From Kribbella sp. CA-293567 (GTDB lineage Bacteria; Actinomycetota; Actinomycetes; Propionibacteriales; Kribbellaceae): a DNA stretch of 64,000 bases. The DNA lies in the NCBI RefSeq assembly GCF_027627575.1, contig NZ_CP114065.1:4836001-4900000 (forward strand), given 5' to 3'. How positions within the stretch are numbered: the stretch's first letter is position 1; the number at the start of each line of letters is the position of its first letter. The notes beneath the pieces are model-generated. The model searched no databases and was not told the origin of the DNA. It worked only from the letters and a program-made list of their open reading frames with translations. This document shows, one piece after another, positions 1-64,000 of the stretch. Both the position numbers and the translations under genes were made by a program.

Positions 1-806
1 CCCCAGAGCAGACCGCCGGCGATGTACTGGTCGTGCTGCGGTGACGGCGGCCAGGCGCGGCCGAAGCTGGTGTACCAGTCCTCCGCGATCAGCCGGTTCG
101 CGGACATGATCGTGATCCCGAGGAACGCGTGGAAGGGCAGCGTCAGGAAGGTCAGGATCAGCCGGAACGGGTAGATCACCCGGCCGGGCACCGGGTCCAG
201 GCCGAGCAGCGGCCAGAAGAACAGCGCGCCGACCGCGATGAAGTGCACGTGCAGCAGGTCGTGGAGCACCGTCGAGCGCAGGGTCGCGTCGTACCAGCCG
301 CTGAAGTAGAGCGCCCACGGGCTCAGCACGAACAGGGTGAAGCCGATCATCGGGAAGCAGATCACCTTGGCGAAGCCGGAGTGCAGCACGGAGAGCAACC
401 AGCCGCGTGGCTTCCGTGGCAGCGTGCGCAGGGCGAGCGTCACCGGCGCGCCGAGCGCCATCGCCAGCGGCGTGAACATCGACAGGATCATGTGCTGGCC
501 CATGTGCACGCTCAGCAGCACGGTGTCGTAGGTGCCCAGCGCCGACTGGGTGGCGATCACGGCGCTGCCCAGGCCGAGGCCGACGAAGGCGAAGGTCCGG
601 CCGCGGGACCAGTCGTCGCCTCGCGCGCGCAGCCGGTGTACGCCGTACAGGTAGAGAGCGCCGACCACGACCAGCACCGTCAGCAGCACCGGTTCGAAGG
701 TCCAGGCGGTCAGCAGCCTGAGCGCGGTGAACGGCTCGATCTGGTCGCCGGGCTCGGCGTGGAGGGGAAGCACCTGTCCACAGTAAGAACATGTTGTCGC
801 CGACAT
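1..806 (-). CDS. CtaG-family cytochrome c oxidase assembly protein (3' end cut by window edge)
   Basis: Integral membrane protein of the caa3-type CtaG family, thought to help copper or subunit assembly of cytochrome c oxidase. The visible part starts [16 protein letters not shown] and then shows successive hydrophobic helices, with histidine-rich stretches typical of the family such as [18 protein letters not shown] and [19 protein letters not shown]. The ATG at 806 was chosen because upstream in-frame codons run into the divergent ctaE promoter gap of about 50 bp. The reading frame is still open at base 1, so the C-terminus lies outside the window. Its place head-to-head with ctaE-qcrCAB fits a respiratory assembly role. 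CtaG family identity is well supported; the start is less certain. Confidence 0.85.
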
Positions 807-855
807 GCATGGGGGTGGGCGTGCCGCCGGATCCACGGACCGACATAATGACGCC

Positions 856-1518
856 GTGGCCACTGCAACCGCGCTCCCAGCGTCTCGTGAACACGGACAC
901 CACGACCGTCCCAGCATGGTCAGTGTCGGCACGATCGTCTGGCTCTCGAGCGAACTGATGTTCTTCGCCGCCCTGTTCGCGGCGTACTTCACCATCCGGT
1001 CGGTAACGACCGCTGCCGCGGGATCGGGGGTGGAGTCGCTCTGGGACGCGTCCACCGAGATGCTGAACATCCCGTTCGCGGCGATCAACACGACGATCCT
1101 GGTGCTGTCCTCGGTGACCTGTCAGCTGGGCGTGTTCGCCGCCGAGCACGGCAAGGCCGGCCGGACCGGCTCGGTCGCCAACATCCGCGCCTGGGGCATG
1201 CGTGAGTGGTTCATCCTCACCTACCTGATGGGCGCGGTCTTCATCGCCGGGCAGGTGACCGAGTACGCGACCCTGATCCACGAGGGGATGACGATCTCGT
1301 CGTCGGCGTACGGGTCGGTGTTCTACCTGACCACCGGGTTCCACGGTCTGCACGTGACCGGCGGCCTCATCGCTTTCGTGTTCGTCCTCGCCCGGACGTA
1401 CATGGCACGTAAGTTCACCCACGAACAGGCTGTCTCGGCGATCGTCGTGTCCTACTACTGGCACTTCGTCGATGTGGTCTGGATCGCCCTGTTCGCGACC
1501 ATCTACCTGCTCAAATGA
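856..1518 (+). CDS. ctaE: Cytochrome c oxidase subunit III
   Basis: Subunit III of the aa3-type terminal oxidase, a structural membrane subunit with no metal ligands. The 220-residue product has the usual helices, the conserved FHGLHVTGG segment and the C-terminal [11 protein letters not shown] motif. I start it at the GTG at 856 ([16 protein letters not shown]); an ATG at 805 is in frame but would overlap the divergent CtaG-type gene. The stop overlaps the ATG of qcrC (ATGA), so ctaE heads the ctaE-qcrC-qcrA-qcrB operon. Actinobacteria commonly co-transcribe these genes because the bc1 and aa3 complexes form one supercomplex. Confidence 0.95.
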
Positions 1519-2381
1519 GTGAGAAGAGAATTTCCTTGTCACCGGCGCGCTTCCTCTCCGCGCGACGACGGCACCGGTCAGCCGGCCTCGTCGTGCTCTT
1601 GTTCGGCCTCCTGGCAGTGGGCTCCGTGTACGCCGCGTTCGCCCCTGACACCGCGGTGGCCGACAACTCGGCCCAGTCCCAGCAGATCGAAGAGGGCAAG
1701 AAGCTCTTCGCGGTCGGCTGTGCGAGCTGTCACGGTCTGAACGCCGAAGGCGGTGGCAACGGCGAGGGCAAACTGGCCGGCCCGTCGCTGATCGGCGTCG
1801 GCGCGGCCGCGGTCGACTTCCAGGTCGGCACCGGCCGGATGCCGGCCATGCAGCCGGGTGCGCAGATCCCGCGCAAGACCCCGACCTACACCCCGGCCGA
1901 GATCGAGGCGCTGGCGGCGTACGTCGCCTCCCTCGCCCCCGGCCCGGCGGTTCCGGCCGAGGACTCGTACGACATCAGCAAGGTCACCGACGAGCAGGTC
2001 ACCCGCGGTGGCGAGCTGTTCCGGACCAACTGCACGGCGTGCCACAACTTCGCCGGCAAGGGTGGCGCGCTGCCGAACGGCCGCTACGCCCCGTCGCTGA
2101 TGAACGTCGACCCCAAGCACATCTACGAGGCCATGCTCACCGGCCCGCAGCAGATGCCGGTCTTCTCCGACCAGGTCCTGCAGCCGGACGACAAGCGTGA
2201 CGTGATCGCGTACCTGCACGCGCTGCAGGAGCAGAAGGACCCGGGTGGCTTCGGTCTCGGCCGCCTCGGCCCGGTCTCCGAGGGTCTGTGGGGCTGGCTG
2301 GTCGGTATCGGCCTGCTCGTCGGTATGTCGGTCTGGATCGGCGCCAAGGGTGTCAAGGCCAAGGGAGCGCAGGCGAAGTGA
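1515..2381 (+). CDS. qcrC: Dihaem cytochrome c subunit of the bc1 complex
   Basis: Membrane-anchored dihaem cytochrome c that passes electrons from the Rieske protein to the CuA centre of the oxidase, replacing a soluble cytochrome c in actinobacteria. The 288-residue protein has an N-terminal membrane anchor (about 23-42), a first haem site CASCH (Cys69, Cys72, His73), a second CTACH (Cys173, Cys176, His177), and a C-terminal helix (about 258-278). Its ATG overlaps the ctaE stop and its stop overlaps the GTG of qcrA, indicating translational coupling. Confidence 0.95.
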
Positions 2382-3436
2382 GTGACGAGAAGCCGAACCT
2401 GCCCGCGGTTCCCGCGGAACAGGGTCACGACAACCAGGTAGTGCTGGCAGAGCCGATCCCGGACCCCGGGATCGAGCCGCACGAACTGCGCATCACCGAC
2501 ATCGACCCGAAGGCCGCTGACCGGGTCGAGCGCCAGGTCGCGACCATGTTCGGCCTGGCCGGCCTGCTCGCGCTGGGTTCGTGCGTCGCCTACTTCGCGA
2601 TCCCGCGCGACGCGATCCTCGAGTTCGGGCCGCTGAGCGGCAACGCGAACAACCTCGCCATCGGCGTCTGCCTCGGCCTCGGGCTGTTCCTGATCGGCGC
2701 CGGCGCGATCCAGTGGGCCAAGAAGCTGATGGTCGACACCGAGGTCGCCGAGGAGCGCCACGAGGCGCACTCCTCGCCGCAGCAGAAGTCCGAGATCATG
2801 GAGGCCTTCCAGCAGGGCGCCGAGGAGTCGGGCTTCGGCCGTCGCAAGCTGATCCGCCGCTCGCTGATCGGCGCGATGGCGCTGCTCGGCCTGCCGGCCA
2901 TCGTCCTGCTGCGCGACCTGGGCCCGCTGCCCGGCCGCAAGCTCTACGACACCATCTGGGCCAAGGGCATCCGGGTCGTGAACGACGTCACGCTTCGCCC
3001 GATCAAGCCCTCCGACCTGGTCGTCGGCCAGCTGGTCAACGCCGCTCCGGCGAACCTGCAGCCGATCCAGGAGGAGAGCCCGGTCGAGTACCAGAACGCC
3101 AAGGCCAAGGCCGCCGTGATCGTCGTCCGGATCGCTCCGAACGAGATCCGGACGCCGGCCGGGCGGGAGAACTGGGGCATCGACGGCATCCTGTGCTACT
3201 CCAAGATCTGCACCCACGTGGGCTGCCCGATCTCCCTGTACGAGCAGACCACGCACCACGTGCTCTGCCCGTGCCACCAGTCGACGTTCGACCTGGCCGA
3301 CGGTGCCAAGGTGATCTTCGGCCCCGCGGCCCGTCCGCTGCCCCAGCTACCATTGGCTGTGGATGCAGAGGGCTACCTTGTCGCGCAGAGCGGCTTCACC
3401 GAGCCGGTCGGCCCGAGCTTCTGGGAACGAGGGTGA
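2378..3436 (+). CDS. qcrA: Rieske iron-sulfur subunit of the bc1 complex
   Basis: Rieske [2Fe-2S] protein accepting electrons from menaquinol. It is 352 residues from the GTG at 2378, which overlaps the qcrC stop. Hydrophobic segments at about 52-68, 88-112 and 160-180 give the three-helix N-terminus typical of actinobacterial QcrA. The cluster motifs are CTHVGC (from Cys278) and CPCH (Cys297-His300). A longer in-frame start exists inside qcrC but is unnecessary. The stop overlaps the GTG of qcrB. Confidence 0.95.
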   Translation: MSDEKPNLPAVPAEQGHDNQVVLAEPIPDPGIEPHELRITDIDPKAADRVERQVATMFGLAGLLALGSCVAYFAIPRDAILEFGPLSGNANNLAIGVCLGLGLFLIGAGAIQWAKKLMVDTEVAEERHEAHSSPQQKSEIMEAFQQGAEESGFGRRKLIRRSLIGAMALLGLPAIVLLRDLGPLPGRKLYDTIWAKGIRVVNDVTLRPIKPSDLVVGQLVNAAPANLQPIQEESPVEYQNAKAKAAVIVVRIAPNEIRTPAGRENWGIDGILCYSKICTHVGCPISLYEQTTHHVLCPCHQSTFDLADGAKVIFGPAARPLPQLPLAVDAEGYLVAQSGFTEPVGPSFWERG

Positions 3437-5115
3437 CAACCGTGTCCGACAAAGACTTTCCACCGCCGGTCAAGTGGGCCGACGACCGCCTCGGCATCGG
3501 GAAGATCGGCAAGAAGAACCTACGCAAGGTCTTCCCCGACCACTGGTCCTTCATGCTCGGCGAGATCGCGCTCTACAGCTTCATCATCCTGCTGCTGACC
3601 GGTGTCTTCCTGACCCTGTGGTTCCGGCCGTCGATGGCCGAGGTCGAGTACCAGGGTTCCTACAGCCTGCTCAAGGGCCTGCACATGTCGGAGGCCTACG
3701 CCTCCACGCTGGACATCTCGTTCGACGTCCGCGGCGGTCTGCTGATGCGGCAGATCCACCACTGGGCGGCGGTGCTGTTCGTCGCCTCGATGATGGTCCA
3801 CCTGCTCCGCATCTTCTTCACCGGCGCGTTCCGCAAGCCGCGTGAGCTGAACTGGCTGATCGGCTTCGGGATGCTGTTCCTCGGCATCATCGAGGGCTTC
3901 ATCGGCTACGGCCTGCCGGACGACCTGCTGTCCGGTACCGGTCTGCGGATCACCCAGGGCATGATCCAGGCGTCGCCGGTGGTCGGCACGTACATGTCGT
4001 TCTTCATCTTCGGCGGCGAGTTCCCCGGCGACGACTTCGTCTCCCGGTTCTTCACCGTGCACGTGCTGCTGATCCCGGGGCTGATCCTGGCCCTGGTCAC
4101 GGCGCACCTGTTCCTGGTCGTCTACCACAAGCACACGCAGTACCCGGGTCCCGGCCGGACCGAGAAGAACGTCGTCGGCTACCCGCTGATGCCGGTCTAC
4201 ATGGCCAAGGCCGGTGGCTTCTTCTTCGTCGTCTTCGGCATCACCGCCCTGATGGGCGCGCTGCTGCAGATCAACCCGGTGTGGCTGTACGGCCCGTACA
4301 ACCCGGCCGAGGTGACCGCAGGCTCCCAGCCCGACTGGTACATGGGCTGGCTGGAGGGCTCCGTGCGCCTGATGCCGGGATTCGAGTCGGAGTTCTGGGG
4401 CGTCACGCTCAGCTGGAACCTGCTGATACCCGCGCTGATCATCCCGCCGGCGTTCGTCACCCTGGTCGCCCTGTATCCGTTCATCGAGAGCTGGATCACC
4501 GGCGACAAGCGCGAACACCACCTGCTGGACCGGCCGCGCAACGTGCCGACCCGGACCGGGATCGGCGCCGCGTTCATCACCTTCTACGGCCTGCTGTGGA
4601 TCGGTGGTGGAAACGACCTGATCGCCATCCACTTCGGCCTCTCGCTGAACAGCGTGACCTGGTTCCTGCGGTTCGCGGTCTTCCTCGGCCCGATCTTCGC
4701 GTTCTGGGTCACCCGGCGGATCGCTATCTCGCTGCAGCGCGCGGACAACGACCGCCTGCTGCACGGCCTGGAGTCCGGCATCATCGTCCGGACGCCGGAG
4801 GGCGAGTACTACGAGAAGCACACCCCGATCTCGAAGTACGAGGCCTACGAGCTGACCGCTCGCGACCGGACCCTGCCGCTGGAGATCGGCCCGGAGACGG
4901 ACGACAACGGCGTACGGGCTCCCAAGCGGGCGCTGCGGAAGCTGCGGGCCAAGCTGTCGGAGTTCTACTTCGCCGACGCGGTCCAGAAGCCGACGGCGGC
5001 CGAGATCGCCGAGGCCCACGCGCACGGTCACCACGACGAGCACGAGCCCATCGAAGGCGTGACCGGCACGGTCGAGCTCGACGAGGGCACCTCACGCGAG
5101 GCAACCCGGCACTGA
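3433..5115 (+). CDS. qcrB: Cytochrome b subunit of the bc1 complex
   Basis: Membrane cytochrome b that carries the two b haems and the quinol-oxidising site. The protein is 560 residues from the GTG at 3433 (VTTVSDKDFPPPVKW). It shows the haem-binding histidine region QIHHWAAVLFVASMMVHLLR, the second helix pair around VTAHLFLVVYHKH, and the PDWYMGWLEG segment near the quinol site. The hydrophilic C-terminal extension, with a His-rich HAHGHHDEHEP stretch, is usual in actinobacteria. It is the last gene of the operon and is followed by a strong terminator hairpin. Confidence 0.95.
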   Translation: MTTVSDKDFPPPVKWADDRLGIGKIGKKNLRKVFPDHWSFMLGEIALYSFIILLLTGVFLTLWFRPSMAEVEYQGSYSLLKGLHMSEAYASTLDISFDVRGGLLMRQIHHWAAVLFVASMMVHLLRIFFTGAFRKPRELNWLIGFGMLFLGIIEGFIGYGLPDDLLSGTGLRITQGMIQASPVVGTYMSFFIFGGEFPGDDFVSRFFTVHVLLIPGLILALVTAHLFLVVYHKHTQYPGPGRTEKNVVGYPLMPVYMAKAGGFFFVVFGITALMGALLQINPVWLYGPYNPAEVTAGSQPDWYMGWLEGSVRLMPGFESEFWGVTLSWNLLIPALIIPPAFVTLVALYPFIESWITGDKREHHLLDRPRNVPTRTGIGAAFITFYGLLWIGGGNDLIAIHFGLSLNSVTWFLRFAVFLGPIFAFWVTRRIAISLQRADNDRLLHGLESGIIVRTPEGEYYEKHTPISKYEAYELTARDRTLPLEIGPETDDNGVRAPKRALRKLRAKLSEFYFADAVQKPTAAEIAEAHAHGHHDEHEPIEGVTGTVELDEGTSREATRH

Positions 5116-5128
5116 TCGACAGCACTGA

Positions 5129-5163
5129 AACGAAGGCCCCGGCTTGTTGCCGGGGCCTTCGTT
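5129..5163 (+). terminator. Terminator after ctaE-qcrCAB
   Basis: A perfect 14-bp inverted repeat (5129-5142 and 5150-5163; arm AACGAAGGCCCCGG) with a 7-base loop starts 14 bases after the qcrB stop. The distal arm ends in GTT followed by CGTTTGG, so the U-tract is weak, as is usual in high-GC actinobacteria. Confidence 0.85.
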
Positions 5164-5174
5164 CGTTTGGAGGC

Positions 5175-5218
5175 TGTTGGACCAGGAGGCGGTGGTTGTT
5201 GGACCGGGAAGCGGCGGT
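5175..5218. repeat. Two tandem 22-bp repeats
   Basis: Two adjacent 22-base units (5175-5196 and 5197-5218) begin TGTTGGACC and differ at three positions (19 of 22 identical). They lie in the 361-base gap between the convergent qcrB and L,D-transpeptidase genes. The rest of that gap holds the two flanking terminators and no convincing gene. Confidence 0.6.
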
Positions 5219-5316
5219 GGGGCGTCTGAGGGGCGTTTCTGGGCTGCTGAGGCGGTGTGAGGTGCTGGGCGTGGAGTGACGCACCCCGTCGCTGAGAGGG
5301 TCGGAAGACTCACGCA

Positions 5317-5349
5317 GAAGGCCCTCCCGCCGGACGCGGGAGGGCCTTC
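5317..5349 (-). terminator. Terminator after L,D-transpeptidase gene
   Basis: A perfect 14-bp inverted repeat (5317-5330 and 5336-5349; arm GAAGGCCCTCCCGC) with a 5-base loop lies about 130 bases beyond the stop of the minus-strand L,D-transpeptidase. With the hairpin at 5129-5163 it insulates the two convergent units. Confidence 0.75.
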
Positions 5350-5476
5350 GCAAGACGCGGGACTGCTGTACACCTGATTGGCTTGACGAGCCGACTCGCC
5401 GTTGCGTCAGGCGAACGCAGAAGCCCGCAGCGCACAGCGCCACGCAGGAGCGATCCAGGGGCAGGCGCGGGAGGGA

Positions 5477-6733
5477 CTAGGCGAGCGCCGAGCCGGCCTT
5501 GTACTTCGCCCAGGTGTCGTTCCAGTCGGTCCAGCCGTTGCCGGGCTCCATGCCGCGGGTGGTGCCGGTGACGACGACGGGGTCTCCGCGCAGGGTCTGG
5601 GAGAAGTACCACTGGCCGTCCTTGAGGGACATGCCGATGCAGCCGTGGCTGACGTTGTCGCGGCCCTGGGCGCCGCCTGACCACGGGGCACCGTGGATGA
5701 ACTCGCCGGAGCTGGTGACCCGCTGGGCCCACTTCACGTCGTGGATGTCGTAGTACTCCGGATCGCCGGGCTTGATACCGACGGTCCGGGCGTCCATCCG
5801 CTTGGTGGGGTACTTCTCCATGATGACCTTGGTGCCACTGCGGGTGGTGAAGCCGGTCTTGCCCGCGGTGATCGGCATCGTCCGGGCGAGCTTCCCGTTG
5901 ATCACGACCGTCATCGTGTGCTTCTTGACGTCGATCTTGGTGATCACCGACTTGCCGATGCTGAAGTCGATCTTGCGGCTGGCGGCGCCCCAGATGTTGC
6001 CGCCGGCGTTGACGCCCTGGGTGGCGATGTCGACCGAGACCTTGACGCCGGCCGGCCAGTACGTCTTCGGGCGGTAGTTGACCTGCTTGCTGTTCAGCCA
6101 GTGCCAGCTGCCCTCGACCGGGACCGAGGAGGTCACGGTGAGGCGCCTCTCGACCGCGGCCCGGTCCTTGACCGGCTTGTTCCAGAAGATCTGGATCGGC
6201 ATCGCGACGCCGACGGTCTCGCCGTTCAGCGGGGCGACCGACGCCTTCAGGTTCCCGGCCGCCGCGAGCGTCCTGAAGTTCGAGTTGATCGGGACGCTGT
6301 TGCCGTCGCTGCCCTTCGCCGTACCGGTCAGCGTGTACTTCGCTCCGGGCTTCAGCTCGGGGTCAGAGGTCCAGACCGACTTGTCGTCGTTGAGCTTGCC
6401 GTCGACCTTGCCGCCGGTGGAGTCCTTCAGCGTCACGTCGGACAGTTCGCCACCGGGGCTGGTCACGGTGACCGGCTTGTCCGGTCGGACCGCGGCCGCG
6501 CCCTTGGCCGGGACGATCTGCACGTTCGCCGCGGCCGGGTCGCCGGACGGCGTCGAACTGGGGCTCGGCGTTTCGGAGGAGCCCGGGGTACTGGGGCTGG
6601 TGGCGCCCGGCGAGTTGCCGGTGGACGGAGCCGGATCGGCCGCCTTCGTGTCGCTGCAGGCGGTGCCGACCAGCAGCATCGCGCAGATCCCCGCCACGGC
6701 AAGACCGTGCTTCCGGACCGTACTACTCAACAC
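5477..6733 (-). CDS. Lipoprotein L,D-transpeptidase with Ig-like domains
   Basis: Peptidoglycan cross-linking enzyme that makes 3-3 bonds between stem peptides, acting outside the membrane. The 418-residue protein has a lipoprotein signal peptide ending LLVGTAC (lipid Cys26), a Ser/Pro/Thr-rich linker, two Ig-like modules (about 70-160 and 165-270) as in mycobacterial Ldt proteins, and a C-terminal YkuD domain. The catalytic motif SHGCIGMS holds His363 and Cys365, with the upstream FIHGAPW histidine. The GTG at 6733 has a GGGGAG ribosome site five bases upstream. It sits alone between the two respiratory blocks and has its own terminator. Confidence 0.93.
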   Translation of the reverse strand: MLSSTVRKHGLAVAGICAMLLVGTACSDTKAADPAPSTGNSPGATSPSTPGSSETPSPSSTPSGDPAAANVQIVPAKGAAAVRPDKPVTVTSPGGELSDVTLKDSTGGKVDGKLNDDKSVWTSDPELKPGAKYTLTGTAKGSDGNSVPINSNFRTLAAAGNLKASVAPLNGETVGVAMPIQIFWNKPVKDRAAVERRLTVTSSVPVEGSWHWLNSKQVNYRPKTYWPAGVKVSVDIATQGVNAGGNIWGAASRKIDFSIGKSVITKIDVKKHTMTVVINGKLARTMPITAGKTGFTTRSGTKVIMEKYPTKRMDARTVGIKPGDPEYYDIHDVKWAQRVTSSGEFIHGAPWSGGAQGRDNVSHGCIGMSLKDGQWYFSQTLRGDPVVVTGTTRGMEPGNGWTDWNDTWAKYKAGSALA

Positions 6734-6887
6734 TCGTGCTCCCCAGGTGTAACGATCAGCAACCGCGCAAGCCTAGCTCGCGGGTTGGTCATACCCACGC
6801 ACTGAGTTCGTCACCAGTACGGCGGACCACCACGGCCCGCTGTACTGATGACGTCCGGAGAGCCGGAAAAGTTGGCCCAGCGGGTGT

Positions 6888-7283
6888 TCAGTGAGCGTGA
6901 TCACCACGGTAGTACTCGAACACCCAGCCACTCAGCGTGATGATCCCGATCGCGGAGCCGGCGATGAACAGCCACCAGCCGAAGACCAGTCCGAGCACGA
7001 TCACCGACAGCGTCAGCGCGCACCACAGCGGCCACCACGAGTACGGCGGGAAGAACCCCAGCTCACCGGCGCCCTCGGCGATCTCGGCTTCCTTGCGGTC
7101 CTCCGGCCGGGCGTCCATCTTGCGGCCGGTGATGGCCAGGTAGTAGGCCACCAGCAGCGACAGGAAGAACGTCATCACCAGTGCGGTGGTGCCGGTGGGG
7201 TCCTCGGACATGATCCAGTAGATCGGCGTCACGATCAGGACGAACACCGTCAGGACGCCGAAGACCCAGGCCTCCGCCTTCAT
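6888..7283 (-). CDS. ctaF: Cytochrome c oxidase subunit IV (actinobacterial type)
   Basis: Small membrane subunit of the aa3 oxidase found in actinobacteria. The 131-residue protein has about four hydrophobic helices, including [19 protein letters not shown] at the N-terminus, and the family signature [11 protein letters not shown] before the third. Its ATG overlaps the ctaD stop by 4 bp, so it is the last gene of ctaC-ctaD-ctaF. Confidence 0.93.
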
Positions 7284-9058
7284 GCCTTACCCTCTCCGTC
7301 CGCGCCGTTGCCGGCCGCGATGTTGCGTTCCAGGTTCTCGACCCGGCCCTGGTCCTCACCGGCGTCCAGCAGGTTGTCCCGGCCGGCTCCGCTGTCCGGG
7401 TACTCCGCCAGCGCGATCTCCGGGTGGTGCAGGTCGAACGCGGGGCTCTCCGACCGGATCCGCGGCAGCTTGACGAAGTTGTGCCGAGGCGGCGGGGAAC
7501 TGGTCGCCCACTCCAGCGAGCGGCCCCAGCCCCACGGGTCGTCGACGCCGACGAGCGGCGCCTTCCGCGACTTGTAGACGTTGTAGAAGAACGGCAGCAT
7601 CGACAGGCCGAGCACGAAGGCGCCGACGCTGGAGACCTCGTTCAGCGTGGTGAAGCCCTCGTTCGCCCCGTACGACGCGTAGCGGCGCGGCATGCCCTCG
7701 ACGCCCAGCCAGTGCTGCACCAGGAACGTGGTGTGGAAGCCGACGAACAGCAGCCAGAAGTGCAGCTTGCCGAGCTTCTCGTCGAGCATCCGGCCGGTCA
7801 TCTTCGGCCACCAGAAGTAGAAGCCCGCGAACATCGCGAACACCACCGTGCCGAACACCACGTAGTGGAAGTGCGCCACCACGAAGTACGAGTCGGACAG
7901 CTGGTAGTCCAGCGCCGGCGACGCCAGGATGACGCCGGTCAGGCCGCCGAACAGGAAGGTGGTGAGGAAGCCGACCGACCACAGCATCGGGGTGTCGAAC
8001 GAGACCGATCCGCCCCACATGGTGCCGATCCAGTTGAAGAACTTCACCCCGGTCGGGACCGCGATCAGGAACGTCATGAAGGAGAAGAACGGCAGGTTCA
8101 CCGCGCCGGTGACGAACATGTGGTGTGCCCACACCGCCACCGAGAGGACCGCGATCCACAGCGTCGCGCCGACCAGGCCGATGTAGCCGAAGACCGGCTT
8201 GCGGCTGAAGACCGGCAGGATCTCGGTGATGATGCCGAAGAACGGCAGCGCGATGATGTAGACCTCGGGGTGCCCGAAGAACCAGAACAGGTGCTGCCAC
8301 AGCAGTGGGCCGCCGTTGGCGGCGTCGAAGACGTGTGCCCCGAGGGCGCGATCCGCCTCCAGCATCAGCAGCGCGCCGGCCAGGATCGGGAACGCGATCA
8401 GCACCAGGATCGAGGTGACCAGGATGTTCCAGGTGAAGATCGGCATCCGGAACATCGTCATGCCGGGCGCGCGCATGGTGATGATCGTGGTGACGAAGTT
8501 GACCGCGCCGAGGATGGTACCGAGACCGGCCATCCACAGGCCCATGATCCACAGGTCGCCACCGACGCCCGGCGAACGGACCTCGTTCGACAGCGGCGCG
8601 TAGGCGAACCAGCCGAAGTCGGCCGCCCCACCGGGGGTGAAGAAGCCGGAGACCGTGATCAGTCCACCGAACAGGAACAGCCAGAAGCTGAACATGTTGA
8701 GCCGCGGGAACGCGACGTCGGGGGCGCCGATCTGGACCGGCATGATCACGTTCGCGAAGCCGACGAACAGCGGCGTCGCGAACAGCAGCAGCATGATCGT
8801 GCCGTGCATCGTGAAGAGCTGGTTGTAGACCTCTTCGTTCACGATCTGCAGGCCCGGCTTGGCCAGCTCGGCGCGGATCAGCAGCGCCATCACGCCGCCG
8901 ATCAGGAAGAACGCGAACGAGGTGATCAGGTACAGGTGGCCGATCAGCTTGTGGTCGGTGGTGGTGAGCCACTTGACCGCGAGCTGGCCCTTGCTACGCC
9001 GCCTGGGCAGCGCGGTCGAGGCACCGATGGCGCCCGTGCGCTCGGCGAAGTCGGTCAC
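7280..9058 (-). CDS. ctaD: Cytochrome c oxidase subunit I
   Basis: Catalytic subunit of the aa3 oxidase, binding haem a, haem a3 and CuB and pumping protons. The 592-residue protein has twelve predicted helices and the expected ligand motifs: [13 protein letters not shown] (haem a), [10 protein letters not shown] (CuB His and the cross-linked Tyr), WAHHMFVTG (two CuB His) and [11 protein letters not shown] (haem histidines). The hydrophilic C-terminal tail of about 80 residues is usual in actinobacteria. It overlaps ctaC upstream and ctaF downstream by 4 bp each. Confidence 0.97.
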
Positions 9059-9954
9059 TTCTCGCCCTCCTGCTCACCCTGGCCGGAAATGGTGGTCGAG
9101 TCCTCGCCACCGGTCGCGGCGCCGGTCTGGCCCTTGGCGGCCAGCTCCCGCAGGTGTGCCTGGTACTCGTCGGCGGTGACCACCTTGACGGTGAAGACCA
9201 TCCGGCTGTGGTAGAGACCGCACAGCTCCGCGCACTTGCCCGCGAAGGTGCCGGTCTTGGTCGGGGTCAGCTCGAGCTTGTTGGTCCGGCCCGGGATCAC
9301 GTCGAGCTTGAAGTAGAAGGCCGGCACCCAGAAGGAGTGGATGACGTCCGGCGAGGTCAGGTCGAACTGCACCGACTCGTTCACCGGCAACCACAGCACC
9401 GCGGGCTTGTCCAGCGTTCCGGTCTCCCAGACGCCTTCGTTGCCGTCGACGGTCTCCTTGTAGTTGAAGGTCCACTGCCACTGCTGGCCGACCACGTTGA
9501 TCGTGTGCGCCGGGTTGTCCGACATCGCGGTGATCTTGTTGCCGTTCTCCACGGTGTAGAAGAACAGCACGCCGATGACCGCGAACGGCGCGAGGGTGTA
9601 GAGGACCTCGAGCGGCAGGTTGTAGCGGGTCTGCCGGGGGGCGTCCTCGTTGCGCCGGCGGAACCGGACCGAGGCGTACAGGATCAGGCCCCAGGTGAGG
9701 ACACCGATCACCAGCGCGGCGATCCAGGCGCCGATCCAGAGGCTTCTGACTGCCTCGGTCCGGTCGGATGCGCCCTCGGGCAGACCGAGTCGTTTCCACT
9801 GCTCGGTGGTTTCCGACGAGCAGGCGGTCAGCACCAGGGTGCCTACCGCTACTGACGTCGCCACCAGCAGGCGTCGCTTCGCCGGACGTACCGCGGCGCG
9901 GGCCCTCTTCAGACCTGCTGCGCGCACCACTCCGGGCGTGCCGTTCGAACCCAC
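9055..9954 (-). CDS. ctaC: Cytochrome c oxidase subunit II
   Basis: CuA-bearing subunit that takes electrons from the cytochrome c domain of QcrC. It is 299 residues from the GTG at 9954, which follows a GGGAAGGG ribosome site. The precursor ends its signal at VLTAC, a lipoprotein box, followed by two membrane helices and a cupredoxin domain. The CuA motif is [12 protein letters not shown]. An upstream in-frame start at 10197 would overlap the divergent desulfurase gene and is rejected. Confidence 0.94.
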
Positions 9955-10048
9955 GGGGCGCCTTTCCCTTCCCAGGTGAGACTGACGACAGAACCCTACT
10001 GGACACCTCTTACAGTTCTGCGCATAGGTAGGGCTTAGCGTTTCCGTT

Positions 10049-11176
10049 GTGACCAACCGTGCATACCTCGACGCCGCGACGGCGGAACCGCTGCATCCCG
10101 CGGCGAGGGAGGTGTTGCTGTCCGCGCTGGATTCCGGGTGGGCCGATCCGGCGCGCCTGCACCACGAGGGACGGACCGCCGGCGTGCTGCTCGACAACGC
10201 TCGCGCGGTGCTGGCCGAGGGCCTCGGAGTACGGCCGGACGAGCTGTTCCTGACGACCTCCGGGACGGCCGCGATCCACTCCGGGTTGCTCGCTGTGACG
10301 GCGGCTCGGCGCCGGGTCGGCGACGTGGTCGTGCACTCCGCCGTGGAGCACTCCGCCGTGCTTCACGCGGCAGCAACAGCCGGTACTGCGGACGAAGTCG
10401 CCGTCGACCAGCACGGACGAGTCGACCTGGACGCCTTCGCCGACCGCGTACGGCGGCCCGGGGTGGCAGTCGCCGCCCTCCAGTCGGCCAATCACGAGGT
10501 CGCCACCCGGCAGCCGATCAGCGAACTGGCCGAGATCTGCGCCGCTGCCCAGGTCCCCCTGTTCGTCGATGCGGCAGCCTCGGTCAGCCACGACGCGGTA
10601 CCGGCCGGCTGGTCGGCGTTGACGGCCAGCGCACACAAGTGGGGTGGTCCGGCAGGCGTCGGGCTGCTCGCCGTACGGAAGGGCACACGGCTGGCTCCGG
10701 CCTGGCCGGTCGACGAGCGGGAGGACGGCCTCTCCCCCGGCCATCCGAACGTCCCCTCGGTCCTGGCGGCCGCCGCCGCGCTGCAGGCCCGTCTCCTCGA
10801 AGCGGACGAGCTCAACAAGCAGCACCGGACCTGGATCGACGAACTCCGCCACCGAGTCGCCACCGACATCGCGGACGTCGAGGTGGTCGGCGATCCGGAC
10901 GACCGGCTCCCGCACGTCCTCACCTTCTCCTGCCTGTACGTCGACGGCGAGGCCCTGGTGACCGCCCTGGACGCCGCGGGCTTCTCGGTCTCCAGCGGCT
11001 CCGCCTGTACTGCGAGCACCCTGCGCCCGTCACACGTCCTGGCAGCGATGGGTGTCCTGACCCACGGCAACGTGCGCGTCTCGCTCGGCCGCACGACCAG
11101 CCACGACGAAGTGGACCGCTTCGCCACCGTCCTGCCCGGAATCGTCCGGCGCATCCGGCAGGAAGTGGGGATGTGA
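10049..11176 (+). CDS. Cysteine desulfurase (NifS/IscS-type, PLP-dependent)
   Basis: Aminotransferase class V enzyme predicted to remove sulfur from cysteine as a persulfide. The 375-residue protein has the PLP-binding lysine in ASAHKWGGP (Lys197), a cofactor-binding VEHSAV segment, and the active-site cysteine in SSGSACTAS (Cys320). Its last bases overlap the GTG of a TusA-like gene, so the persulfide is probably handed to that carrier. It diverges from ctaC across a 94-base gap, too short for more than two promoters. It is not within a suf operon, so a role in tRNA thiolation or cofactor synthesis is as likely as Fe-S assembly. Confidence 0.92.
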   Translation: MTNRAYLDAATAEPLHPAAREVLLSALDSGWADPARLHHEGRTAGVLLDNARAVLAEGLGVRPDELFLTTSGTAAIHSGLLAVTAARRRVGDVVVHSAVEHSAVLHAAATAGTADEVAVDQHGRVDLDAFADRVRRPGVAVAALQSANHEVATRQPISELAEICAAAQVPLFVDAAASVSHDAVPAGWSALTASAHKWGGPAGVGLLAVRKGTRLAPAWPVDEREDGLSPGHPNVPSVLAAAAALQARLLEADELNKQHRTWIDELRHRVATDIADVEVVGDPDDRLPHVLTFSCLYVDGEALVTALDAAGFSVSSGSACTASTLRPSHVLAAMGVLTHGNVRVSLGRTTSHDEVDRFATVLPGIVRRIRQEVGM

Positions 11177-11379
11177 CGCTCGACTGCCGCGGCATGCTGT
11201 GCCCGCTCCCGGTGATCAAGCTCGCGCAGGCGTTCCCCCGCCTCGCGGTCGGCGACACCATCACCGTCCTCGCCGACGATCCGGCCGCCGCCACCGACAT
11301 CCCCGCCTGGTGCCGCATGCGCTCGCAGGAACTCGTCTCCGCCGACGACGGCCAGTACGTCGTACGCCGCCTCAGCTAA
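11173..11379 (+). CDS. TusA/SirA-like sulfur carrier
   Basis: Small sulfurtransferase of the TusA family, 68 residues. It starts VTLDCRGMLCPLPVIKL and contains the CPxP motif with the sulfur-accepting Cys10. The GTG at 11173 overlaps the stop of the cysteine desulfurase, a layout that couples their translation. TusA proteins relay persulfide sulfur from a desulfurase to tRNA 2-thiolation or molybdopterin enzymes. Which acceptor is used here cannot be read from the window. Confidence 0.88.
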   Translation: MTLDCRGMLCPLPVIKLAQAFPRLAVGDTITVLADDPAAATDIPAWCRMRSQELVSADDGQYVVRRLS

Positions 11380-11422
11380 AACCACTGGCCGCCCGATGGC
11401 CCTCACGGCCAGACTTCGGCGC

Positions 11423-11983
11423 GTGACTGACTTCGCGCACAAACCGACGCTGCTCGGCGACCTGGTGGAGCTGCGGCCGATCACCGAGGACGACTACCCC
11501 GCCCTGCAGGTCGCGATGGACGACCCCGACGTGGCGCGGTTCACCGGGAGCCGCGGGGCGATCGGCGAGGAAGCGGCCCGGAAGTGGTACCGCACCCGGG
11601 GCGAGCAGACGGACCGGCTGGACCTGGCGATCGTCGACCGCTCGACCCGCGAGGTCGTGGGTGAGGCGGTGCTGAACGAGTGGAGCCCGGAGGACGAGAG
11701 CTGCAACTTCCGGATCCTGATCGGGCCGGCCGGCCAGGGGCGCGGCCTCGGCACCGAAGCGACCCGGCTGATCGTCGGCTACGGGATCGAGAAGCTCGGC
11801 CTGCACCGGATCGAGCTGGGCGTCTACGCGTTCAATCCGAGAGCACAGCGCGCGTACGAGAAGGCCGGCTTCGTCACCGAGGGCATCCGCCGGGACGCCC
11901 TGCGCTGGGACGGCGAGTGGGTCGACGAGATCGTGATGTCGGTACTGGCCTCCGACTGGGACGCGCTACGTTCGGAAGCGTGA
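11423..11983 (+). CDS. GNAT N-acetyltransferase (RimJ/RimL-like)
   Basis: Acetyl-CoA-dependent acetyltransferase of 186 residues. The beta-strand plus loop that binds acetyl-CoA reads GPAGQGRGLGTEATR (QGRGLG), followed by LHRIELGVYAFNPRAQRAYE, the usual C-terminal half of RimJ/RimL-like proteins. I chose the GTG at 11423 (VTDFAHKPTL); an ATG at 11396 would add nine residues and neither has a strong ribosome site. The stop overlaps the GTG of the sirtuin gene. The substrate is unknown and could be a protein N-terminus, a lysine or a small amine. Confidence 0.88.
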   Translation: MTDFAHKPTLLGDLVELRPITEDDYPALQVAMDDPDVARFTGSRGAIGEEAARKWYRTRGEQTDRLDLAIVDRSTREVVGEAVLNEWSPEDESCNFRILIGPAGQGRGLGTEATRLIVGYGIEKLGLHRIELGVYAFNPRAQRAYEKAGFVTEGIRRDALRWDGEWVDEIVMSVLASDWDALRSEA

Positions 11984-12708
11984 CCGACCTAGTCCGCAAG
12001 GCCCAGCAGCTCGCCGTCCTGACCGGTGCCGGCATCTCCACCGCCTCCGGCATCCCGGACTTCCGCGGTCCGCAGGGCGTCTGGACGAAGAACCCGGCCG
12101 CGCAGGCGATGTTCGACATCGACGAGTACGTCGCCTCGGCGGCCGTCCGCGCCGAGGCGTGGAAGTTCCGCCTGGCCGGAGCCGCCTGGGACGCCGAGCC
12201 CAACGCCGGCCATCGGGCCCTCGTCGAGCTCGAGCGTCAGGGGCGGCTGACCGGCCTGATCACTCAGAACGTCGACGGCCTGCACCAGAAGGCGGGCTCC
12301 TCCCCCGCGCTCGTCCACGAACTGCACGGCACGGTCTGGTTCGTCGACTGTCTCAGCTGCGGCCGCCGGATCCCCATGACGGAGGTGACGCCCAGGCTCG
12401 CGGCGGGCGACGAGGACCCGGCCTGCGAGATCTGCGGCGGCATCCTCAAGTCGGCCACCGTCTCCTTCGGACAATCACTCGACCAGCAGGTCCTGGACGC
12501 CGCCACGGCCGCCACCCAGCAGGCCGACCTCTTCCTGGCGATCGGTACCTCCCTCCAGGTGTACCCGGCGGCCGGCCTCTGCGATCTGGCCCTTCGAGCC
12601 GGTGTCCCGCTCGTCATCCTCAACGCCGAGCCCACCCCGTACGACGAGGAAGCCGCCGAGCTGATCAACGCTCCGATCGAGCAGGTGCTGCCCACGCTCG
12701 TCACCTGA
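11980..12708 (+). CDS. NAD-dependent protein deacylase (sirtuin)
   Basis: Sirtuin of 242 residues that removes acyl groups from lysine using NAD. It has the NAD-binding segment LTGAGISTASGIPDFRG, the TQNVDGLH segment, the catalytic histidine in HELHG, and two Zn-binding CxxC pairs (CLSC and CEIC). The GTG at 11980 overlaps the stop of the GNAT gene by 4 bp. The pair may form an acetylation/deacetylation switch, although the GNAT family assignment alone does not show lysine acetylation. Confidence 0.93.
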   Translation: MTDLVRKAQQLAVLTGAGISTASGIPDFRGPQGVWTKNPAAQAMFDIDEYVASAAVRAEAWKFRLAGAAWDAEPNAGHRALVELERQGRLTGLITQNVDGLHQKAGSSPALVHELHGTVWFVDCLSCGRRIPMTEVTPRLAAGDEDPACEICGGILKSATVSFGQSLDQQVLDAATAATQQADLFLAIGTSLQVYPAAGLCDLALRAGVPLVILNAEPTPYDEEAAELINAPIEQVLPTLVT

Positions 12709-12790
12709 CCGCGACCTTCGAGGTCTTCCCCCGGTCCGAGTCCCGAGTTAGCGTCCCCGGCAGGTCGAAGTGGCGTGGGAGGGGACCGGA

Positions 12791-15700
12791 ATGCGTGGAT
12801 TCAGGCGATGGACCGCAGGCTTGACGGCAGTGGCGGTGGTCACGCTGGGACTGGGAACAGCGTCGGCGGCGACGGCGGACCGAGCAGCACAGACCCTGGC
12901 CGGACAGGCCGCCGCCGAGCGGGTGATCACGGTCGCCGGTTCGCTGCAGAGCGAGCTGGGCTGCCCGGGTGACTGGGATCCGGGTTGTGCCGCGACCAGT
13001 CTGGGCGCGGCCGCGCCGTACACGAAGGTCTTCGAGGTGCCCGCGGGCAGCTACGAGTTCAAGGTGGCGGTGAACGGCGGCTGGGACGAGAACTACGGCG
13101 CCGGTGGGGTGCTCAACGGCCCGAACATCCCGTTGCGGCTCGAGGGACCGGCCAGAGTCCGGTTCAGCTACGACGACACGACCCACGTGGTCTCGATGAA
13201 GCCGGTCGTCCTGGCGGGCCCGTCCGTGACTCCGGCCGACCGGCAGTTCGCCTCGCCGAGCCTGCGGCAGAGCCTGACCAAGGAACGGTTCTACTTCCTG
13301 ATGGCCGACCGGTTCGCCAACGGCAACCGGGCCAACGACGCCGGCGGCCTGACCGGCGACCGGCTGGCCACCGGCCTCGATCCGGCCGACAAGGGCTTCT
13401 ACCACGGTGGCGACCTGGCCGGGGTGATGCAGAAGCTCGACTACATCAAGTCCCTCGGTACGACGTCCATCTGGCTGACGCCGTCGTTCAAGAACCGGCC
13501 GGTCCAGGGCGAGGGCGTCAACGCCAGCTCCGGCTACCACGGCTACTGGATCACCGACTTCACCCAGATCGATCCGCACCTGGGCACCAACGCGGAGATG
13601 AAGCAGCTGATCACGCTGGCGCACCGGAAGGGGATGAAGGTCTTCTTCGACATCATCACCAACCACACCGCCGACGTGATCGCCTACCAGTCCGGCCAGT
13701 ACGGCTACGTGCCGAAGTCCACCTCGCCGTACAAGGATGCCCAGGGCAACGTCTTCGACGACAAGCAGTACGCCGCCGGCACCACCTTCCCGCCGCTGGA
13801 CCCGCGGACGTCCTTCCCGAACGTGCCGGTCTTCAAGAACCCGGCCGACGCGGAAGTGAAGGTACCGGCCTGGCTGAACGATCCCACGCTCTACCACAAC
13901 CGCGGCGACTCGACCTTCGCCGGTGAGTCCTCGGAGTACGGCGACTTCATCGGGCTGGATGACCTGTTCACCGAGCAGCCGAAGGTCCGCGACGGGCTGA
14001 CCGACATCTACCGGACCTGGGCCGAGTTCGGTATCGACGGCTTCCGGATCGACACCGTCAAGCACGTCAACCTCGAGTTCTGGCAGAAGTTCTCGCCGGC
14101 CGTGCTGGCCGCCGCGAAGGCCAAGGGCACCAAGGACTTCTTCATGTTCGGCGAGGTCGCCGACGCCGACCCGAAGTTCATGTCGACCTACACCACCAGC
14201 GGCGCTCTGCAGGCGACGCTCGACTTCGGGTTCCAGCAGAGCGCGGTCTCCTTCGCGAAGGGCGACGCCACCACCAAACTGCGCGATCTGTACGCGGGAG
14301 ACGACTACTACACCGACGCCGACTCGAACGCGTACCAGCTGCCGACCTTCCTCGGTAACCACGACATGGGCCGGGTCGGCACGTTCCTCAAGCAGGACGG
14401 GGCCAACGGCTCCGAACTGCTCGCCAGGGACAAGCTGGCACACTCGCTGATGTTCCTGACCCGGGGCCAGCCGGTGGTCTACTACGGCGACGAGCAGGGC
14501 TTCACCGGACCGGGTGGCGACAAGGACGCGCGGCAGGACATGTTCGCGACCAAGACCCCCGACTACATGGACGACGAGGTCGTCGACGGCACCGGGACGA
14601 CGACGATCGGCAGCAAGGACCGCTTCGACACCAACGCGCCGATGTACAAGCACATCGCGGCGCTGCAGAAGCTGCGGGCGCAGTACCCGGCACTGGCCGA
14701 CGGCACCCAGGTGCACCGCTACGCCTCCAACGCGGGCGGGCTGTATGCCTTCAGCCGTTACGGGAAGGACAACACCGAGTACGTCGTGGTCGCCAACAAC
14801 GCTACGACGGCTAAGTCGGCGACAGTGCCGACGTACATGAAGAACAGCCGCTTCAAGCCGATCTACGGCGGCAGCGGGCAGCTCAAGACCGACCGCGAGG
14901 GACGGGTGGTCGTCACGGCCGCGCCGCTGTCCGTGACGGTCTACAAGGCGACCGACACGCTCCCCCGTCGCCGCAGCGCTCCCCCGGTCTACCTGAGCTC
15001 TCCGGAGCCGGGCGCCGCCGTCGGTGGACGGGCAGAGATCGCCGCGGCCGTCCCGGAGAACACCCCGGTCACGGTGACCTTCGGCTACCGCCCGGTCGGT
15101 ACGACGGCCTGGCAGCGGCTCGGGTCGGACGACAACGCGCCGTACCGGGTGTTCCACGACGTGAGCGGTCTGCCGAAGGGGACGCTGCTCGAGTACCGCG
15201 CGGTACTGAAGGATGCTTCTGGCAACTATTCCGTCTCCGGGTCCTACGGGATCGTCGGCGACGCACCGCCGCCGAGTGGTGGCGGCGGTGGCGGCACCGG
15301 CCCGGTGGTGCAGCCGGAGAACGTGTCGGTCCCCGGCGACCACAACAGCGAGATGGGCTGCCCGGCGGACTGGTCGCCGGACTGTGGTCAGGCGCAGCTG
15401 ACGCTGGACCCGAAGGACAAGGTCTGGAAGGGCACCTACCCGATCCCGGCCGGTGAGCACGCCTACAAGGCCGCGCTGAACAAGACCTGGGACACGAACT
15501 ACGGGGCCGGTGGCGCGCTGAACGGCGCCAACATCTCCTACACCGCTCCGGCCACTCCGACGACCTTCTACTACGAGCACGGCCGGCACTTCGTCACCTC
15601 CAGTGCCGAGGGACCGATCATCACCGTGCCCGGGTCGTTCCAGTCGGAGCTCGGGTGTCCTGGAGACTGGGACCCGGCCTGTATGCGGCCGTGGCTGACC

Positions 15701-18511
15701 GATGAGAACGGCGACGGGACCTACACCTGGTCCACCACCGAACTGGGAGCGGGGAGTTATGAGGCGAAGGTCGCGCACAACCTGTCCTTCGACGAGAGCT
15801 ATCCGGCGAACAACGTGCCGGTCACCGTTCCCGGTGACGGCCTGGTCGTCACGTTCTCGTACGTGCTCGCGACGCACGTGCTCACGGTGACGACGTCCAA
15901 GCCCGGCTCGCAGCCGGATCTCAAGCAGGCCAAGGCGTACTGGCTCGGCAAGGACCTGCTCGCGGTACCGGCGGTCGCGCATCCCGAGCGGTCGCGCTGG
16001 CGGCTGCACTGGTCGGCGACCGGTTCGCTCGCGGTGGACGCCGAGGACATCGGCGGTACGTCGGCCGGGTTGCGGGTGGATCCGAAGGGCATTCCCCCTC
16101 GCGTGCTGGCCAAGTTCCCGGCATTGGCGGGCTATGTGGCGCTGAGGCTGGACCACGGCGACGCCAGGAAGATCCTGACCGGGCAGCTCGGGCTGGCGCA
16201 GTACGACGATGCCGGGCGGTTGCTCGACGCCACCGGTGTGCAGATTCCGGGCGTCCTCGACGACCTGTACGGCGCGGCCGCGAACCGCTCGTACGGCGTG
16301 ACCTGGCGGGGCGGGTCGCCCCGGTTCACGCTCTGGGCGCCGACCGCGCAGAACGTGACGCTGCTGCTCGGTTCGCAGCGGGTCCCGATGCAGCGCAACA
16401 ACGACGGTTCCTGGTCGGCGGACGGCCGGCGGAGCTGGGAGAACGCGCTCTACCGGTTCGAGGTGAAGGTGTTCGCCCCGAGCACCGGGAAGGTGGAGAC
16501 GAACGTCGTCACCGATCCGTACTCGCTGGCGCTCGCCACCGATTCGGCGTACTCGGTGGCGGTGAATCTCGAGGCCGCCGCCGGCAAGCCCGCGGTGTGG
16601 GCGAAGACGCCGTCACCCAAGCTGGCTCGGGCGGTCGACTCGACGATCTACGAGCTGCACGTGCGGGACTTCTCGATCAACGACAGCTCGGTACCGGCGG
16701 CGCACCGCGGCACCTACCTCGCCTTCGCCGACGAGGGCAACGGGACGAAGCACCTGCGATCGCTCGCGCAGGCGGGGCTGAACACGGTGCACCTGCTGCC
16801 GACGTTCGACATCGCCTCCATCCCCGAGACCGGTCAGCAGCAGCCCGCCTGTGAGCTCAGGTCGTTCCCGGCGGACTCGGAGCAGCAGCAGGCCTGCGTC
16901 TCCGCTGTCGCCGCGAAGGACGGGTTCAACTGGGGCTACGACCCGTACCACTGGCTCGCGCCGGAAGGGTCGTACGCGACAGCCAAGGACGGGCTGGCGC
17001 GGGTCGCCGAGTTCCGCACGATGGTCGGCGGGCTGCACAGGTCCGGGCTCCGGGTGGTGCTGGACCAGGTCTACAACCACACGCCCGCGGCCGGCCAGGC
17101 GCCGACGTCGGTGCTGGACAAGGTGGTGCCCGGCTACTACCAGCGGCTGAACAAGACCGGCGGCGTGGAGACGTCGACCTGTTGCAGCAACATCGCCACC
17201 GAGCACGCGATGGCCGAGAAGATCATGATCGACAGCACGGTCTCGTGGGCCCGGAACTACCGGGTCGACGGCTTCCGCTTCGACCTGATGGGTCATCACA
17301 GCAGGACGAACATGCTCAAGGTCCGCGCCGCGCTCGACCGGCTGACCCTGGCCAGGGACGGCGTGGACGGCAAGAAGGTCTACCTGTACGGCGAAGGCTG
17401 GAACTTCGGCGAGGTCGCCGGCAACGCCCTGTTCGTGCAGGCGACCCAGGGCAACCTGGGCGGCACCGGGATCGGCACCTTCTCCGACCGGATGCGGGAC
17501 GCGGTGCGTGGTGGTGGACCGTTCGACGAGGACCCGCGCGTCCAGGGCTTCGGCTCCGGCGCCGCGAGCGACCCGAACGGTGCCCCGATCAACGGAACGC
17601 CCGCCGAGCAGGCGAAGCGGCTCGCGCACGACACCGACCTGGTCCAGCTGGGGCTGGCCGGCAACCTCCGGTCGTTCACCTTCAGATCGGCCGACGGCGG
17701 CGCCGTCGTCCGGGGTGACGGGGTGGACTACAACGGCTCCCCCGCCGGGTACGCCGATCAACCGGTCGAGGTGATCAGCTATGTCGATGCCCATGACAAC
17801 GAGACGTTGTGGGACTCGCTGACCTACAAGCTGCCCGCGACGCTGCCGATGGCCGACCGGGTCCGGATGAACACGTTGTCGCTGGCGACCACCGCGCTGG
17901 CCCAGACCCCGTCGTTCTGGCACGCGGGCTCCGACCTGCTGCGCAGCAAGTCGCTGGACCGGAACTCCTACGACTCGGGCGACTGGTTCAACACCCTCGA
18001 CTGGACGGGCGCCGACAACGGCTTCGGTCACGGTCTGCCACCCAAGGCCGACAACGAGGCGAAGTGGCCGTTCATGAAGCCGCTGCTGGCCAACCCGGCG
18101 CTCAAGCCGTCACAAGCCGACGTACGGACCGCCGGCGCCGCCGCGGCCGATCTCCTGAAGCTTCGTTTCTCGACACCGCTGTTCCGGCTGGGCACGGCAG
18201 ACCTGATCAAGCAGAAGCTGTCCTACCCCCTCAGCGGCACTCCGGCAGCCAAGCCAGGCGTCGTCGTACTGCGAATCGACGACACCATCGGCCCGGACGT
18301 CGACCCGAAACTCAAGGGTCTGGTGGTGGTCCTCAACACCACCGACTCCCCCGCCACCCAGCAGATCCCCGGCCTGACCGGCGCCAACCTGTCCCTCTCA
18401 CCCGTCCAGGCAGCCGGCTCGGATCCGGTGGTGAAACAGACCACCTGGACGGCAGCAACCGGTACTGCCACCGTCCCCGCCCGCACGGTGGCGGTACTGC
18501 TGCAGAACTGA
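12791..18511 (+). CDS. Secreted amylopullulanase with two GH13 modules
   Basis: Exported starch/pullulan-degrading enzyme of 1906 residues. A signal peptide (about 1-28, TASA/ATA) is followed by an X25-type module (about 45-140), an alpha-amylase GH13 module (about 165-720; DGFRID nucleophile, FGEV acid, NHD), an Ig-like module and a poly-Gly linker (about 825-835). Then come two more X25 modules (about 843-940 and 943-1035), a pullulanase N-terminal module, a CBM48-like module (about 1167-1265) and a pullulanase-type GH13 module (DGFRFD, YGEGW, DAHDN). Each X25 copy has the SEMGCP/SELGCP-DW signature. The ATG at 12791 follows GGAGGGG. It would cleave both alpha-1,4 and alpha-1,6 bonds. It runs to within five bases of the convergent lipid kinase. 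Confidence 0.93.
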   Translation: MRGFRRWTAGLTAVAVVTLGLGTASAATADRAAQTLAGQAAAERVITVAGSLQSELGCPGDWDPGCAATSLGAAAPYTKVFEVPAGSYEFKVAVNGGWDENYGAGGVLNGPNIPLRLEGPARVRFSYDDTTHVVSMKPVVLAGPSVTPADRQFASPSLRQSLTKERFYFLMADRFANGNRANDAGGLTGDRLATGLDPADKGFYHGGDLAGVMQKLDYIKSLGTTSIWLTPSFKNRPVQGEGVNASSGYHGYWITDFTQIDPHLGTNAEMKQLITLAHRKGMKVFFDIITNHTADVIAYQSGQYGYVPKSTSPYKDAQGNVFDDKQYAAGTTFPPLDPRTSFPNVPVFKNPADAEVKVPAWLNDPTLYHNRGDSTFAGESSEYGDFIGLDDLFTEQPKVRDGLTDIYRTWAEFGIDGFRIDTVKHVNLEFWQKFSPAVLAAAKAKGTKDFFMFGEVADADPKFMSTYTTSGALQATLDFGFQQSAVSFAKGDATTKLRDLYAGDDYYTDADSNAYQLPTFLGNHDMGRVGTFLKQDGANGSELLARDKLAHSLMFLTRGQPVVYYGDEQGFTGPGGDKDARQDMFATKTPDYMDDEVVDGTGTTTIGSKDRFDTNAPMYKHIAALQKLRAQYPALADGTQVHRYASNAGGLYAFSRYGKDNTEYVVVANNATTAKSATVPTYMKNSRFKPIYGGSGQLKTDREGRVVVTAAPLSVTVYKATDTLPRRRSAPPVYLSSPEPGAAVGGRAEIAAAVPENTPVTVTFGYRPVGTTAWQRLGSDDNAPYRVFHDVSGLPKGTLLEYRAVLKDASGNYSVSGSYGIVGDAPPPSGGGGGGTGPVVQPENVSVPGDHNSEMGCPADWSPDCGQAQLTLDPKDKVWKGTYPIPAGEHAYKAALNKTWDTNYGAGGALNGANISYTAPATPTTFYYEHGRHFVTSSAEGPIITVPGSFQSELGCPGDWDPACMRPWLTDENGDGTYTWSTTELGAGSYEAKVAHNLSFDESYPANNVPVTVPGDGLVVTFSYVLATHVLTVTTSKPGSQPDLKQAKAYWLGKDLLAVPAVAHPERSRWRLHWSATGSLAVDAEDIGGTSAGLRVDPKGIPPRVLAKFPALAGYVALRLDHGDARKILTGQLGLAQYDDAGRLLDATGVQIPGVLDDLYGAAANRSYGVTWRGGSPRFTLWAPTAQNVTLLLGSQRVPMQRNNDGSWSADGRRSWENALYRFEVKVFAPSTGKVETNVVTDPYSLALATDSAYSVAVNLEAAAGKPAVWAKTPSPKLARAVDSTIYELHVRDFSINDSSVPAAHRGTYLAFADEGNGTKHLRSLAQAGLNTVHLLPTFDIASIPETGQQQPACELRSFPADSEQQQACVSAVAAKDGFNWGYDPYHWLAPEGSYATAKDGLARVAEFRTMVGGLHRSGLRVVLDQVYNHTPAAGQAPTSVLDKVVPGYYQRLNKTGGVETSTCCSNIATEHAMAEKIMIDSTVSWARNYRVDGFRFDLMGHHSRTNMLKVRAALDRLTLARDGVDGKKVYLYGEGWNFGEVAGNALFVQATQGNLGGTGIGTFSDRMRDAVRGGGPFDEDPRVQGFGSGAASDPNGAPINGTPAEQAKRLAHDTDLVQLGLAGNLRSFTFRSADGGAVVRGDGVDYNGSPAGYADQPVEVISYVDAHDNETLWDSLTYKLPATLPMADRVRMNTLSLATTALAQTPSFWHAGSDLLRSKSLDRNSYDSGDWFNTLDWTGADNGFGHGLPPKADNEAKWPFMKPLLANPALKPSQADVRTAGAAAADLLKLRFSTPLFRLGTADLIKQKLSYPLSGTPAAKPGVVVLRIDDTIGPDVDPKLKGLVVVLNTTDSPATQQIPGLTGANLSLSPVQAAGSDPVVKQTTWTAATGTATVPARTVAVLLQN

Positions 18512-18515
18512 GCTG

Positions 18516-19406
18516 TCAGGGGATGCGGACCAGGAGGGCTTCGGGGTCCACGGTCGCGGTGAGGATGCGGCCGGTGGAGATCTCGTCGCCGTCGAGCTGA
18601 CGGCGGACGGCGGTGGCGGCCTTCACCTGAATGGTCTGGCCGGTGAAGCGCTCGATGTGCCGGCCTTCCTGCATCCGTTTGAGGACGAGGCTCAGGGCGA
18701 GGCGGGGCCAGTGGCTGACCCGGCGGGGGGCGAGGACGACCAGGTCGATCTTGCCGTCGTCGGGTTTCGCGTCCGGCAGCAACGGGATGTTCGCCTGCAG
18801 GGTGCCGACGTTGCCGATCACCACCGTCCGCGCGCGCCGGCGGACCGGTGCCGCGCCGTCGATGATGATCTCCACCCGGACGAACGGGTGGTTCAGGTTC
18901 TTCAGCGTCGAGACCACGTACGCCGCCCAGCCGACGTGCTTCTTCAGTCCGTCGGGGGCGTCGGCGATGATCGCGGCGTCCAGCCCGAAGCCGGCCATCA
19001 CCACGAACCGGTCGGTGTCGAGTTCGTCGCCCTTGACCTCGACGCTGTCGATCCGCTGCTCCGTGCCGTCCAGCAACTCGTCGAGGGCGACCTCCAGATC
19101 CAGCGAGATGCCGAGGTTGCGGGCCAGCAGGTTGCCGGTACCGGCCGGCAGCACCGCCACCGGGATGCCGGTCCGGGCCATCTCGGCGCAGACCACCCGC
19201 ACGGTGCCGTCACCGCCGGCCACCATCACCAGCTCCACCGTCTCGTCGATCGCCCGCTTGGCCATCGTCGTACCGGCGTCGTCCTCGGTCGTCTCCAGCC
19301 ACAACGTGTCGGTGAAACCACGCTTGGTCAGGGCGGCGTCGACCGTGTCGCGAAAATCCTCGGGAACCTTGATCGGGTTCATGATCACGGCGGCGCGTGA
19401 GATCAC
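18516..19406 (-). CDS. Diacylglycerol kinase-like lipid kinase
   Basis: Lipid kinase of the DAGK catalytic family, 296 residues. It shows the ATP-binding GGDGTVR motif and the LPAGTGNLLARNLGI segment, then the C-terminal beta-sandwich ending LDGDEISTG. Members phosphorylate diacylglycerol or related lipids such as sphingoid bases or undecaprenol; the substrate is not evident. The GTG at 19406 (VISRAAVIMNP) was chosen because a longer start at 19460 would overlap the divergent hydrolase gene. Confidence 0.9.
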   Translation of the reverse strand: MISRAAVIMNPIKVPEDFRDTVDAALTKRGFTDTLWLETTEDDAGTTMAKRAIDETVELVMVAGGDGTVRVVCAEMARTGIPVAVLPAGTGNLLARNLGISLDLEVALDELLDGTEQRIDSVEVKGDELDTDRFVVMAGFGLDAAIIADAPDGLKKHVGWAAYVVSTLKNLNHPFVRVEIIIDGAAPVRRRARTVVIGNVGTLQANIPLLPDAKPDDGKIDLVVLAPRRVSHWPRLALSLVLKRMQEGRHIERFTGQTIQVKAATAVRRQLDGDEISTGRILTATVDPEALLVRIP

Positions 19407-19444
19407 AGTTTTTCTTGTCCGTTCGAGAAGATAGCGTGCTCGGA

Positions 19445-20839
19445 GTGAGCAGCCTTCCACGGAGTACCCCAGAATCCCAGGGCCTATCCACCGGCGCGCT
19501 GGACGCCTTCGTGGCGGCGCTCGACGCGTCGGACCAGGAGATCCAGACCCTCAGCCTGGTCCGGCACGGTCACGTCGTGCTGGCCGAGCAGTGGGCGCCG
19601 TACCGGTGGCAGGATCCGCACCTGCTGTTCTCGGTGTCGAAGAGCTTCACCTCGATGGCGATCGGGCTGCTGGTCGACGCCGGGCGGCTGTCGGTCGGCG
19701 ACCAGGTGATCTCGTTCTTCGGCGCCGACGAGCTGCCGGAGCAGATCAGCGCCAACCTCGCCGCGATGCAGCTCCGGCACCTGCTGACGATGACGACCGG
19801 TCATGCCCAGGACACCGTCGAGGCGCTGAACCGGGATCACCGGATGATCCGGATCTTCCTCGGCCTCGAGGTGCAGCACGAGCCGGGCACGCACTTCGTC
19901 TACAACAGCGGCGCGACGTACCTGCTGTCGGTGATCGTGCAGCGGGTGAGCGGCGAGAAGCTGCTCGACTTCCTGCGCCCGCGGCTGTTCGAGCCGCTCG
20001 GCGCCCACGAGGCGATCTGGGCCGAGTCGAAGGAGGGCTACAACACCGGCGGCTGGGGGCTCAGTCTGAACACCGAGTCGCTCACCAACTTCAGCCAGCT
20101 GCTGCTCCGACGTGGCGTCTGGGAGGGCCGGCAGTTGCTGCCCGCCGCATGGATCGACGAGGCGACGAAGAAGCAGGTCGACAACTCCGTCGAGACCAAT
20201 CCCGACTGGCGGCAGGGTTACGGGTACCAGTTCTGGCGCGCCCGGCACAACGCGTACCGCGGCGACGGCGCCTTCGGCCAGTACTGCCTGGTGTTCCCCG
20301 ACCACGACGCGACGCTCGTCATCACCAGCTCCTCGCCCGACATGCAGGCCGTGATGGACCTCGTCTGGGAGCACCTGCTGCCTGCCTTCGAGGGCGGTGC
20401 CGGCGACGGCACACCTCGGCCGGAGGTGCTCGAGCTGCTGCCACCGACAGGCGCCGACCCGGTCGGCAACGGACGGACCTACGAGTTCGAGCCCAACCAC
20501 ACCGGCGTCACCTCGATCACCCTGGCGGAGGACGGCTCGGTCACGCTGGCTTTCCAGGCCTCCACTCAAGCCGAGTACCTGACCGTCACCGAAGGCGCGA
20601 TGGAGCTCGTCTGCCGGCCCGGCGACTGGCAGGAAACCTTGGACACCTTGCAGGAACCGCCCCAGCGCCTGGCCACCAGTGTCCACGGCGACGGCGAGAC
20701 CGCCGTGGTGACCATTCGCTACCTCGAGACTCCCTTCGTGGTCACCCTGCGCTGCCGTCCCGACGGTGACCGCCTCGTCGTGGAAGTCCGGTTCAACGTC
20801 GGCTTCGGTCCCCTGCAGTCGACGCTCACCTCGAAGTGA
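19445..20839 (+). CDS. Serine hydrolase of the beta-lactamase/DD-peptidase superfamily
   Basis: Penicillin-binding-protein-like serine hydrolase of 464 residues. The catalytic SxxK is SVSK in FSVSKSFTSMA, and the second motif is in FVYNSGATYLL. The last 130 residues or so form an extra C-terminal beta-rich domain. No signal peptide is visible, so it is probably an intracellular esterase-like member, not a cell-wall enzyme. The GTG at 19445 gives the start VSSLPRSTPESQG. The gap to 20941 holds no recognisable gene. Confidence 0.85.
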   Translation: MSSLPRSTPESQGLSTGALDAFVAALDASDQEIQTLSLVRHGHVVLAEQWAPYRWQDPHLLFSVSKSFTSMAIGLLVDAGRLSVGDQVISFFGADELPEQISANLAAMQLRHLLTMTTGHAQDTVEALNRDHRMIRIFLGLEVQHEPGTHFVYNSGATYLLSVIVQRVSGEKLLDFLRPRLFEPLGAHEAIWAESKEGYNTGGWGLSLNTESLTNFSQLLLRRGVWEGRQLLPAAWIDEATKKQVDNSVETNPDWRQGYGYQFWRARHNAYRGDGAFGQYCLVFPDHDATLVITSSSPDMQAVMDLVWEHLLPAFEGGAGDGTPRPEVLELLPPTGADPVGNGRTYEFEPNHTGVTSITLAEDGSVTLAFQASTQAEYLTVTEGAMELVCRPGDWQETLDTLQEPPQRLATSVHGDGETAVVTIRYLETPFVVTLRCRPDGDRLVVEVRFNVGFGPLQSTLTSK

Positions 20840-20941
20840 GGTGAGCTTGTCGCGGTGATCACTGCTGCCGGGCAGGCTGTCCTCGATCGGGTCGACGAGT
20901 TGGTCGTCGCGGCGACGGCGTACGTGCTGACCGCCTTGCGT

Positions 20942-21424
20942 CTACTCGGCTGAGAAGAAGTCGGCGCTCTGGACGTAGTCGAGCGCCTTGACGAACTCGG
21001 GGTCGGCGTACCGCGCGGCCAGCTCGTCCTCGGTCAGGTCCTCGATCCTGGTCATGATCCAGTAGAGGTTGCCGAAGGGATCGCGCACCCGGCCGATCAG
21101 GTCACCCCACGGCACATGGGTGACCTCGGTGACCGAGGTGCCGCCGGCCTCGATGGCCTGCCGGTACGTCGCGTGCGCGTCCTCGACGTACAGCCGCAGG
21201 AAGGCCGGCGTCGACGGCCAGCCGGGGCGGGCGTCGAACATCATCAGCTTGGCGTCCCCGAGCTGCATCTCGGCGTGCCCGATCACGCCGTTCTCGTCGG
21301 CGACGCGGAACAGCTCCTGGGCACCGAAGGCGCGGGTGAGGTAGTCCAGCAGCGCATCGGTGTCCGGCGAGATCAACCACGGCGTGACGGTGGTGTAGCC
21401 CTCGGGAATCGCCTTGACGGTCAT
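20942..21424 (-). CDS. VOC-family (PhnB/glyoxalase-like) protein
   Basis: Vicinal-oxygen-chelate fold protein of 160 residues. It shows paired beta-alpha-beta-beta-beta units, the GHAEMQLGDAKLMMFD segment and the DPFGNLYWIMTRIEDLT motif seen in PhnB-like proteins. The ATG at 21424 has an AGGAGG ribosome site. The family includes dioxygenases, resistance proteins and glyoxalases; the substrate here is unknown. Confidence 0.85.
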   Translation of the reverse strand: MTVKAIPEGYTTVTPWLISPDTDALLDYLTRAFGAQELFRVADENGVIGHAEMQLGDAKLMMFDARPGWPSTPAFLRLYVEDAHATYRQAIEAGGTSVTEVTHVPWGDLIGRVRDPFGNLYWIMTRIEDLTEDELAARYADPEFVKALDYVQSADFFSAE

Positions 21425-21517
21425 GGTGCTCCTCCTGCGTTGCCGGGTGATGAGCGCAACGCTAGGCGGAGTAGCGGTCAGTTTCTGTCCTCCACCGGAG
21501 GAGCCGCGGACATGACG

Positions 21518-21549
21518 AAGCCCCGCTCACCAACGGGTGAGCGGGGCTT
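21518..21549 (-). terminator. Terminator after the Fe-S carrier gene
   Basis: A perfect 14-bp inverted repeat (21518-21531 and 21536-21549; arm AAGCCCCGCTCACC) with a four-base loop lies 10 bases after the stop of the minus-strand ErpA-type gene. Confidence 0.85.
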
Positions 21550-21558
21550 GGCCGTGGC

Positions 21559-21936
21559 TCAGTTGAACGAGTCGCCGCAGGCGCAGGAGCCGGTCGCGTT
21601 CGGGTTGTCGATCGTGAAGCCCTGCTTCTCGATCGTGTCCACGAAGTCGATCGACGCACCCTTGAGGTACGGGGAGCTCATCCGGTCGGTGACGACGCTG
21701 ACGCCGTCGAAGTCGGTCACCACGTCGCCGTCGAGCTGACGCTCGTCGAAGAACAGCTGGTACCGCAGGCCGGAACACCCGCCCGGCTGTACTGCGACAC
21801 GCAGGGCCAGGTCGTCGCGACCCTCCTGGTCCAGCAGCGCCTTCACCTTGGCGGCGGCGCCATCGGTCAGCAGGATGCCGCTGCCCGTCGTGGTGCCCTC
21901 CGCAGTCTGCACTGCCTCGGTCTGCGCTTCAGTCAT
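21559..21936 (-). CDS. erpA: A-type iron-sulfur carrier (ErpA/IscA family)
   Basis: A-type carrier of 125 residues that holds or delivers Fe-S clusters to client enzymes. The three ligand cysteines are in GGCSGLRY and the C-terminal CACGDSF. An N-terminal acidic extension of about 20 residues precedes the core. Single-gene unit with its own terminator. NadA, a [4Fe-4S] enzyme, is encoded 4 kb away. Assignment to the family is firm; ErpA against other A-type carriers is judged from actinobacterial convention. Confidence 0.9.
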   Translation of the reverse strand: MTEAQTEAVQTAEGTTTGSGILLTDGAAAKVKALLDQEGRDDLALRVAVQPGGCSGLRYQLFFDERQLDGDVVTDFDGVSVVTDRMSSPYLKGASIDFVDTIEKQGFTIDNPNATGSCACGDSFN

Positions 21937-22096
21937 TCCTGACTCCAGTCATCTCATAAGCGCCCGGCCGCTTTGGGCAGGCGGCCACGCGCGGAAAGTC
22001 CGCTGTCATCCGGGAGCAACGTCGGCTGTTCCCGAACCATTCCCATGGTCGCACACCATTTCAGGGATCAACCACGCACCTCAGAGTGGCGACCGT

Positions 22097-22157
22097 GGAC
22101 ACCGTCCGGTGACCTTGAACAGGATATTTCCTGTTCAAGGTCGCTACTGGGTGTTCC
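22097..22157. repeat. Dispersed palindromic element, copy A
   Basis: A perfect 14-bp inverted repeat (22111-22124 and 22129-22142; arm GACCTTGAACAGGA, loop TATT) is nested in an outer stem (GGACACC at 22097-22103 with GGTGTTCC at 22150-22157). It follows the glycerate kinase stop. The same core, TATTTCCTGTTCAAGGTCGC, recurs at 27067-27086, so this is a repeated element and not merely a local terminator. Confidence 0.75.
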
Positions 22158-22176
22158 GGCCCACCAGTGGCACCCG

Positions 22177-23271
22177 TCAGCGCGCCCAGGTCCTGGCGAC
22201 CCGCTCGGCGACCGCCGCCAGCGAGCCGTGCGGATCGGCGAACGCCTGCTCCTCACCGACCGCGTCGACCAGCGAGTACGCCGACTCGACCCCCATCGTG
22301 CGCATCTCGCGGGCGCCGATCTGGACCTTGCCGGCCAGCACCACGCACGGCCGCATCGCGTCGTTGGCGACCTTCGCCACCCCGGAGATCACCTTGCCGT
22401 CGCGGGACTGGAAGTCGAACGCCCCCTCGCCGGTCAGCACCAGGTCGACCTGCTTGGCCTTCGTCTCCAGCCCGGTCAGCTCCGCCACCAGATCGATCCC
22501 GGAGACCCGCTCGGCGCCGAGCAGCAGCAGCGCGTACCCGAGGCCTCCGGCGGCCCCCGCACCCTTCTGATCAGCGGTTTTGCGTCCGGCCAGCGCCGCG
22601 AAGGTGGTCAGGTAGCCGTCGACGGCGGGCTTGCGCTCGTCGGCGATGCCCTTCTGGGTTCCGAAGATGTTGGTCGCGCCGCGCAGCCCGAGCATCGGGT
22701 TCTCGACGTCGCTCGCCGCGACGAACTCGATTCCGGCCAGCCGGGTCCGGGCCGGCTCGAGGTCCACCGCGGTCAGCTCCGCGAGACCCTTGGCCCCCGC
22801 CTCGAGGCTGCCGCCCTGCCCGGTCGCCCCGAGCGCCGCCAGCAGTCCGGCGCCGGCGTCGTTGGTGCCGGACCCGCCGAGACCGAGGATGATCCGTTTC
22901 GCCCCGGCGTCCACGGCCGCGGCGATCAGCTGGCCGACGCCGTACGTCGACCCGTCCTCGGGCCGCCGGTCGGCCGGCTCGACGAGATGTAGACCACACG
23001 CCTGCGCGGTCTCGATGTACGCCGTCTCGCCCGCGACCAGCACGGCAGCCGGAACCTCGACACCCAGCGGCCCCCGCACGGTCGCCGCCAGCAACTTGCC
23101 GTCGACAACCGCCGCCAGTACGTCGATGAAGCCCGGGCCGCCGTCGGCCATCGGAGCGACCAGTACTTCGGCCTGCGGATCCCGCCGCCGCCAGCCTTCC
23201 TCGATCGCTGCTGCCGCCTCGACGGCGGTCAACGTCCCAGCAAACTTGTCCGGAGCAATCAGCACGCGCAT
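22177..23271 (-). CDS. Glycerate kinase
   Basis: Glycerate kinase type 1 of 364 residues, phosphorylating D-glycerate with ATP. It begins MRVLIAPDKFAGTLTAVEAA and contains the family motifs ADGGPGFIDVL, LGGSGTNDAGAG and DLVLTGEGAFDFQSRDGK. The ATG at 23271 follows AGGGGAGGA. It is transcribed alone and diverges from the endonuclease V gene. Confidence 0.93.
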   Translation of the reverse strand: MRVLIAPDKFAGTLTAVEAAAAIEEGWRRRDPQAEVLVAPMADGGPGFIDVLAAVVDGKLLAATVRGPLGVEVPAAVLVAGETAYIETAQACGLHLVEPADRRPEDGSTYGVGQLIAAAVDAGAKRIILGLGGSGTNDAGAGLLAALGATGQGGSLEAGAKGLAELTAVDLEPARTRLAGIEFVAASDVENPMLGLRGATNIFGTQKGIADERKPAVDGYLTTFAALAGRKTADQKGAGAAGGLGYALLLLGAERVSGIDLVAELTGLETKAKQVDLVLTGEGAFDFQSRDGKVISGVAKVANDAMRPCVVLAGKVQIGAREMRTMGVESAYSLVDAVGEEQAFADPHGSLAAVAERVARTWAR

Positions 23272-23379
23272 GGGCACATCCTCCCCTACCGCGCGCCGCG
23301 TCGGCCGCCCGGCAACCAACCCACGGACAGAGCGGCTCTGCTGGGCCGCCTGCCCGCCCCGGCCAGGTAGCGTCACGCC

Positions 23380-24048
23380 GTGCACTGGCCGACCACAGCA
23401 ACCGAGGCGATCGCCGTACAGGACCAACTCCGAGCCCAGGTCGACGCCAACGGGCCAGGACCGTCGCCTGCCGAGACGCGGTACGTCGCCGGCCTGGATG
23501 TCGCGTACGACGGAGATGACCTGGCTGCCGCGATCGTGGTCCTCGACAGCTCGTCCCTGGAAGAGGTCGATCGGGCGATCGTGATCGGCCGCACCGCCTT
23601 TCCGTACGTCCCCGGCCTCTTCGCCTTTCGCGAGGTGCCGGCGTTGCTCGACGCGCTCGGCAAGCTCAGCATCACTCCGGACCTGCTGGTCTGCGACGGC
23701 CAGGGGCTGGCGCACCCGCGCCGCTTCGGCCTCGCCTGTCACCTCGGTGTCCTGACCAGCCTCCCGACCATCGGAATCGCCAAGAACGCCTTCGTCGGCA
23801 CCTACTCACCACCCGCTGCCGAGCGCGGCGCGTACTCCGACCTGCTGCTGGACGACGAACTCGTGGGGGCCGTCGTCCGCACTCAGCCCAACGTCAAGCC
23901 GGTCTTCGTCTCCATCGGCCACCGAGTCGACCTCGCCACCGCGATCGCCCACACCCTGCACCTGACCCCGCAGTACCGGCTCCCGGAAACCACCCGAGCC
24001 GCCGACCACGCCTGCCGCGCCGCGCACCAGGAGTTCCTCGATGACTGA
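23380..24048 (+). CDS. nfi: Endonuclease V
   Basis: Repair nuclease that cuts DNA near deaminated bases such as inosine; 222 residues from the GTG at 23380. It has the catalytic Asp in VAGLDVAYDGDD, the FREVPALLDAL segment, DGQGLAHPRRFG and the IGIAKNAF segment. Its stop lies inside the start of the NUDIX gene (8-bp overlap), so the two repair or sanitation enzymes are probably translated together. Confidence 0.93.
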   Translation: MHWPTTATEAIAVQDQLRAQVDANGPGPSPAETRYVAGLDVAYDGDDLAAAIVVLDSSSLEEVDRAIVIGRTAFPYVPGLFAFREVPALLDALGKLSITPDLLVCDGQGLAHPRRFGLACHLGVLTSLPTIGIAKNAFVGTYSPPAAERGAYSDLLLDDELVGAVVRTQPNVKPVFVSIGHRVDLATAIAHTLHLTPQYRLPETTRAADHACRAAHQEFLDD

Positions 24049-24532
24049 GCCCCGCGTCCCCGGCTACCTCCGCCACGAGTACGGCGACCGCATCGCCGCG
24101 ACTGCCACCCTCCGGCCCGGGGCCACCGCAGCGATCCTCGACGGCGACAAGTTGTTCCTGACCAGGCGCACCGACAACGGCGAGTGGTGCCTGCCGGGTG
24201 GCGGGATCGAGCCCGGCGAGCGCCCGGCCGAGACAGCCGAGCGGGAGGTGTTCGAGGAGACCGGCCTGGTCGTGCGGGCGACCGCGCTGCTCGGCGTCTA
24301 CTCCAATCCTGATCTGGTGCTGGTCGGCCACGACGGGTCCCGGGTGCAGATCGTGGGGATCCTGTTCCGGGCCGAGGTGGTCGGCGGTACCGCGGGGTCG
24401 TCGGACGAGGTCACCGAGGTCGGCTGGTTCACTGCCGAGGAGGCGGCTGAGCTGACCATCGTGGCGAACCACCAGTTGCTGCTGCCCACGGCGTACGGGC
24501 TGGAAGGGCCGTTCTTCAACCCAGCAGAGTAG
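24041..24532 (+). CDS. NUDIX hydrolase
   Basis: Hydrolase of nucleoside-diphosphate-linked compounds, 163 residues. The Nudix box GX5EX7REUXEEXGU runs from GGIEPGERPAET through AEREVFEETGL. The ATG at 24041 overlaps the endonuclease V gene. The substrate is unknown. Its 3' end overlaps the 3' end of the convergent FAD-protein gene by 17 bases. Confidence 0.9.
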   Translation: MTEPRVPGYLRHEYGDRIAATATLRPGATAAILDGDKLFLTRRTDNGEWCLPGGGIEPGERPAETAEREVFEETGLVVRATALLGVYSNPDLVLVGHDGSRVQIVGILFRAEVVGGTAGSSDEVTEVGWFTAEEAAELTIVANHQLLLPTAYGLEGPFFNPAE

Positions 24533-25724
24533 CGGCGACCGCGTTGGCGGCGCGGCGGCCGGAGACGAGGGCGCCTTGGATCGAGGCGGTGTCGCGGTGG
24601 TCGCCTGCGACGTACAGGTTGTCGCCCAGGGCAACGGGCTGACGGGCGGCCAGCGGCACGGGTTGCTCAGGCAGCGCCTCCGGGATGTCGTGGCGGAGGA
24701 TCAGCTCCCAGGACCCGGCTGAGCGGCCGTACAGGCGGGTCAGCTGGATCCGCACTTCGGCCTCAGTAGCAGCTGTCGGCCAGAGTGTGGTCGCCTGGAT
24801 CAGGTGGCGGCCGGGAGGCGCGTACGACGGCGCCACGTTGGAGATGACCGCGGTGTTGAGCACCGGTCCCTTGCGGCGGCCGTCGACGACCAGGAGCTTG
24901 TCTGCTCTCGGTGCCTCGTCAGCACTGAACCAGTAGGTGCTCAAACCCTTCATTCGCGGCGCTGACGCGGTGGTGAGCCCAGCTGTCGGGTTGGCCGCCA
25001 CCACCACGGCCCGGGCGGTCAGCTCCCCGTCAGCGGTCTTGACGGAGCTACCAGTGACCAACTCAGCCCGTACGCCGGTGCGCACCGGCTCGGCGAGACG
25101 GCTCGCCAACTGCTGAGGCAGCGCTGCCATGCCGGCGGCCGGGAGGCCCGGCGTACCGAGGAGGAAGGCGCGGAGGAGCAACCGCACGAAAGCGGCTGAC
25201 GTGGAGCCGTCATCGGAGGCGAGCACACCGGCGAGGAAGGGTTCGAGGATCTCGTGCCGTAGGCGGCCGTCGACACCAGCCTTGTCCAGGGACTCAGCCA
25301 GTGTCGTGTCAGTGCCGCCGAGCAGTCGCGGCACCGGACCCAGCGCAGGGGCGGCCCAAGCGGCGAGGCGAGCCAGCTCCAGCGGGCGGACATAGCCGCT
25401 GAGGACCGAGCGGCCGATCAGTCCGGGCTCGCGCCGGGGATCGGCCACGGTCGTCGTACCGGCATCTCCTCCGACGGCGACGCCGGCAGCGAACGACTGA
25501 AGGTCGAGTGCCGGAAGGTCGACGTACCGGCGGACGGCCGGGTACGACGGGTTGAGCAGCTGGAACCCGTGGTCACAGCGGAAGCCGTCGACCAGATCGG
25601 TCCGGACCCGGCCACCTACCTCGTCGGCAGCCTCGAGCACCGTCACCGTGAGGCCCTTGTCCTGCAACCCGAGGGCACAGTTCAGTCCGGCCAGCCCTGC
25701 TCCGACCACAATCACGTCAGCCAT
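24516..25724 (-). CDS. FAD-dependent amine-oxidase-like oxidoreductase
   Basis: Flavoprotein of 402 residues with an N-terminal dinucleotide-binding motif (VIVVGAGLAGLNCALGLQDK), the GGRVRTDLVDGF segment of the amine oxidase/desaturase superfamily, and the C-terminal FAD motif NLYVAGDHRDTASIQGAL. Relatives act as monoamine oxidases, protoporphyrinogen oxidases or carotenoid desaturases; nothing nearby indicates which. It diverges from nadA across about 105 bases. Confidence 0.87.
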   Translation of the reverse strand: MADVIVVGAGLAGLNCALGLQDKGLTVTVLEAADEVGGRVRTDLVDGFRCDHGFQLLNPSYPAVRRYVDLPALDLQSFAAGVAVGGDAGTTTVADPRREPGLIGRSVLSGYVRPLELARLAAWAAPALGPVPRLLGGTDTTLAESLDKAGVDGRLRHEILEPFLAGVLASDDGSTSAAFVRLLLRAFLLGTPGLPAAGMAALPQQLASRLAEPVRTGVRAELVTGSSVKTADGELTARAVVVAANPTAGLTTASAPRMKGLSTYWFSADEAPRADKLLVVDGRRKGPVLNTAVISNVAPSYAPPGRHLIQATTLWPTAATEAEVRIQLTRLYGRSAGSWELILRHDIPEALPEQPVPLAARQPVALGDNLYVAGDHRDTASIQGALVSGRRAANAVAATLLG

Positions 25725-25829
25725 TCCCCGATGCTTGCACAGCTGCGCACGCTTGTGCTTTCGCGCACAAGATTTCGCATCCTGGGCAGTGACGTAGCTC
25801 CTGCTGACCGGGCCCCGGGGCGTGGCACG

Positions 25830-27020
25830 ATGGTTGACGTGACGACCATCGCAGAGGGTTCGAAATCTCTCCCGTTGCTGTTCCTCGGCCGGGACACCGA
25901 CCCACACTCGGAGCGCGGGGTGGAGTGCCCAGGGGCACTGCCACCGGCCTCCGACCCCCATCTCGTCGAGCGGGCCCTGAAGGCCAAGGCCGCCCTCGGC
26001 GACCAGGTGTTCGTGCTCGGCCACCACTACCAGCGCGACGAGGTGATCCAGTTCGCCGATGTCACCGGTGACTCGTTCAAGCTGGCCCGCGACGCGGCCA
26101 ACCGGCCGGACGCGCCGTACATCGTGTTCTGTGGCGTGCACTTCATGGCCGAGTCCGCCGACATCCTGACCAACGAGAACCAGACGGTGATCCTGCCCGA
26201 TCTCGCGGCCGGCTGCTCGATGGCCGACATGGCCCGGATCCAGCAGGTCGAGGCCGCCTGGGACGCGCTGGCCGACGCCGGCATCGCCGACGTCACCGTG
26301 CCGGTCACCTACATGAACTCCAGCGCCGACATCAAGGCGTTCTGCGGCCGCAACGGCGGCGCGGTCTGTACGTCGAGCAACGCCGACGTCGCGCTCGACT
26401 GGGCCTTCCAGCAGGGCGAGAAGGTGCTCTTCCTGCCCGACCAGCACCTCGGCCGCAACACCGCCGTCCAGAAGATGGGCATCAGCCTCGACGAGTGCGT
26501 CGTCTACGACCCGCACAAGCCGGGCGGTGGCCTGACGGCCGACCAGCTCGCCAAGGCCAAGATGATCCTGTGGCGCGGCCACTGCTCGGTGCACGGCCGC
26601 TTCACCACCGCCGCCGTGGACGACGTCCGCAGCCGCGTCCCCGGGGTCAACGTCATCGTGCACCCCGAGTGCCAGCACGAGGTGGTCCTGAAGGCCGACC
26701 TGGTCGGCTCCACGGAGTACATCATCGAGACCATCGCCAAGGCCGAGCCCGGCACCTCCTGGGCGGTCGGCACCGAGCTGAACCTGGTCCAGCGCCTGGC
26801 GAAGCAGCACACCGACAAGAACATCGTCTTCCTGGACAAGACCGTCTGCTACTGCGCCACCATGAACCGGATCGACCTGCCGCACTTCGTCTGGGCGCTG
26901 GAGAACCTGGTCGCCGGCCACGTGGTGAACCCGATCAAGGTAGACCCCGACACCGAGAAGTACGCCAAGATCGCGCTCGACCGAATGCTCGCCCTACCCG
27001 GCAAAACCGCCAAGGACTGA
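25830..27020 (+). CDS. nadA: Quinolinate synthase
   Basis: [4Fe-4S] enzyme making quinolinate from iminoaspartate and dihydroxyacetone phosphate in NAD synthesis. The 396-residue protein has GHHYQRDEV, the cysteine regions FCGVHFMAES, HPECQHEV and CYCATMN, and the MNSSADIKAF segment. Start is the ATG at 25830 or the in-frame GTG at 25839. No nadB or nadC is adjacent, which is unusual because the three are commonly clustered. Followed by a large hairpin element. Confidence 0.95.
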   Translation: MVDVTTIAEGSKSLPLLFLGRDTDPHSERGVECPGALPPASDPHLVERALKAKAALGDQVFVLGHHYQRDEVIQFADVTGDSFKLARDAANRPDAPYIVFCGVHFMAESADILTNENQTVILPDLAAGCSMADMARIQQVEAAWDALADAGIADVTVPVTYMNSSADIKAFCGRNGGAVCTSSNADVALDWAFQQGEKVLFLPDQHLGRNTAVQKMGISLDECVVYDPHKPGGGLTADQLAKAKMILWRGHCSVHGRFTTAAVDDVRSRVPGVNVIVHPECQHEVVLKADLVGSTEYIIETIAKAEPGTSWAVGTELNLVQRLAKQHTDKNIVFLDKTVCYCATMNRIDLPHFVWALENLVAGHVVNPIKVDPDTEKYAKIALDRMLALPGKTAKD

Positions 27021-27027
27021 CCAACTC

Positions 27028-27108
27028 CGGCGACCTTGCACACCTGACGGCGACCTCGAACACGTTATTTCCTGTTCAAGGTCGCCGTCAGGTGTCCGAG
27101 GTCACCGG
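27028..27108. repeat. Dispersed palindromic element, copy B (80-bp hairpin)
   Basis: Between nadA and the convergent glycosyltransferase gene is a near-perfect long hairpin. The inner arms, 27040-27063 and 27072-27095, match at 22 of 24 positions, and an outer stem pairs 27028-27038 with 27098-27108. The loop region and right arm share TATTTCCTGTTCAAGGTCGC with the element at 22097-22157. It could end transcription from both sides, but no U-tract is present. Confidence 0.75.
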
Positions 27109-27117
27109 CGCCGGCGG

Positions 27118-28308
27118 TCAGTGCGCGACGCGGGCGGTGCTGTACCAGGTGGACAGGATGTCCGGCAGGCGATCCGGGGCCCAGCGGTCGACCGGATCGA
27201 TACGGCCTTTGAGCGAGCCCAGGCCCTTGGCCAGTTCGCCGACGACGTCGCCCTGCCAGGCAACGACCGCGCCGTCCTCGGGACCGACGATGACGGAAGG
27301 GCCGCCGCGGTCCAGGCAGACGACCGGGCAGCCACTGGCCAGGGCTTCGGCCACCGCCCAGCCGGCCGCCTCGCGCATCGCGGGGGCGAGCAGGGCGTCG
27401 GCCCGCAGCAGCGAGCTGAGGACTTCTTCGCGCGGCAGCTGGCCGACGAACTCGACCCGGTCGCGGACGCCGAGCTGCTCAGCGAGACGCTCGGCGCGAC
27501 GCCAGTCGGGGCCGTCGCCGATGACGCGGAGCTCCCAGTTCGCGGCCTCGGGGCGGGCCAGGGCGCTGATCGCCATCAGCAGCCCCTTCCACGGGATCAG
27601 CCGGCCGACGAACAGTGCCGTCCGGACGCCCGGGGCGCCGTACGGCTCCCGCGGTCCGGAGGCGGTGGCGAACCGGCTGATCGCGACGTTCGGCTGGACG
27701 ACCACCTCCCGCGCGTGCGGGCCGAAGTGCTCGGCGACATCCTTGTTCTGGGCAACGACCAGGTCGGCGTTCAGCGCGTGCTTGCGCCCGACCAGCCGGC
27801 GGCACAGGCCGGTGTAGCCGCGGCGTACGAGTTCGTTGAGCAGGCCCTTGGAGCCCAGCCAGTGCGCCATCGACAACGGCACCGCGGTCGAACCGCCGAC
27901 CGGACCCCAGATCACCTTGGCCGTCGACAGCTGGACCACCCCGGCGGGCATCCAGTCGACCGCGAAGGTCAGGTGGTGGATCACCGCGAAGGAGTGCTCG
28001 GCGTGCAGCCGCTCGGCGGTCCGCCCGGCCAGCCGCTGCCACAGCGGGTAGTACCAGTAGACGTCGGCGTGCCGGCGACGCAGCTTGAGCAGCCACTTCG
28101 GCAGCTCCAGCGGTACGACGGTCAGCGACGGGATCGGCCGGACGGCCAGTTCCTCGGCGATCTCGTGCGCGAACTTGCCGCGGGTGAGCAGCCAGACGTC
28201 GTGATCGCGCGCGGCCGCCTTCGCCCAGGCCCAGCCCGCGCCCGGTTCGGACCCGCCCTGCGGCCGGCAGGCGTAGGCACTCAGCAGGATCTTCGGCCGG
28301 GTCGACAT
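27118..28308 (-). CDS. GT4-family glycosyltransferase
   Basis: Retaining glycosyltransferase with GT-B fold, 396 residues. The N-terminal segment SAYACRPQGGSEPGAGWAWA and the C-terminal donor-binding motifs FVGRLIPWKGL and EAAGWAVAEALASGCPVVCL support GT4. It is the last of four genes overlapping by 1-4 bp (starting at 29898). The neighbours make it likely to decorate a polymer or lipid carrying a phosphoalditol. Donor and acceptor are unknown. Confidence 0.9.
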   Translation of the reverse strand: MSTRPKILLSAYACRPQGGSEPGAGWAWAKAAARDHDVWLLTRGKFAHEIAEELAVRPIPSLTVVPLELPKWLLKLRRRHADVYWYYPLWQRLAGRTAERLHAEHSFAVIHHLTFAVDWMPAGVVQLSTAKVIWGPVGGSTAVPLSMAHWLGSKGLLNELVRRGYTGLCRRLVGRKHALNADLVVAQNKDVAEHFGPHAREVVVQPNVAISRFATASGPREPYGAPGVRTALFVGRLIPWKGLLMAISALARPEAANWELRVIGDGPDWRRAERLAEQLGVRDRVEFVGQLPREEVLSSLLRADALLAPAMREAAGWAVAEALASGCPVVCLDRGGPSVIVGPEDGAVVAWQGDVVGELAKGLGSLKGRIDPVDRWAPDRLPDILSTWYSTARVAH

Positions 28309-28724
28309 CAGAGCGTTCCCTCCAGGAGCCTGCGGAGATCCGTGCTCGAGGTGGACGCCGTGTAGGGGAAGTAGTGCACCTCGGCACCCACCTCGCCGAG
28401 CAGCTTCTCCAGCCGGGTCCCCTTCTCGGTCCCCTTCCAGTCGTCACCCTTGAAGAGCACGTCGTAGCGCAACTGCTTCCACATCTCGAACTTGTCGCTG
28501 GACCAGTCGGCGACCACCTCGTCGACCAGGCCGATCGCCCGGACGACCTCCATCCGCTCCTCGTGCGGCACGACCGGCGGCCGGCCCTTGATCCGGCTGA
28601 CCACGTCGTCCTCGACCACACCGGCGATCAGGTAGTCGCAGTGCTCACTGGCTCGCCGCAGGATGTTCAGGTGCCCGATGTGGAACATGTCGTAGACCCC
28701 GGGGGCATAGCCGACCACGCCCAT
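28308..28724 (-). CDS. Cytidylyltransferase-like nucleotidyltransferase (TagD/GCT type), first copy
   Basis: Nucleotidyltransferase of 138 residues with the HxGH motif (GVYDMFHIGHLNIL) and the C-terminal TSSTDLR segment, similar in place to the RTxGIST motif of glycerol-3-phosphate cytidylyltransferases. It probably activates a phosphoalcohol as its CDP derivative. The ATG at 28724 overlaps the stop of the CDP-alcohol phosphotransferase gene by one base, and its own stop overlaps the start of the GT4 gene. A second, diverged copy is two genes upstream. Confidence 0.85.
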   Translation of the reverse strand: MGVVGYAPGVYDMFHIGHLNILRRASEHCDYLIAGVVEDDVVSRIKGRPPVVPHEERMEVVRAIGLVDEVVADWSSDKFEMWKQLRYDVLFKGDDWKGTEKGTRLEKLLGEVGAEVHYFPYTASTSSTDLRRLLEGTL

Positions 28725-29473
28725 CAGCTCTGCGCCCCGGTCGGGCGCGGAGCCGGCTGCAGCGCCGCCATCTCCCGGTACCACTTGGCGATCGCGGCCA
28801 GCAGGAAGACCAGGTTGGCCGCCAGCAGCGCGCCGTACAGGACGGTGAAGACGGTCGGCCGGCCGAACGCGAGGAAGACCAGGCACAGTACGCCGTAGTC
28901 GGTCGGTGCTATCAGCAACGACTTCAGCACCGAGTCGCCGCGCACGTTCGCCGTGCTGGCGCCGTGCCGGCGGCGCAACTGGTCGATCAGGATCAGCCCG
29001 AAGAACATCACCGCGGACACGCACAGGTAGGCGAGCGGCACCAGCAGGACCAACTCGTTGCTAAAGGCATCGAACCGGTAGAGCGAGATCAGTACGGCGC
29101 TGTGCAGCAGGGCGATCTTGACGCAGTCGATCATGTGGTCGAGCCACTCGCCCAGCGGCGAGCCGCCGCCGCGCAACCGGGCCAGCTGCCCGTCGGCGGA
29201 GTCGAACGCGTAGCCGAGCACCAGCAGCGCCGTGACCGCCAGCGCGAGCGGCAGGCTCGGCTCGACGGTGGCGATCAGGACGATGCCGACCAGCGAGCAG
29301 AAGCCGCTGGTCAGGCTGATCTGGTTCGGCGTCCGGCCGGCCAGGAAGGCACCTGCGGCCAGATACCGGCCGATGCGCCGGTTGACGAACCGCGAGTACG
29401 CCGGAGTGCCTGCCGAAGGCTTCTGCGCGCGCGACAGCTCGGCGACCACGTCGCCGATGGAGCGCCCGCTCAT
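28724..29473 (-). CDS. CDP-alcohol phosphotransferase family membrane protein
   Basis: Membrane enzyme of 249 residues that transfers a phosphoalcohol from a CDP-alcohol to an acceptor. The catalytic signature DG-x2-AR-x8-G-x3-D-x3-D is present (ADGQLARLRGGGSP then GEWLDHMID), with about six hydrophobic helices. In this operon it lies between two cytidylyltransferase-like genes, which suggests that it uses their CDP-activated product, possibly for a novel phospholipid headgroup or glycopolymer. The alcohol is unknown. Confidence 0.87.
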   Translation of the reverse strand: MSGRSIGDVVAELSRAQKPSAGTPAYSRFVNRRIGRYLAAGAFLAGRTPNQISLTSGFCSLVGIVLIATVEPSLPLALAVTALLVLGYAFDSADGQLARLRGGGSPLGEWLDHMIDCVKIALLHSAVLISLYRFDAFSNELVLLVPLAYLCVSAVMFFGLILIDQLRRRHGASTANVRGDSVLKSLLIAPTDYGVLCLVFLAFGRPTVFTVLYGALLAANLVFLLAAIAKWYREMAALQPAPRPTGAQS

Positions 29474-29898
29474 GCGACCGAGCTGCGCGACTGCCGCTGG
29501 TCGATGGCGGCACGCAGGATCTGGCTACGGGAACCGCGGCGGGACACCAGGACGCTGATCGACTCGGCCGGAACGTCGCCGAACTCGTCCGGACCCAGAA
29601 CGCCGTCGGTGCCGTCGGCGGCGAAGACGGTGGTGACACCGAGCTGACCCATCAGCCACCGGGCCTCGTCACCGTCCACCACGACCACCTCGTCGACACA
29701 GCGCAGCTGCTCGATGATCTGTGCCCGCTCGACGATCGGCACGAACGGCCGGGCGCCCCAGGCGTCGACGGCCCAGTCGTCGGTCAGTACGCCGACCACC
29801 AGGTGGTCACACTGCTCCTTGGCCCGCTCCAGCACGTCGAGATGACCGACGTGGAACAGGTCGAAGACCCCGCTCAGATAGCCGATGCGTTGCGGCAC
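29470..29898 (-). CDS. Cytidylyltransferase-like nucleotidyltransferase, second copy
   Basis: Nucleotidyltransferase of 142 residues with HxGH in GVFDLFHVGHLDVLE and a C-terminal SRRGSRSQILR segment in place of TSSTDLR. The GTG at 29898 has a GGGGGAG site at a good distance and was preferred over upstream codons. It is the first gene of the overlapping group. The differing C-terminal motif suggests a different substrate from the copy at 28308-28724. Confidence 0.83.
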   Translation of the reverse strand: MPQRIGYLSGVFDLFHVGHLDVLERAKEQCDHLVVGVLTDDWAVDAWGARPFVPIVERAQIIEQLRCVDEVVVVDGDEARWLMGQLGVTTVFAADGTDGVLGPDEFGDVPAESISVLVSRRGSRSQILRAAIDQRQSRSSVA

Positions 29899-30058
29899 CT
29901 TGTGCTCCCCCACTGAGCCCTTCCGGACCCTGCCCCGTCGCCCCCCGGGCGAGTTGAACAACGAACTCCTGGTGAACATCCCGACAACCGGGTCCCACCA
30001 GTGAGCGACGTGACCCCCCACGCCCACGCTGACCTTACACCGCGTAATCGCCACTCGC

Positions 30059-31279
30059 CTAGCTACTCGCTCCATCGCGTGGCTGGCCGCGCGCGCCGTT
30101 CCGGTCGGCCGCGTGCCGGGCGATCGCATCGGTGTAGATCCTCTCCGTGGCCGCCAGATCGCGCTCCGGAGTGAAGCGGTCGAGATACACCTGGCGTGCT
30201 CGTTGCCCGAAGGCTATCGAAGTCGCCGGCTCGACCAGCACTCCCAGGGCCTTTCGGAGTGCCTCGGTGTCGCCCGGGGAGACCAGCGCGCCGGTCTCCC
30301 CGTCGTCCACCAGCTCCTCCAGCGCTCCGATCCTGGACGCCACCACCGGTACTCCGTGCGCGAACGCCTCGATCACCACCAGACCGAACGTCTCGTACGA
30401 CCGGGCCGGTACGACGAGCGCGGAGGCGGACCGCAGCACCTCCATGCACTCCATCCACGGCAGCGCGCCGAGCACCCTGACCGAGGGATCGCGGCGCGCT
30501 CGCTCGTCCGCCTCCGCCCTCAGCGGGCCGTCGCCGACCACCACCAGCTGCCCGAGCGACGCGTCCCAGGCGCTGAGCAGATCAGCGAAGCCCTTCTCCT
30601 CGGTCAGCCGCCCGAGAAAGACGACGGCCTCCCCCGCGCCTTCGCGGACAGCGCCCGAGTGGGCGACCGCATGCGGCTTCACGACGATCCGGTCCGGGTC
30701 GAAGCCGCCCGCGACGTACCGGGAGCGGACGAACTCCGAGGGCGCGATCAAGGTGGTGACGTAGCGCTGCCAGGTGTTCAGTGTCCTGTGCACGGTGATG
30801 CCGGCCACCAGCGGCAGGCTCTGCACCTTCGAATCGCGATAGCAGCCGTGGACCGCGCCGCGCCACGGGATCTTGCCGATACAGGACTCGCACGGACCAC
30901 CGTCGCGCTGGAGCACACCGTTGGCGCACATCAGCCGGAAATTGTGGAGCGTGGCCACCACCGGAAGGTTCTGGCGGGCCGCGGCGCGCAGTACCGACGG
31001 ACTGAAGAGCGGGAACGTGTTGTGCACATGCACGATGTCCGGACGCGCCGACTGCAATCGGAATGTTAAATCGCGCTCATCGGTGAATGACCATACGGAG
31101 CGAAACGGTAACAGCGCGCGATCTTTTCGGCTCATTTGCGCAATGTCGTCGCTGTGCTGTGCGTAAAGCTCAACAACATGTCCTGATGTACGCAAAAAAT
31201 CAGTTGTTTGATCGACCACCGTGTTCTCGCCACTGGGTTGACCCGAACGGTAACGGTTGTGCAACATAGCGACCCGCAT
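30059..31279 (-). CDS. GT4-family glycosyltransferase
   Basis: GT-B glycosyltransferase of 406 residues, beginning MRVAMLHNRYRSGQPSGENT. Donor-side motifs are VVFLGRLTEEKGFADLL and RSYETFGLVVIEAFAHGVPVV. A cysteine-containing segment (GGPCESCIGKIPW) resembles one seen in some actinobacterial and cyanobacterial GT4 enzymes. The first 250 bases of the gene are visibly richer in A+T than the neighbours and carry a TTA leucine codon (ERDLTFR, near residue 70). Probably part of the polysaccharide locus; a 160-base gap separates it from the CDP-alcohol operon. Confidence 0.9.
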   Translation of the reverse strand: MRVAMLHNRYRSGQPSGENTVVDQTTDFLRTSGHVVELYAQHSDDIAQMSRKDRALLPFRSVWSFTDERDLTFRLQSARPDIVHVHNTFPLFSPSVLRAAARQNLPVVATLHNFRLMCANGVLQRDGGPCESCIGKIPWRGAVHGCYRDSKVQSLPLVAGITVHRTLNTWQRYVTTLIAPSEFVRSRYVAGGFDPDRIVVKPHAVAHSGAVREGAGEAVVFLGRLTEEKGFADLLSAWDASLGQLVVVGDGPLRAEADERARRDPSVRVLGALPWMECMEVLRSASALVVPARSYETFGLVVIEAFAHGVPVVASRIGALEELVDDGETGALVSPGDTEALRKALGVLVEPATSIAFGQRARQVYLDRFTPERDLAATERIYTDAIARHAADRNGARGQPRDGASS

Positions 31280-31282
31280 GGC

Positions 31283-31305
31283 ACCACCTTAAGTCTCGTG
31301 GTGGT
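31283..31305. promoter_or_regulatory. Inverted repeat upstream of first beta-helix gene
   Basis: ACCACC (31283-31288) and GGTGGT (31300-31305) form a 6-bp inverted repeat in the 94-base gap between the divergent glycosyltransferase and beta-helix genes. It could be a regulator site; it is short and could occur by chance. Confidence 0.25.
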
Positions 31306-31373
31306 GACAACAGGTATTTGACAGGCCGCACCTGGGGATGCACGACCGCGCGCCGAGACACCCGGAGGGTGCT

Positions 31374-33113
31374 TTGAGCAGGATTAAGTCGACAAGGGTG
31401 CTGTTCGTCGCCCTTATCGCCGTGGCGCTGGCAACCGTTACAGTCGCCTACCCCGTCATCTCTCATCAAAAGAACGCGGCATCGGCCGAGAAGTCACGCG
31501 ACACCGCCCAGTTCGGCCCAGCGGGACCAGCGGTCCTTCCCTCGAAACACCCGACCGCGAAACCGGCACAGGCCCCTGGCACCGTCTCGAAGAAGCCGCC
31601 GACGGTGGCTCCGTCGAAGACCGCCGCGCCGACCAAGAAGCCGACCACCAGCAAGCCGACCGAAACCGAGCCGGCAAAGACCGCGCCGCCGGCCCCACCG
31701 GCTCCGGCCGAGCCGGTCGTCGGCGAGACCGCCGCCGGTCCTGGCGTCGCCGGGCCGTGCAGCGGCACCGTGATCAAGCCGGGCCAGAACGCCCAGGCCG
31801 TGGTGAACTCCCAGCCGGCCGGTGCGACCGTGTGCTTCGCCTCGGGCGTGCACCGGATCAGCCAGACGATCCGGCCGAAGGCGAACATGACGATCGCCAG
31901 CTCGTCCCGGGCGGTGCTGACCGGCTCCGTGCCGCTCACCGGCTGGGCCAAGTCGGGGACCCGCTGGGTCACTCGCGGCGCGCTGCCGGCGGCGTACGGG
32001 AAGAGCGGGCAGTGCGAGGACAACAAGGCGAACATCTGCCATCTGCGGGAGCAGGTCTTCCTCGGCGGCACCCACCTGACCCGGGTCGCCTCGCTGGCCG
32101 CGGTCAAGGCCGGCACCTTCTACGCCGACTACGCGGCCAACGCGATCTACCTCGGCAGCAACCCGGCCGGCCAAGCGGCCGAGATGTCGAAGACGGCGAC
32201 CGCCATCGAGTCGAACCAGCCCGGCGTGACCGTGCGCGGCCTGACCATCGAGCACTTCGCCAGCCCGGCCCAGGCCGGCGCGCTGGTCTCCGGCCCCGGC
32301 TGGACCGTGAAGGCGAACGAGGTCCGCTGGAACAAGTCGGTCGGCCTGATGCTGGTGAAGGCGAACAACGGCCGGGTCGATCGCAACCTGGTGCACCACA
32401 ACGGCCAGCTCGGTCTGGGGCAGTACAGCTCGCTGAAGGCGAACGTGACCCGCAACGTGATCACCCACAACAACACCGACGGGTTCTGGATCGCCGACTG
32501 GGAGTCCGGCGGGATGAAGTCGACCCGCTCCTCGGGCACCGTCAGCGGCAACCTGATCCGCTCGAACAAGGGCGTCGGGATGTGGGCCGACGTCGCCGAC
32601 GACGGCCGGGTGATCAGCTCGAACAAGATCATCGGCAACGCGGCCGACGGGATCCGCTACGAGATCAGCCGCAACGGCGTGATCGAGAACAACACGATCA
32701 CCGGTAACGGCTTCGGTACCGGCCGCGGCTCCGGTACGTCGCTGTGGGACGGCGGCGGGATCAACGTGAACACCTCGGTGAACGTGACGATCCGCAACAA
32801 CACCGTCTCCGGCAACGTCAACGGCGTCTCGATCCAGTCCCGGACCCGCGGCGACGGCCCGTGGGGCCGCTACCTGCTCCGCAACGTGCACGTCACCGGC
32901 AACACGATCGGGATGACGGGCGGCACCCAGGCGACCGGCATGGTGCAGAACTCCGGCGCCGAGGTACCGGCGGGCCAGCTGACCTTCAGCGGCAACCGCT
33001 ACCTGCTGGACAAGCTGGCCGCGCAGCGGTTCGCCAAGTTCGGCACCAAGCTGACCGCCACCGGCTGGCGCAGCGCGGGTCTCGACACCGCTGGGACGTT
33101 CCATACGAGCTGA
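31374..33113 (+). CDS. Exported right-handed beta-helix protein, paralogue 1
   Basis: Exported protein of 579 residues with a single N-terminal hydrophobic segment (VLFVALIAVALATVTVAYP), then a Lys/Thr/Pro-rich linker to about residue 120, then a parallel beta-helix domain built of short NxITGN-like repeats. Diagnostic shared segments are NNTDGFWIADWESGG and SLWDGGGINVNTSVNVT. The TTG at 31374 has GGAGGG six bases upstream and fits better than the ATG at 31338, which would put polar residues before the signal anchor. Such folds occur in polysaccharide lyases, epimerases and hydrolases; no catalytic residue can be assigned. Two paralogues lie at 33414 and 42400. Confidence 0.85.
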   Translation: MSRIKSTRVLFVALIAVALATVTVAYPVISHQKNAASAEKSRDTAQFGPAGPAVLPSKHPTAKPAQAPGTVSKKPPTVAPSKTAAPTKKPTTSKPTETEPAKTAPPAPPAPAEPVVGETAAGPGVAGPCSGTVIKPGQNAQAVVNSQPAGATVCFASGVHRISQTIRPKANMTIASSSRAVLTGSVPLTGWAKSGTRWVTRGALPAAYGKSGQCEDNKANICHLREQVFLGGTHLTRVASLAAVKAGTFYADYAANAIYLGSNPAGQAAEMSKTATAIESNQPGVTVRGLTIEHFASPAQAGALVSGPGWTVKANEVRWNKSVGLMLVKANNGRVDRNLVHHNGQLGLGQYSSLKANVTRNVITHNNTDGFWIADWESGGMKSTRSSGTVSGNLIRSNKGVGMWADVADDGRVISSNKIIGNAADGIRYEISRNGVIENNTITGNGFGTGRGSGTSLWDGGGINVNTSVNVTIRNNTVSGNVNGVSIQSRTRGDGPWGRYLLRNVHVTGNTIGMTGGTQATGMVQNSGAEVPAGQLTFSGNRYLLDKLAAQRFAKFGTKLTATGWRSAGLDTAGTFHTS

Positions 33114-33117
33114 GCCA

Positions 33118-33134
33118 GACGGGCTGAGCCCGTC
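33118..33134 (+). terminator. Short hairpin after first beta-helix gene
   Basis: Perfect 7-bp stem GACGGGC/GCCCGTC with loop TGA just after the stop of the first beta-helix gene. No U-tract. Confidence 0.4.
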
Positions 33135-33300
33135 CTGAACTCCCGAGCCCGATGCCCCGGGCAAGCATCACGGAGCGCAGTTTCCATCACCCAGCGCAAT
33201 TGATGCACCCAGCAACAGGTTCGAACACGCCTGGGGCAACTGACTCGGAAGAATGCCGATTTCCCCTGCTCGCAGGGAGGCCTGGTCGGCATTGGGGGGC

Positions 33301-33321
33301 CCACGCAACCATTTTGCGTGG
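33301..33321. promoter_or_regulatory. 8-bp inverted repeat upstream of second beta-helix gene
   Basis: CCACGCAA (33301-33308) and TTGCGTGG (33314-33321) form a perfect inverted repeat with a 5-base spacer, about 95 bases before the start of the second beta-helix gene. It sits where an operator would be expected. The remaining bases of the 300-base gap (33114-33413) show only a terminator-like hairpin and a leader shared with the first gene. Confidence 0.4.
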
Positions 33322-33413
33322 TGCCACGACTACGGCAAGTAGTAGTCTTCTGGGGAAGGCCGCACCAGGGGGGTGCAAAGAAAGACAAGTACCCAACCCC
33401 CGGAGGGTCGTCA

Positions 33414-35141
33414 GTGAAGAAGTCAGTGACCATCATCTGCGTCGCGGCAGCCGGTGCGGTCGCCATTACGGGGATCGTGGCCGGAACGCGGACCAACATG
33501 GCCTCGGCGTTCGGCGAGGAGAAGACCGGCATCCTGCCGGGAGACCAGCCACGCAAGCCGTGGCCCCGACATACTCCGCGACCGACCGTCAGCGTGCCCA
33601 CCACGCCCGCCCCGACGGCTACCGCGAGCCCCACGAAGCCGACCGCTTCCCCGACCGTCAAGCCGACGGTCACCCCCACGCCCACGCCTACGCCCACCCC
33701 GACACCACCGCCGACCAGTACGCCGCAGCCGACGACGCCGGCTCCCGGCACGTTCCCGGCCGGCCCCTCGCTGGCACCGGAGTGCAAGGGCACCACGATC
33801 AGCACCAGCCAGAACGCCGCCGACGTGATCGACAAGGCCGCGGTCGGTACGACGTTCTGCTTCACCGCCGGTGTGCACCGGATCAACCGCACGCTGAAGC
33901 CGAAGGCGAACACGACGCTGGGCAGCGACGCGGGCGCGGTGCTGACCGGCTCGGTCCCGCTGACCGCCTGGACCGCCGACAACGGCGACTGGGTGACGCG
34001 GGGCGTGCTGCCGGCGGCGTACGGGATGACCGGGCAGTGCGAGGACAACGCGGCCAACATCTGCCACCTGCGTGAGCAGGTGTTCCTGAACGGCAAGCAC
34101 CTGTTGCGGGTCAAGGCCCGCGATCAGGTCGCGCCGGGCACCTTCTACGCCGACTACGCGGGCAACGCCGTCTACCTGGGCGACAACCCGGCGGGCCGGT
34201 CGGTGGAGATGTCCAAGACGGCGACCGCGATCCAGTCGAACGCGACCAACGTCGCGGTGGTCGGCCTGACGGTCGAGCACTTCGCCAGCGTGCCGCAGGC
34301 CGGCGCGGTGGTGCTCGGCAGCGGCTGGCGGGTGTTCGCCAACGACATCCGCTGGAACCACGCGGTCGGCGCGATGCTGGTCAACGCCGACGGCGCGACC
34401 CTGGACCGCAACCTGATCCAGTACAACGGCCAGCTCGGCGTCGGTCAGTACAGCACCACCAACGGCAAGATCGTCGGCAACCAGGTCAGCAACAACAACA
34501 CCGACGGGTTCTGGATCGCCGACTGGGAGTCCGGTGGCATCAAGACCACCTGGTCCACCAACGGCTCGGTCTCGGGCAACCTGATCAAGCAGAACCTCGG
34601 CGTCGGTCTGTGGAGCGACGCCTACGACGACGGCCGGGTGTTCAGCGACAACCAGATCGTCGGCAACGCCGCCGACGGCATCCGCTACGAGATCGGCCGC
34701 AACGGCGTGATCGAGAACAACACGATCACCGGCAACGGCCTCGGGACCGGGCGTGGCTCGGGCCGGTCGCTGTGGGACGGCGGCGGGATCAACGTCAACA
34801 CCTCGGTGAACGTGACGGTCCGCAACAACACGCTGTCCGGCAACGTCAACGGCATCTCGATCCAGTCGCGGACCCGTGGCAACGGACCGTGGGGCCTGAA
34901 CCTGCTGCGCGACGTGACCGTCACCGGCAACAAGGTGACCATGCGCGGCGGCACCACCTCGACCGGCATGGTGCAGAACTCGGGCGCCGCGATCCCGACC
35001 GGCGAGGTCGTCCTGAAGGGCAACACCTACGTGCTCGACAGCCTGAGCGCGGACCGGTTCCAGAAGTTCGGCCAGTGGTTCAGCGCCTCGGAGTGGAAGG
35101 CCGCCGGTCTCGACACCGACAGCCGCTTCACCACCGGCTGA
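33414..35141 (+). CDS. Exported right-handed beta-helix protein, paralogue 2
   Basis: Exported protein of 575 residues, closely similar to the gene at 31374 through the whole beta-helix domain (NNTDGFWIADWESGG, SLWDGGGINVNTSVNVTV, SIQSRTRG). A signal-anchor (about 4-25) is followed by a Thr/Pro linker rich in TP dipeptides (about residues 60-120), encoded by a short DNA tandem repeat near 33670-33705. Start GTG at 33414 after CGGAGGGT. No lipobox or sortase motif is visible, so it is either secreted or anchored by the N-terminal helix. Function unknown; carbohydrate binding or cleavage is inferred from the fold and the neighbouring exopolysaccharide and uronate genes. Confidence 0.85.
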   Translation: MKKSVTIICVAAAGAVAITGIVAGTRTNMASAFGEEKTGILPGDQPRKPWPRHTPRPTVSVPTTPAPTATASPTKPTASPTVKPTVTPTPTPTPTPTPPPTSTPQPTTPAPGTFPAGPSLAPECKGTTISTSQNAADVIDKAAVGTTFCFTAGVHRINRTLKPKANTTLGSDAGAVLTGSVPLTAWTADNGDWVTRGVLPAAYGMTGQCEDNAANICHLREQVFLNGKHLLRVKARDQVAPGTFYADYAGNAVYLGDNPAGRSVEMSKTATAIQSNATNVAVVGLTVEHFASVPQAGAVVLGSGWRVFANDIRWNHAVGAMLVNADGATLDRNLIQYNGQLGVGQYSTTNGKIVGNQVSNNNTDGFWIADWESGGIKTTWSTNGSVSGNLIKQNLGVGLWSDAYDDGRVFSDNQIVGNAADGIRYEIGRNGVIENNTITGNGLGTGRGSGRSLWDGGGINVNTSVNVTVRNNTLSGNVNGISIQSRTRGNGPWGLNLLRDVTVTGNKVTMRGGTTSTGMVQNSGAAIPTGEVVLKGNTYVLDSLSADRFQKFGQWFSASEWKAAGLDTDSRFTTG

Positions 35142-35160
35142 GCCACCCCGGAGCAGGCAG

Positions 35161-35192
35161 CGGCCGTCGCGAGCAGCATCTCGCGGCGGCCG
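35161..35192 (+). terminator. Hairpin between beta-helix and dehydrogenase genes
   Basis: A 13-bp inverted repeat with one mismatch (35161-35173 and 35180-35192) lies between the convergent stops at 35141 and 35208 and could serve both genes. Confidence 0.6.
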
Positions 35193-35207
35193 TTGCCGTT
35201 GGGTGGG

Positions 35208-36626
35208 TCAGCTCAGGCGGCCGGCCTGCTCGACCAGCAACTGACGGAAGACGGCGTTGGCCGGCAGGTCGGCCCCGAAGACGGATTCGACTCCCAGCAG
35301 TGCATCGACCACGGCAGCCGTGCCAGTGGCCGAGGAGACCGCAGTCTGCAGCTTGTTCGCTTGCGGGTCGTCCAGCACAGTGCCGGTCTCGGTTGCCTTG
35401 GCGACCGAAACCATCCACGCCGCGACGGCCAGCGCGGCCAACCGCGGTTCGGCGTTGACCGCAAGGCGATCGCGAACCGTGCCGAGCAGGCGAACCGGGA
35501 GTTTCGCCGAACCGTCCATGCCGACCTGGGCGGTGCGGTGCTTGAGAGCCGGGTTGGCGAAGCGCTTCAGGACGGTGGCGCCGTACTCCGTGAGGTCGAG
35601 TCCGTCCGGCGGGGTCAGCGTCGGGATCACGTCGTCGGTCATCAGCTGTTGCGCCAGACCCGCCAGCTCTTCGTCCCGCACCGCCTCGGCGATCGTCTCG
35701 TAGCCGCGCAGGCCACCGAGGTACGCGAGCATCGAGTGGGTCGCGTTGAGCATCCGCAGTTTGGCCTGCTCCCAGGGCGCGACGTCACCGGTGAGGATCG
35801 CGCCGGCCTTGTCCCAGTCCGGCCGGGCCCCGGCGAAGTCGTCCTCGATCACCCACTGCAGGAACGGCTCCGCGACCACCACCGCCTCGTCCCGTACGCC
35901 GAGCAGCGCCGCCGCCTCGTCGCGGTCCGCATCGGTCGTGGCCGGGACGATCCGGTCGACCATGCTGGCCGGGAAGCGCGCGGTCGCGAGCTGCTCGAGC
36001 AGTTGCTTCGCGTCCGGCGACGCGGCGGCGTAGCCCTCCATCAGGCGGCGAAGGAAGGGGCCGTTGGCCACCAAGTTGTCGCAGGACACCACCGTGAGCG
36101 GAGGTGACCCGTGCGCGGCGCGCCTGGCGAGGCCAGCCGCCAGTTGCCCCACCACCGTGCGCGGCGGGCGGCCGGCCAGATCGGCCTGGATCTCCGGATC
36201 GGTCAGGTCGAGCCCGCCCGCCGCGGCGGCTCGATAACCCTTCTCCGTCACGGTCAGCGTCAGCACGGAGACCGCCGGATCCGCGATCCGGTCCACCACC
36301 GCGCCCGGGTCCTCAGGCGCGGTCAGCACCTCACGGATGCTGCCGATCACCCGGATGCTGGGGTCACCCTGCCCGCGAGTCAGTACGGAGTACAGGCCGT
36401 CCTGCGGCGCGAGCTGCTCGCGAACCGCCGCTGACCGCTGGCTGACTCCGCAGATCCCCCAACTGGTACTGCCACTGATCGCCGCGGCCTGCTCGGTGAA
36501 GACGGCCTGATGGGCGCGATGGAACGCGCCCAGCCCCAGATGCACGATGCCTACCGACAGACCCGCCGGGTCGACGTCGGGCCGGTGACCGGCGGGGACG
36601 TTGGCCAACTCGAGTCGCGCGGTCAT
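35208..36626 (-). CDS. Mannitol dehydrogenase family protein, probable fructuronate reductase
   Basis: NAD-dependent long-chain polyol dehydrogenase of 472 residues with the N-terminal nucleotide motif VGIVHLGLGAFHRAHQ, the VVSCDNLVANG segment and the KLRMLNATHSMLAYLG catalytic region (Lys, Asn and His of the family). Its association with uxaC and a PfkB-type kinase points to fructuronate reductase (UxuB-like), reducing fructuronate to mannonate. Mannitol or another polyol remains possible. The ATG at 36626 overlaps the kinase stop by 4 bp. Confidence 0.85.
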   Translation of the reverse strand: MTARLELANVPAGHRPDVDPAGLSVGIVHLGLGAFHRAHQAVFTEQAAAISGSTSWGICGVSQRSAAVREQLAPQDGLYSVLTRGQGDPSIRVIGSIREVLTAPEDPGAVVDRIADPAVSVLTLTVTEKGYRAAAAGGLDLTDPEIQADLAGRPPRTVVGQLAAGLARRAAHGSPPLTVVSCDNLVANGPFLRRLMEGYAAASPDAKQLLEQLATARFPASMVDRIVPATTDADRDEAAALLGVRDEAVVVAEPFLQWVIEDDFAGARPDWDKAGAILTGDVAPWEQAKLRMLNATHSMLAYLGGLRGYETIAEAVRDEELAGLAQQLMTDDVIPTLTPPDGLDLTEYGATVLKRFANPALKHRTAQVGMDGSAKLPVRLLGTVRDRLAVNAEPRLAALAVAAWMVSVAKATETGTVLDDPQANKLQTAVSSATGTAAVVDALLGVESVFGADLPANAVFRQLLVEQAGRLS

Positions 36627-37564
36627 GCCGGTACCTCCGTTGCGCCGTGGGCGGCGTGGGCTCTGCTCTCTTCCAGGGTTGCCACGTGACCGGTGCCTCC
36701 CAGGCCGCTGACCGACAGGGAGGCCGCTGCCACGCCGAGCCGGACCGCCTGCTCCAGTCGATCGCCGAGCGCCAGCCGCGCGGTGACCGTGCCGGCGAAG
36801 GAGTCGCCCGCGCCGGTCTGGTCGACCACGGCGGGTGCCGGGATCACCGGGATCTCCACGATCCGGCCGGCATCGTCGAGCAGCACCCCGTCGGAACCGC
36901 GGGTCAGCGCGACCGCGTCGGCGCCGAGGGCCCTGATCGCGGCGCTGACCACCGCCGGGTCGTCGGAACCGCTGATCAACTGCGCCTCGCCCGGCCAGGC
37001 CGGCGTGACGAGTCGCGTGTACTGCGCGAGCGCGCGGAGGTGGTCGCCCGCGCCGGTGGCGTTGACCAGTCGCGGTCGCCAGTTCGGGTCGTAGACGAAG
37101 CATCGCGCACTGGACGCGGCCAGCCGGACAGCCTTGGCGGACAGCGGTGAGATCGCGCACGCGATACCGCTCGCCAGCACCGCGCCGACCCGGGAGACCA
37201 GGTCGATCGGCACGTCCCCCGGCCCCAGCCCCGAGCCCGCGCTCCCCCGGCGTACGTAGGTGAACTCCCGTGCGCCCGAAGGATCGGCGTGTTGCAGGTA
37301 GAGGCCGTGCTGGCCGGGCACCCGCAGCACCTGGGAGGTATCAATGCCCAGAGCAACTACTCGCTCGAGCAGCCGGTCCCCCAGCTCGTCGTCGGGCACC
37401 CGGGCGAGCAGGGCGGTGTGCGCGCCCGCCGCGGCGGCGGCAGCGGCGGAGTTGAGCGCGTCACCGGAGAAGTTGAGCGTCAGCGCCGTACCGGCGTCCA
37501 GTGGCTCGGTCGAACTGAGCTCCACCAGGATCTCGCCGATCACGAGTACGTCGGGGATCGCCAT
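36623..37564 (-). CDS. PfkB-family sugar kinase, probable 2-keto-3-deoxygluconate kinase
   Basis: Ribokinase-fold kinase of 313 residues. The catalytic signature DQTGAGDSFAG is present, and the N-terminus VLVIGEILVELSST fits the family. In this neighbourhood it most likely phosphorylates 2-keto-3-deoxygluconate, the product of mannonate dehydration. The ATG at 37564 has a strong AGGAGG site. It lies 10 bases after the lacI-type gene and overlaps the dehydrogenase, so the three are probably one transcript. Confidence 0.85.
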   Translation of the reverse strand: MAIPDVLVIGEILVELSSTEPLDAGTALTLNFSGDALNSAAAAAAAGAHTALLARVPDDELGDRLLERVVALGIDTSQVLRVPGQHGLYLQHADPSGAREFTYVRRGSAGSGLGPGDVPIDLVSRVGAVLASGIACAISPLSAKAVRLAASSARCFVYDPNWRPRLVNATGAGDHLRALAQYTRLVTPAWPGEAQLISGSDDPAVVSAAIRALGADAVALTRGSDGVLLDDAGRIVEIPVIPAPAVVDQTGAGDSFAGTVTARLALGDRLEQAVRLGVAAASLSVSGLGGTGHVATLEESRAHAAHGATEVPA

Positions 37565-37574
37565 CTGTGCCTCC

Positions 37575-38579
37575 TCAAGCTCGGGCGGGTCCGGCCGCCA
37601 CACCGGTGGAGTCGCGGACCATCAGCTCGCCCGGCAGGGTGCCGCGAGCGCGCGAGTCGGGAACGGTCCCGGGGTCGTCGAGCAGTGCCAGCAGGAACTC
37701 GACCGCGATCTCGCCGGCCCGCTGTTTGGGCAGCCGGACGCTGCTCAGCGCCGGCCGGGCCATGCCGGCCATCGCGATGTCGTCGATGCCCAGCACGCTG
37801 AGGTCGCCGGGCACGTCGATCCCTCGCGCGTGCAGCCGGGCGAGCAGCCCGATCGCCACCAGGTCGTTGTAGGTCACCACCGCTGTCGCGCCGGTGGCGA
37901 CAGCCTGGTCGGCCGCCGCCATCCCACCGTCGTACGTCGGAGCGAACTGGCCGACCGGCAGCAGTTCCACCTCGTGGTCCTGAGCGGCGACGCGCAGCCC
38001 GAGGGCGCGCTGGGCGTTCGACCAGGAGGTGGCGGGCCCACCGACCCAGGCGATCCGGCGATGACCGAGCGCGGCGAGATGGGCGATCGCCTGCCGCATG
38101 CCGCCCTCGTTGTCGAAGGTGACCGCAGCGACGCCGTCCACCAGCCGGTTCACCAGGACCACGTTGGTCTCCTGCGCCACTGCCACCAGTTCGTCGTCAC
38201 TGGCGCGAGGCGAACACAGGATCAGCCCGTCGACCTGCTTGGCCAGCGCGCGGACCAGGCCGACCTCCGCGGTCGCGTCCTCGTCGGTGTCGGCCAGGAA
38301 GACCGCCACGTCGTTGGCGCGAGCCCGCGCCTGGACCCCCTTGACCACACTCGGGAAGAACGGGTTCGCCAGGTCGGGCACGACCAGTCCGATGTTGCCG
38401 GTCCGGCCGGTGATCAGGCCGCGGGCGGCCTTGTTGGGCTGGTAGCCCAACTGCTGCGCGGCGTGCTCGACGCGCGCCCGCGTGGCCACGTTGACGACGT
38501 CGGGCAGCGAGAGAGCACGGGACACGGTGGAGGCCGAGACGCCGGCCAGCCGGGCGACGTCGCGGATGGTCACCGTCAT
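37575..38579 (-). CDS. LacI-family transcriptional regulator
   Basis: Repressor of 334 residues with an N-terminal helix-turn-helix (IRDVARLAGVSASTVSRALS) and a periplasmic-binding-protein-like effector domain. It is divergent from uxaC and co-directional with the kinase and dehydrogenase genes, which makes it the likely hexuronate-responsive regulator. Candidate operators with TGCAA/TTGCA halves lie in the divergent gap at 38622-38635 and 38710-38746. Confidence 0.92.
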   Translation of the reverse strand: MTVTIRDVARLAGVSASTVSRALSLPDVVNVATRARVEHAAQQLGYQPNKAARGLITGRTGNIGLVVPDLANPFFPSVVKGVQARARANDVAVFLADTDEDATAEVGLVRALAKQVDGLILCSPRASDDELVAVAQETNVVLVNRLVDGVAAVTFDNEGGMRQAIAHLAALGHRRIAWVGGPATSWSNAQRALGLRVAAQDHEVELLPVGQFAPTYDGGMAAADQAVATGATAVVTYNDLVAIGLLARLHARGIDVPGDLSVLGIDDIAMAGMARPALSSVRLPKQRAGEIAVEFLLALLDDPGTVPDSRARGTLPGELMVRDSTGVAAGPARA

Positions 38580-38621
38580 CTGCCACCTCCGCGTTGCCGA
38601 GCCCCGAGTGTCGCCTGAGTC

Positions 38622-38635
38622 TGCAATCGGTTGCA
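38622..38635. promoter_or_regulatory. Candidate LacI-type operator 1
   Basis: TGCAATCGGTTGCA is a near-perfect palindrome (one mismatch) around a central CG, the form typical of LacI-family sites. It lies about 45 bases upstream of the regulator start and could mediate autoregulation. Confidence 0.6.
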
Positions 38636-38709
38636 GCAGCGTGTCAAGTTCTTCAGGACAGGCAAATAGACCATCTTCACTTGCCCTGCATCAGCGGGGT
38701 TGTGTGATG

Positions 38710-38746
38710 TTGCATGGACTGCAATCCTTTTCAGGATCTGTTGCAA
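38710..38746. promoter_or_regulatory. Candidate LacI-type operator 2 (half-site cluster)
   Basis: TTGCA and TGCAA form an inverted pair at 38710-38724, and another TTGCAA lies at 38741-38746, all within 60 bases of the uxaC start. The cluster repeats the half-sites of the site at 38622-38635. Confidence 0.5.
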
Positions 38747-38766
38747 GCTCACTCCCGGAGGACCCC

Positions 38767-40173
38767 ATGCCGAAGGCCCTGCAGCCCCACCCCGACCGCG
38801 CGTTCCCCGCCGGTGAGGCCCGCGAGGTGGCCAGGCGCATCCACGCGTCCACCAAGGACCTGCCGCTGCTCTGTTTCCACGGGCATGTCGACGCCGGGCT
38901 GTTCGCGACCGACGAGCCGTTCGGCAACCCGGCCGAGCTGCTGGTCGTGCCGGACCACTACGTGACGCGGATGCTGGTCTCCCAGGGCGTCTCCCCCGAT
39001 CTGCTCGGGCTGCCGCGCCGCGACGGGGTGCGAACTGCCGAGCCACGCGACATCTGGCGCGAGTTCTGTTCGCGCTGGCACCTCTTCCTCGGCACGCCCA
39101 GCCGCTACTGGCTGGAGCACGAGTTCGCCGAGGTGCTCGGCCTGCGAGTGGCGCCTTCCGAGGAGACCGCCGACGACCTGTACGACGAGATCTCGGCGCG
39201 GCTCGCCGAGCCCGAGTATCGGCCGCGCGCCCTGCTCGACCGGTTCAACATCGAGGTCATCGCGACCACCGACGCGGCCACGGACGACCTGGCACAGCAC
39301 GCGAAGGTGGCCACCGACCTGCCCGGCCGGGTGATCCCGACCTTCCGGCCGGATGCGGTCGTGCACCTCGATCGGCCGGACTGGGTCGAGCTGAGCCGTC
39401 AGCTCGGCGTACGGGCGGACACGGACACTTCGTCGTACCAGGGGTATCTCGACGCGTTGCGGCAGCGGCGTCAGGCGTTCCGGGCGGCCGGGGCGCTCGC
39501 GACGGACCACGGGCACCTGAGTGCCGCGGCGACACCGCTCGACGACACCCAGGCCGCCCGGATCTACGACAGCGCCTTGCGCGGTGAGGTCACGGCCGGC
39601 GACGCGGCGGCGTTCGGCGCCCACATGCTGTTCCAGATGGCGGCGATGTCGGCGGAAGACGGTTTGGTGATGCAGGTCCACCCCGGCGTACTGCGTGATC
39701 ATCACTCGGGAGTCCACGCGGCCTACGGTCCCGATCAGGGGCACGACATCCCGGTCGCGACCGAGTTCACCCGGTCGTTGCGGCCGGTGCTCGACCGGTT
39801 CGGGCACGCCGAAGGCTTCCGGATGGTGCTGTTCACCGTCGACGAGACGTCGTACTCGCGGGAGCTGGCGCCGATCGCCGGCGTCTACCCGAGCGTGCGG
39901 CTGGGTGCGCCGTGGTGGTTCCTGGACAGCCCCGACGGGATGCGGCGGTACCGCGAGCTGGTCACCGAGACCGCCGGCTTCTACAACACCTCCGGTTTCG
40001 TCGACGACACTCGCGCCTTCCTCTCCATCCCCGCCCGGCACGACCTGTCCCGCCGCATCGACGCCGGTCACCTGGCCAAGCTCGTCGTCGAGCACCGGAT
40101 CGAGGAGGACGACGCCTTCCGGGTGGCCCAGGACCTCGCCTACAACCTCGCTCGGGACACCTACGTGCGCTGA
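38767..40173 (+). CDS. uxaC: Glucuronate isomerase
   Basis: Amidohydrolase-fold uronate isomerase of 468 residues, converting glucuronate to fructuronate (or galacturonate to tagaturonate). Motifs include LLCFHGHVDAGLFA near the N-terminus, DRFNIEVIATTDAATDDL, and the C-terminal FYNTSGFVDDTRAFLSIPAR segment. The ATG at 38767 has GGAGGA upstream. The divergent LacI gene and the reductase/kinase pair complete three of the usual five steps; mannonate dehydratase and aldolase are not in the window. Confidence 0.93.
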   Translation: MPKALQPHPDRAFPAGEAREVARRIHASTKDLPLLCFHGHVDAGLFATDEPFGNPAELLVVPDHYVTRMLVSQGVSPDLLGLPRRDGVRTAEPRDIWREFCSRWHLFLGTPSRYWLEHEFAEVLGLRVAPSEETADDLYDEISARLAEPEYRPRALLDRFNIEVIATTDAATDDLAQHAKVATDLPGRVIPTFRPDAVVHLDRPDWVELSRQLGVRADTDTSSYQGYLDALRQRRQAFRAAGALATDHGHLSAAATPLDDTQAARIYDSALRGEVTAGDAAAFGAHMLFQMAAMSAEDGLVMQVHPGVLRDHHSGVHAAYGPDQGHDIPVATEFTRSLRPVLDRFGHAEGFRMVLFTVDETSYSRELAPIAGVYPSVRLGAPWWFLDSPDGMRRYRELVTETAGFYNTSGFVDDTRAFLSIPARHDLSRRIDAGHLAKLVVEHRIEEDDAFRVAQDLAYNLARDTYVR

Positions 40174-40204
40174 GCTTCGCCCGCGAGCGGCTGACCGCGG
40201 AAGG

Positions 40205-40750
40205 TCAGCCGTCTTCGCGGGTGAGCGTGCCGGTGATGCGTTCGGCGACGGCCTGCCTGAGCTCAGGAGACAGTGCCTCCGTGGTCAAGGAGTCGTACAG
40301 CCAGAGGCCATCAGCTGCCAGCCGGGCAATAAACCGGTCGAGGGCGGCGGAGTCCTCGGAGTCGATGGTCGGGGGTGGAACCCAGCGGTCCATCACCTCG
40401 TCCCAGGGCGCGGCGTAGTCCGGGGTGGTCGACCCTTCGAGCATGAAGAGCAGCTCGGCCCGGGTCGCGCTCTGGACGGCGACCCGGGTGTACGCCGTGA
40501 GCCGCTCGACCGGGGTGGCCGCAGCAGCGGACTTCCCGGCCGCCGCGGACAGATCCGACTCCCACTGGGCAGCGAGATGCTGGTGGATCGCCTTGACCAG
40601 TTCCTCTCGGGAGGCGAAGTGGTACAGCAGCCCGCCCTTGGTCAGGCCCGCTTCGGCCGCGACGGAGTCGAAGGTGACGCTCTTGACGCCTTCGCGCTCC
40701 ACTATGCGGGCGGCCGCTTCGAGGATCTGGGGTCGTTTGCTGGTCCGCAT
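40205..40750 (-). CDS. TetR-family transcriptional regulator
   Basis: Regulator of 181 residues with an N-terminal TetR helix-turn-helix (VTFDSVAAEAGLTKGGLLYHF) and a C-terminal ligand domain of the type that follows this motif in drug-responsive members. It lies 22 bases downstream of the MFS pump on the same strand and is likely its repressor. A palindrome overlapping the pump start is a probable target. Confidence 0.9.
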   Translation of the reverse strand: MRTSKRPQILEAAARIVEREGVKSVTFDSVAAEAGLTKGGLLYHFASREELVKAIHQHLAAQWESDLSAAAGKSAAAATPVERLTAYTRVAVQSATRAELLFMLEGSTTPDYAAPWDEVMDRWVPPPTIDSEDSAALDRFIARLAADGLWLYDSLTTEALSPELRQAVAERITGTLTREDG

Positions 40751-40772
40751 GAGAGCTCCCGAGGCGGGGGTG

Positions 40773-42305
40773 TCAGTGGTGGGTGGGGACGGATAGTGCT
40801 GATCCGGGGCCGTGGCGGCGCAGCAGCAGGCCGGTCACGAGCGTACCGACGGCCATCATCGCGGTGACCACGACCATCACCGCGACGTACGCGCCGTCGA
40901 ACGCATCCGACGCGGCCGTCACCAGCGCGGGGTTGCCACCGGACGCCAGTGCCAGCGCGGCATCGAGACTGTCACGCGCCGAGTCCGGTACTCCGGCGGG
41001 CAGGTCGATGGTCGCGCTGTAGACAGCGGTCAGCAGGCTGCCGAGCAGTGCGACCGCGATCAGACCGCCGAACTCGTAGGACACCTCCTCCACGGAGGAC
41101 GCCATACCGGCCCGGCGAGCCGCCACGTTGCCCATGATCGCGCTGGAGGCGACGGACATGGCCGCTCCGAGACCCGCGCCCGTGATCAGCAGGCCGGTGA
41201 TCAACAGGCCCATGCTGGTGTCGAAGGACAGCAGCACGAGCAGCGATCCGACGACGCTGAGGGCGAGACCGCCCGCGACGATCGGCAACAGGCCGATTCG
41301 ATGCAGGCTCGCGCCGCCGATGATCGCCGTCGGCAAAGCGCCCAGCGCCACCGCGGCGACGAGCAGTCCGGCGCGCAGTGGGGTGAAGCCCTCCACGAGC
41401 TGGAAGCGCTGGGTCGTGACCAGCTGGATGCCGGCCAGGGCGAACATGGAGAACCCAGCGGCGAGCACGCCGGCCAGGAAGGCGCGGTTGCGGAAGATGG
41501 CGAAGTCCAGCAGGGGGTAGGGAAGCCGGCGCTGCCTTCGCGCGAAGGCCCAACCACCGGCGGAGGCCGCCAGGAGCGCCGCGGCGATCACGCCGTACTC
41601 GGGAGAGGTCTTGGCCGTTTCCTTGATGGCGAACACGAGGCCCACCAGGGCGACGAGGGCGAGCAGCGAGGAGGGCAGGTCCCAGCGCTTGCTGGGGTCC
41701 GCTTCGTTGGGTGGCGCGAGGACGACAGTGGCGACGAGGGCCGCGACCACGACCGGCACATTGATCAGGAACACCGATCCCCACCAGAACCGGCCGAGCA
41801 GCAGCCCGCTGATGATCGGACCCAGCGCGCTGCCCACGATCGCCAGAGTGCCCCAGACGGCGATCGCGACGTTCCGCTCCCGCTCGTCCTCGAAGGCGAT
41901 CCGGATCAGGGCGAGCGTGGCCGGCATCATCGCCGCTGCTCCGACGGCCAGGAAGGCCCGCGCCGCGATCAGGGCTTCCGCCGTCGGCGCGAACGCGGCG
42001 GCCAGCGAGGCGATCCCGAAGATCACCAAGCCGATCAGGAACATCCGGCGGTGTCCGATCCGGTCGCCCAGCGTCCCGCTGCCGAGCAGCAGGCCGGCCA
42101 TCACCACGGGGTAGGCGTTGATGATCCACAAGCTCTCGGAGCTGCTCGCGCCGAGATCACCCACCAGGGTCGGCAGGGCGGCGTACAGGATCGAGTTGTC
42201 CAGCGTGATCAGCAGCAGTCCGGCGCTGACCACCGCCAGCAACAGCCAGCGCCGCTTCGAAGCAGAGACCGTCTCCGCAGACCTTTCCAGCAGTTCCATC
42301 CTCAT
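40773..42305 (-). CDS. MFS transporter, DHA2 (14-helix) type
   Basis: Drug:proton antiporter-like membrane protein of 510 residues. It has about 14 helices, the LGDRIGHRRMFLIG loop motif of MFS proteins, and the N-terminal LDNSILYAALPTL segment typical of DHA2 (EmrB/QacA) members. The first ATG at 42305 lies inside a long palindrome; the next ATG two codons on is an alternative. With the TetR gene it forms an export unit inserted between the uronate and exopolysaccharide genes. The substrate is unknown. Confidence 0.9.
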   Translation of the reverse strand: MRMELLERSAETVSASKRRWLLLAVVSAGLLLITLDNSILYAALPTLVGDLGASSSESLWIINAYPVVMAGLLLGSGTLGDRIGHRRMFLIGLVIFGIASLAAAFAPTAEALIAARAFLAVGAAAMMPATLALIRIAFEDERERNVAIAVWGTLAIVGSALGPIISGLLLGRFWWGSVFLINVPVVVAALVATVVLAPPNEADPSKRWDLPSSLLALVALVGLVFAIKETAKTSPEYGVIAAALLAASAGGWAFARRQRRLPYPLLDFAIFRNRAFLAGVLAAGFSMFALAGIQLVTTQRFQLVEGFTPLRAGLLVAAVALGALPTAIIGGASLHRIGLLPIVAGGLALSVVGSLLVLLSFDTSMGLLITGLLITGAGLGAAMSVASSAIMGNVAARRAGMASSVEEVSYEFGGLIAVALLGSLLTAVYSATIDLPAGVPDSARDSLDAALALASGGNPALVTAASDAFDGAYVAVMVVVTAMMAVGTLVTGLLLRRHGPGSALSVPTHH

Positions 42306-42334
42306 AACTATACCTTACGAAAGGTATAGTTATG
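42303..42334. promoter_or_regulatory. Palindromic operator at the MFS start codon
   Basis: A perfect 14-bp inverted repeat (42303-42316 and 42321-42334; arm CATAACTATACCTT, spacer ACGA) covers the MFS ATG. The arm holds TATAGTTATG on the minus strand, which could include a -10 box, giving a leaderless or very short transcript. The likely ligand is the adjacent TetR protein. Confidence 0.75.
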
Positions 42335-42356
42335 ATTTCGCGGTCGTCGGCTGACC

Positions 42357-42362
42357 TATAGT
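42357..42362 (+). promoter_or_regulatory. Possible -10 box for third beta-helix gene
   Basis: TATAGT lies 38 bases before the ATG of the beta-helix lipoprotein gene and 22 bases beyond the palindrome, so a repressor bound there could also affect this promoter. No convincing -35 was seen. Confidence 0.3.
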
Positions 42363-42399
42363 TGGGCAACTTTCGGGGTCGGCTGGTGTGGGGGAACTG

Positions 42400-43941
42400 A
42401 TGGGACGCGGGTTCACGTCGGCGGGGGCTCTTCTGCTCGCCGGACTTTTGCTGGCCGGGTGCAGCGATGATCCGGCGGCGCCGGTGGCTGGTGAGTCGAA
42501 GACAGCCGAGCCGACGGTCGCCGTGCCGACCGAGGTCCCGGCGGCGGCGAAGACGAAGCTGGGCGCCACCGGACCGGCGACCGCGCCCAAATGCGTGGGC
42601 GTCGCGATCCCGGTCGGTGCCGAACCGCAGCAGGTGATCGATGCCAACCCGACGGCCAAGATCTTCTGCTTCGAGAAGGGGCTGCACCGGATCGCTCGGG
42701 CCATCCGGCCGACCGAAGGCTCGACCCTGGCGAGCAGCGAGGGCGCGGTACTGACCGGGTCGGTGCAGCTCCGCGGCTGGCAGGCCGAAGGTGGCCGGTG
42801 GGTGGTGCGCGGCGTACTGCCGGCGGCGTACAAGCTGAAGGGGAAGTGCGAGGACGAGAAGACCAACCCGTGCCAGCGCGGCGAGCAGGTCTTCGTCGAC
42901 GGCGCGCACCTCACCCGGGTGATGAGCTTGGAGGCACTGAAGCCGGGAACGTTCTTCGGCGACTACGCGGCCAACGCGGTCCACCTCGCGGACGATCCCG
43001 CCGGGAAGGCCGTCGAGATGTCGAGGACGCGGGCCGCGATCGAGGTGTCGGCGCAGGACGTGACCGTCAGCGGGCTGACGATCGAGCACTTCGCCAGCCT
43101 GCCACAGGGCGGCGCGCTCGAGGCGGGCACCGGGTGGAAGGTGGTCGCCAACGAGGTCCGCTGGAACCACGGAGTCGGCGTGATGGTGATCCAGGGCGAC
43201 CGGGCCACGGTCAGCGGCAACACCATCGCCGACAACGGGCAGCTCGGGATCGGGCAGTACGACTCGGCCGACGGCAAGCTCACCGGCAACCTGGTGACGC
43301 GCAACAACACCGACGGCTTCTGGATCGCCGACTGGGAGTCCGGTGGGATCAAGTCCACCCGGTCGTCCGGTGAGGTGTCGGGCAACGACATCGTCGCCAA
43401 CCGCGGCATCGGGATGTGGAGCGACATCGCGGAGTACGACCGGGTGATCGCCGGCAACCGGATCCGGGACAACGCGGCGGACGGGATCCGGTACGAGATC
43501 AGCTACCAGGCCACCATCCGGGACAACGTTGTCGAGGGCAACGGATTTGGGACCGGGCGGGGATCGGGGCCGAGCCTGTGGGACGGCGGCGGGATCAACG
43601 TGAACACCTCGGCCGGGGTGACGGTGGCCGGCAACCTGATCAAGGGCAACCGCAACGGGATCGCGATCCAGTCCCGGACCCGCGGCGACGGGCCGCGCGG
43701 GCCGTACGTGCTGGCCGACGTGCTGATCGAGGCCAACCAGGTGGTGATGGACGAGCGGACCGCCAGCACCGGAGTGGTCGAGAACAAGGAGTCCCCCGCC
43801 AAGGACGGCGCGATCCGGTTCAGCCGGAACAGCTACCGGATCGGGGACCGGCAGGCGCAGCGGTTCGCCTACCGGGGCGCGACGATGACGTGGGAGCAGT
43901 GGCAGGCAGCCGGCTTCGACCAGGACAGCGTCACCGGCTAG
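42400..43941 (+). CDS. Right-handed beta-helix lipoprotein, paralogue 3
   Basis: Lipoprotein of 513 residues, anchored by the lipobox LLAGC (Cys about 23) after a short signal peptide. The mature part carries the same parallel beta-helix domain as the genes at 31374 and 33414, with NNTDGFWIADWESGG, SLWDGGGINVNTSAGVTVAG and SIQSRTRGDG-like segments. The linker is short (about 40 residues) compared with the paralogues. ATG at 42400 after GGGGA; a GTG at 42388 is in frame. It is probably on the outer face of the membrane. Function unknown. Confidence 0.86.
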   Translation: MGRGFTSAGALLLAGLLLAGCSDDPAAPVAGESKTAEPTVAVPTEVPAAAKTKLGATGPATAPKCVGVAIPVGAEPQQVIDANPTAKIFCFEKGLHRIARAIRPTEGSTLASSEGAVLTGSVQLRGWQAEGGRWVVRGVLPAAYKLKGKCEDEKTNPCQRGEQVFVDGAHLTRVMSLEALKPGTFFGDYAANAVHLADDPAGKAVEMSRTRAAIEVSAQDVTVSGLTIEHFASLPQGGALEAGTGWKVVANEVRWNHGVGVMVIQGDRATVSGNTIADNGQLGIGQYDSADGKLTGNLVTRNNTDGFWIADWESGGIKSTRSSGEVSGNDIVANRGIGMWSDIAEYDRVIAGNRIRDNAADGIRYEISYQATIRDNVVEGNGFGTGRGSGPSLWDGGGINVNTSAGVTVAGNLIKGNRNGIAIQSRTRGDGPRGPYVLADVLIEANQVVMDERTASTGVVENKESPAKDGAIRFSRNSYRIGDRQAQRFAYRGATMTWEQWQAAGFDQDSVTG

Positions 43942-45239
43942 ATGTAGCGCTGCTTGACCGGTTTCAAGGGTGGTGGATTCGCCAGCGCTCTCAGGCGATC
44001 GGCGTCACAGACCGCGGCGGCGACCAGGAGGTGCAGGGTCATCGAGCTGAGGTCCGAGAGGCCGCTCTCGTTGAGCGAGGCAACCGTCACGTAGCCGAGC
44101 AGAAGGGCGCCGCTGGCCTTGACGTAGGGAGTCGGGGCCCGGAGGACCGAGGCCCAGGCGAGGATGAAGGCGACGCCGACGATCGCGACCGCCAGCAGGC
44201 CGGTCTCCCAGTAGAGGCTCAGCCAGCTGTTGTCGATCGCCATCACGTCGATGTCGCCCTCGCCCCGGCGGAGCAGCACCCGCTTGTTGCCCAGACCATG
44301 GCCGATGATCGCCGTCTGCAGGGAGACATCCTCGTCCAGCACGTACTGCCAGCTCGTGGTGCGACCGCTCAGGGAGCTGATCTGCTTGGTCCCCTGTCCC
44401 CGCAGCAGCCACGTCTGCAGCGACGGGACCACCAGGAACGCCAGCCCCAGCAGGGCCGGCACCGAGATCGACGCTATTCGGCTGAACCAGCTCTTCCGGG
44501 TCAGGAAGAGGGCCAGGACCAGACCGACGGCGACCGCGGCGGCCGCCGTCCGGGTCCGGCTCGCCGCGACCAGGACGACGCCGATGGTGATCATCACCCC
44601 GGCCGGGATGAACGAGATCTTGCGGGCGAAGAAGGCGATGATCGCCAGCCCGAGCAGGATCGCGCCGACCTCGCCGACACGCGGTGGCAGCATCGGGATG
44701 AGCACGCCCTGCAAGCGGTAGCCGGTGCCGAACGAGCTGAGCGGCCGCCAGGCCACCGAGGGCCGCCAGACCACGCTGAGCACGACCGTGAGCGCCAGCA
44801 GCAGATGCGCGAACAGATGCGCCCGGATCAGCCGCTCCGGCACCCGGATCAGCGGCCGCCACAGCATGAACAGCAGGATCAGGCCGATCATGAACCGCGC
44901 GAGCCGCAGCAGCGGGCCGCCCGGATCCGCGAGCAGGAAGGCCGTGGCCGTGGCGAAGAGCGCGTAGGCGACGTACAGGGTGGTGGTGGGGCTCGCGCGG
45001 GTCCGGAAACCCGGCTTGGTGGCGGCCAGGCAGATCAGGAAGATCGCGCCGAGCAGGACGCCCTTCATCAGGCTGTTGGTCGAGCCCGTCGACCCCTGCG
45101 GCGCGGCGGCCCGTGAGGACCAGGGCTGCACGCCGAGCACCAGCAGGCACCACATGGCGAGCCAGAGCCAGGTCGCCTTGCCTGTCTCCGCGTCCTCGGT
45201 GGTCCCCGGCACCGGTGGTGCCGTCAGCGTCATCGTCAC
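43938..45239 (-). CDS. O-antigen ligase / Wzy-type polymerase family membrane protein
   Basis: Polytopic membrane protein of 433 residues with about ten helices and a large external loop before GHGLGNKRVLL and DNSWLSLYWETGLLAV, the O-antigen ligase/Wzy_C pattern. It is predicted to polymerise lipid-linked repeat units outside the membrane in a Wzx/Wzy pathway. Start is the GTG at 45239 or the in-frame ATG at 45233. Its 3' end overlaps that of the convergent beta-helix gene by 4 bp. It lies next to the chain-length protein gene. Confidence 0.85.
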   Translation of the reverse strand: MTMTLTAPPVPGTTEDAETGKATWLWLAMWCLLVLGVQPWSSRAAAPQGSTGSTNSLMKGVLLGAIFLICLAATKPGFRTRASPTTTLYVAYALFATATAFLLADPGGPLLRLARFMIGLILLFMLWRPLIRVPERLIRAHLFAHLLLALTVVLSVVWRPSVAWRPLSSFGTGYRLQGVLIPMLPPRVGEVGAILLGLAIIAFFARKISFIPAGVMITIGVVLVAASRTRTAAAAVAVGLVLALFLTRKSWFSRIASISVPALLGLAFLVVPSLQTWLLRGQGTKQISSLSGRTTSWQYVLDEDVSLQTAIIGHGLGNKRVLLRRGEGDIDVMAIDNSWLSLYWETGLLAVAIVGVAFILAWASVLRAPTPYVKASGALLLGYVTVASLNESGLSDLSSMTLHLLVAAAVCDADRLRALANPPPLKPVKQRYI

Positions 45240-45264
45240 AGCCCCGTCAGCATGGTCGACCCTG

Positions 45265-46911
45265 TCAGCGCAACGGCGGTGCGGCGGTCTCGGCCGGAGT
45301 GAAGTTGAGCGGGATGCCCAGCGAGTCGTCGTGCTTCGAGCAGCCGATCAGTACGACGCCGAGCACCGGCGCGCCCGCGAACTTCAGCGCGGCCGTGAGC
45401 CGGGTCAGGTCCGTCTCCTTGTCCTGACCGACCTGCACGACCAGCACCGACGCGTCGACCGCCGCGGCCAGTGGCGTGATCCCGTGCCGGCCGACCGAGG
45501 CCGGGCCGTGGATGACCACCGAGTACCCCGGGGGCAGGTCGGCCACGATCCCCGGCACCAGCGACGGGCCGATCGCGAGCGCGGACTCGTCGTGGCTCAG
45601 GCCGGGCGGCAGCACGTAGAGATCGGCGACCGTGCCAGGGCGGAACAACTTACGGGCCCGCACCGCGCGGGTGGCGGCCGGCTCGTTGACCAGATCGGTG
45701 AGGCCCTCGTGATCGGTCAGGTGCGACAACACCGGCGTACGCCGCAGGTCGGCCAGGACCAGCAGCGTCTCGCGACCGTCACGGGCGCTCGCCTCTGCCA
45801 TCGCCAGCGCGATACCGGCCGAGTTCGGCGTGGGCGAGGCCGAGACGACCAGCAGTGCACCGGCGCCGCTCGAGCCGATCCCCTTCGGGTTCAGCTCACG
45901 GCGTGCCAGCGCGCCACTCGCCTCGGTGCCCAGCGCGGTGATCTCGGACGGTCCCAGCTGCGGGGAAGCGCGAAGCCAGAAGCGCAACCGGAAGCCGAGC
46001 CGGTAGCGCCGGTGGCCGATCGCGGCCGTGATGACCGGGGCGCTCGCTGCCCGCGCGGCCTGGTCGCGAGTCAGGATGAACGGGCTCAGATGGGTACTGA
46101 CCAGGGCCAGGCCGAAGCCGAGCACCAGCCCGAGGATCGCGCCGACGGTGATGTCGCGCATCACCAGCGGCGACGACGAGGCGGTGTCCTTGGTAGCGGG
46201 CGTGACGAGCGTGCTGCTCGCGCCGACGCCGGTCAGCGCCTTGTTCATGGCGGATGCCTCGTCGGCGGCCTGCCGGGCCTCCGACGCGAGCCCGACCCGC
46301 TGGTCGCGCAGCGAGCTGGCTTCCTGGGTGTCGCCGCGCCCCTGGGCGTCGGCGATCTGCTCGAGCAGGTTCTTCGACTGGAGATTGGCGCTCTTGGCGC
46401 GGTCGGTGGCCTGGCTGGCCAGCGTGACCAGCAGCGTCTTGGCCTCGGTACTGCGCTGGGCCAGGTAGATCTGGGCGATCGCGTTGGCCCGGCGGACGGC
46501 CTCGTCGGCGGTCGGGCCGTCGATGGTGATCAGGTAGGCGTTGTCGGTGACCGCCTTCACCCGGGTCACTCCGGCCAGCGCCTGGACCGAGTCGTCCGTG
46601 GTCGGCATCTGCAGGAACTTGGCGACCTCGCGCAGGATCTGCGGGCTCGCCATCACCCGGGCCTGGGTCTCGGCCGGCAGGTCGAGGCCGAGTGGGCCGC
46701 TCTTGTCGCCACCGGTCGGCAGTTTGCCGACCAGGGCCGGCGGGACCGCCGGCCCGATCACGACCTGGCTGGACGCGGTCCAGCGCTCGGTCTGCGACAG
46801 TGAGAAGAACGCCGAGCTGCCGATGCCGAGCAGCACGCAGCCGATGATCAGCCATTTGTGCCGCAGGAGTGACTGTGCGGTGTCCCGCCAGACCACAGTG
46901 CCCGGTTCCAT
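45265..46911 (-). CDS. Wzz-like chain-length protein with a degenerate kinase-type domain
   Basis: Polysaccharide co-polymerase of 548 residues. Two membrane segments (about 14-37 and 240-262) flank an extracytoplasmic Wzz region with coiled coil. The cytoplasmic part (about 340-520) aligns in layout with bacterial tyrosine kinases, but the P-loop is SASPTPNSAGIALAMA, with no GK[ST] lysine, and the second Walker segment reads LLVLADLRRTP. No C-terminal tyrosine cluster is present. So it is probably not an active kinase and may only control chain length. The ATG at 46911 follows GGGGG. Confidence 0.85.
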   Translation of the reverse strand: MEPGTVVWRDTAQSLLRHKWLIIGCVLLGIGSSAFFSLSQTERWTASSQVVIGPAVPPALVGKLPTGGDKSGPLGLDLPAETQARVMASPQILREVAKFLQMPTTDDSVQALAGVTRVKAVTDNAYLITIDGPTADEAVRRANAIAQIYLAQRSTEAKTLLVTLASQATDRAKSANLQSKNLLEQIADAQGRGDTQEASSLRDQRVGLASEARQAADEASAMNKALTGVGASSTLVTPATKDTASSSPLVMRDITVGAILGLVLGFGLALVSTHLSPFILTRDQAARAASAPVITAAIGHRRYRLGFRLRFWLRASPQLGPSEITALGTEASGALARRELNPKGIGSSGAGALLVVSASPTPNSAGIALAMAEASARDGRETLLVLADLRRTPVLSHLTDHEGLTDLVNEPAATRAVRARKLFRPGTVADLYVLPPGLSHDESALAIGPSLVPGIVADLPPGYSVVIHGPASVGRHGITPLAAAVDASVLVVQVGQDKETDLTRLTAALKFAGAPVLGVVLIGCSKHDDSLGIPLNFTPAETAAPPLR

Positions 46912-47090
46912 CCGGTGGTCCCCCAATTCCTCACTCAGCGCACTCCGACAGACAGGACTGCGCCGCTCCCCCGCCCGGCCGACCGGGCTTCCCGAGCCCT
47001 CACGGTGACCGGATCCCAACACTGATCACCACTGGCGACCGGATCCTTGCCGGGCCCAGGATATAGGCATCGGGTGGGCACCGAAACCGG

Positions 47091-47116
47091 ACCGAGGTCA
47101 CGGTCGGTACCTCGGT
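47091..47116. promoter_or_regulatory. Inverted repeat upstream of beta-propeller array
   Basis: ACCGAGGT (47091-47098) and ACCTCGGT (47109-47116) form a perfect 8-bp inverted repeat with a 10-base spacer, in the 420-base gap between the chain-length gene and the first beta-propeller gene. A regulator could use it to control either divergent unit. The rest of the gap has a weak promoter-like TACTCT near 47238 and no gene. Confidence 0.35.
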
Positions 47117-47331
47117 TCGGCCGGATCCGCTCCGGCCGGAAGCGGCAATCGTCCGTAACGTTCACGCAGAGTGACGATTGTGGGCGACTCGCCGGGTCTG
47201 ACCGTTTGCAGACTGGTCAAAGCTCACTTTCTGTGGCCTACTCTGTTCTCGGGGGAATTCGGGGTTATCACGTAACGGGATCACTGGTACGGCGTCGGGG
47301 TAGACGCCGGTCCGAGGGGGGACACCGCAGG

Positions 47332-49539
47332 ATGAAGAAGAGATGGCTTTTCGCGCGCCTGGGCACGGCCGGCGCGCTGGTGGCAGCGGCCGGAGTGATG
47401 GTGCTGGCACCGCCGGCCCAGAGCATCGAGGCCTCGCTGTCGGCGCAGAACAGCCCGGTCTGGCAGACCAACGCCAGTGTCCAGGGCATCACCGTGGCCG
47501 CTGGGAAGGCCTACGTCGGTGGACGGTTCACCAGCGTCCGCCCGCCGGGCTCGCCGCTGGGCACCAACGAGGTCGGCCAGGCCTACCTGGCCGCCTTCGA
47601 CGCGACCACCGGCGACCTGGTCGCCTCGTTCAACCCGGTCCTCGACGGCCAGGTGTACGCCGTGGCCGCCTCGGCCGACGGCTCGCGGGTCTTCATCGGC
47701 GGTGACTTCACCAACGTCAACGGCGTGACCCGCAACCGGGTCGCCGCCTTCGACACCGCCACCGGCGCGCTGGTGCCGAACTGGAAGCCCTCGGTCTCCT
47801 ACCGGGTCAAGTCGATCGCGGTCTCCGGCGACACCGTGTACTTCGGTGGCTCCTTCGGCCTGGTGAACGGCATCGACCGGCTCCGGCTCGCCGCCGTGAC
47901 CGCCGACCTCGGCACCTTGTTGCCCTGGGCCCCTTCCACCAACGGCGACGTGTACGCCGTGGACGTGGCCGACGACGGCTCCAAGGCCTACGCCGGTGGC
48001 CAGTTCAGCACCGTCAACGGCACCAACCAGAACACCGTCACCAGCCTCGACCCGGTGACCGGCGCGGTGCTGCCGTTCGCCGGCGCCTCCGCGGTCCCGC
48101 CGCCGAACGGCTCCTGCACCACCCGGGTCAAGTCGATCGACGCCTCGGGTGACACCGTCTACTTCGGCAACGGTGGTGACGGCGGTGGCTGCTTCGACGG
48201 CACCTGGGCCGTCGACATCGCGACCAACACGCTGAAGTGGAAGAACCAGTGCCTGGGCGCCACCGAGGCGGTCAAGATGGTGAACGGCTGGCTCTACAAG
48301 GCCTCCCACGCGCACGACTGCGCCTACAACGGCGCCGGCGCCTTCCCGCAGGGCTTCGGCTACCGCTTCCTGCTCGCCGAGAACCCGGCCGACGGCAAGA
48401 TCGGCCCGTGGTTCCCGAACACCAACGCCGGTCCGCCCACCGAGGTCGGCCCGCTGGCGCTCGCGACCGGCGGCTCGGACCTGTGGGTCGGTGGCGACTT
48501 CACCACCACCAACGGTGCCGGCCAGCAGGGTCTGACCCGCTTCACCAACGCCGGACCGGGTGCCGCTCCGGCCAAGCCGGCCAAGCTGCTGCCGTCCTCG
48601 GTCAAGGCCGGCGAGGTCCAGATCCACTTCCCCACCGTCGTGGACAACGACGACAGCACGCTGACCTACCGGCTGCTGAAGGGGTTCAGCAACACCACCA
48701 TCGCGACCTGGACCGCCACCTCGACGCCGTGGGACAAGCCGTGGCTGCACTACACCGACACCGACGTGACACCGGGTGAGGTGACCAACTACCGGGTCGA
48801 GGTGACCGACGGTACGACGACGATCCGGGGCAACTACTCCGATCCGCTCACGGTGGCGAGCGCCACCAGTACGGCGTACGACGAGATCATCAAGTCCGAC
48901 GGCCCGCAGGCGTACTGGCGGCTCGGTGAGGCGTCGGGCACGACCACCTCGACCGACTCCTCCGGCCAGAGCAACAACGGCACCTACAGCGGCATGACGC
49001 TCGGCAGCTCCGGCAAGGTGAGCGGCAACACGGCGGCCACGACCAGCTCGAGCAACGGCCGGATGGCCGGCGAGAAGGCCTACAGCATGCCGCAGCAGTT
49101 CACCGTGGAGGCCTGGTTCAAGCAGAGCTTCCTGCGCGGTGGCCGGATCGTCGGCTTCGGCAACTCCAAGACCGGCAACAGCAGCTCCACCGACCGGATG
49201 CTGTACCTGCGCTCCAACGGCCAGGTCACCTTCGGCGTCAACGACGGCAGTCAGCGCACCATCAACAGCACGTCGAACAAGAACAACAGCGCCTGGCACC
49301 ACGCGGTCGGCACCTACGACAACGGCGTCATGAAGCTGTACGTCGACGGGGTGCTGGCCGGCAGCCAGACGGTCGGTCAGGCCTCCCTCTACTACGGCTG
49401 GTGGCGAGTCGGCTACGACACCACCAACTCGTGGTCCGGTGGCGGCGCGACGCAGACCGGCATGGTCATCGACGAGGCGGCGGTCTACCCGTACGCACTC
49501 ACCGCCGGTCAGGTCCTGAACCACTACAACGCGGGCTGA
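47332..49539 (+). CDS. Secreted beta-propeller/LamG protein, paralogue 1
   Basis: Secreted protein of 735 residues: signal peptide (about 1-30), a repeat domain of WxVGGxF-like blades (QTNASVQGITVA, YVGGRFTSVRPPG, VFIGGDFTNVNG, VYFGGSFGLVNG) resembling delta-60/DUF5122 beta-propellers, then a fibronectin-like domain (about 415-515) and a C-terminal LamG-like lectin domain (about 520-735; YWRLGEASGTTT, FTVEAWFKQ, LYVDGVLAGS). A cysteine-containing motif, GNGGDGGGCFDGTW then NQCLGATE then SHAHDC, is conserved in all four paralogues. The best ATG is at 47332. Likely exposed on or released from the cell; ligand unknown. Confidence 0.85.
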   Translation: MKKRWLFARLGTAGALVAAAGVMVLAPPAQSIEASLSAQNSPVWQTNASVQGITVAAGKAYVGGRFTSVRPPGSPLGTNEVGQAYLAAFDATTGDLVASFNPVLDGQVYAVAASADGSRVFIGGDFTNVNGVTRNRVAAFDTATGALVPNWKPSVSYRVKSIAVSGDTVYFGGSFGLVNGIDRLRLAAVTADLGTLLPWAPSTNGDVYAVDVADDGSKAYAGGQFSTVNGTNQNTVTSLDPVTGAVLPFAGASAVPPPNGSCTTRVKSIDASGDTVYFGNGGDGGGCFDGTWAVDIATNTLKWKNQCLGATEAVKMVNGWLYKASHAHDCAYNGAGAFPQGFGYRFLLAENPADGKIGPWFPNTNAGPPTEVGPLALATGGSDLWVGGDFTTTNGAGQQGLTRFTNAGPGAAPAKPAKLLPSSVKAGEVQIHFPTVVDNDDSTLTYRLLKGFSNTTIATWTATSTPWDKPWLHYTDTDVTPGEVTNYRVEVTDGTTTIRGNYSDPLTVASATSTAYDEIIKSDGPQAYWRLGEASGTTTSTDSSGQSNNGTYSGMTLGSSGKVSGNTAATTSSSNGRMAGEKAYSMPQQFTVEAWFKQSFLRGGRIVGFGNSKTGNSSSTDRMLYLRSNGQVTFGVNDGSQRTINSTSNKNNSAWHHAVGTYDNGVMKLYVDGVLAGSQTVGQASLYYGWWRVGYDTTNSWSGGGATQTGMVIDEAAVYPYALTAGQVLNHYNAG

Positions 49540-49603
49540 CCGGAGACCGGCGGACCGGTGCACGCTGAGCGGACGATCGAAGTTCCATAGCACAAACTCA
49601 TAA

Positions 49604-49644
49604 CGCCGGTGGGAGCCTGCCTTCCAGTTGGTCTCCCACCGGCG
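49604..49644 (+). terminator. Hairpin between beta-propeller genes 1 and 2
   Basis: A perfect 12-bp inverted repeat (49604-49615 and 49633-49644; arm CGCCGGTGGGAG) follows the first gene and lies about 50 bases before the second start. Suggests separate transcripts. Confidence 0.65.
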
Positions 49645-49695
49645 CTAGATTTCGGACGCTCATGGACTTTCCCCCCGCCCAGTCCTAAGGAAGTT

Positions 49696-51213
49696 ATGAA
49701 GAAGCTAGTTCTGGCCGTTGTGACCGCTGCCGCCGTGCTCGGCGCGGCACTGATCCCCTCCGGTCCACCGGTGGAAGCAGCCACGTCCGGATTCGCCTCC
49801 GCCGTGTCCGCGATCAAGCAGCTGTCGTGGCAGACCAACTCCAGTGTCAACGCGCTGGCAGTCACCGGTAACACGGTGTACGCCGGTGGCCTGTTCACCC
49901 GGATCAGGCAGCCCGGCAAGCCGGCCGGTCAGGGCGAGGCGGCCCGGACCTACATCGCCGCGTTCAACCGCACCACCGGCGCGCCGCTGGCGTTCGCGCC
50001 GAAGCTCAACGGCGCCGTCTGGTCGATCGCGACCAGCCCGGACGGCAACTGGGTCGTCATCGGCGGTGACTTCACCACCGTGAACGGCATCAAGCGCAAC
50101 CGGATCGCGATGTTCAGCGTCAAGACCGGCAAGCTGGTCCAGGCCTGGGACCCGTCGGTGTCCACCCGGGTCAAGGCGATCGCGATCTTCGGCAACAGCG
50201 TCTTCTTCGGCGGCTCGTTCGGCCGCGTCGACAACGTCACCCGCAACCACCTCGCCGCCGTCCGGTTGATCCAGGGCGATCTGCTGCCCTGGAACCCGAA
50301 CGCCGACGACGAGGTCTACGCGATCGATCTGTCCGACAACGGCACCCGGGTGTTCGTCGGCGGTCCGTTCCGGCGGATCAACAACAAGGACCACTACTCG
50401 CTGGCGATGACCAACAACACCACCGGTGCCGCCTACACGATGCCCGCCGCGGCGGCCATCCCGAAGCCGACCGCGACCTGCACGACGCGGGTCAAGGACA
50501 TCGACACGCTCGGCAACAAGGTGTTCGTCGCGAACGGCGGCGACGGCGGCGGCTGCTACGACGGCGTACTGGCGGCCGACGCGACCACGGGCCAGCTGCT
50601 CTGGAAGAACAACTGCCTGGGCGCCACCGAGGCGATCAAGGCGATCGGGAACTGGGTCTACAAGGGCTCGCACGCGCACAGTTGCCCGGGCGCCTTCCCG
50701 GACGGCACCGGCACCCACTACCTGCTGGTGGAGAGCGCGATCAACGGCAACATCGGGCCGTGGTTCCCGAACACCGACGCCAACCAGAGCAGCACCACCA
50801 AGGTCGGCCCGCTGGCGTTCGCGTCCGGCGGCAACGACCTGTGGGTGGGCGGTGACTTCGTGCACGTCAACGGCAAGATCCAGCAGGGTCTGACCCGGTT
50901 CACCAACGCCGCGGGGGGCGCGGCGCCGGCGGCACCGAAGGTCCCGGCCGTTTCGCGCGCGGTGACCAACCAGATCGCTGTCCACTTCAAGGACAGCTAC
51001 GACCTGGACAACCTGTCCCTGACCTACAACGTGTTCCGCGGAGCGACGAACATCAGCTCGCAGAAGCTCACGACGTACTACTGGCAGCCGCGCAAGACGA
51101 TCATCGTGGTCGACAAGGGCGTCAAGAAGGGCCAGACGGTCAGCTATCACATCGAGATCCACGACGGGCGCAACATCATGAAGGGCCCGGCGGTCACGGT
51201 GAAGGTCCCGTAA
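49696..51213 (+). CDS. Secreted beta-propeller protein, paralogue 2 (no LamG)
   Basis: Secreted protein of 505 residues with signal peptide (about 1-27), the same blade repeats (VYAGGLFTRIRQPGK, VVIGGDFTTVNGIK, VFFGGSFGRVDN), the GDGGGCYDGV / NNCLGATE / SHAHSCPGAFPDGTG cysteine segments and a terminal fibronectin-like domain. It stops where the long paralogues continue into LamG. ATG at 49696 after AAGGAAG. Confidence 0.85.
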   Translation: MKKLVLAVVTAAAVLGAALIPSGPPVEAATSGFASAVSAIKQLSWQTNSSVNALAVTGNTVYAGGLFTRIRQPGKPAGQGEAARTYIAAFNRTTGAPLAFAPKLNGAVWSIATSPDGNWVVIGGDFTTVNGIKRNRIAMFSVKTGKLVQAWDPSVSTRVKAIAIFGNSVFFGGSFGRVDNVTRNHLAAVRLIQGDLLPWNPNADDEVYAIDLSDNGTRVFVGGPFRRINNKDHYSLAMTNNTTGAAYTMPAAAAIPKPTATCTTRVKDIDTLGNKVFVANGGDGGGCYDGVLAADATTGQLLWKNNCLGATEAIKAIGNWVYKGSHAHSCPGAFPDGTGTHYLLVESAINGNIGPWFPNTDANQSSTTKVGPLAFASGGNDLWVGGDFVHVNGKIQQGLTRFTNAAGGAAPAAPKVPAVSRAVTNQIAVHFKDSYDLDNLSLTYNVFRGATNISSQKLTTYYWQPRKTIIVVDKGVKKGQTVSYHIEIHDGRNIMKGPAVTVKVP

Positions 51214-51277
51214 CGGGGGCTGTCTGACCTCCCCGCCGCACCAGGCGGCGCGGAGGACATCCTTGAGGGGGGATGTA

Positions 51278-53467
51278 GTGAAAAAGGTGGGGATTCTAAC
51301 GCTGGGCGGTCTGCTGGTGGCAGCGTTGCTGTCACCAGCACCCGCGCAGGGCATCGGTGCTTCACTGTCGGCACTGCCGAGTCCGGTGTGGCAGACCAAC
51401 GCCAGCGTGCAAGGACTCGCGGTGGCGGACGGCAAGGCGTACGTCGGGGGGCGTTTCACCACGGTCCGGCCACCGGGGGCGGCAGCCGGCACCAGCGAGA
51501 CCGCGCGGACCTATCTGGCCGCGTTCAACCAGAGCACCGGTGCACTCGACACCGGGTTCAACCACGTACTGAACGGGATGGTGTGGTCGGTCGCGGCCTC
51601 CGCCGACGGCTCCCGGGTCTTCGTCGGCGGTGACTTCACCAAGGTCGACGGTCAGACCCGCAACCGGGTGGCGGCGTTCGACACCGCCACCGGCGCGCTG
51701 GTGTCCAACTGGAAGCCGTCGGTCTCCTACCGGGTCAAGGCACTCGCCGTCTCCGGCACCACGGTCTACCTGGGCGGCTCGTTCGGGCTGGTCAACAACG
51801 TCGCCCGGCCCCGGCTGGCGGCGGTCACCACGAGCACCGCGGCACTGCTGCCCTGGGACCCCCAGGCGGACAACGACGTGTACGCGATCGACGTGGCCGA
51901 CGACGGCAGCAAGGTCTATGCCGGCGGCAACTTCTCGACCATCGGCGGTACTTCGAGCTGGGCCGTGGCCAGCCTGGACCCGGCCGACGGTTCGCTGCAG
52001 CCGTTCGCGGCGGCCGCCGCGGTACCCGCGCCCAACGGCGGGTGCGTCTCGCGGGTGAAGGACATCGAGACCAGTGGTGACCGGGTGTACTTCGCCAACG
52101 CCGGTGACGGCGGCGGCTGCTTCGACGGCACCTGGGCCGCGGATGTTGCCTCCGGCAACCTGATCTGGAAGAACAACTGCCTGGGCGCGACCGAGTCGGT
52201 CACCGTCGTCGACGGCTGGCTCTACAAGGGCTCGCACGCGCACGACTGTGCCTACCAGGGCGGCAGCGGCTTCCCGCAGGGGCCGGGCCGGTTCCTGCTG
52301 ACCCAGAACCTCGACACCGGCGAACTCGGTCCCTGGTTCCCGAACACCAACACGGGCTCCCCCACCGCGGTGGGTCCGCTGGCCTCCGCGACCGGCGGCT
52401 CGGACCTCTGGGTCGGTGGCGACTTCACCACCGTCAACGGCTCCGGACAGCAGGGCCTGGCCCGCTTCACCAACACCGGACCGGGTGCGGCACCGGGCAA
52501 GCCGGCCAAGGTCGTGCCGGTCAGCTACAAGGCCGGCCAGGTCAAGGTGAACTTCCAGACCGTGCTGGACAACGACGACATCACGTTGACCTACCGGGTA
52601 CTCCGCAGCTTCAGCAACACCGTCGTCGCGACGTACTCGGCCGATTCGCGCTTCTGGAACCGGCCGTGGCTCTCCTTCACCGACAGCGGACTCACCCCCG
52701 GCTCGTCGCAGGTCTACCGGATCGAGGTGACCGACGGAAACAGCACGTTACGGGGTGACTACTCGGTCGCGGTGACTGTGGCCAGTGTGGACGCGCCGTA
52801 CGACCAGCAGGTGATGGCAGACGGCCCCACGGCGTACTGGCGGCTCGGGGAGGCCAACGGGACGGCCAACGCGACAGACTCGTCCGGCCAGAACAACACC
52901 GGCCCGTACTCCGGCGTCACGCTCGGGGTGCCCGGCGCACTGAGCAGCGGCGGCAACACCGCCGGTGACTTCGCCGGTTCGAGCCGGCTGATCGGGCAGA
53001 CCGCTGTCAGCCAGCCGCAGAACTTCAGCGTCGAGGCCTGGTACAAGACCACCTCCGGCAGCGGCGGCAAGATCGTTGGCTTCGGCAACAGCCCGAACGG
53101 AACCAGCAGCCAGTACGACCGGCACATCTACCTGCAGAACGACGGAGCCGTCGTGTTCGGCGTCTACGACGGTTCGACCAGGACGATCAGCTCGGCACCC
53201 GGCACCAACGACGGCCAGTGGCACCACGTGGTCGGCACCTTCTCGCCGGGTTCGCAGAAGTTCTACCTCGACGGGGTCCTGCTCGGCACCCAGAACGTGG
53301 CCGCCGCCGAGGCGTACACGGGGTACTGGCGGATCGGCGCCGACAACCTCAACGCCTGGCCGAACAACCCGTCCAGCGCCGGTGTCGACGGCACTCTCGA
53401 CGAGGTCGCCGTCTACCCGGTCGCGCTCGACGCCGACCAGGTCGTAACGCATTACGAGGCTCGCTAG
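51278..53467 (+). CDS. Secreted beta-propeller/LamG protein, paralogue 3
   Basis: Secreted protein of 729 residues with signal peptide, blade repeats very close to paralogue 1 (SPVWQTNASVQGLAVA, FVGGDFTKVDGQTRN, SFGLVNNVARP), fibronectin-like domain and C-terminal LamG-like domain (YWRLGEANGTAN, FSVEAWYKTT, FYLDGVLLGT). GTG at 51278 after GGGGGGAT. The SHAHDCAYQGGSG segment matches paralogue 1 more than 2 or 4. Confidence 0.85.
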   Translation: MKKVGILTLGGLLVAALLSPAPAQGIGASLSALPSPVWQTNASVQGLAVADGKAYVGGRFTTVRPPGAAAGTSETARTYLAAFNQSTGALDTGFNHVLNGMVWSVAASADGSRVFVGGDFTKVDGQTRNRVAAFDTATGALVSNWKPSVSYRVKALAVSGTTVYLGGSFGLVNNVARPRLAAVTTSTAALLPWDPQADNDVYAIDVADDGSKVYAGGNFSTIGGTSSWAVASLDPADGSLQPFAAAAAVPAPNGGCVSRVKDIETSGDRVYFANAGDGGGCFDGTWAADVASGNLIWKNNCLGATESVTVVDGWLYKGSHAHDCAYQGGSGFPQGPGRFLLTQNLDTGELGPWFPNTNTGSPTAVGPLASATGGSDLWVGGDFTTVNGSGQQGLARFTNTGPGAAPGKPAKVVPVSYKAGQVKVNFQTVLDNDDITLTYRVLRSFSNTVVATYSADSRFWNRPWLSFTDSGLTPGSSQVYRIEVTDGNSTLRGDYSVAVTVASVDAPYDQQVMADGPTAYWRLGEANGTANATDSSGQNNTGPYSGVTLGVPGALSSGGNTAGDFAGSSRLIGQTAVSQPQNFSVEAWYKTTSGSGGKIVGFGNSPNGTSSQYDRHIYLQNDGAVVFGVYDGSTRTISSAPGTNDGQWHHVVGTFSPGSQKFYLDGVLLGTQNVAAAEAYTGYWRIGADNLNAWPNNPSSAGVDGTLDEVAVYPVALDADQVVTHYEAR

Positions 53468-53475
53468 ATATACGG

Positions 53476-53508
53476 GGTGGGGCCTGCCTTCGACAGGCGG
53501 GTCCCACC
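53476..53508 (+). terminator. Hairpin between beta-propeller genes 3 and 4
   Basis: A 13-bp stem including two G-U pairs (53476-53488 with 53496-53508) starts nine bases beyond the stop of the third gene. Together with 49604-49644 it suggests that members of the array end their transcripts separately. Confidence 0.55.
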
Positions 53509-53575
53509 GCAGCCGGTGAGGGGTCACCGGACTTTCAAGGGGTGCCGGAGGGGTTCGGCACGACAGGGGGAAACC

Positions 53576-55078
53576 ATGCGTTTACGGAGGATGACTGCTG
53601 CGCTCGCCGCCGCAGGACTCGCGCTGGCCGTCGTGCCGGCGCTGCCGGCGACCAGTACCGGGGCTTCACTGACAGCAGTACCGGGGACGACCTGGCAGAC
53701 CGACGCGGCCGTGCTCGGTCTCGCGGTTGCCAAGGGCAAGGCGTTCGTCGGCGGCCGGTTCACCCGGGTCCGCCCGCCGGGCGCCGCCGCCGGCACCAAC
53801 CAGACCGTCCGGACCTACCTGGCGGCCTTCAACCAGACCACCGGGGCACTCGACACCGGCTTCAACCACACGCTGAACAACACCGTCTGGTCGATCGTCG
53901 CCTCGCCCGACGGAACCAAGATCTACATCGGCGGGGACTTCACCCGCGTCGACGGCCAGGTCCGCAACCGGATCGCCGCCTTCGACGCGACCACCGGGGC
54001 GCTGCTGCCGAACATCAGGCCCAACGTCTCCTACCGGGTCAAGACGGTCGCGGTCGGCGGCGACAGCCTGTACTTCGGCGGCTCCTTCGGCCTGGTCAAC
54101 AACGTCGCCCGCAACCGCGCGGCGGCGATCAGCACGGTCGACGGCAGCCTGCTGCCGTGGAACCCGAACGCCGACGCCGACGTGTACGCGATCGACGCAG
54201 CCGACGACAACTCCAAGGTGTACCTGGGCGGCACCTTCGCCAGGATCGGCGGCATCAGCCGCTGGGCGGTTGCCAGTGTCAACAACTCGACCGGGGCGCT
54301 GCTCCCGTTCGCGGCCGCCTCCGCGGTACCGCTGCCGAGCAGCCGGTGCACCTCGCGGGTCAAGGACATCGAGACGAGCGGCGACGTCGTCTACTTCGCC
54401 AACGCCGGTGACGGCGGCGGCTGCTTCGACGGGACCTGGGCGGCGAACATCGGCACCGGCAGCCTGATCTGGAAGAACACCTGCCTCGGCGCCACCGAAG
54501 CGATCACGATGGTCAACGGCTGGCTCTTCAAGGGCTCGCACGCGCACAGCTGCCCGGGTGCCTTCCCGGACGGCACCGGAGCACACTTCCTGCTCCTGCA
54601 GAACCCGGCGAACGGCAACCTCGGTCCCTGGTTCCCGAACACCAACGCGGGTCCGCCCACCGAGGTCGGTCCGCTCGTCTCGGCCACCGGTGGCTCGGAC
54701 CTGTGGGTCGGAGGCGACTTCACCAAGGTGATGGGAGCCAACCAGCAGGGCCTGACGCGCTTCAACAATCTGGGGGCGGGCGCCAAGCCCCTGGGCCCTG
54801 TGCTGCCGACACTGTCCAGTACTACGACCGGTCAGGTGCGGGCGACCGTCCAGACCTCCCTGGACAACGACGACATCACGCTGACCTACCGGCTGCTGCG
54901 GGGCGGCTCGAACACGGTGGTTGCCACCACGACGGCCAACTCCACCTTCTGGAGCCGCCCGACGGTGACACTGACCGACACCACGGCACCGTCCGGCACG
55001 TCGCAGCAGTACCGGATCGAGGTCTACGACGGCAACAACGTGGTACGAGGCGGGTTCGCCGGCATCACTGTGCGCTAG
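53576..55078 (+). CDS. Secreted beta-propeller protein, paralogue 4 (no LamG)
   Basis: Secreted protein of 500 residues. The N-terminal half (FNQTTGALDTGFNHTLNNT, GGSFGLVNNVARN) is closest to paralogue 3, while the SHAHSCPGAFPDGTGAHF segment matches paralogue 2, a mosaic consistent with gene conversion. It ends after the fibronectin-like domain with no LamG. ATG at 53576 after CAGGGGG. The last 14 bases overlap the convergent flippase gene. Confidence 0.85.
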   Translation: MRLRRMTAALAAAGLALAVVPALPATSTGASLTAVPGTTWQTDAAVLGLAVAKGKAFVGGRFTRVRPPGAAAGTNQTVRTYLAAFNQTTGALDTGFNHTLNNTVWSIVASPDGTKIYIGGDFTRVDGQVRNRIAAFDATTGALLPNIRPNVSYRVKTVAVGGDSLYFGGSFGLVNNVARNRAAAISTVDGSLLPWNPNADADVYAIDAADDNSKVYLGGTFARIGGISRWAVASVNNSTGALLPFAAASAVPLPSSRCTSRVKDIETSGDVVYFANAGDGGGCFDGTWAANIGTGSLIWKNTCLGATEAITMVNGWLFKGSHAHSCPGAFPDGTGAHFLLLQNPANGNLGPWFPNTNAGPPTEVGPLVSATGGSDLWVGGDFTKVMGANQQGLTRFNNLGAGAKPLGPVLPTLSSTTTGQVRATVQTSLDNDDITLTYRLLRGGSNTVVATTTANSTFWSRPTVTLTDTTAPSGTSQQYRIEVYDGNNVVRGGFAGITVR

Positions 55079-56318
55079 CCACCCGATGGGCTGCGATGGC
55101 GCGATGGGCTTCGTGCCACCACAGCAGCAGAGTGCAGAACGAAGCGACGGCAAGGCCCCAAGCCGCACCCTTGGGGCCTTCCAGGAAGGCTCCTCCGACC
55201 CCTGAGACGATCAGGACGATGGAGGAGACCAGACGGACCCGCAGGCCTCTGGTCGCGGCCGTCAGGGCACGCAGGATGGCAAAGGCACCCGCGTTGGAGG
55301 CTCCGAAGGCCTGCAGCAGGATGACCGGCACCAGCACGGTCCTGGCTTCGGCCCAGACGCCAGGACCGAGCAGTTCCCTACCGACCACCTCGGGCAGCAG
55401 CAGGAAGACCGCACCCCAGGCCAGCGCGCCTGCGCCGACACCCAGCGAGATCGCCAGGCCGACGAGCCACAGACGCCGGTAGGAGTGCTTCAGAGCCCGC
55501 GCGGCCTCCGGTACGGCGATCATCCGGATTCCCTGGTTCAGCACGTTCACCGGGCCCAGCAGGACCTGCGCGCCACGGATACCGGCCGTCGCGACCAGCC
55601 CCGCGGCGACGGTGATCCCCAGCATGTACACCTGGATCGTGCCGCTGACGGCCAGCATCTCCCCGACGTACTTCGGTGTCAGATCCCGGTGGCTCACCAG
55701 CCACTCCCGGATCAGCTGGCGCCGCGGTGCCACCCCTGCCTGGAACCGGCCCGCCACCGCGGCGATGACAGCTCCCAGGCCCCAGCCCAGCGTCAGCGAG
55801 AACGCCGTCACCGCGTCGGCCAGGTAGAGCCCGCCGAAGATCCCGCCCATCGCGAGCAGCCAGATCAGGTCGTTGAGAAAGGCTTTCTGGCCCTCCCCCA
55901 CGACGAAGAAGGCCCAGCGCCAGGCGTCCTGCAGCAGCAGACCGGGCAGCGTCACCGCGAAGGCGATCAGGACACCCTTGGACGGTACGCCGGGGAACAG
56001 CGCGATGGCCAGGCCGACCACCATGCCCATCAGGCCGGCGAACAGCGCGGTCGCCGTACTGGCCCGGACAGCTCGCTCCCAGGCCGGGCTGCGGTCGCCG
56101 GAGTGCCGGACCGACAGCGGCTCGGTGGCGACGGCGCGGGAGACGTTGAGGGCGATCGTGTAGCCGCCGAAGGCCAGCGCGTAGACACCGAAGTCGGCCA
56201 CGCTGCTGCTGCGCGCGATCAGCACGCCGACGGCCAGGTTGCTCAGGCTCGACAGCGCTTGATCGGCGAGCCCCCAGCTCGCCCGGCCGGCCGGCCCGGC
56301 CAGCCTCGACAGCTTCAA
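55065..56318 (-). CDS. Wzx-type polysaccharide flippase (MOP superfamily)
   Basis: Multi-spanning membrane protein of about 417 residues with 12 or more helices, of the oligosaccharide flippase/polysaccharide export type. It is predicted to move undecaprenyl-linked repeat units across the membrane for the nearby polymerase. The start is uncertain: I chose the TTG at 56318, whose bases overlap the WecG stop, giving LKLSRLAGPAGRASWGL; a longer frame upstream to 56426 would overlap the WecG gene by over 100 bases. Confidence 0.82.
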   Translation of the reverse strand: MKLSRLAGPAGRASWGLADQALSSLSNLAVGVLIARSSSVADFGVYALAFGGYTIALNVSRAVATEPLSVRHSGDRSPAWERAVRASTATALFAGLMGMVVGLAIALFPGVPSKGVLIAFAVTLPGLLLQDAWRWAFFVVGEGQKAFLNDLIWLLAMGGIFGGLYLADAVTAFSLTLGWGLGAVIAAVAGRFQAGVAPRRQLIREWLVSHRDLTPKYVGEMLAVSGTIQVYMLGITVAAGLVATAGIRGAQVLLGPVNVLNQGIRMIAVPEAARALKHSYRRLWLVGLAISLGVGAGALAWGAVFLLLPEVVGRELLGPGVWAEARTVLVPVILLQAFGASNAGAFAILRALTAATRGLRVRLVSSIVLIVSGVGGAFLEGPKGAAWGLAVASFCTLLLWWHEAHRAIAAHRVASAQ

Positions 56319-57079
56319 GCGACCGGCCGCGGCGGCTGACGCAGGATGCCGACCCCGAACCTCGGGATCCCCAGGACGTAGCGACGCCACAGCCGGCGCG
56401 GCTCCTTGTAGAGCCGGTAGCTCCACTCGAGACCGGCCCGCTGCATCCAGTCCGGCGCGCGGTCGAGCCGGCCGGTGTGGAAGTCGAAGGCCGCGCCGAC
56501 CCCGATCAGGATCGCCGCGTCCAGGCGGTCCCGGTGCTCGGCCATCCAGCGCTCCTGCTTCGGCGCGCCCAGCCCGATCCAGATGATGTCCGGCTTCGCC
56601 TCGTTCAGCCGGTCGACGATCTCGGCGTCCTCTTCGGCGCTCAGTGCCCGGTACGGCGGCGAGTAGACCCCTGCCACCTTCAACCCGGGATGCCGCGCGG
56701 TGAAGGTGTCGCGCAGTTGCTCTGCGACCCCGTCGGCGCCGCCGTAGAAGTACTGCGACCAGCCGCGTTGCTCGGCCTCGGCCATCACCCGCTCGATCAG
56801 GTCCGGCCCGCAGACCCGCTCCATCCGCTCGAAGCCGGCCTTCTTGCCGGCCCAGACCAGCGGCATCCCGTCGGGCAGCGTCATCCCCGACGTGTTGTAG
56901 ACCTTCGTGAGCTCACCGTCCGCCCGGGCGTGCAGCAGCGCGTTCATGTCCGAGACGCAGACCAGGTGCCGCTCGCCGGCGTCGATCCAGCGCGCGAACG
57001 TGCCGACGGTGTGGTCCATGTCGGTCACGCTGACATGGATCCCCAGCACGTCGACCCGGTCCTGCGTCGTCCCAGTCAT
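56315..57079 (-). CDS. WecG/TagA/CpsF-family glycosyltransferase (GT26)
   Basis: Glycosyltransferase of 254 residues that adds the second sugar to an undecaprenyl-linked primer. It has the family motifs CVSDMNALLHARADGEL, LPDGMPLVWAGKK, YFYGGADGVAEQL and WIGLGAPKQERWM. In this cluster it probably acts right after the WbaP-type transferase. Its ATG at 57079 lies four bases after the gmd stop. Confidence 0.93.
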   Translation of the reverse strand: MTGTTQDRVDVLGIHVSVTDMDHTVGTFARWIDAGERHLVCVSDMNALLHARADGELTKVYNTSGMTLPDGMPLVWAGKKAGFERMERVCGPDLIERVMAEAEQRGWSQYFYGGADGVAEQLRDTFTARHPGLKVAGVYSPPYRALSAEEDAEIVDRLNEAKPDIIWIGLGAPKQERWMAEHRDRLDAAILIGVGAAFDFHTGRLDRAPDWMQRAGLEWSYRLYKEPRRLWRRYVLGIPRFGVGILRQPPRPVA

Positions 57080-57082
57080 CGC

Positions 57083-58129
57083 TCAGTCCTCGCGGGTCAG
57101 CGCTGCGAGGTCGGCGTCCACCATGATCCGGACCAGCTCCGGCACGTGCACCTGGGCCTTCCAGCCCAGCTCGGCGTGCGCCTTCGAGGCGTCACCGATC
57201 AGCGAGTCGACCTCGGTCGGCCGCTCGTAGCGCGCGTCGTAGTCGACGAAGTCGTTCCAGTCCATCCCCGCGTGCTCGAACGCCAGCGCGACGAAGTCCT
57301 TGACCGAGTACGACGTCCCGGTGGCCACGACGTAGTCGCCCGGCTGGTCGTGCTGCAGCATCCGCCACATGCCCTCGACGTACTCCGGCGCGTAGCCCCA
57401 GTCGCGGCAGGCGTCCAGGTTGCCCAGGTAGAGCCGCTTCTCCCGGCCGAGCTTGATCCGCGCCACCGCCCGGGTGATCTTGCGGGTCACGAAGGTCTCG
57501 CCCCGGCGCGGGCTCTCGTGGTTGAACAGGATCCCGTTCACCGCGAACATGTCGTACGCCTCGCGGTAGTTGCGGGTCATCCAGTACCCGTAGAGCTTGG
57601 CCGCGCCGTACGGCGACCGCGGGTAGAACGGGGTTTCCTCGTTCTGCGGCGGCGGCGTCGCGCCGAACATCTCCGAGCTGCTCGCCTGGTAGAAGCGGCA
57701 GTTCAGGCCGATCATCCGGATCGCCTCGAGCAACCGGGTGGTGCCCATCCCGGTGGTGTCACCGGTGTACTCCGGCTCGTCGAAGCTGACCCGGACATGG
57801 CTCTGCGCGGCCAGGTGGTAAACCTCGTCGGGCTGGATCGAGGCGAGCAGCGTGACGAGGCGCGAGCCGTCGGTCAGGTCGCCGTAGTGCAGGAACAGGC
57901 GCTTGTCCTGCTCGTGCGGATCGGTGTAGAGGTGGTCGATCCGGTGCGTGTTGAAGGTGCTCGCGCGGCGGATCAGGCCGTGCACCTCGTAGCCCTTGCC
58001 GAGCAGCAGCTCGGCCAGGTACGAACCGTCCTGACCGGTGATCCCGGTGATCAGGGCCTTCTTCGCGGCGCCCGACTCCGGGCCTCCCGCGGCGTGCTCC
58101 GGTGCGTGGCCGCCAGACGTCGCGGTCAT
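57083..58129 (-). CDS. gmd: GDP-mannose 4,6-dehydratase
   Basis: Short-chain dehydrogenase-fold enzyme of 348 residues making GDP-4-keto-6-deoxymannose. It has the NADP motif [25 protein letters not shown], the SSSEMFG segment and the catalytic YGAAK motif. The ATG at 58129 overlaps the stop of the fcl-like gene by 4 bp. An N-terminal extension of about 20 residues is present. Confidence 0.95.
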
Positions 58130-59073
58130 CGGTCTTCCCTCCCGTTGGCGAGGTACCAGGCGTAGACACTGGCCACGCCCTCCTCGAGGTCGATACCGGG
58201 CTTCCAGCCCAGGGCGCCGAGCTTGCTCACGTCGAGCAGCTTGCGCGGGGTGCCGTCCGGCTTCGACGGATCGGTGCCGATGGCACCGGTGTAGCCGACC
58301 ACCTTCGCGATGATGCCGGCCAGGTCGCGGATGGACACGTCGGAGCCGACGCCGACGTTGATCGGCCCCGGCTCGTCGTAGTGCTCGAGCAGGTGCAGGC
58401 TGGCGTCGGCCAGGTCGTCCACGTGCAGGAACTCCCGCAGGGGTGTCCCCGTCCCCCACAGGACGACCTCGCCGGCGTTGCTCCGCGCCGCGTCGTGGAA
58501 GCGCCGGATCAGCGCCGGCATCACGTGCGAGCTGGTCAGGTCGAAGTTGTCGTTCGGCCCGTACAGGTTGGTCGGCATCGCCGAGATCCAGCGCAGCCCG
58601 TACTGCCGGCGGACCGCCTGGACCTGCATGATGCCGGCGATCTTGGCGATCGCGTACGCATCGTTGGTCGGCTCCAGCTCACCGGTGAGCAGGCTCGACT
58701 CCTTGATCGGCTGCTCGGCGAACTTCGGGTAGATGCAGGACGACCCGAGGAACAGCAACCGCGGTACCCGGGCGTCGAGCGCCGCGTCCATCAGGTTGAC
58801 CTGGATCCGCAGGTTGTCGCTGAGGAACTCGGTCGGGTGGTCGCGGTTGGCCAGGATCCCGCCGACCTTGGCCGCCGCGTCGATCACCACCTGCGGGCGG
58901 TGCTCGGCGAAGTACGCGAAGGTCTGGTCGCGGTCGCGCAGGTCGACCTCGGAGGAGGTCGCCCCGATCAGATCGGTGAAGCCCTCGGCCTGCAGTCTGC
59001 GCCAGATGGCCGAGCCGACCAGGCCGCGATGTCCCGCGACGTACACGCGGGCGTTCCGGTCGAGCCGGCTCAC
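58126..59073 (-). CDS. fcl: GDP-L-fucose synthase
   Basis: Epimerase/reductase of 315 residues converting GDP-4-keto-6-deoxymannose to GDP-L-fucose. Motifs: [31 protein letters not shown], and catalytic YAIAK. The GTG at 59073 has a GGGGGAG site five bases upstream; an in-frame ATG at 59085 overlaps the upstream stop and is an alternative. With gmd it gives the complete path from GDP-mannose to GDP-L-fucose, so the surface polymer probably contains fucose. Confidence 0.94.
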
Positions 59074-59084
59074 TTTCTCCCCCA

Positions 59085-60686
59085 TCAGTAGGCACCCGAC
59101 CCGCGGATCACCGCGCGGGCCGTCTTCCACAGGATCAGCAGGTCGAGCGTCATCGACCAGTTGTCCACGTAGCGCAGGTCGAGCACGACCGACTCCTCCC
59201 AGGACAGGTCGCTGCGGCCGCTGACCTGCCACAGGCCGGTCAGTCCCGGCTTGACGAGCATCCGGCGGGTGTCGTCGGCGGCGTACAGGGCGACTTCCCG
59301 CGGCAGCGGCGGGCGCGGGCCGACCAGGGACATCTCGCCGCGCAGCACGTTGAACAGTTGCGGCAACTCGTCCAGCGAGAACCTGCGCAGGATCCGGCCG
59401 AGGCCGGTGACCCGGGGGTCGTCGCGCATCTTGAACAGCATCCCGTTGCCGTCGCTGAGGGCGTGCAGCTCACCGAGCCGCTGCTCGGCGTCGACGTACA
59501 TGCTGCGGAACTTCAGCATCGAGAACTCCTCGCCGGCACGGCCGACCCGGCGCTGCCGGAACAGCACCGGTCCCTTGCTGGTCAGCCGGACCGCGACAGC
59601 CAGACCGAGCAGCAACGGCGACAGCATCGCGACCAGGACCAACGCGAGGATCCGGTCGAAGACACCCTTCAGCAGGTGCGGGCCGCCGCTGACCGACGGC
59701 CGCTCCAGGTGCAGCAGGGACAGCCCGGCAACCGGGCGGACCGAGATCCGCGGACCGGCGACCTCGATGATGCCCGGCGAGACGATCAGTTCGACGCCGC
59801 GTTGCTCCAGCGCCCAGGAGAGCCGCCGCAGCGACTGACCGGCGAGCTCGGGATCGGAGGCAACGGCCACGACGTCCACGGCGTGCCGGTCGACAGCCGC
59901 CATGATGTCGGCCTCGTCCAGCTCGTCGGGACCGAGCAGCAGGGCGTCGTGCTCCCGGTGCGGCCGGCCGTCACCGCGAGGACGGCAGGTGGCGACCACG
60001 CGGAAACCGTCCGACGGACGCTTCTCCAGGTGTTCGCTCAAGGTCGAGGCCTGGCCGTTGCGGCCGACGACCAGCACGCGGCGCATACAGCGGCCGCGGT
60101 ACCGGTGGCGGCTCAGGTCGCGGCGCAGACCGTACCTGAGCAGCAGTGCGAGCAGCACCGTGGCCGGGATCGCCAGCACGACGAAGCCGCGGGCGATCTC
60201 GCTCTTGGTCGCGTACGACACGATCGCGACGACCGCGGTCAGTCCGGCGCCGGAGCGCAGGATCGAGCGGAACTCGTCGGGCCCGGCGCCGAAGAAGCGT
60301 GGCTCGTAGCCCTTGGACATCGCGACCGCGGCGACCCATGCCAACGGCAACAAACTGCCGAAGACCAGGTAGGCGCCGCCGACCTGGTACCCGAAGCGGG
60401 TCAGCAGGGCGATCGAGACGCCGATCACGGCCGCGAGCAGATCACCGCCGAGCGCGGCCCAGCGATAGACCGCGACCCACTGCGGCTCGGTCAGCCGGGC
60501 CGAGCGCGGCACGATCGCGGGCACCGAGTCCGGCACCACCCAGACCGGCCGACGGCGGTCGAAGTACTCCGCCGGCGTCACGGCCGTCTGCAAGGTCGCT
60601 GATGGCATGCCTGTCGACGACAGGCCGGTAGTAATGGTCGCGTCCGTTGCGGACGCGGTTTCCCCCATGACGGCATGATCCGTCAC
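59085..60686 (-). CDS. Polyprenyl glycosylphosphotransferase initiating polysaccharide synthesis (WbaP/CpsE-type)
   Basis: Membrane enzyme of 533 residues that transfers a sugar phosphate to undecaprenyl phosphate. It has several N-terminal helices, a nucleotide-binding-like domain, then the bacterial sugar transferase domain (KGPVLFRQRRVGRAGEEF, MLKFRSMY, RRFSLDELPQLFNVL, LVGPRPPLPREV). The first gene of the wbaP-fcl-gmd-wecG-wzx group. Start taken as the GTG at 60686; an ATG further in is possible. The 319-base gap upstream (60687-61005) is probably its promoter region; no specific site can be defended there. Confidence 0.92.
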   Translation of the reverse strand: MTDHAVMGETASATDATITTGLSSTGMPSATLQTAVTPAEYFDRRRPVWVVPDSVPAIVPRSARLTEPQWVAVYRWAALGGDLLAAVIGVSIALLTRFGYQVGGAYLVFGSLLPLAWVAAVAMSKGYEPRFFGAGPDEFRSILRSGAGLTAVVAIVSYATKSEIARGFVVLAIPATVLLALLLRYGLRRDLSRHRYRGRCMRRVLVVGRNGQASTLSEHLEKRPSDGFRVVATCRPRGDGRPHREHDALLLGPDELDEADIMAAVDRHAVDVVAVASDPELAGQSLRRLSWALEQRGVELIVSPGIIEVAGPRISVRPVAGLSLLHLERPSVSGGPHLLKGVFDRILALVLVAMLSPLLLGLAVAVRLTSKGPVLFRQRRVGRAGEEFSMLKFRSMYVDAEQRLGELHALSDGNGMLFKMRDDPRVTGLGRILRRFSLDELPQLFNVLRGEMSLVGPRPPLPREVALYAADDTRRMLVKPGLTGLWQVSGRSDLSWEESVVLDLRYVDNWSMTLDLLILWKTARAVIRGSGAY

Positions 60687-61005
60687 CCTAAGTCACCCCC
60701 CGGTGAACCGGCTACAACTCGAGTCACACTCTGTCACAATCTCCAGTGGACCCGGTCGTGTTACGCCGTGAAGTACACCGTCCCGTCGACGGCAGTTCAC
60801 CGAGGGTACTACGCCCAAAGCCGGTCCGTCAGTAGTAACTACGGAGTGTTGGGAAGCGTTACGCACAGAGCGTTCCCGATCTCCGGCCGAGGGTTTTCCC
60901 GGCCCCGGACCAGGACCGGCTTCGCCATCGGAGGACCGGCCCCCAACACGCCGCGGGACCGCCGAAGCGGCCCCGCGGTGCGCGAAGGGGTGGCAGTGGC
61001 AGGAA

Positions 61006-61281
61006 TCAGCCCGCGATCAGGCCGTCTCCGCTGATCAGCTCACGCATCTCCCCCAGCGAGCTGTCGCTCGGCGGCAGGATCGCGTCGGAGTCGTGCAGGA
61101 CGTCGTCCGGCACCCGCTCGCCGGCCCGGACGAAGTCCAGCAGCGCGGCGAAAGCGGTCTTGAAGGCTTCCTCGTCGTTGGCCGAGACGGCCTTCTCCAG
61201 GTCGGTGTCGACCAGGTTCAGCTGGTCGAGCTTCTCGTCGGCCAGCTGGTACTGACCTTCGCCCATGATCCGGACGATCAT
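61006..61281 (-). CDS. PspA-associated protein PspAA
   Basis: Small protein of 91 residues beginning MIVRIMGEGQYQLADE, the signature of PspAA proteins encoded with PspA in actinobacteria. The fold is small and acidic and lacks a membrane segment. The ATG at 61281 overlaps the PspA stop by 4 bp. Role: envelope-stress partner of PspA; the mechanism is not known. Confidence 0.88.
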   Translation of the reverse strand: MIVRIMGEGQYQLADEKLDQLNLVDTDLEKAVSANDEEAFKTAFAALLDFVRAGERVPDDVLHDSDAILPPSDSSLGEMRELISGDGLIAG

Positions 61282-62090
61282 CGTGCGTCTCCGTCCTGCG
61301 GTCGGGCCGGCTGCTGCGTGGGTTGCTGCGCCGGCTGCTGGGGCTGGGCCGCGCCGGGCGCGTCCTGGGCGATCTGCTTCGGCGCCTCGGCCGGAGCCAG
61401 CTGCGCCTTCATCGCGGCGAGCTCGGAGTCGACGTCGGATCCCGTCGACATCCGCTCGAGCTCGAGGGTGATGCTGTCCTTGGAGCTACCGGAAGCGTCG
61501 TCCAGCGCGCCGGAGGCGAGCAGTTCGTCGATCGCGCCGGCCCGGGCCTGCATCTGCTGGGTCTTGTCCTCGGCCCGCTGGACCGCGAGGCCGACGTCGC
61601 TCATCTCCTCGGAGATGCCGGAGAAGGCCTCGTTGATCCGGGTCTGCGCCTCGGCCGCCGTGTAGGTGGCCTTGATCGTCTCCTTCTTGGTGCGGAACGA
61701 CTCGACCTTCGCCTGCAGCCGCTGCGACGCGAGGGTGAGCTTCTCCTCCTCGCCCTGCAGCTGGGCGTGCTGGGTGGTCAGGTCGTCGATCTGGCCCTGC
61801 AGCCCGGACTTGCGGGTCAGCGCCTCGCGAGCGAGGTCCTCCCGGCCCATCGAGAGCGCCTTCTGGGCCTGGTCCTGCAGCTTCTGCGACTGCGACTGCA
61901 GTTGCGAGGCCTGCAACTCGACCCGCTTCCGGCTGGTGGCCACATCAGCCACGCCGCGGCGTACCTTCTGCAGCAGTTCGAGCTGCTTCTGATACGAGTA
62001 GTCAAGGGTTTCGCGAGGATCTTCGGCCTTGTCCAAGGCCGTGTTGGCCTTGGCCTTGAAGATCGTCGACATCCGCCTGAAGATGCTCAT
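61278..62090 (-). CDS. pspA: PspA/IM30-family phage shock protein
   Basis: Coiled-coil membrane-remodelling protein of 270 residues. The core (about 1-215) starts MSIFRRMSTIFKAKANTALD and shows long heptad patterning through EKLTLASQRLQAKVESFRTK. The C-terminal tail (about 235-270) is rich in Gln and Pro and appears disordered. Forms an operon with PspAA. Confidence 0.93.
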   Translation of the reverse strand: MSIFRRMSTIFKAKANTALDKAEDPRETLDYSYQKQLELLQKVRRGVADVATSRKRVELQASQLQSQSQKLQDQAQKALSMGREDLAREALTRKSGLQGQIDDLTTQHAQLQGEEEKLTLASQRLQAKVESFRTKKETIKATYTAAEAQTRINEAFSGISEEMSDVGLAVQRAEDKTQQMQARAGAIDELLASGALDDASGSSKDSITLELERMSTGSDVDSELAAMKAQLAPAEAPKQIAQDAPGAAQPQQPAQQPTQQPARPQDGDAR

Positions 62091-62257
62091 CGATATCCGT
62101 ACCCCTTCTGTGCCGGAGGTGACCCGGCGTGCGTGTCAACCACCCTATGTCCCTGCGGGTCACCACACCATCAGGACCGGCCCGGATAAAGTGGTGCAAA
62201 GGCCGGGGACCACCCCGAGGCCGGCGTCGTCAGTTCCCTGAATGAGGTTCAGTCCCC

Positions 62258-62848
62258 GTGTTCCGTCGTACCAAGTCTGAGACATCGCCCCAAACCGAGT
62301 CCACGGCACCCCAGCCGAAGCCCGGTGGCAAGGGACGCCCGACCCCGAGTCGCCGGGAGGCAGAAGCCGCCCGCAAGGCCGCGCTGAAGAAGCCTCGCAA
62401 CCGCAAGGAGGCATCGGCCTACCGGCGCGAGAAGGTCCGGATCGAGCGGGCCAAGATGCAGGAGGCGCTGAAGACCGGCGACGACCGGTACCTGCCGGCC
62501 GCCGACAAGGGCGCGGTCCGCCGGTTCGCCCGCGACTACGTCGACGCCCGCTGGTCGGTGATGGAGTTCGCGCTGCCGGTGCTGCTGGTCGTCTCGCTGC
62601 TCGGCGTCGTCTTCTCCCAGGCGCTGCTGTGGCTGCCGGGCGTGGTCAACATCCTGTTCCTGGTGATGATCGTCGCGATCGGCGGCGACTGGTTCATCCT
62701 GACCCGCGGCCTGCGGCGCGCGGTCAACGCCAGGTTCCCCGACGAGCCGGCCAAGGGCATCGGCTTCTACGCCGTCCGCCGCACCATGCAGATGCGCCGC
62801 TGGCGCCTCCCCAAGCCGATGGTGGCGCGCGGCGAGAGCCCGGCATAA
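62258..62848 (+). CDS. DUF3043 membrane protein
   Basis: Protein of 196 residues with a basic N-terminal region (about 1-100, rich in Lys and Arg), two adjacent membrane segments (about 105-150) and a C-terminal basic region. The pattern RRFARDYVDARWSVMEF before the helices is typical of DUF3043, a family restricted to actinobacteria. Function unknown. The GTG at 62258 is divergent from pspA. Confidence 0.88.
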   Translation: MFRRTKSETSPQTESTAPQPKPGGKGRPTPSRREAEAARKAALKKPRNRKEASAYRREKVRIERAKMQEALKTGDDRYLPAADKGAVRRFARDYVDARWSVMEFALPVLLVVSLLGVVFSQALLWLPGVVNILFLVMIVAIGGDWFILTRGLRRAVNARFPDEPAKGIGFYAVRRTMQMRRWRLPKPMVARGESPA

Positions 62849-62919
62849 CTTTCCGGTCCGCCGCGGTATCGGAGTAGGTGACAAGCACTACTCCGTACTG
62901 CGAACCGAGAGGGCTGGCC

Positions 62920-63855
62920 ATGTCCGGTCGACTGAGAACAACGGGGCGAGCGGCCACAGCCGCACTGCTGGTGGCAGGACTCACGCCGGGCGCCGCGGTC
63001 GCGGCGCCCACGAGTTCGGCAGCGTCCACTGCGGCCTGTCAGCTGCAGTCGGGGTCGGTGACCGCCGGTGGCGATCACACGGCCAGGGTCATCACCGCGG
63101 GCTCGCCCCCGACTGTGCTGGAGAAGCGGCGCTATACCGACATCTTTCCTGACGGGCAGGTGCGGTTGAGCGGGCTGGTCGCGCATGACCCGGTGGTGGA
63201 CCAGTTCGGCGGCGGGTACCACGGCCACGTGGTGATGGGCGCTGGTCTCTACCGGAGCTTCTACCTCCTCACGGAAGCCGGCGAGGTCGACCGGTCGCAG
63301 GCTCTCAACGACCGGATCGGTGGCGGCTGGGGCGAGGTCACCTTCCTCGACTCGAGCTACCCGAAGAACCCGGATCCCTTCGCCCTGGCCCACCACTACT
63401 CGCTCCGCGCCGACGGCACGATCACCCGGTGGGACCAGCGCGGGTCGGGCTGGCTGAACCCGCGAACCGCGAGTGGGTTCTCGGCGGTGAAGACGATGGC
63501 GCTGATCAGCCAGACCGCGACGTACGACACCTTCCTCGCCAACACCCGCGGCGGCGCGCTCTACACGATCCGGCTGCCCAAGACGTCGCCGCTGAAGCCG
63601 GTGGTGAAGAAGCTGCGCGGCACCACTTGGCAGGGTTTCGACGCGCTGATCGCCGAGAGGTGCGGCCAGTACGGCACGCTGTTGCTCGGCATCGACAAGG
63701 ACACCAAGTCCGGCTACCTGTACGCCGTCGGCCACGCCAACGGCACCGCCACGGTCATCCAGGGTCTCGGCAAGGTGCCGGCCATCTTCGCCGACGCGGT
63801 CAACTTCCGCTACACCAAGGAGCCCGGCGAGGCGCCGCTGCTGTTCGGCGAGTGA
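62920..63855 (+). CDS. Secreted protein of unknown function
   Basis: Protein of 311 residues with a clear signal peptide ending around GAAVAAPTSS, then about 280 residues of beta-rich sequence with repeating motifs such as GAGLYRSFYLL, HHYSLRADGTITRWD and GGALYTIRLP. The repeat pattern hints at a beta-propeller or tachylectin-like fold, but it is not assignable with confidence. ATG at 62920 after GAGAGGG. Confidence 0.75.
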   Translation: MSGRLRTTGRAATAALLVAGLTPGAAVAAPTSSAASTAACQLQSGSVTAGGDHTARVITAGSPPTVLEKRRYTDIFPDGQVRLSGLVAHDPVVDQFGGGYHGHVVMGAGLYRSFYLLTEAGEVDRSQALNDRIGGGWGEVTFLDSSYPKNPDPFALAHHYSLRADGTITRWDQRGSGWLNPRTASGFSAVKTMALISQTATYDTFLANTRGGALYTIRLPKTSPLKPVVKKLRGTTWQGFDALIAERCGQYGTLLLGIDKDTKSGYLYAVGHANGTATVIQGLGKVPAIFADAVNFRYTKEPGEAPLLFGE

Positions 63856-64000
63856 TCACTCGTCGAACGGGGTGACCTCGATCGGCACGGCGCAGGCCCG
63901 GCTGGCCCTGGTCGCCCACTCCTGGGCAGTGGCCAGGTCGGGCGCCTCGATGACCCAGAACCCGGCCATGTACTCCTTGCTCTCCGCGAACGGCCCGTCG
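63856..64000 (-). CDS. YCII/DGPF-domain protein (5' end beyond window)
   Basis: C-terminal part of a DGPF/YCII-related protein, visible as DGPFAESKEYMAGFWVIE and ending IEVTPFDE. Its stop follows directly after the convergent secreted-protein stop. Function of the family is unclear; some are linked to ECF sigma factors, which would lie to the right if present. Confidence 0.85.
   Translation of the reverse strand, partial: DGPFAESKEYMAGFWVIEAPDLATAQEWATRASRACAVPIEVTPFDE

Follow-up and report, generated by a model that had tools for sequence, protein, structure and literature searches.

What is the role of a long, near-perfect hairpin that fills the short gap between two genes converging upon it? 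The question is raised by a locus in the window analysed here, a stretch of 64,000 nucleotides from Kribbella sp. CA-293567, in which a 97-nt gap separates the stop codon of nadA (quinolinate synthase, 25830..27020, + strand, start uncertain; Pfam NadA, PF02445, E 1e-99), ending at 27020, from the stop at 27118 of a glycosyltransferase gene (27118..28308, - strand; Pfam Glycos_transf_1, PF00534), the last of a convergent run. An inverted-repeat search of the window placed the two arms of this hairpin, copy B, at 27027-27062 (left, + strand) and 27073-27108 (right, + strand), each of 36 nt and lying 10 nt apart, with 32 of the 36 positions paired (89%; 22 matches in the inner 24 pairs and 10 in the next 12 outer pairs, when counted base by base), and the arms were also recovered in the fold. 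The RNA fold of positions 27010-27130 reached -75.6 kcal/mol compared to -42.0 +/- 4.2 for 200 shuffled sequences, none of which was as good (z = -8.0), and copy B was the strongest hairpin when 50 of the window's gene ends were scored, the two ends reading into it having the lowest z-scores. The original prediction, of a long near-perfect stem (22 of 24 in the inner arms plus an outer stem) lying between nadA and convergent genes, was thus borne out on both points.

Copy B proved to be one member of an 84-nt dispersed repeat, which we call family I, with its full element at 27026..27109 (+ strand; 89 bits on the + strand and 79.6 on the - strand with covariance model R1, built from 15 copies). 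Another member, copy A (22085..22168, + strand, 87 bits with R1), lies 8 nt past the stop codon of a glycerate kinase gene, on its 3' side and in a tandem context. In each family I arm a 14-nt block, of consensus GGCGACCTTGAACA / TGTTCAAGGTCGCC, occurs twice in an exact 20-nt register, with forward blocks at positions 48 and 68 of the element and reverse blocks at 24 and 4. Copy B accordingly reads as two blocks in reverse, an AT-rich 10-nt centre and two blocks forward (<4 <24 >48 >68 in the unit scan), these being the outer left block (27029..27042, - strand, also matched by the sequence pattern at G000:C1:4863029-4863042 with 1 mismatch), the inner left block (27049..27062, - strand, unit scan and pattern match with 1 mismatch), the centre or loop (27063..27072, + strand, read from the sequence), the inner right block (27073..27086, + strand, an exact copy of the consensus TGTTCAAGGTCGCC, found by pattern match and unit scan) and the outer right block (27093..27106, + strand, unit scan).

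A single axis of symmetry was found in 75 of 76 family I copies examined. In some copies the register continues on one side only, with unpartnered additional blocks at 88, 108, 128 and 148, and one locus (L139) holds a mosaic array, << >>>>>> << >>>, in strict 20-nt register; such arrays reach six 20-nt units. Identity within the arms was 0.73 at a lag of 20 compared to 0.13-0.32 at the other lags from 14 to 26, and the mean column entropy was 0.35 bits in the inner blocks, 0.66 in the outer blocks and 1.21 in the spacers. With two 14-nt blocks per arm at 20-nt spacing, much of family I is conserved as sequence, beyond mere pairing. Pairing does not account for a linked change of TTGAA to TCGGA, which occurs within each block (columns 12/14, 32/34, 51/53 and 71/73) and is not coupled across the arms.

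In its own genome (G000, 7.6 Mb) a DNA search gave 22 matches and R1 gave 33, both strands being counted in each case, and the element was read at 15 places at least; R1 gave 100 matches in G023. These copy counts are lower bounds, because the number of candidates that each search scores is limited. R1 matched 32 of 38 genomes of the genus Kribbella, with zero matches in the other six (G003, G007, G010, G024, G028 and G030), and an order-wide search matched 13 of 57 genomes, all of them among the 18 genus members drawn, with none of the 39 genomes from outside the genus giving a match. A sequence pattern run against named genomes hit 14 stretches, of which 10 were from Kribbella, 1 from Streptomyces sp. 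SID13031 and 3 from unrelated bacteria. At the locus itself, the only Rfam models to overlap were two for eukaryotic miRNAs, both scoring far below the gathering threshold, with no bacterial family fitting, and no prior publication on family I was seen among the matches listed from the open-licence literature.

Where these elements lie was assessed on a sample of 76 copies, the best-scoring ones from six genomes, with G023 supplying more than half, using a home-made gene caller based on codon-position composition; this caller missed an endonuclease V gene at 23380-24048 and overstretched some 5' ends, so that 3' ends were trusted more. Of these copies 43 were convergent, 30 tandem and 3 divergent, compared to 18, 98 and 78 respectively for the element-free gaps of at least 84 nt at the same loci (Fisher p 1.6e-15); in G000 alone, 6 of 15 copies were convergent and 9 tandem. 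No copy of the 76 lay inside a called gene, and 73 of them adjoined a 3' end; the median distance to the stop codon was 12 nt, and 58 of the 73 lay within 30 nt. Tandem copies were closer to the 3' end of the upstream gene in 26 of 30 cases, and both stops lay within 60 nt in 34 of the 43 convergent cases.

The original prediction held that pairing itself is kept between copies, and proposed that copies be compared for compensatory changes. When arms were exchanged among copies within each genome (a shuffle that corrects only partly for the relatedness of copies), pairing fell from the observed 0.930 to 0.879 +/- 0.007 in the inner stem and from 0.607 to 0.535 +/- 0.018 in the spacers, with 0 of 2000 shuffles reaching the observed value in either case, but in the outer blocks the observed 0.767 was matched by the exchanged 0.765 (930 of 2000 shuffles). 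Covariation, and with it the claim, is therefore supported in the inner stem and the spacers but was not detected in the outer 14-nt blocks. Among 12 orthologous comparisons in the same orientation, which are not all independent, 14 of 129 changed pairs were compensated on both sides; at the nadA boundary itself one pair was compensated and six had changed otherwise.

Turnover at orthologous sites was considerable. NadA was found in 37 of the 38 genus genomes, and the glycosyltransferase gene was directly convergent with nadA within about 120 nt in 17 of these. Two of the 17 boundaries held family I (G000 and G023), four held clear long hairpins of other sequence at -55 to -70 kcal/mol (G036, G017, G019 and G027), three held weaker folds, as judged by fold energy (G003, G007 and G024), and eight had a gap of 28 nt or less and no hairpin, so a hairpin is dispensable at this boundary. 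The nadA-end hairpins of G036, G017 and G004 (in the last of which the nadA end has another neighbour) are themselves dispersed families, and that of G019 had no second match in its own genome among the matches listed. Of the 50 distinct places occupied by families II-IV, left after two repeats were dropped from 52 rows, 23 were convergent, 20 tandem and 2 divergent, the same preference as in family I, while the other 5 lay at the edge of a contig or locus; read by eye, the arms of these families also look to be phased by approximately 20 nt. Different hairpins (in one case with a TTTT tail), family I in a reduced form, or just 2-3 nt of gap were seen among the orthologues of three further G000 sites, and at a fourth the orthologues were too divergent to judge.

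We consider that family I probably acts as a bidirectional transcription terminator, or 3'-end barrier, which lacks a U-tract. RNA polymerase arriving from nadA or from the convergent glycosyltransferase run would transcribe, 5-8 nt past the stop codon, a near-perfect 36-pair hairpin, which could terminate the transcript without a U-tract or else shield a transcript that ended just beyond it from 3'-to-5' decay, so that collisions between the two genes, and antisense reading from one into the other, would be limited in either case. The family would then be a genus-wide set of REP/BIME-like palindromic repeats that may spread as cassettes, replacing or being replaced by other gene-end hairpins. 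The position at gene ends, the exchange with other hairpins and the partial covariation all fit termination and favour it. A stable hairpin shortly past the stop codon, as expected of an intrinsic terminator, is present, both at copy B and across the family with its median distance of 12 nt. A U-rich tract was found in only 3 of 110 stretches downstream of family I, and no terminator consensus site was found at the focal locus. Hairpin transcript ends without a U-rich tract have been reported from Streptomyces clavuligerus, where they account for 353 of 535 structured ends (PMC8269248), and a 13-genome survey argues that poly-U is dispensable for termination (PMC8355165).

In the 30 tandem copies, mismatches showed no sense-strand bias (68 G-U compared to 61 A-C) and element orientation was also unbiased (12 of 30), and selection on the RNA strand was thus not seen. 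Given this lack of G-U over A-C bias and the absent U-tract, a terminator acting at the RNA level, like the transcription of family I and its mode of spread, is something that we infer from the sequences. Counting against termination, it requires no conserved blocks phased at 20 nt, the outer blocks lack covariation, and the hairpin at the nadA boundary is dispensable in other species. The original prediction that the hairpin stops transcription in both directions consequently gains from genome-wide position and from exchange at orthologous ends, and loses from the missing U-tract and RNA-strand bias.

A possible but rather unlikely alternative is that family I is a selfish repeat, similar to REP/BIME or MITE elements, that has no part in termination and accumulates past stop codons where insertion does least harm, with the hairpin serving transposition. 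Its many near-identical dispersed copies, the coexistence of several families, the mosaic arrays of up to six units and the empty orthologous sites would all be expected of such a repeat, as would the flipped orientation of 5 of 17 orthologous family I pairs, and the REPs of other bacteria are likewise described as lying mainly between convergent and unidirectional genes (PMC3733652). Against this, the Y1 transposase (PF01797) was found 0 times in G000 and in only 1 of the 38 genus genomes, while a control search was positive in 5 of 14 genomes; direct repeats from flank to flank, sought as the target-site duplication of a MITE, were at chance level (4.76 compared to 4.68 +/- 0.11, the true edge of the element being uncertain); proximity to stop codons far exceeds what random intergenic placement would need; and hairpins from outside the family often occupy the orthologous positions. 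That the arms stay complementary through mutation and not selection, by template switching at quasi-palindromes, could be argued from how few changed pairs (14 of 129) were compensated on both sides in the 12 same-orientation comparisons and from mismatches without RNA-strand bias, but it leaves both the gene-end position and the 20-nt phase unexplained and we regard it as highly improbable.

The phased blocks invite a different explanation, in which a sequence-specific protein that binds DNA or RNA, perhaps one concerned with topology or the nucleoid in the way that gyrase and IHF bind BIMEs, would recognise the element as an array of sites and act as a roadblock or a supercoil sink between convergent genes, with the palindrome being secondary. 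The exact register (0.73 identity at lag 20), the low entropy of the inner blocks relative to the spacers, the extra one-sided blocks without partners and the TTGAA/TCGGA change linked inside a block and not across the arms would all suit such an array; yet covariation of the spacers across the arms would be superfluous for plain binding, recent amplification could equally keep the blocks identical, and no candidate protein was found, and so we judge this quite unlikely. Unlikely too is a wider proposal, that the genus has several families of phased palindromes, unrelated to one another (four blocks at 20-nt spacing in approximately 84 nt), which may be interchangeable bidirectional gene-end cassettes, whose blocks a putative genus-specific protein would recognise, stopping polymerase between convergent operons and enabling spread without a RAYT transposase.

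Among known systems, the REP, BIME and REPIN elements of Enterobacteria, Pseudomonas, Stenotrophomonas and others share with family I short palindromic units, many extragenic copies, regular spacing (here of 20 nt) and alternating orientation (PMC2817692, PMC3733652, PMC3116915), and REPs and BIMEs are also mostly found between convergent and unidirectional genes (PMC3733652); roles in termination and in the binding of gyrase and IHF have been suggested for these repeats (PMC2817692, PMC3733652). The copy number of family I in G000 is below the more than 100 given as typical of REPs (PMC2817692), its 14-nt block is not a long palindrome, and four blocks at strict 20-nt spacing form one 84-nt hairpin. 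The RAYT transposase that goes with these elements was not found in G000, and neither a GTAG nor a CGTC tetranucleotide occurs in the block consensus, which is why family I was not filed as a REP. CGTC-tagged REPs are similarly palindromic dispersed repeats without a transposase of their own (PMC3733652), but they differ from family I in that tag and in size and phasing. The U-lacking stem-loop ends and bidirectional I-shaped terminators of S. clavuligerus resemble it as GC-rich hairpins right past stop codons, without a U-tract and, in family I probably, working in both directions (PMC8269248), but those are single structures, while family I is a dispersed family with phased internal repeats. 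Family I is best named a new form of dispersed extragenic palindrome, phased at 20 nt, RAYT-less and with a probable terminator function. In kind it is ordinary; less so are the constant 20-nt phase, the presence of several families side by side and their exchange at a single site.

If this is true, repeat families mark the ends of genes in this genus and take each other's place at a given site. A single convergent junction could then be studied with family I, with family II, with a different hairpin or with nothing at all, and such comparisons would make testable the old question of whether REP-like elements act at gene ends. Family I would also supply compact bidirectional terminator candidates for GC-rich hosts.

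Several minor observations were made at individual loci. At the G000 site in L012, family I is replaced by a gap of 2-3 nt in two other species, and the orthologue in G026 (L213) has an unrelated near-perfect hairpin of approximately 38 pairs at the gene end. In G023 (L221) the flanks that align with those of a G000 family I site are approximately 1.2 kb apart, and the stretch between them has a similar sequence of approximately 38 nt near both of its ends. A pair of elements at L009 was considered as transposon ends and dropped, as it recurs around one and the same gene in three species and the ORF that it encloses had no Pfam match. G036 carries two copies of an approximately 780 bp segment (L180 ~2850-3630 and L190 ~2991-3767) which are 96% identical, have no gene called inside and are flanked on either side by family II palindromes; part of their interior matches a further dispersed repeat, of which G026 and G023 have many pieces and G000 has none. 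Within the window itself, positions 47400-55000 hold three to four long repeated protein-coding segments which are 60-80% alike.

What the first reader, a model, noticed from the sequence alone, without database searches (positions are those of the whole stretch)
27118..29898. Compact four-gene operon with two different cytidylyltransferases around a CDP-alcohol phosphotransferase
Genes overlap by 1-4 bases: nucleotidyltransferase 2, CDP-alcohol phosphotransferase, nucleotidyltransferase 1, GT4. The two nucleotidyltransferases share HxGH but differ at the C-terminal motif (TSSTDLR against RSQILR), suggesting two activated alcohols or a two-step route. This is not a standard teichoic acid set (no tagF/tarL-like polymerase was seen) and may make an undescribed phosphoalditol lipid or glycan.
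Basis: partly seen in the sequence, partly recalled or inferred. Interest (0 to 1): 0.7.

Follow-up and report, generated by a model that had tools for sequence, protein, structure and literature searches.

The report
Phospho-alcohol capping module with dead partner
A soil actinobacterium carries a compact gene set that probably activates a small phosphorylated alcohol with CTP and attaches it to a surface polysaccharide; one of its two look-alike activating enzymes appears to have lost its catalytic residues and probably works as a partner protein.

Summary
In detail: on the minus strand, NT2 (29470-29913), a CDP-alcohol phosphotransferase (CAP, 28724-29473), NT1 (28308-28724) and a GT4 (27118-28308) overlap by 4, 1 and 1 bases, and the order holds across Kribbella. 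The "two activated alcohols" reading is not supported. NT1 keeps the cytidylyltransferase motifs in 81 of 81 sequences. NT2 has lost the Lys, KGDDW and TSST motifs; outside Kribbella it has also lost HxGH (9 of 9). It keeps the dimer-interface motif and is under purifying selection, so it is most likely a pseudo-enzyme partner. This resembles eukaryotic ethanolamine-phosphate cytidylyltransferase, where one of two repeats lacks the signature. The CAP is not PIP or cardiolipin synthase. It has the eukaryote-type motif GExxDHxxD (98 of 99) on a six-helix fold closest to AF2299. All 31 genomes with the CAP in a 296-genome class sample also encode NT1. CAP and NT1 sit in Wzx/Wzy exopolysaccharide clusters. 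In four genomes without the CAP, NT1 is instead coupled to a LicD-type protein. Best reading: NT1 makes a CDP-alcohol (perhaps CDP-glycerol), and the CAP transfers the phospho-alcohol to exopolysaccharide or its precursor. Alcohol, acceptor and NT2's role remain inferred.

The parts
27118..28308 (-). GTa: GT4-type glycosyltransferase, last gene of the operon; 1-base overlap with NT1
   Evidence: conserved position in 21 of 21 Kribbella-type loci
28308..28724 (-). NT1: intact HxGH cytidylyltransferase (138 aa), predicted to make a CDP-alcohol
   Evidence: motifs kept in 81 of 81; co-occurs with CAP 31 of 31
28724..29473 (-). CAP: six-helix CDP-alcohol phosphotransferase with motif DxxDGQxARx8GExxDHxxD
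   Evidence: model pLDDT 86; AF2299 Z 18.4
29470..29913 (-). NT2: degenerate cytidylyltransferase-like protein (147 aa), predicted non-catalytic partner
   Evidence: pN/pS 0.35; model keeps the fold
30059..31279 (-). GTb: GT4-type glycosyltransferase, 145 bp upstream of NT2, same strand, conserved with the operon
31338..33113 (+). BH1: secreted right-handed beta-helix protein, divergent from the operon, conserved neighbour
33318..35141 (+). BH2: secreted right-handed beta-helix protein, paralogue of BH1
42484..60668 (.). Wzx/Wzy-type exopolysaccharide cluster: beta-helix, Wzy-like, Wzz, four beta-propeller proteins, flippase-like, WecG/TagA GT, two sugar-nucleotide genes read by eye as GDP-mannose dehydratase and GDP-fucose synthase, initiating sugar transferase
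   Evidence: Wzz present in the same 35 of 38 Kribbella genomes as CAP

Best explanation
NT1 condenses CTP with a small phospho-alcohol (most likely glycerol-3-phosphate or a similar neutral polyol phosphate) to a CDP-alcohol. The membrane enzyme CAP uses this as donor. An Asp-rich two-metal site holds the CDP, and an invariant Glu/His pair (E109, H113) activates an acceptor hydroxyl, so the phospho-alcohol is transferred to exopolysaccharide or its lipid-linked precursor at the cytosolic membrane face, before export and polymerisation by the neighbouring Wzx/Wzy machinery. NT2 is a catalytically dead cytidylyltransferase paralogue that pairs with NT1 through the conserved dimer interface and/or docks NT1 on the CAP. 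Shown by sequence: motifs, gene order, co-occurrence, EPS neighbourhood, loss of motifs in NT2. Inferred: the alcohol, the acceptor and the NT1-NT2 partnership.
For: NT1: HxGH, K46, G93/D95/W96 and TSS[TS]xLR kept in 81 of 81; NT2: K46 kept in 0 of 32, D95 in 4 of 32, W96 in 1 of 32, while V67 is kept in 32 of 32 and D68 in 28 of 32. NT2 outside Kribbella lost HxGH in 9 of 9; 23 of 23 Kribbella NT2 keep HVGH. NT2 pN/pS median 0.35, so it is selected and not decaying. NT2 lies directly upstream of CAP in 29 of 32 loci. ECT precedent: two HxGH repeats, one ISTT motif, and a third motif at the dimer interface (PMC2784872 passages). CAP: E109 and H113 in 99 of 99; the CHPT1 paper proposes this pair as the base that activates the acceptor hydroxyl and says it is absent in most bacterial CDP-APs (PMC10182977 passages). 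Fold closest to AF2299 (4q7c, Z 18.4, rmsd 3.0, 213 aligned), which binds CDP-glycerol (PMC4634129 passages). All 31 strong CAP genomes of 296 encode NT1, against 5 of 265 others, even where unlinked (e.g. G104, G279). EPS genes near CAP in 52 of 76 loci against 0 of 20 control windows. In 4 of 4 group-g3 genomes with NT1 (at least 140 bits) but no CAP, NT1 is followed directly by a LicD-domain protein. CAP, NT1, NT2 and the window's Wzz share the same 35/3 presence pattern in 38 genus genomes.
Against: No biochemistry. NT2 in Kribbella keeps HVGH, so weak or altered nucleotide binding is not excluded. NT1 misses the NCBIfam cut-off for glycerol-3-phosphate cytidylyltransferase (61.8 against 165.4 bits). 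The six-helix architecture has been linked to soluble acceptors, which leaves open a free soluble product rather than a glycan-linked one. NT2 was recognised in only 9 non-Kribbella loci, so the module works without it elsewhere. 24 of 76 loci showed none of the chosen EPS marker families and 17 of 76 had no NT1 inside the fetched stretch; one EPS locus (G117) has NT1 without a detected CAP. LicD matches cover only about 30 residues of the profile. The loss pattern within Kribbella may be a single event.
Confidence: 0.5

Rival explanations
1. Two active cytidylyltransferases make two different CDP-alcohols that the CAP joins or uses in turn.
For: Both match PF01467; Kribbella NT2 keeps HVGH in 23 of 23 and is under purifying selection.
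Against: NT2 lost K46, the KGDDW motif and the TSST motif and, in other families, HxGH too; most CAP loci show no NT2, while NT1 is present in 31 of 31 CAP genomes.
Confidence: 0.1
2. The module makes a new phosphodiester lipid: the CAP transfers the phospho-alcohol to diacylglycerol or another lipid alcohol, as in the eukaryotic Kennedy pathway.
For: E/H pair shared with choline/ethanolamine phosphotransferases, whose acceptor is diacylglycerol.
Against: Model has six transmembrane helices, not the extra C-terminal helices of lipid-acceptor enzymes; gene context is exopolysaccharide and four genomes have a LicD-type partner instead.
Confidence: 0.2
3. The module makes a soluble phosphodiester (as di-myo-inositol phosphate synthase does) that is a solute or precursor, not a glycan decoration.
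For: Closest folds AF2299 and DIPP synthase handle non-lipid substrates; six helices.
Against: Linkage to Wzx/Wzy clusters and co-loss with Wzz; neither AF2299 nor DIPP synthase has the E/H pair in the printed alignments.
Confidence: 0.12
4. The CAP is a CDP-diacylglycerol enzyme (a PIP synthase or cardiolipin synthase variant) and the NTs are unrelated neighbours.
For: Weak matches to archaetidylinositol phosphate synthase and PIP synthase models (42.5 and 31 bits).
Against: Far under their cut-offs (180, 170); the genome has its own PIP synthase, ClsA and PgsA; the family is a separate clade (99/97); NT1 co-occurs 31 of 31.
Confidence: 0.05

Closest known systems
Ethanolamine-phosphate cytidylyltransferase (ECT, PCYT2)
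   Same: Two cytidylyltransferase units, only one with the ISTT-type motif, both with the dimer-interface motif; best PDB sequence hit of both NTs (3elb); NT2 model Z 16.4
   Different: Separate genes with the CAP gene between them; NT2 lost HxGH outside Kribbella; substrate unknown
Eukaryotic choline/ethanolamine phosphotransferases (CHPT1, CEPT1)
   Same: Extended motif DxxDGxxAR...GExxDHxxD; donor expected to be a CDP-small alcohol
   Different: Six helices without the extra C-terminal ones; fold match weaker (Z 12.2); acceptor probably not diacylglycerol
AF2299 and AfDIPP synthase of Archaeoglobus
   Same: Six-helix fold (Z 18.4 and 17.5), NR motif in the first helix, cytidylyltransferase-type partner, hydrophilic CDP-alcohol donor
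   Different: Their partner domain is fused, and of another fold by my recollection; printed alignments lack the E/H pair
TagD / Fom1 cytidylyltransferases
   Same: NT1 matches TagD (1coz, E 1.3e-10) and the Fom1 CyTase (5x3d, E 4e-13)
   Different: Below the TagD equivalog cut-off; no EDKX5NS phosphoenolpyruvate mutase found in 4 candidate loci (motif recalled)
LicC/LicD-type glycan capping
   Same: CDP-alcohol made by one protein and transferred to a surface glycan by another; NT1 orthologues are coupled to a LicD-domain protein in 4 genomes
   Different: Here the transferase is a membrane CAP, not LicD; no LicD match in the genome

Membership tests
CDP-alcohol phosphotransferase superfamily (PF01066) | Pfam gathering score and D1xxD2G1xxAR...G2xxxD3xxxD4 | tested here: met
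   37.4 bits against 22; four Asp in 99 of 99
PIP synthase | NCBIfam NF045883 cut-off | tested here: not met
   31 against 170 bits; true PIP synthase elsewhere in the genome, 243.9 bits
Cardiolipin synthase ClsA | NCBIfam NF053678 cut-off | tested here: not met
   Not listed for the CAP at E 0.001; ClsA elsewhere, 281.8 bits
Eukaryotic-type choline/ethanolamine phosphotransferase | G2ExxD3HxxD4 extension | tested here: met
   98 of 99 by pattern, E and H 99 of 99; definition from PMC10182977
Eukaryotic-type choline/ethanolamine phosphotransferase | Extra C-terminal transmembrane helices for a lipid acceptor | tested here: not met
   Model has six long helices of membrane length plus one interfacial helix; definition from PMC4634129
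Glycerol-3-phosphate cytidylyltransferase (TagD) | NCBIfam TIGR01518 cut-off | tested here: not met
   NT1 61.8, NT2 44.5 against 165.4 bits
Active HxGH cytidylyltransferase | NT1: HxGH, Lys, KGDDW, TSS[TS]xLR | tested here: met
   HxGH, K46, TSS, L, R and D95/W96 in 81 of 81; lead K of KGDDW in 80 of 81
Active HxGH cytidylyltransferase | NT2: HxGH, Lys, KGDDW, TSS[TS]xLR | tested here: not met
   K46 0 of 32, W96 1 of 32; HxGH 23 of 23 in Kribbella, 0 of 9 outside
ECT (PCYT2) | Two repeats in one polypeptide | tested here: not met
   Separate genes
ECT (PCYT2) | One unit without ISTT-type motif, both with the dimer motif | tested here: met
ECT (PCYT2) | Activity on phosphoethanolamine and dimer formation | not testable with these tools
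   needs purified proteins
Wall teichoic acid gene set | TagF-type polymerase in the cluster | tested here: not met
   The two PF04464 hits of the genome lie outside the window
Phosphonate tailoring | Phosphoenolpyruvate mutase with EDKX5NS | tested here: not met
   4 PF13714 loci in the own genome, motif in none of six frames

The most novel reading that the evidence does not exclude
A bacterial, split counterpart of the eukaryotic CDP-ethanolamine branch: an NT1-NT2 heterodimer with one dead subunit channels a CDP-alcohol to a eukaryote-type (E/H dyad) membrane phosphotransferase that caps or decorates an exopolysaccharide, a glycan-directed job not seen for this enzyme superfamily in the papers searched.
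Probability: 0.3. Interest if true: 0.72.

Novelty: new variant of a known kind. Interest (0 to 1): 0.5.

Why it matters
Class I CDP-alcohol phosphotransferases are known mainly as phospholipid or small-solute enzymes. A widespread actinobacterial family tied to exopolysaccharide clusters, carrying the Glu/His pair thought to be eukaryotic, and with a LicD-type protein in its place next to NT1 in some genomes, would extend them to glycan decoration and suggest what phosphate groups sit on these polymers. The NT2 story warns against reading two homologous activating enzymes as two substrates, and gives a simple test of pseudo-enzyme partnership in this fold.

Tried and rejected
Rejected: two-substrate reading (NT2 motif loss); NT2 as a decaying pseudogene (present in 35 of 38 genomes; pN/pS 0.35); PIP or cardiolipin synthase; phosphonate route; a protein-anchor role of the CAP via sorting signals on the beta-propeller proteins (no common C-terminal motif seen by eye in 31 proteins).

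Led nowhere: ten literature searches listed no paper on this module; only listings were seen except for passages of PMC4634129, PMC8633023, PMC2784872, PMC10156783, PMC10182977, PMC6821184, PMC6697681, PMC13118837 and PMC8587909. PMC13118837 mentions another Streptomyces CDP-alcohol gene next to tagGH/araM; I did not test whether it is this family. The NT tree did not settle whether NT2 has one origin (15 NT2 rows, 2 changes; L060 and HldE have very long branches). The promoter/terminator scan found no promoter-like site.

Dropped rows: L070 and L071 (weak CAP hits, 71 and 69 bits) and L166 (same contig as L057) from the neighbourhood count of 76; G006 and G141 (weak CAP, E 2.2e-11 and 7.8e-11) and G287 (NT1 117 bits) from the co-occurrence count; NT hits under 80 bits or far from the CAP from the NT alignment; Kribbella rows thinned in the trees (80 and 36 rows kept). 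The neighbourhood HMMs were built partly from the same loci, so their hits there lean towards the CAP set; controls were 20 windows at round positions. Fisher p 3.9e-37 ignores relatedness.
Full report
What is there. The window lies in a 7.6 Mb Kribbella-type genome (the relatives are Kribbella). On the minus strand, in order of transcription, lie a GT4 (GTb, 30059-31279), NT2 (29470-29913), a CDP-alcohol phosphotransferase (CAP, 28724-29473), NT1 (28308-28724) and a second GT4 (GTa, 27118-28308). The last four overlap by 4, 1 and 1 bases. Pfam places both NTs in PF01467 and the CAP in PF01066.

It is conserved. GTb-NT2-CAP-NT1-GTa is in this order in 21 of 21 Kribbella-type loci, one of them titled Streptomyces sp. 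SID13031. In 38 genomes of the genus, CAP, NT2 (the three exceptions have at best a weak hit of another kind), NT1 and the Wzz of the exopolysaccharide cluster about 16 kb away are present in the same 35 and absent from the same 3 (G296, G305, G324). This may be one loss event. CAP relatives are found in 33 of 296 class genomes at E 1e-10, the own genome included, 31 of them strong.

NT1 is the real enzyme, NT2 is not. I aligned 81 NT1 and 32 NT2 sequences from loci that hold the CAP. NT1 keeps HxGH, K46, G93, D95, W96 and TSS[TS]xLR in 81 of 81. NT2 has no Lys at position 46 (0 of 32), has W96 in 1 of 32 and D95 in 4 of 32, and has mostly Pro or Gln for the last Thr of TSST. HxGH is HVGH in 23 of 23 Kribbella NT2, but NVRD (3), NVAH (2), NVGH, NVGD, NVED or NIAH (1 each) in the 9 others. 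Yet NT2 keeps E56 and R57 (32 of 32) and the VDxVV segment (V67 32 of 32, D68 28 of 32). Its pN/pS is 0.35, against 0.13 for NT1 and 0.32 for the CAP (medians over 105 pairs of 15 loci), so it is constrained. The NT2 model (pLDDT 81) keeps the cytidylyltransferase fold (2b7l Z 16.5, rmsd 2.1, 113 aligned; 3elb Z 16.4, rmsd 2.1, 121 aligned), and the segment of the lost C-terminal motif is of low confidence.

The parallel. In ethanolamine-phosphate cytidylyltransferase (ECT) two tandem units both carry HxGH but only one carries the ISTT-type motif, and the VDxVI-type motif lies in the dimer interface (passages of PMC2784872). A change in the HxGH of the second unit of PCYT2 is reported to prevent dimers needed for activity (passage of PMC6821184). 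ECT is also the best PDB sequence match of both NTs. NT1 plus NT2 therefore looks like a split ECT-type pair. This is a likeness in design, not membership: the genes are separate and the substrate is unknown. NT2 lies directly upstream of the CAP in 29 of 32 loci, and in L060 it is beside the CAP while NT1 is on another contig, so docking to the CAP is also possible.

The CAP. Aligned over 99 sequences (98 different in the compared core; L057 and L166 are the same contig), the four motif Asp, E109 and H113 are present in 99 of 99, and the pattern DxxDGxx[AS]R...GExxDHxxD in 98 of 99. The CHPT1 structure paper proposes exactly this extension, says the Glu and His are conserved in eukaryotic enzymes but absent in most bacterial ones, and assigns them to activating the acceptor hydroxyl (passages of PMC10182977). 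The five other CAPs of the genome (PgsA, ClsA, PIP synthase, a phosphatidylcholine-synthase-like protein and one unassigned) lack GExxDH in the translations I read. A tree separates 31 members of the family from these five with 99/97 support, with long branches among the five. The model (pLDDT 86) has six membrane-length helices and matches AF2299 best (4q7c Z 18.4, rmsd 3.0, 213 aligned), then DIPP synthase (17.5, 2.5, 205), PIP synthases (about 15-16) and choline phosphotransferase (12.2, 3.5, 194). AF2299 was solved with CDP-glycerol, and six helices are associated with non-lipid acceptors (passages of PMC4634129 and PMC8633023). The Glu that holds the choline ammonium in CHPT1/CEPT1 has no evident counterpart near the invariant N31-R32, by my reading of the alignment. 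This favours a neutral polyol over a cationic alcohol, weakly.

What it works with. All 31 strong CAP genomes encode an NT1 orthologue (at least 140 bits), against 5 of the other 265 (Fisher 3.9e-37 ignoring relatedness). In several the two genes are far apart (for example G104, G279), so the link is functional rather than mere neighbourhood. Of the five genomes with NT1 but no CAP, four (group f2/g3) have NT1 followed at once by a protein with a LicD domain over the Pfam cut-off (25.4-28.1 against 22.6 bits, about 30 residues aligned, a DSDTD motif) and, in two of the four, a methyltransferase domain over its cut-off. The fifth (G117) has NT1 in an exopolysaccharide locus without a detected CAP. 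LicD proteins are known, from established knowledge, to transfer phospho-alcohols from CDP-alcohols to glycans; LicD-like phosphotransferases in cell-wall glycan contexts are also mentioned in PMC6697681 (passages). This swap is the best clue that the CAP does the same job.

Where it acts. In 76 non-Kribbella-genome and order-level CAP loci (L198 and L197 are from a deep Kribbella), 52 have at least one of initiating sugar transferase, flippase, Wzy-like or Wzz-like genes within the fetched stretch, against 0 of 20 control windows, and 51 have a secreted beta-propeller protein against 0 of 20. The window's own cluster (42484-60668) has the same make-up, and the beta-helix proteins beside the operon have a paralogue in it.

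Which alcohol. No gene for making a special alcohol is seen in the operon, which suits a central metabolite such as glycerol-3-phosphate. NT1 is the only intact TagD-like PF01467 protein in the genome (the others read by eye as NadD-, CoaD- and HldE-like, and one weak hit). The genome has two TagF-family proteins elsewhere, one without a cytidylyltransferase recognised in the 20 kb fetched. Human PCYT2, of the same fold, also makes CDP-glycerol (passages of PMC8587909). I put CDP-glycerol at about 0.45.

Verdict. Confidence by step: NT1 makes a CDP-alcohol 0.85; CAP uses it as donor 0.8; NT2 non-catalytic 0.8; NT2 partners NT1 or CAP 0.6; acceptor is exopolysaccharide or its precursor 0.55; alcohol is glycerol 0.45. 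Novelty: new variant of a known kind. No paper on it appeared in the ten searches of the held library, which lacks most subscription journals.

Noticed in passing
L227:2841-5088, L228:7651-9997, L229:7470-9711, L230:7892-10112: In four genomes (group f2/g3) an NT1 orthologue is followed by a LicD-domain protein (methyltransferase domain in two) and a small protein (DUF6752 in the two scanned).
   Followed up: partly
47332-55078: Four tandem secreted beta-propeller proteins (one with a LamG domain) whose family sits near the CAP in 51 of 76 loci; function unknown.
   Followed up: partly
31338-35141 and 42484-43941: Three paralogous secreted beta-helix proteins, two beside the operon and one beside the Wzy-like gene; perhaps exopolysaccharide lyases or epimerases.
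   Followed up: no
L239:7447-9669 and L240:8607-10464 (G000:C1:7288446-7290668 and 2194106-2195963): Two TagF-family proteins elsewhere in the genome; one seems fused to a GT2 domain, the other sits beside a LicC-like NTP transferase and a mannitol-dehydrogenase-like gene (names beyond PF04464 read by eye).
   Followed up: partly
L039:4248-5980: About 1.7 kb separates NT2 from the CAP in Kribbella steppae; the inserted stretch was not examined.
   Followed up: no
L198 (G313:C1:2080000-2099000): A deep-branching Kribbella has a second, divergent CAP with its own NT1 on the other strand.
   Followed up: no
L033: Record titled Streptomyces sp. SID13031 looks like Kribbella (CAP 94% identical, same gene order): probably mislabelled.
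   Followed up: no
L068:16297-17199 and relatives (family 22): A roughly 300-aa protein with no Pfam match, next to a GFO/IDH/MocA oxidoreductase in several EPS loci.
   Followed up: no

Follow-up and report, generated by a model that had tools for sequence, protein, structure and literature searches.

Four adjacent genes of Kribbella sp. CA-293567 encode secreted beta-propeller proteins from within a Wzx/Wzy polysaccharide locus, and we consider it fairly probable that they are exopolysaccharide-matrix proteins that work like Bap1 and RbmC of Vibrio. Because the array sits among genes for polymer synthesis and export, and relatives lie beside such genes in many actinobacteria, the proteins probably bind and organise the polymer. 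The host genome is a single contig of 7.6 Mb, of which we analysed one stretch of 64,000 nucleotides (the window). The four array genes are as follows:

47332..49539, forward strand: gene 1 (slot L1, protein P0001), 735 residues; signal peptide, seven-bladed propeller (about residues 38-408), Fn3-like domain (about 415-505) and LamG domain (about 515-735)

49696..51213, forward strand: gene 2 (slot S2, protein P0002), 505 residues; signal peptide, propeller and Fn3-like domain, without LamG

51278..53467, forward strand: gene 3 (slot L3, protein P0003), 729 residues, GTG start; propeller, Fn3-like domain and LamG domain

53576..55078, forward strand: gene 4 (slot S4, protein P0004), 500 residues; propeller and Fn3-like domain

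An earlier sequence-only reading of the window had described four adjacent, exported paralogues of these lengths, and the open reading frames, together with the identities of their products to P0001 (46% for P0002, 62% for P0003 and 58% for P0004), bear this out. The motifs GGGC[FY]DG, CLGATE (CLGATES in P0003) and SHAHxC are common to all four proteins. The Rax2 model (PF12768) exceeds its cut-off in each of them (29.4-34.2 bits versus 28.8), and the DUF5122 model (PF17164) matches all four, above its cut-off only in P0003 and P0004. LamG had been assigned to the first and third proteins alone; indeed, the Pfam family Laminin_G_3 (PF13385) matches P0001 (9.7e-20, 71.7 bits) and P0003 (4.8e-22, 79.2 bits) against a cut-off of 27.6 bits, and is absent from P0002 and P0004. 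AF2 models of P0001 (pLDDT 91.6, pTM 0.87) and P0002 (pLDDT 90.7, pTM 0.87) both contain seven blades and an Fn3-like domain, with a C-terminal beta-sandwich in addition in P0001. The predicted propellers align to solved seven-bladed propellers with Z about 32 and an rmsd of 2.0-2.3 A over about 275 residues. Genes 3 and 4 are expected to share this fold, since their products are 62 and 58% identical to that of gene 1. With the motifs found in all four proteins and propellers in both models, the blade repeats, conserved cysteine motifs and shared fibronectin-like domain of the earlier description hold as well. At the sequence level, a search of solved structures returned no relatives of P0001, and a profile search matched only LamG, Fn3 and negligible propeller entries there. 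All four proteins carry signal peptides that lack a lipobox cysteine, and neither a wall-sorting signal nor a C-terminal membrane segment was seen in any of them; release outside the cell is therefore expected.

The array is embedded in the following genes of the window:

42388..43941, forward strand: right-handed beta-helix protein (Beta_helix, 5.2e-22) whose signal resembles a lipobox (LLAGC)

43938..45239, reverse strand: wzy-like polymerase/ligase (Wzy_C, 8.2e-09)

45265..47022, reverse strand: wzz chain-length determinant (Wzz, 3.1e-09), divergent neighbour of the array

55065..56426, reverse strand: wzx-like flippase, convergent neighbour of the array; without a Pfam match, called by position and conserved context

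56315..57079, reverse strand: WecG/TagA/CpsF glycosyltransferase

57083..58135, reverse strand: GDP-mannose 4,6-dehydratase (GMD)

58126..59232, reverse strand: NAD-dependent epimerase (GDP-fucose synthase-like)

59085..60686, reverse strand: Bac_transf priming sugar-phosphate transferase, the only match at 1e-20 in the host genome

Placement inside a Wzx/Wzy locus, between the chain-length protein and the flippase, was thus read correctly from the window, as wzz and the wzx-like gene flank the array and this context is conserved in Kribbella. We found the array in 35 of the 38 Kribbella genomes; wzz adjoins it in all 32 loci inspected and wzx in 31 of them. The exception, in genome G030, has foreign genes on the wzx side, where by eye we noted phenazine-biosynthesis-like genes (DAHP synthase, isochorismatase, anthranilate synthase-like and SDR; L118:188-4803) between the array and the expected place of wzx. 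The beta-helix gene adjoining the array is likewise conserved in the inspected Kribbella loci, and its product is a candidate glycan lyase or epimerase of the array locus. Altogether three right-handed beta-helix proteins are encoded on the wzy side of the array (window positions 31338-35141 and 42388-43941), and proteins of a similar kind recur near propellers in Arthrobacter and other actinobacteria. As to a phage origin, wzz, the sole locus gene compared, was without a close counterpart in phage records.

The three Kribbella genomes that lack the array (G014, G018 and G037) contain only distant relatives of its proteins (best E near 1e-36). The array-associated wzx had no match in these three, and the same search found it in three comparison genomes. 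All three keep the flanking genes DUF3043, pspA, Bac_transf and uxaC, between which lie another polysaccharide flippase and propeller proteins of about 960-1209 residues (stretches L161-L166 and L169); a Pfam scan of the G018 neighbourhood gave four large propeller proteins with PKD, and malectin in one. Given that conserved flanks enclose a different flippase and different propellers, the locus appears to have been exchanged together with its propeller set. Both propeller sets are found close together in G003 and G009, and positions suggest the same for G008 and G025. The co-loss with wzx, and the replacement of the array by another propeller set alongside another polysaccharide locus, point to the polymer itself as the partner of these proteins. 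They argue against adhesins or nutrient-glycan binders that face outward, toward plant or fungal glycans, and owe their place in the locus merely to the clustering of surface-interaction genes; such proteins would fit the variable lectin-like tails, the soil habit of Kribbella and the orphan copies away from the locus, and we regard this explanation as improbable.

Outside Kribbella, the association with polysaccharide genes recurs. At E < 1e-40, relatives turn up in 82 of the order's 294 genomes, a count that includes Kribbella, and in 11 genomes of a phylum sample of 396. We compared homologue positions with every Bac_transf gene in 33 non-Kribbella genomes, which were chosen by strong hits and are phylogenetically non-independent, and found a homologue within 25 kb of the nearest Bac_transf gene in 28 of them, where 1.15 were expected; none of 200,000 simulations exceeded 9. 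The effect is nevertheless large and is seen in several families. With this linkage and the synteny kept in Kribbella, homologues do not lie mostly away from polysaccharide genes, and encoding within Wzx/Wzy loci is recurrent in Kribbella and beyond. A single 20 kb stretch of Arthrobacter ok362, for example, contains Bac_transf, wecG, wzx, wzz, wzy, a propeller-LamG gene, a beta-helix gene, gmd and an epimerase. The propeller module is constant and the tails vary: outside the genus they include LamG, CBM96, PKD and Fn3, to which the alternative Kribbella set adds malectin. Kineosporia and two genomes of the family f6 also have forms that lack LamG. A copy number of two to four might suggest chance neighbours or a non-functional expansion, but this is highly improbable, being already contradicted by purifying selection on all four genes (omega 0.11-0.31), by the genus-wide conserved position and by the linkage in other families.

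That the proteins bind or organise the surface polymer, as the sequence-only reading had proposed, is thus a putative role supported by synteny, by the loss of the array together with wzx and by the recurrence of homologues near sugar-transferase genes in other families; the tie to polysaccharide synthesis is stronger than the window alone could show. In the mechanism that we favour, the array proteins would be released outside the cell, where the constant propeller and Fn3 module would bind newly exported polymer. The LamG tail found in genes 1 and 3 would bind a second ligand, which could be a further chain, the surface of the cell or a glycan from outside; the long forms would bridge or anchor the polymer, and the short ones would coat or cap it and form no bridges. 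We infer the polymer binding, the second ligand and this division of labour between long and short forms from the predicted fold, the export signal, conservation, selection and linkage. The tails, being of carbohydrate-binding or adhesive types, count in favour of a matrix role. Against it count that propellers serve many purposes, a shared fold being no proof of function, that LamG is often protein-binding, that an orphan relative of gene 2 lies far from polysaccharide genes in Kribbella, and that an invariant C...HxHxC site exceeds the needs of a mere scaffold.

This site is located in blade 6. Its residues C307, H326, H328 and C330 are unchanged in every one of 67 homologues, which range down to about 30% identity. 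The two histidines occupy the positions of the second G and the F of the GGxF motif, which is what most other blades have there. A further pair of cysteines, C262 and C287, is present together in 32 sequences and absent together in 34, with 1 discordant; from this co-occurrence and the invariance of C307 and C330, the conserved cysteine set is best read as two likely disulphides. The histidine pair is unusual and may form a ligand or metal site. Because of the invariant site, the main rival to a matrix role is that the proteins are enzymes that process the polysaccharide of their own locus, as a lyase, a hydrolase or a transferase; the HxH of blade 6 would then be a catalytic site or a metal site, and LamG would be a binding module. 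Propellers that use histidine and a metal occur in several polysaccharide lyase families, and in Foldseek the long form is matched best by glycosidases, AbnA and trypanosome sialidases, that combine a propeller with a LamG-like domain. However, the global TM-scores of these matches are low (0.2-0.3), so that only the domain types agree with the glycosidases and their arrangement does not, and by sequence none of the solved propeller enzymes was matched. Moreover, HxHxC is absent from the alternative-locus propellers scanned (L162, L167 and L168), and up to four copies per locus would be unusual for a single enzyme step. We therefore consider enzymes unlikely, and matrix proteins remain the reading that we prefer.

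To the alternation of long and short genes the sequence-only reading had attached a history, the duplication of a two-gene unit, which finds no support in our trees. The four slots correspond to four separate, old paralogue lineages, each with 100% bootstrap, in a tree that leaves their branching at the base of the genus unresolved. In a wider tree gene 4 groups with the long genes (89% SH-aLRT), and gene 2 is closest to orphan copies outside the locus, one of them elsewhere in the host chromosome. A tree that joins genes 2 and 4 nonetheless passes the AU test (p 0.283), and duplication of a two-gene unit is therefore unsupported rather than disproved. Among the 35 Kribbella arrays (32 inspected and three counted from homologue search alone), slots L1 and S2 are occupied in all (with divergence in G031, where it affects gene 1), S4 in 20 and L3 in 5. 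The gene order is long-short in 14, long-short-short in 16, long-short-long in 1 and long-short-long-short in 4, so that the alternating arrangement is a minority state. In G002 the orthologue of gene 1 appears split across two frames (L112:7618-12504), probably along with that of gene 2, by a frameshift or a sequencing error. An orphan, LamG-less relative of gene 2 (G000:C1:5967044-5968474; L004, L007) lies far from the locus in most Kribbella inspected, and no locus genes were found within the 13-19 kb inspected around it in Kribbella genomes.

Genes 1 and 2 are separated by a conserved element:

49590..49652, forward strand: 63 bases comprising CACAAnnTCATAACGC, a G+C-rich covarying hairpin and a GCGCTA element

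It occurs at the matching place in 23 Kribbella arrays, with nearly invariant flanks; at 7 of the 12 predicted hairpin pairs there are changes on both sides that keep the pairing. The flank occurs once in the host genome. A search of Rfam with the hairpin returned no known RNA family, no sigma-70 promoters were found, and terminator-like sites were at chance level.

Only a few bacteria, most of them Gram-negative, have well-characterised matrix proteins that hold their exopolysaccharide together, and the linkage across Actinomycetota, if true, would supply named candidate matrix proteins for these bacteria. It would also offer a likely role for proteins now called DUF5122, delta-60 or LamG domain-containing, and it raises the question of whether each propeller set recognises the polymer of its own locus. 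We tentatively suggest, with rather less confidence than for the matrix role itself, that Actinomycetota may possess a general polymer-partner system. Each exopolysaccharide locus would have its own matched secreted propellers with exchangeable lectin tails, the set being swapped together with the polymer genes, as an independent counterpart of Vibrio Bap1/RbmC/RbmB; the disulphide-clamped HxH would be a polymer- or metal-binding centre. The literature searched does not describe a linkage of propellers and polysaccharide loci in actinobacteria, which is weak evidence, as most subscription journals lay outside the search.

Among known proteins, the DUF5122/delta-60 (PF17164) and Rax2-type (PF12768) propellers have the same repeat type as the array proteins; these names denote repeats of unknown function, and we found no link between them and polysaccharide loci in the literature searched. 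The Rhizobium Rap lectins RapA2 and RapD are secreted proteins that bind the polysaccharide of the bacterium that makes them and affect the length of the chains (PMC9298526). In secretion and own-polysaccharide binding they resemble the role proposed here, but they have cadherin-like domains, use type I secretion and lack a propeller. The closest parallel in working is found in Vibrio cholerae, where the eight-bladed propeller of Bap1 and RbmC binds their own exopolysaccharide, VPS, directly, and the domains attached to it bind other targets (PMC10102183). A lyase predicted to be a parallel beta-helix, RbmB, is encoded in the rbm cluster as well (PMC11637428), and the beta-helix protein of the Kribbella locus may be compared to it. 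Like the array proteins, the Vibrio proteins are secreted, combine a propeller with lectin-type domains and are tied to an exopolysaccharide, with Fn3 modules in RbmA (PMC10102183, PMC11637428, PMC5605196). Searches of solved structures with phmmer and a profile gave no match to Bap1/RbmC or other solved propellers at E < 0.1; Bap1 and RbmC are also absent from the structural match lists, which are filled by WD40 propellers, so that this absence excludes nothing. The Vibrio proteins have eight blades and a beta-prism and belong to a Gram-negative bacterium, whereas those of the Gram-positive Kribbella have seven predicted blades and LamG, and polymer binding, shown for the former, is presumed for the latter. 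The likeness to Bap1 and RbmC is thus apparently one of working and not of membership.
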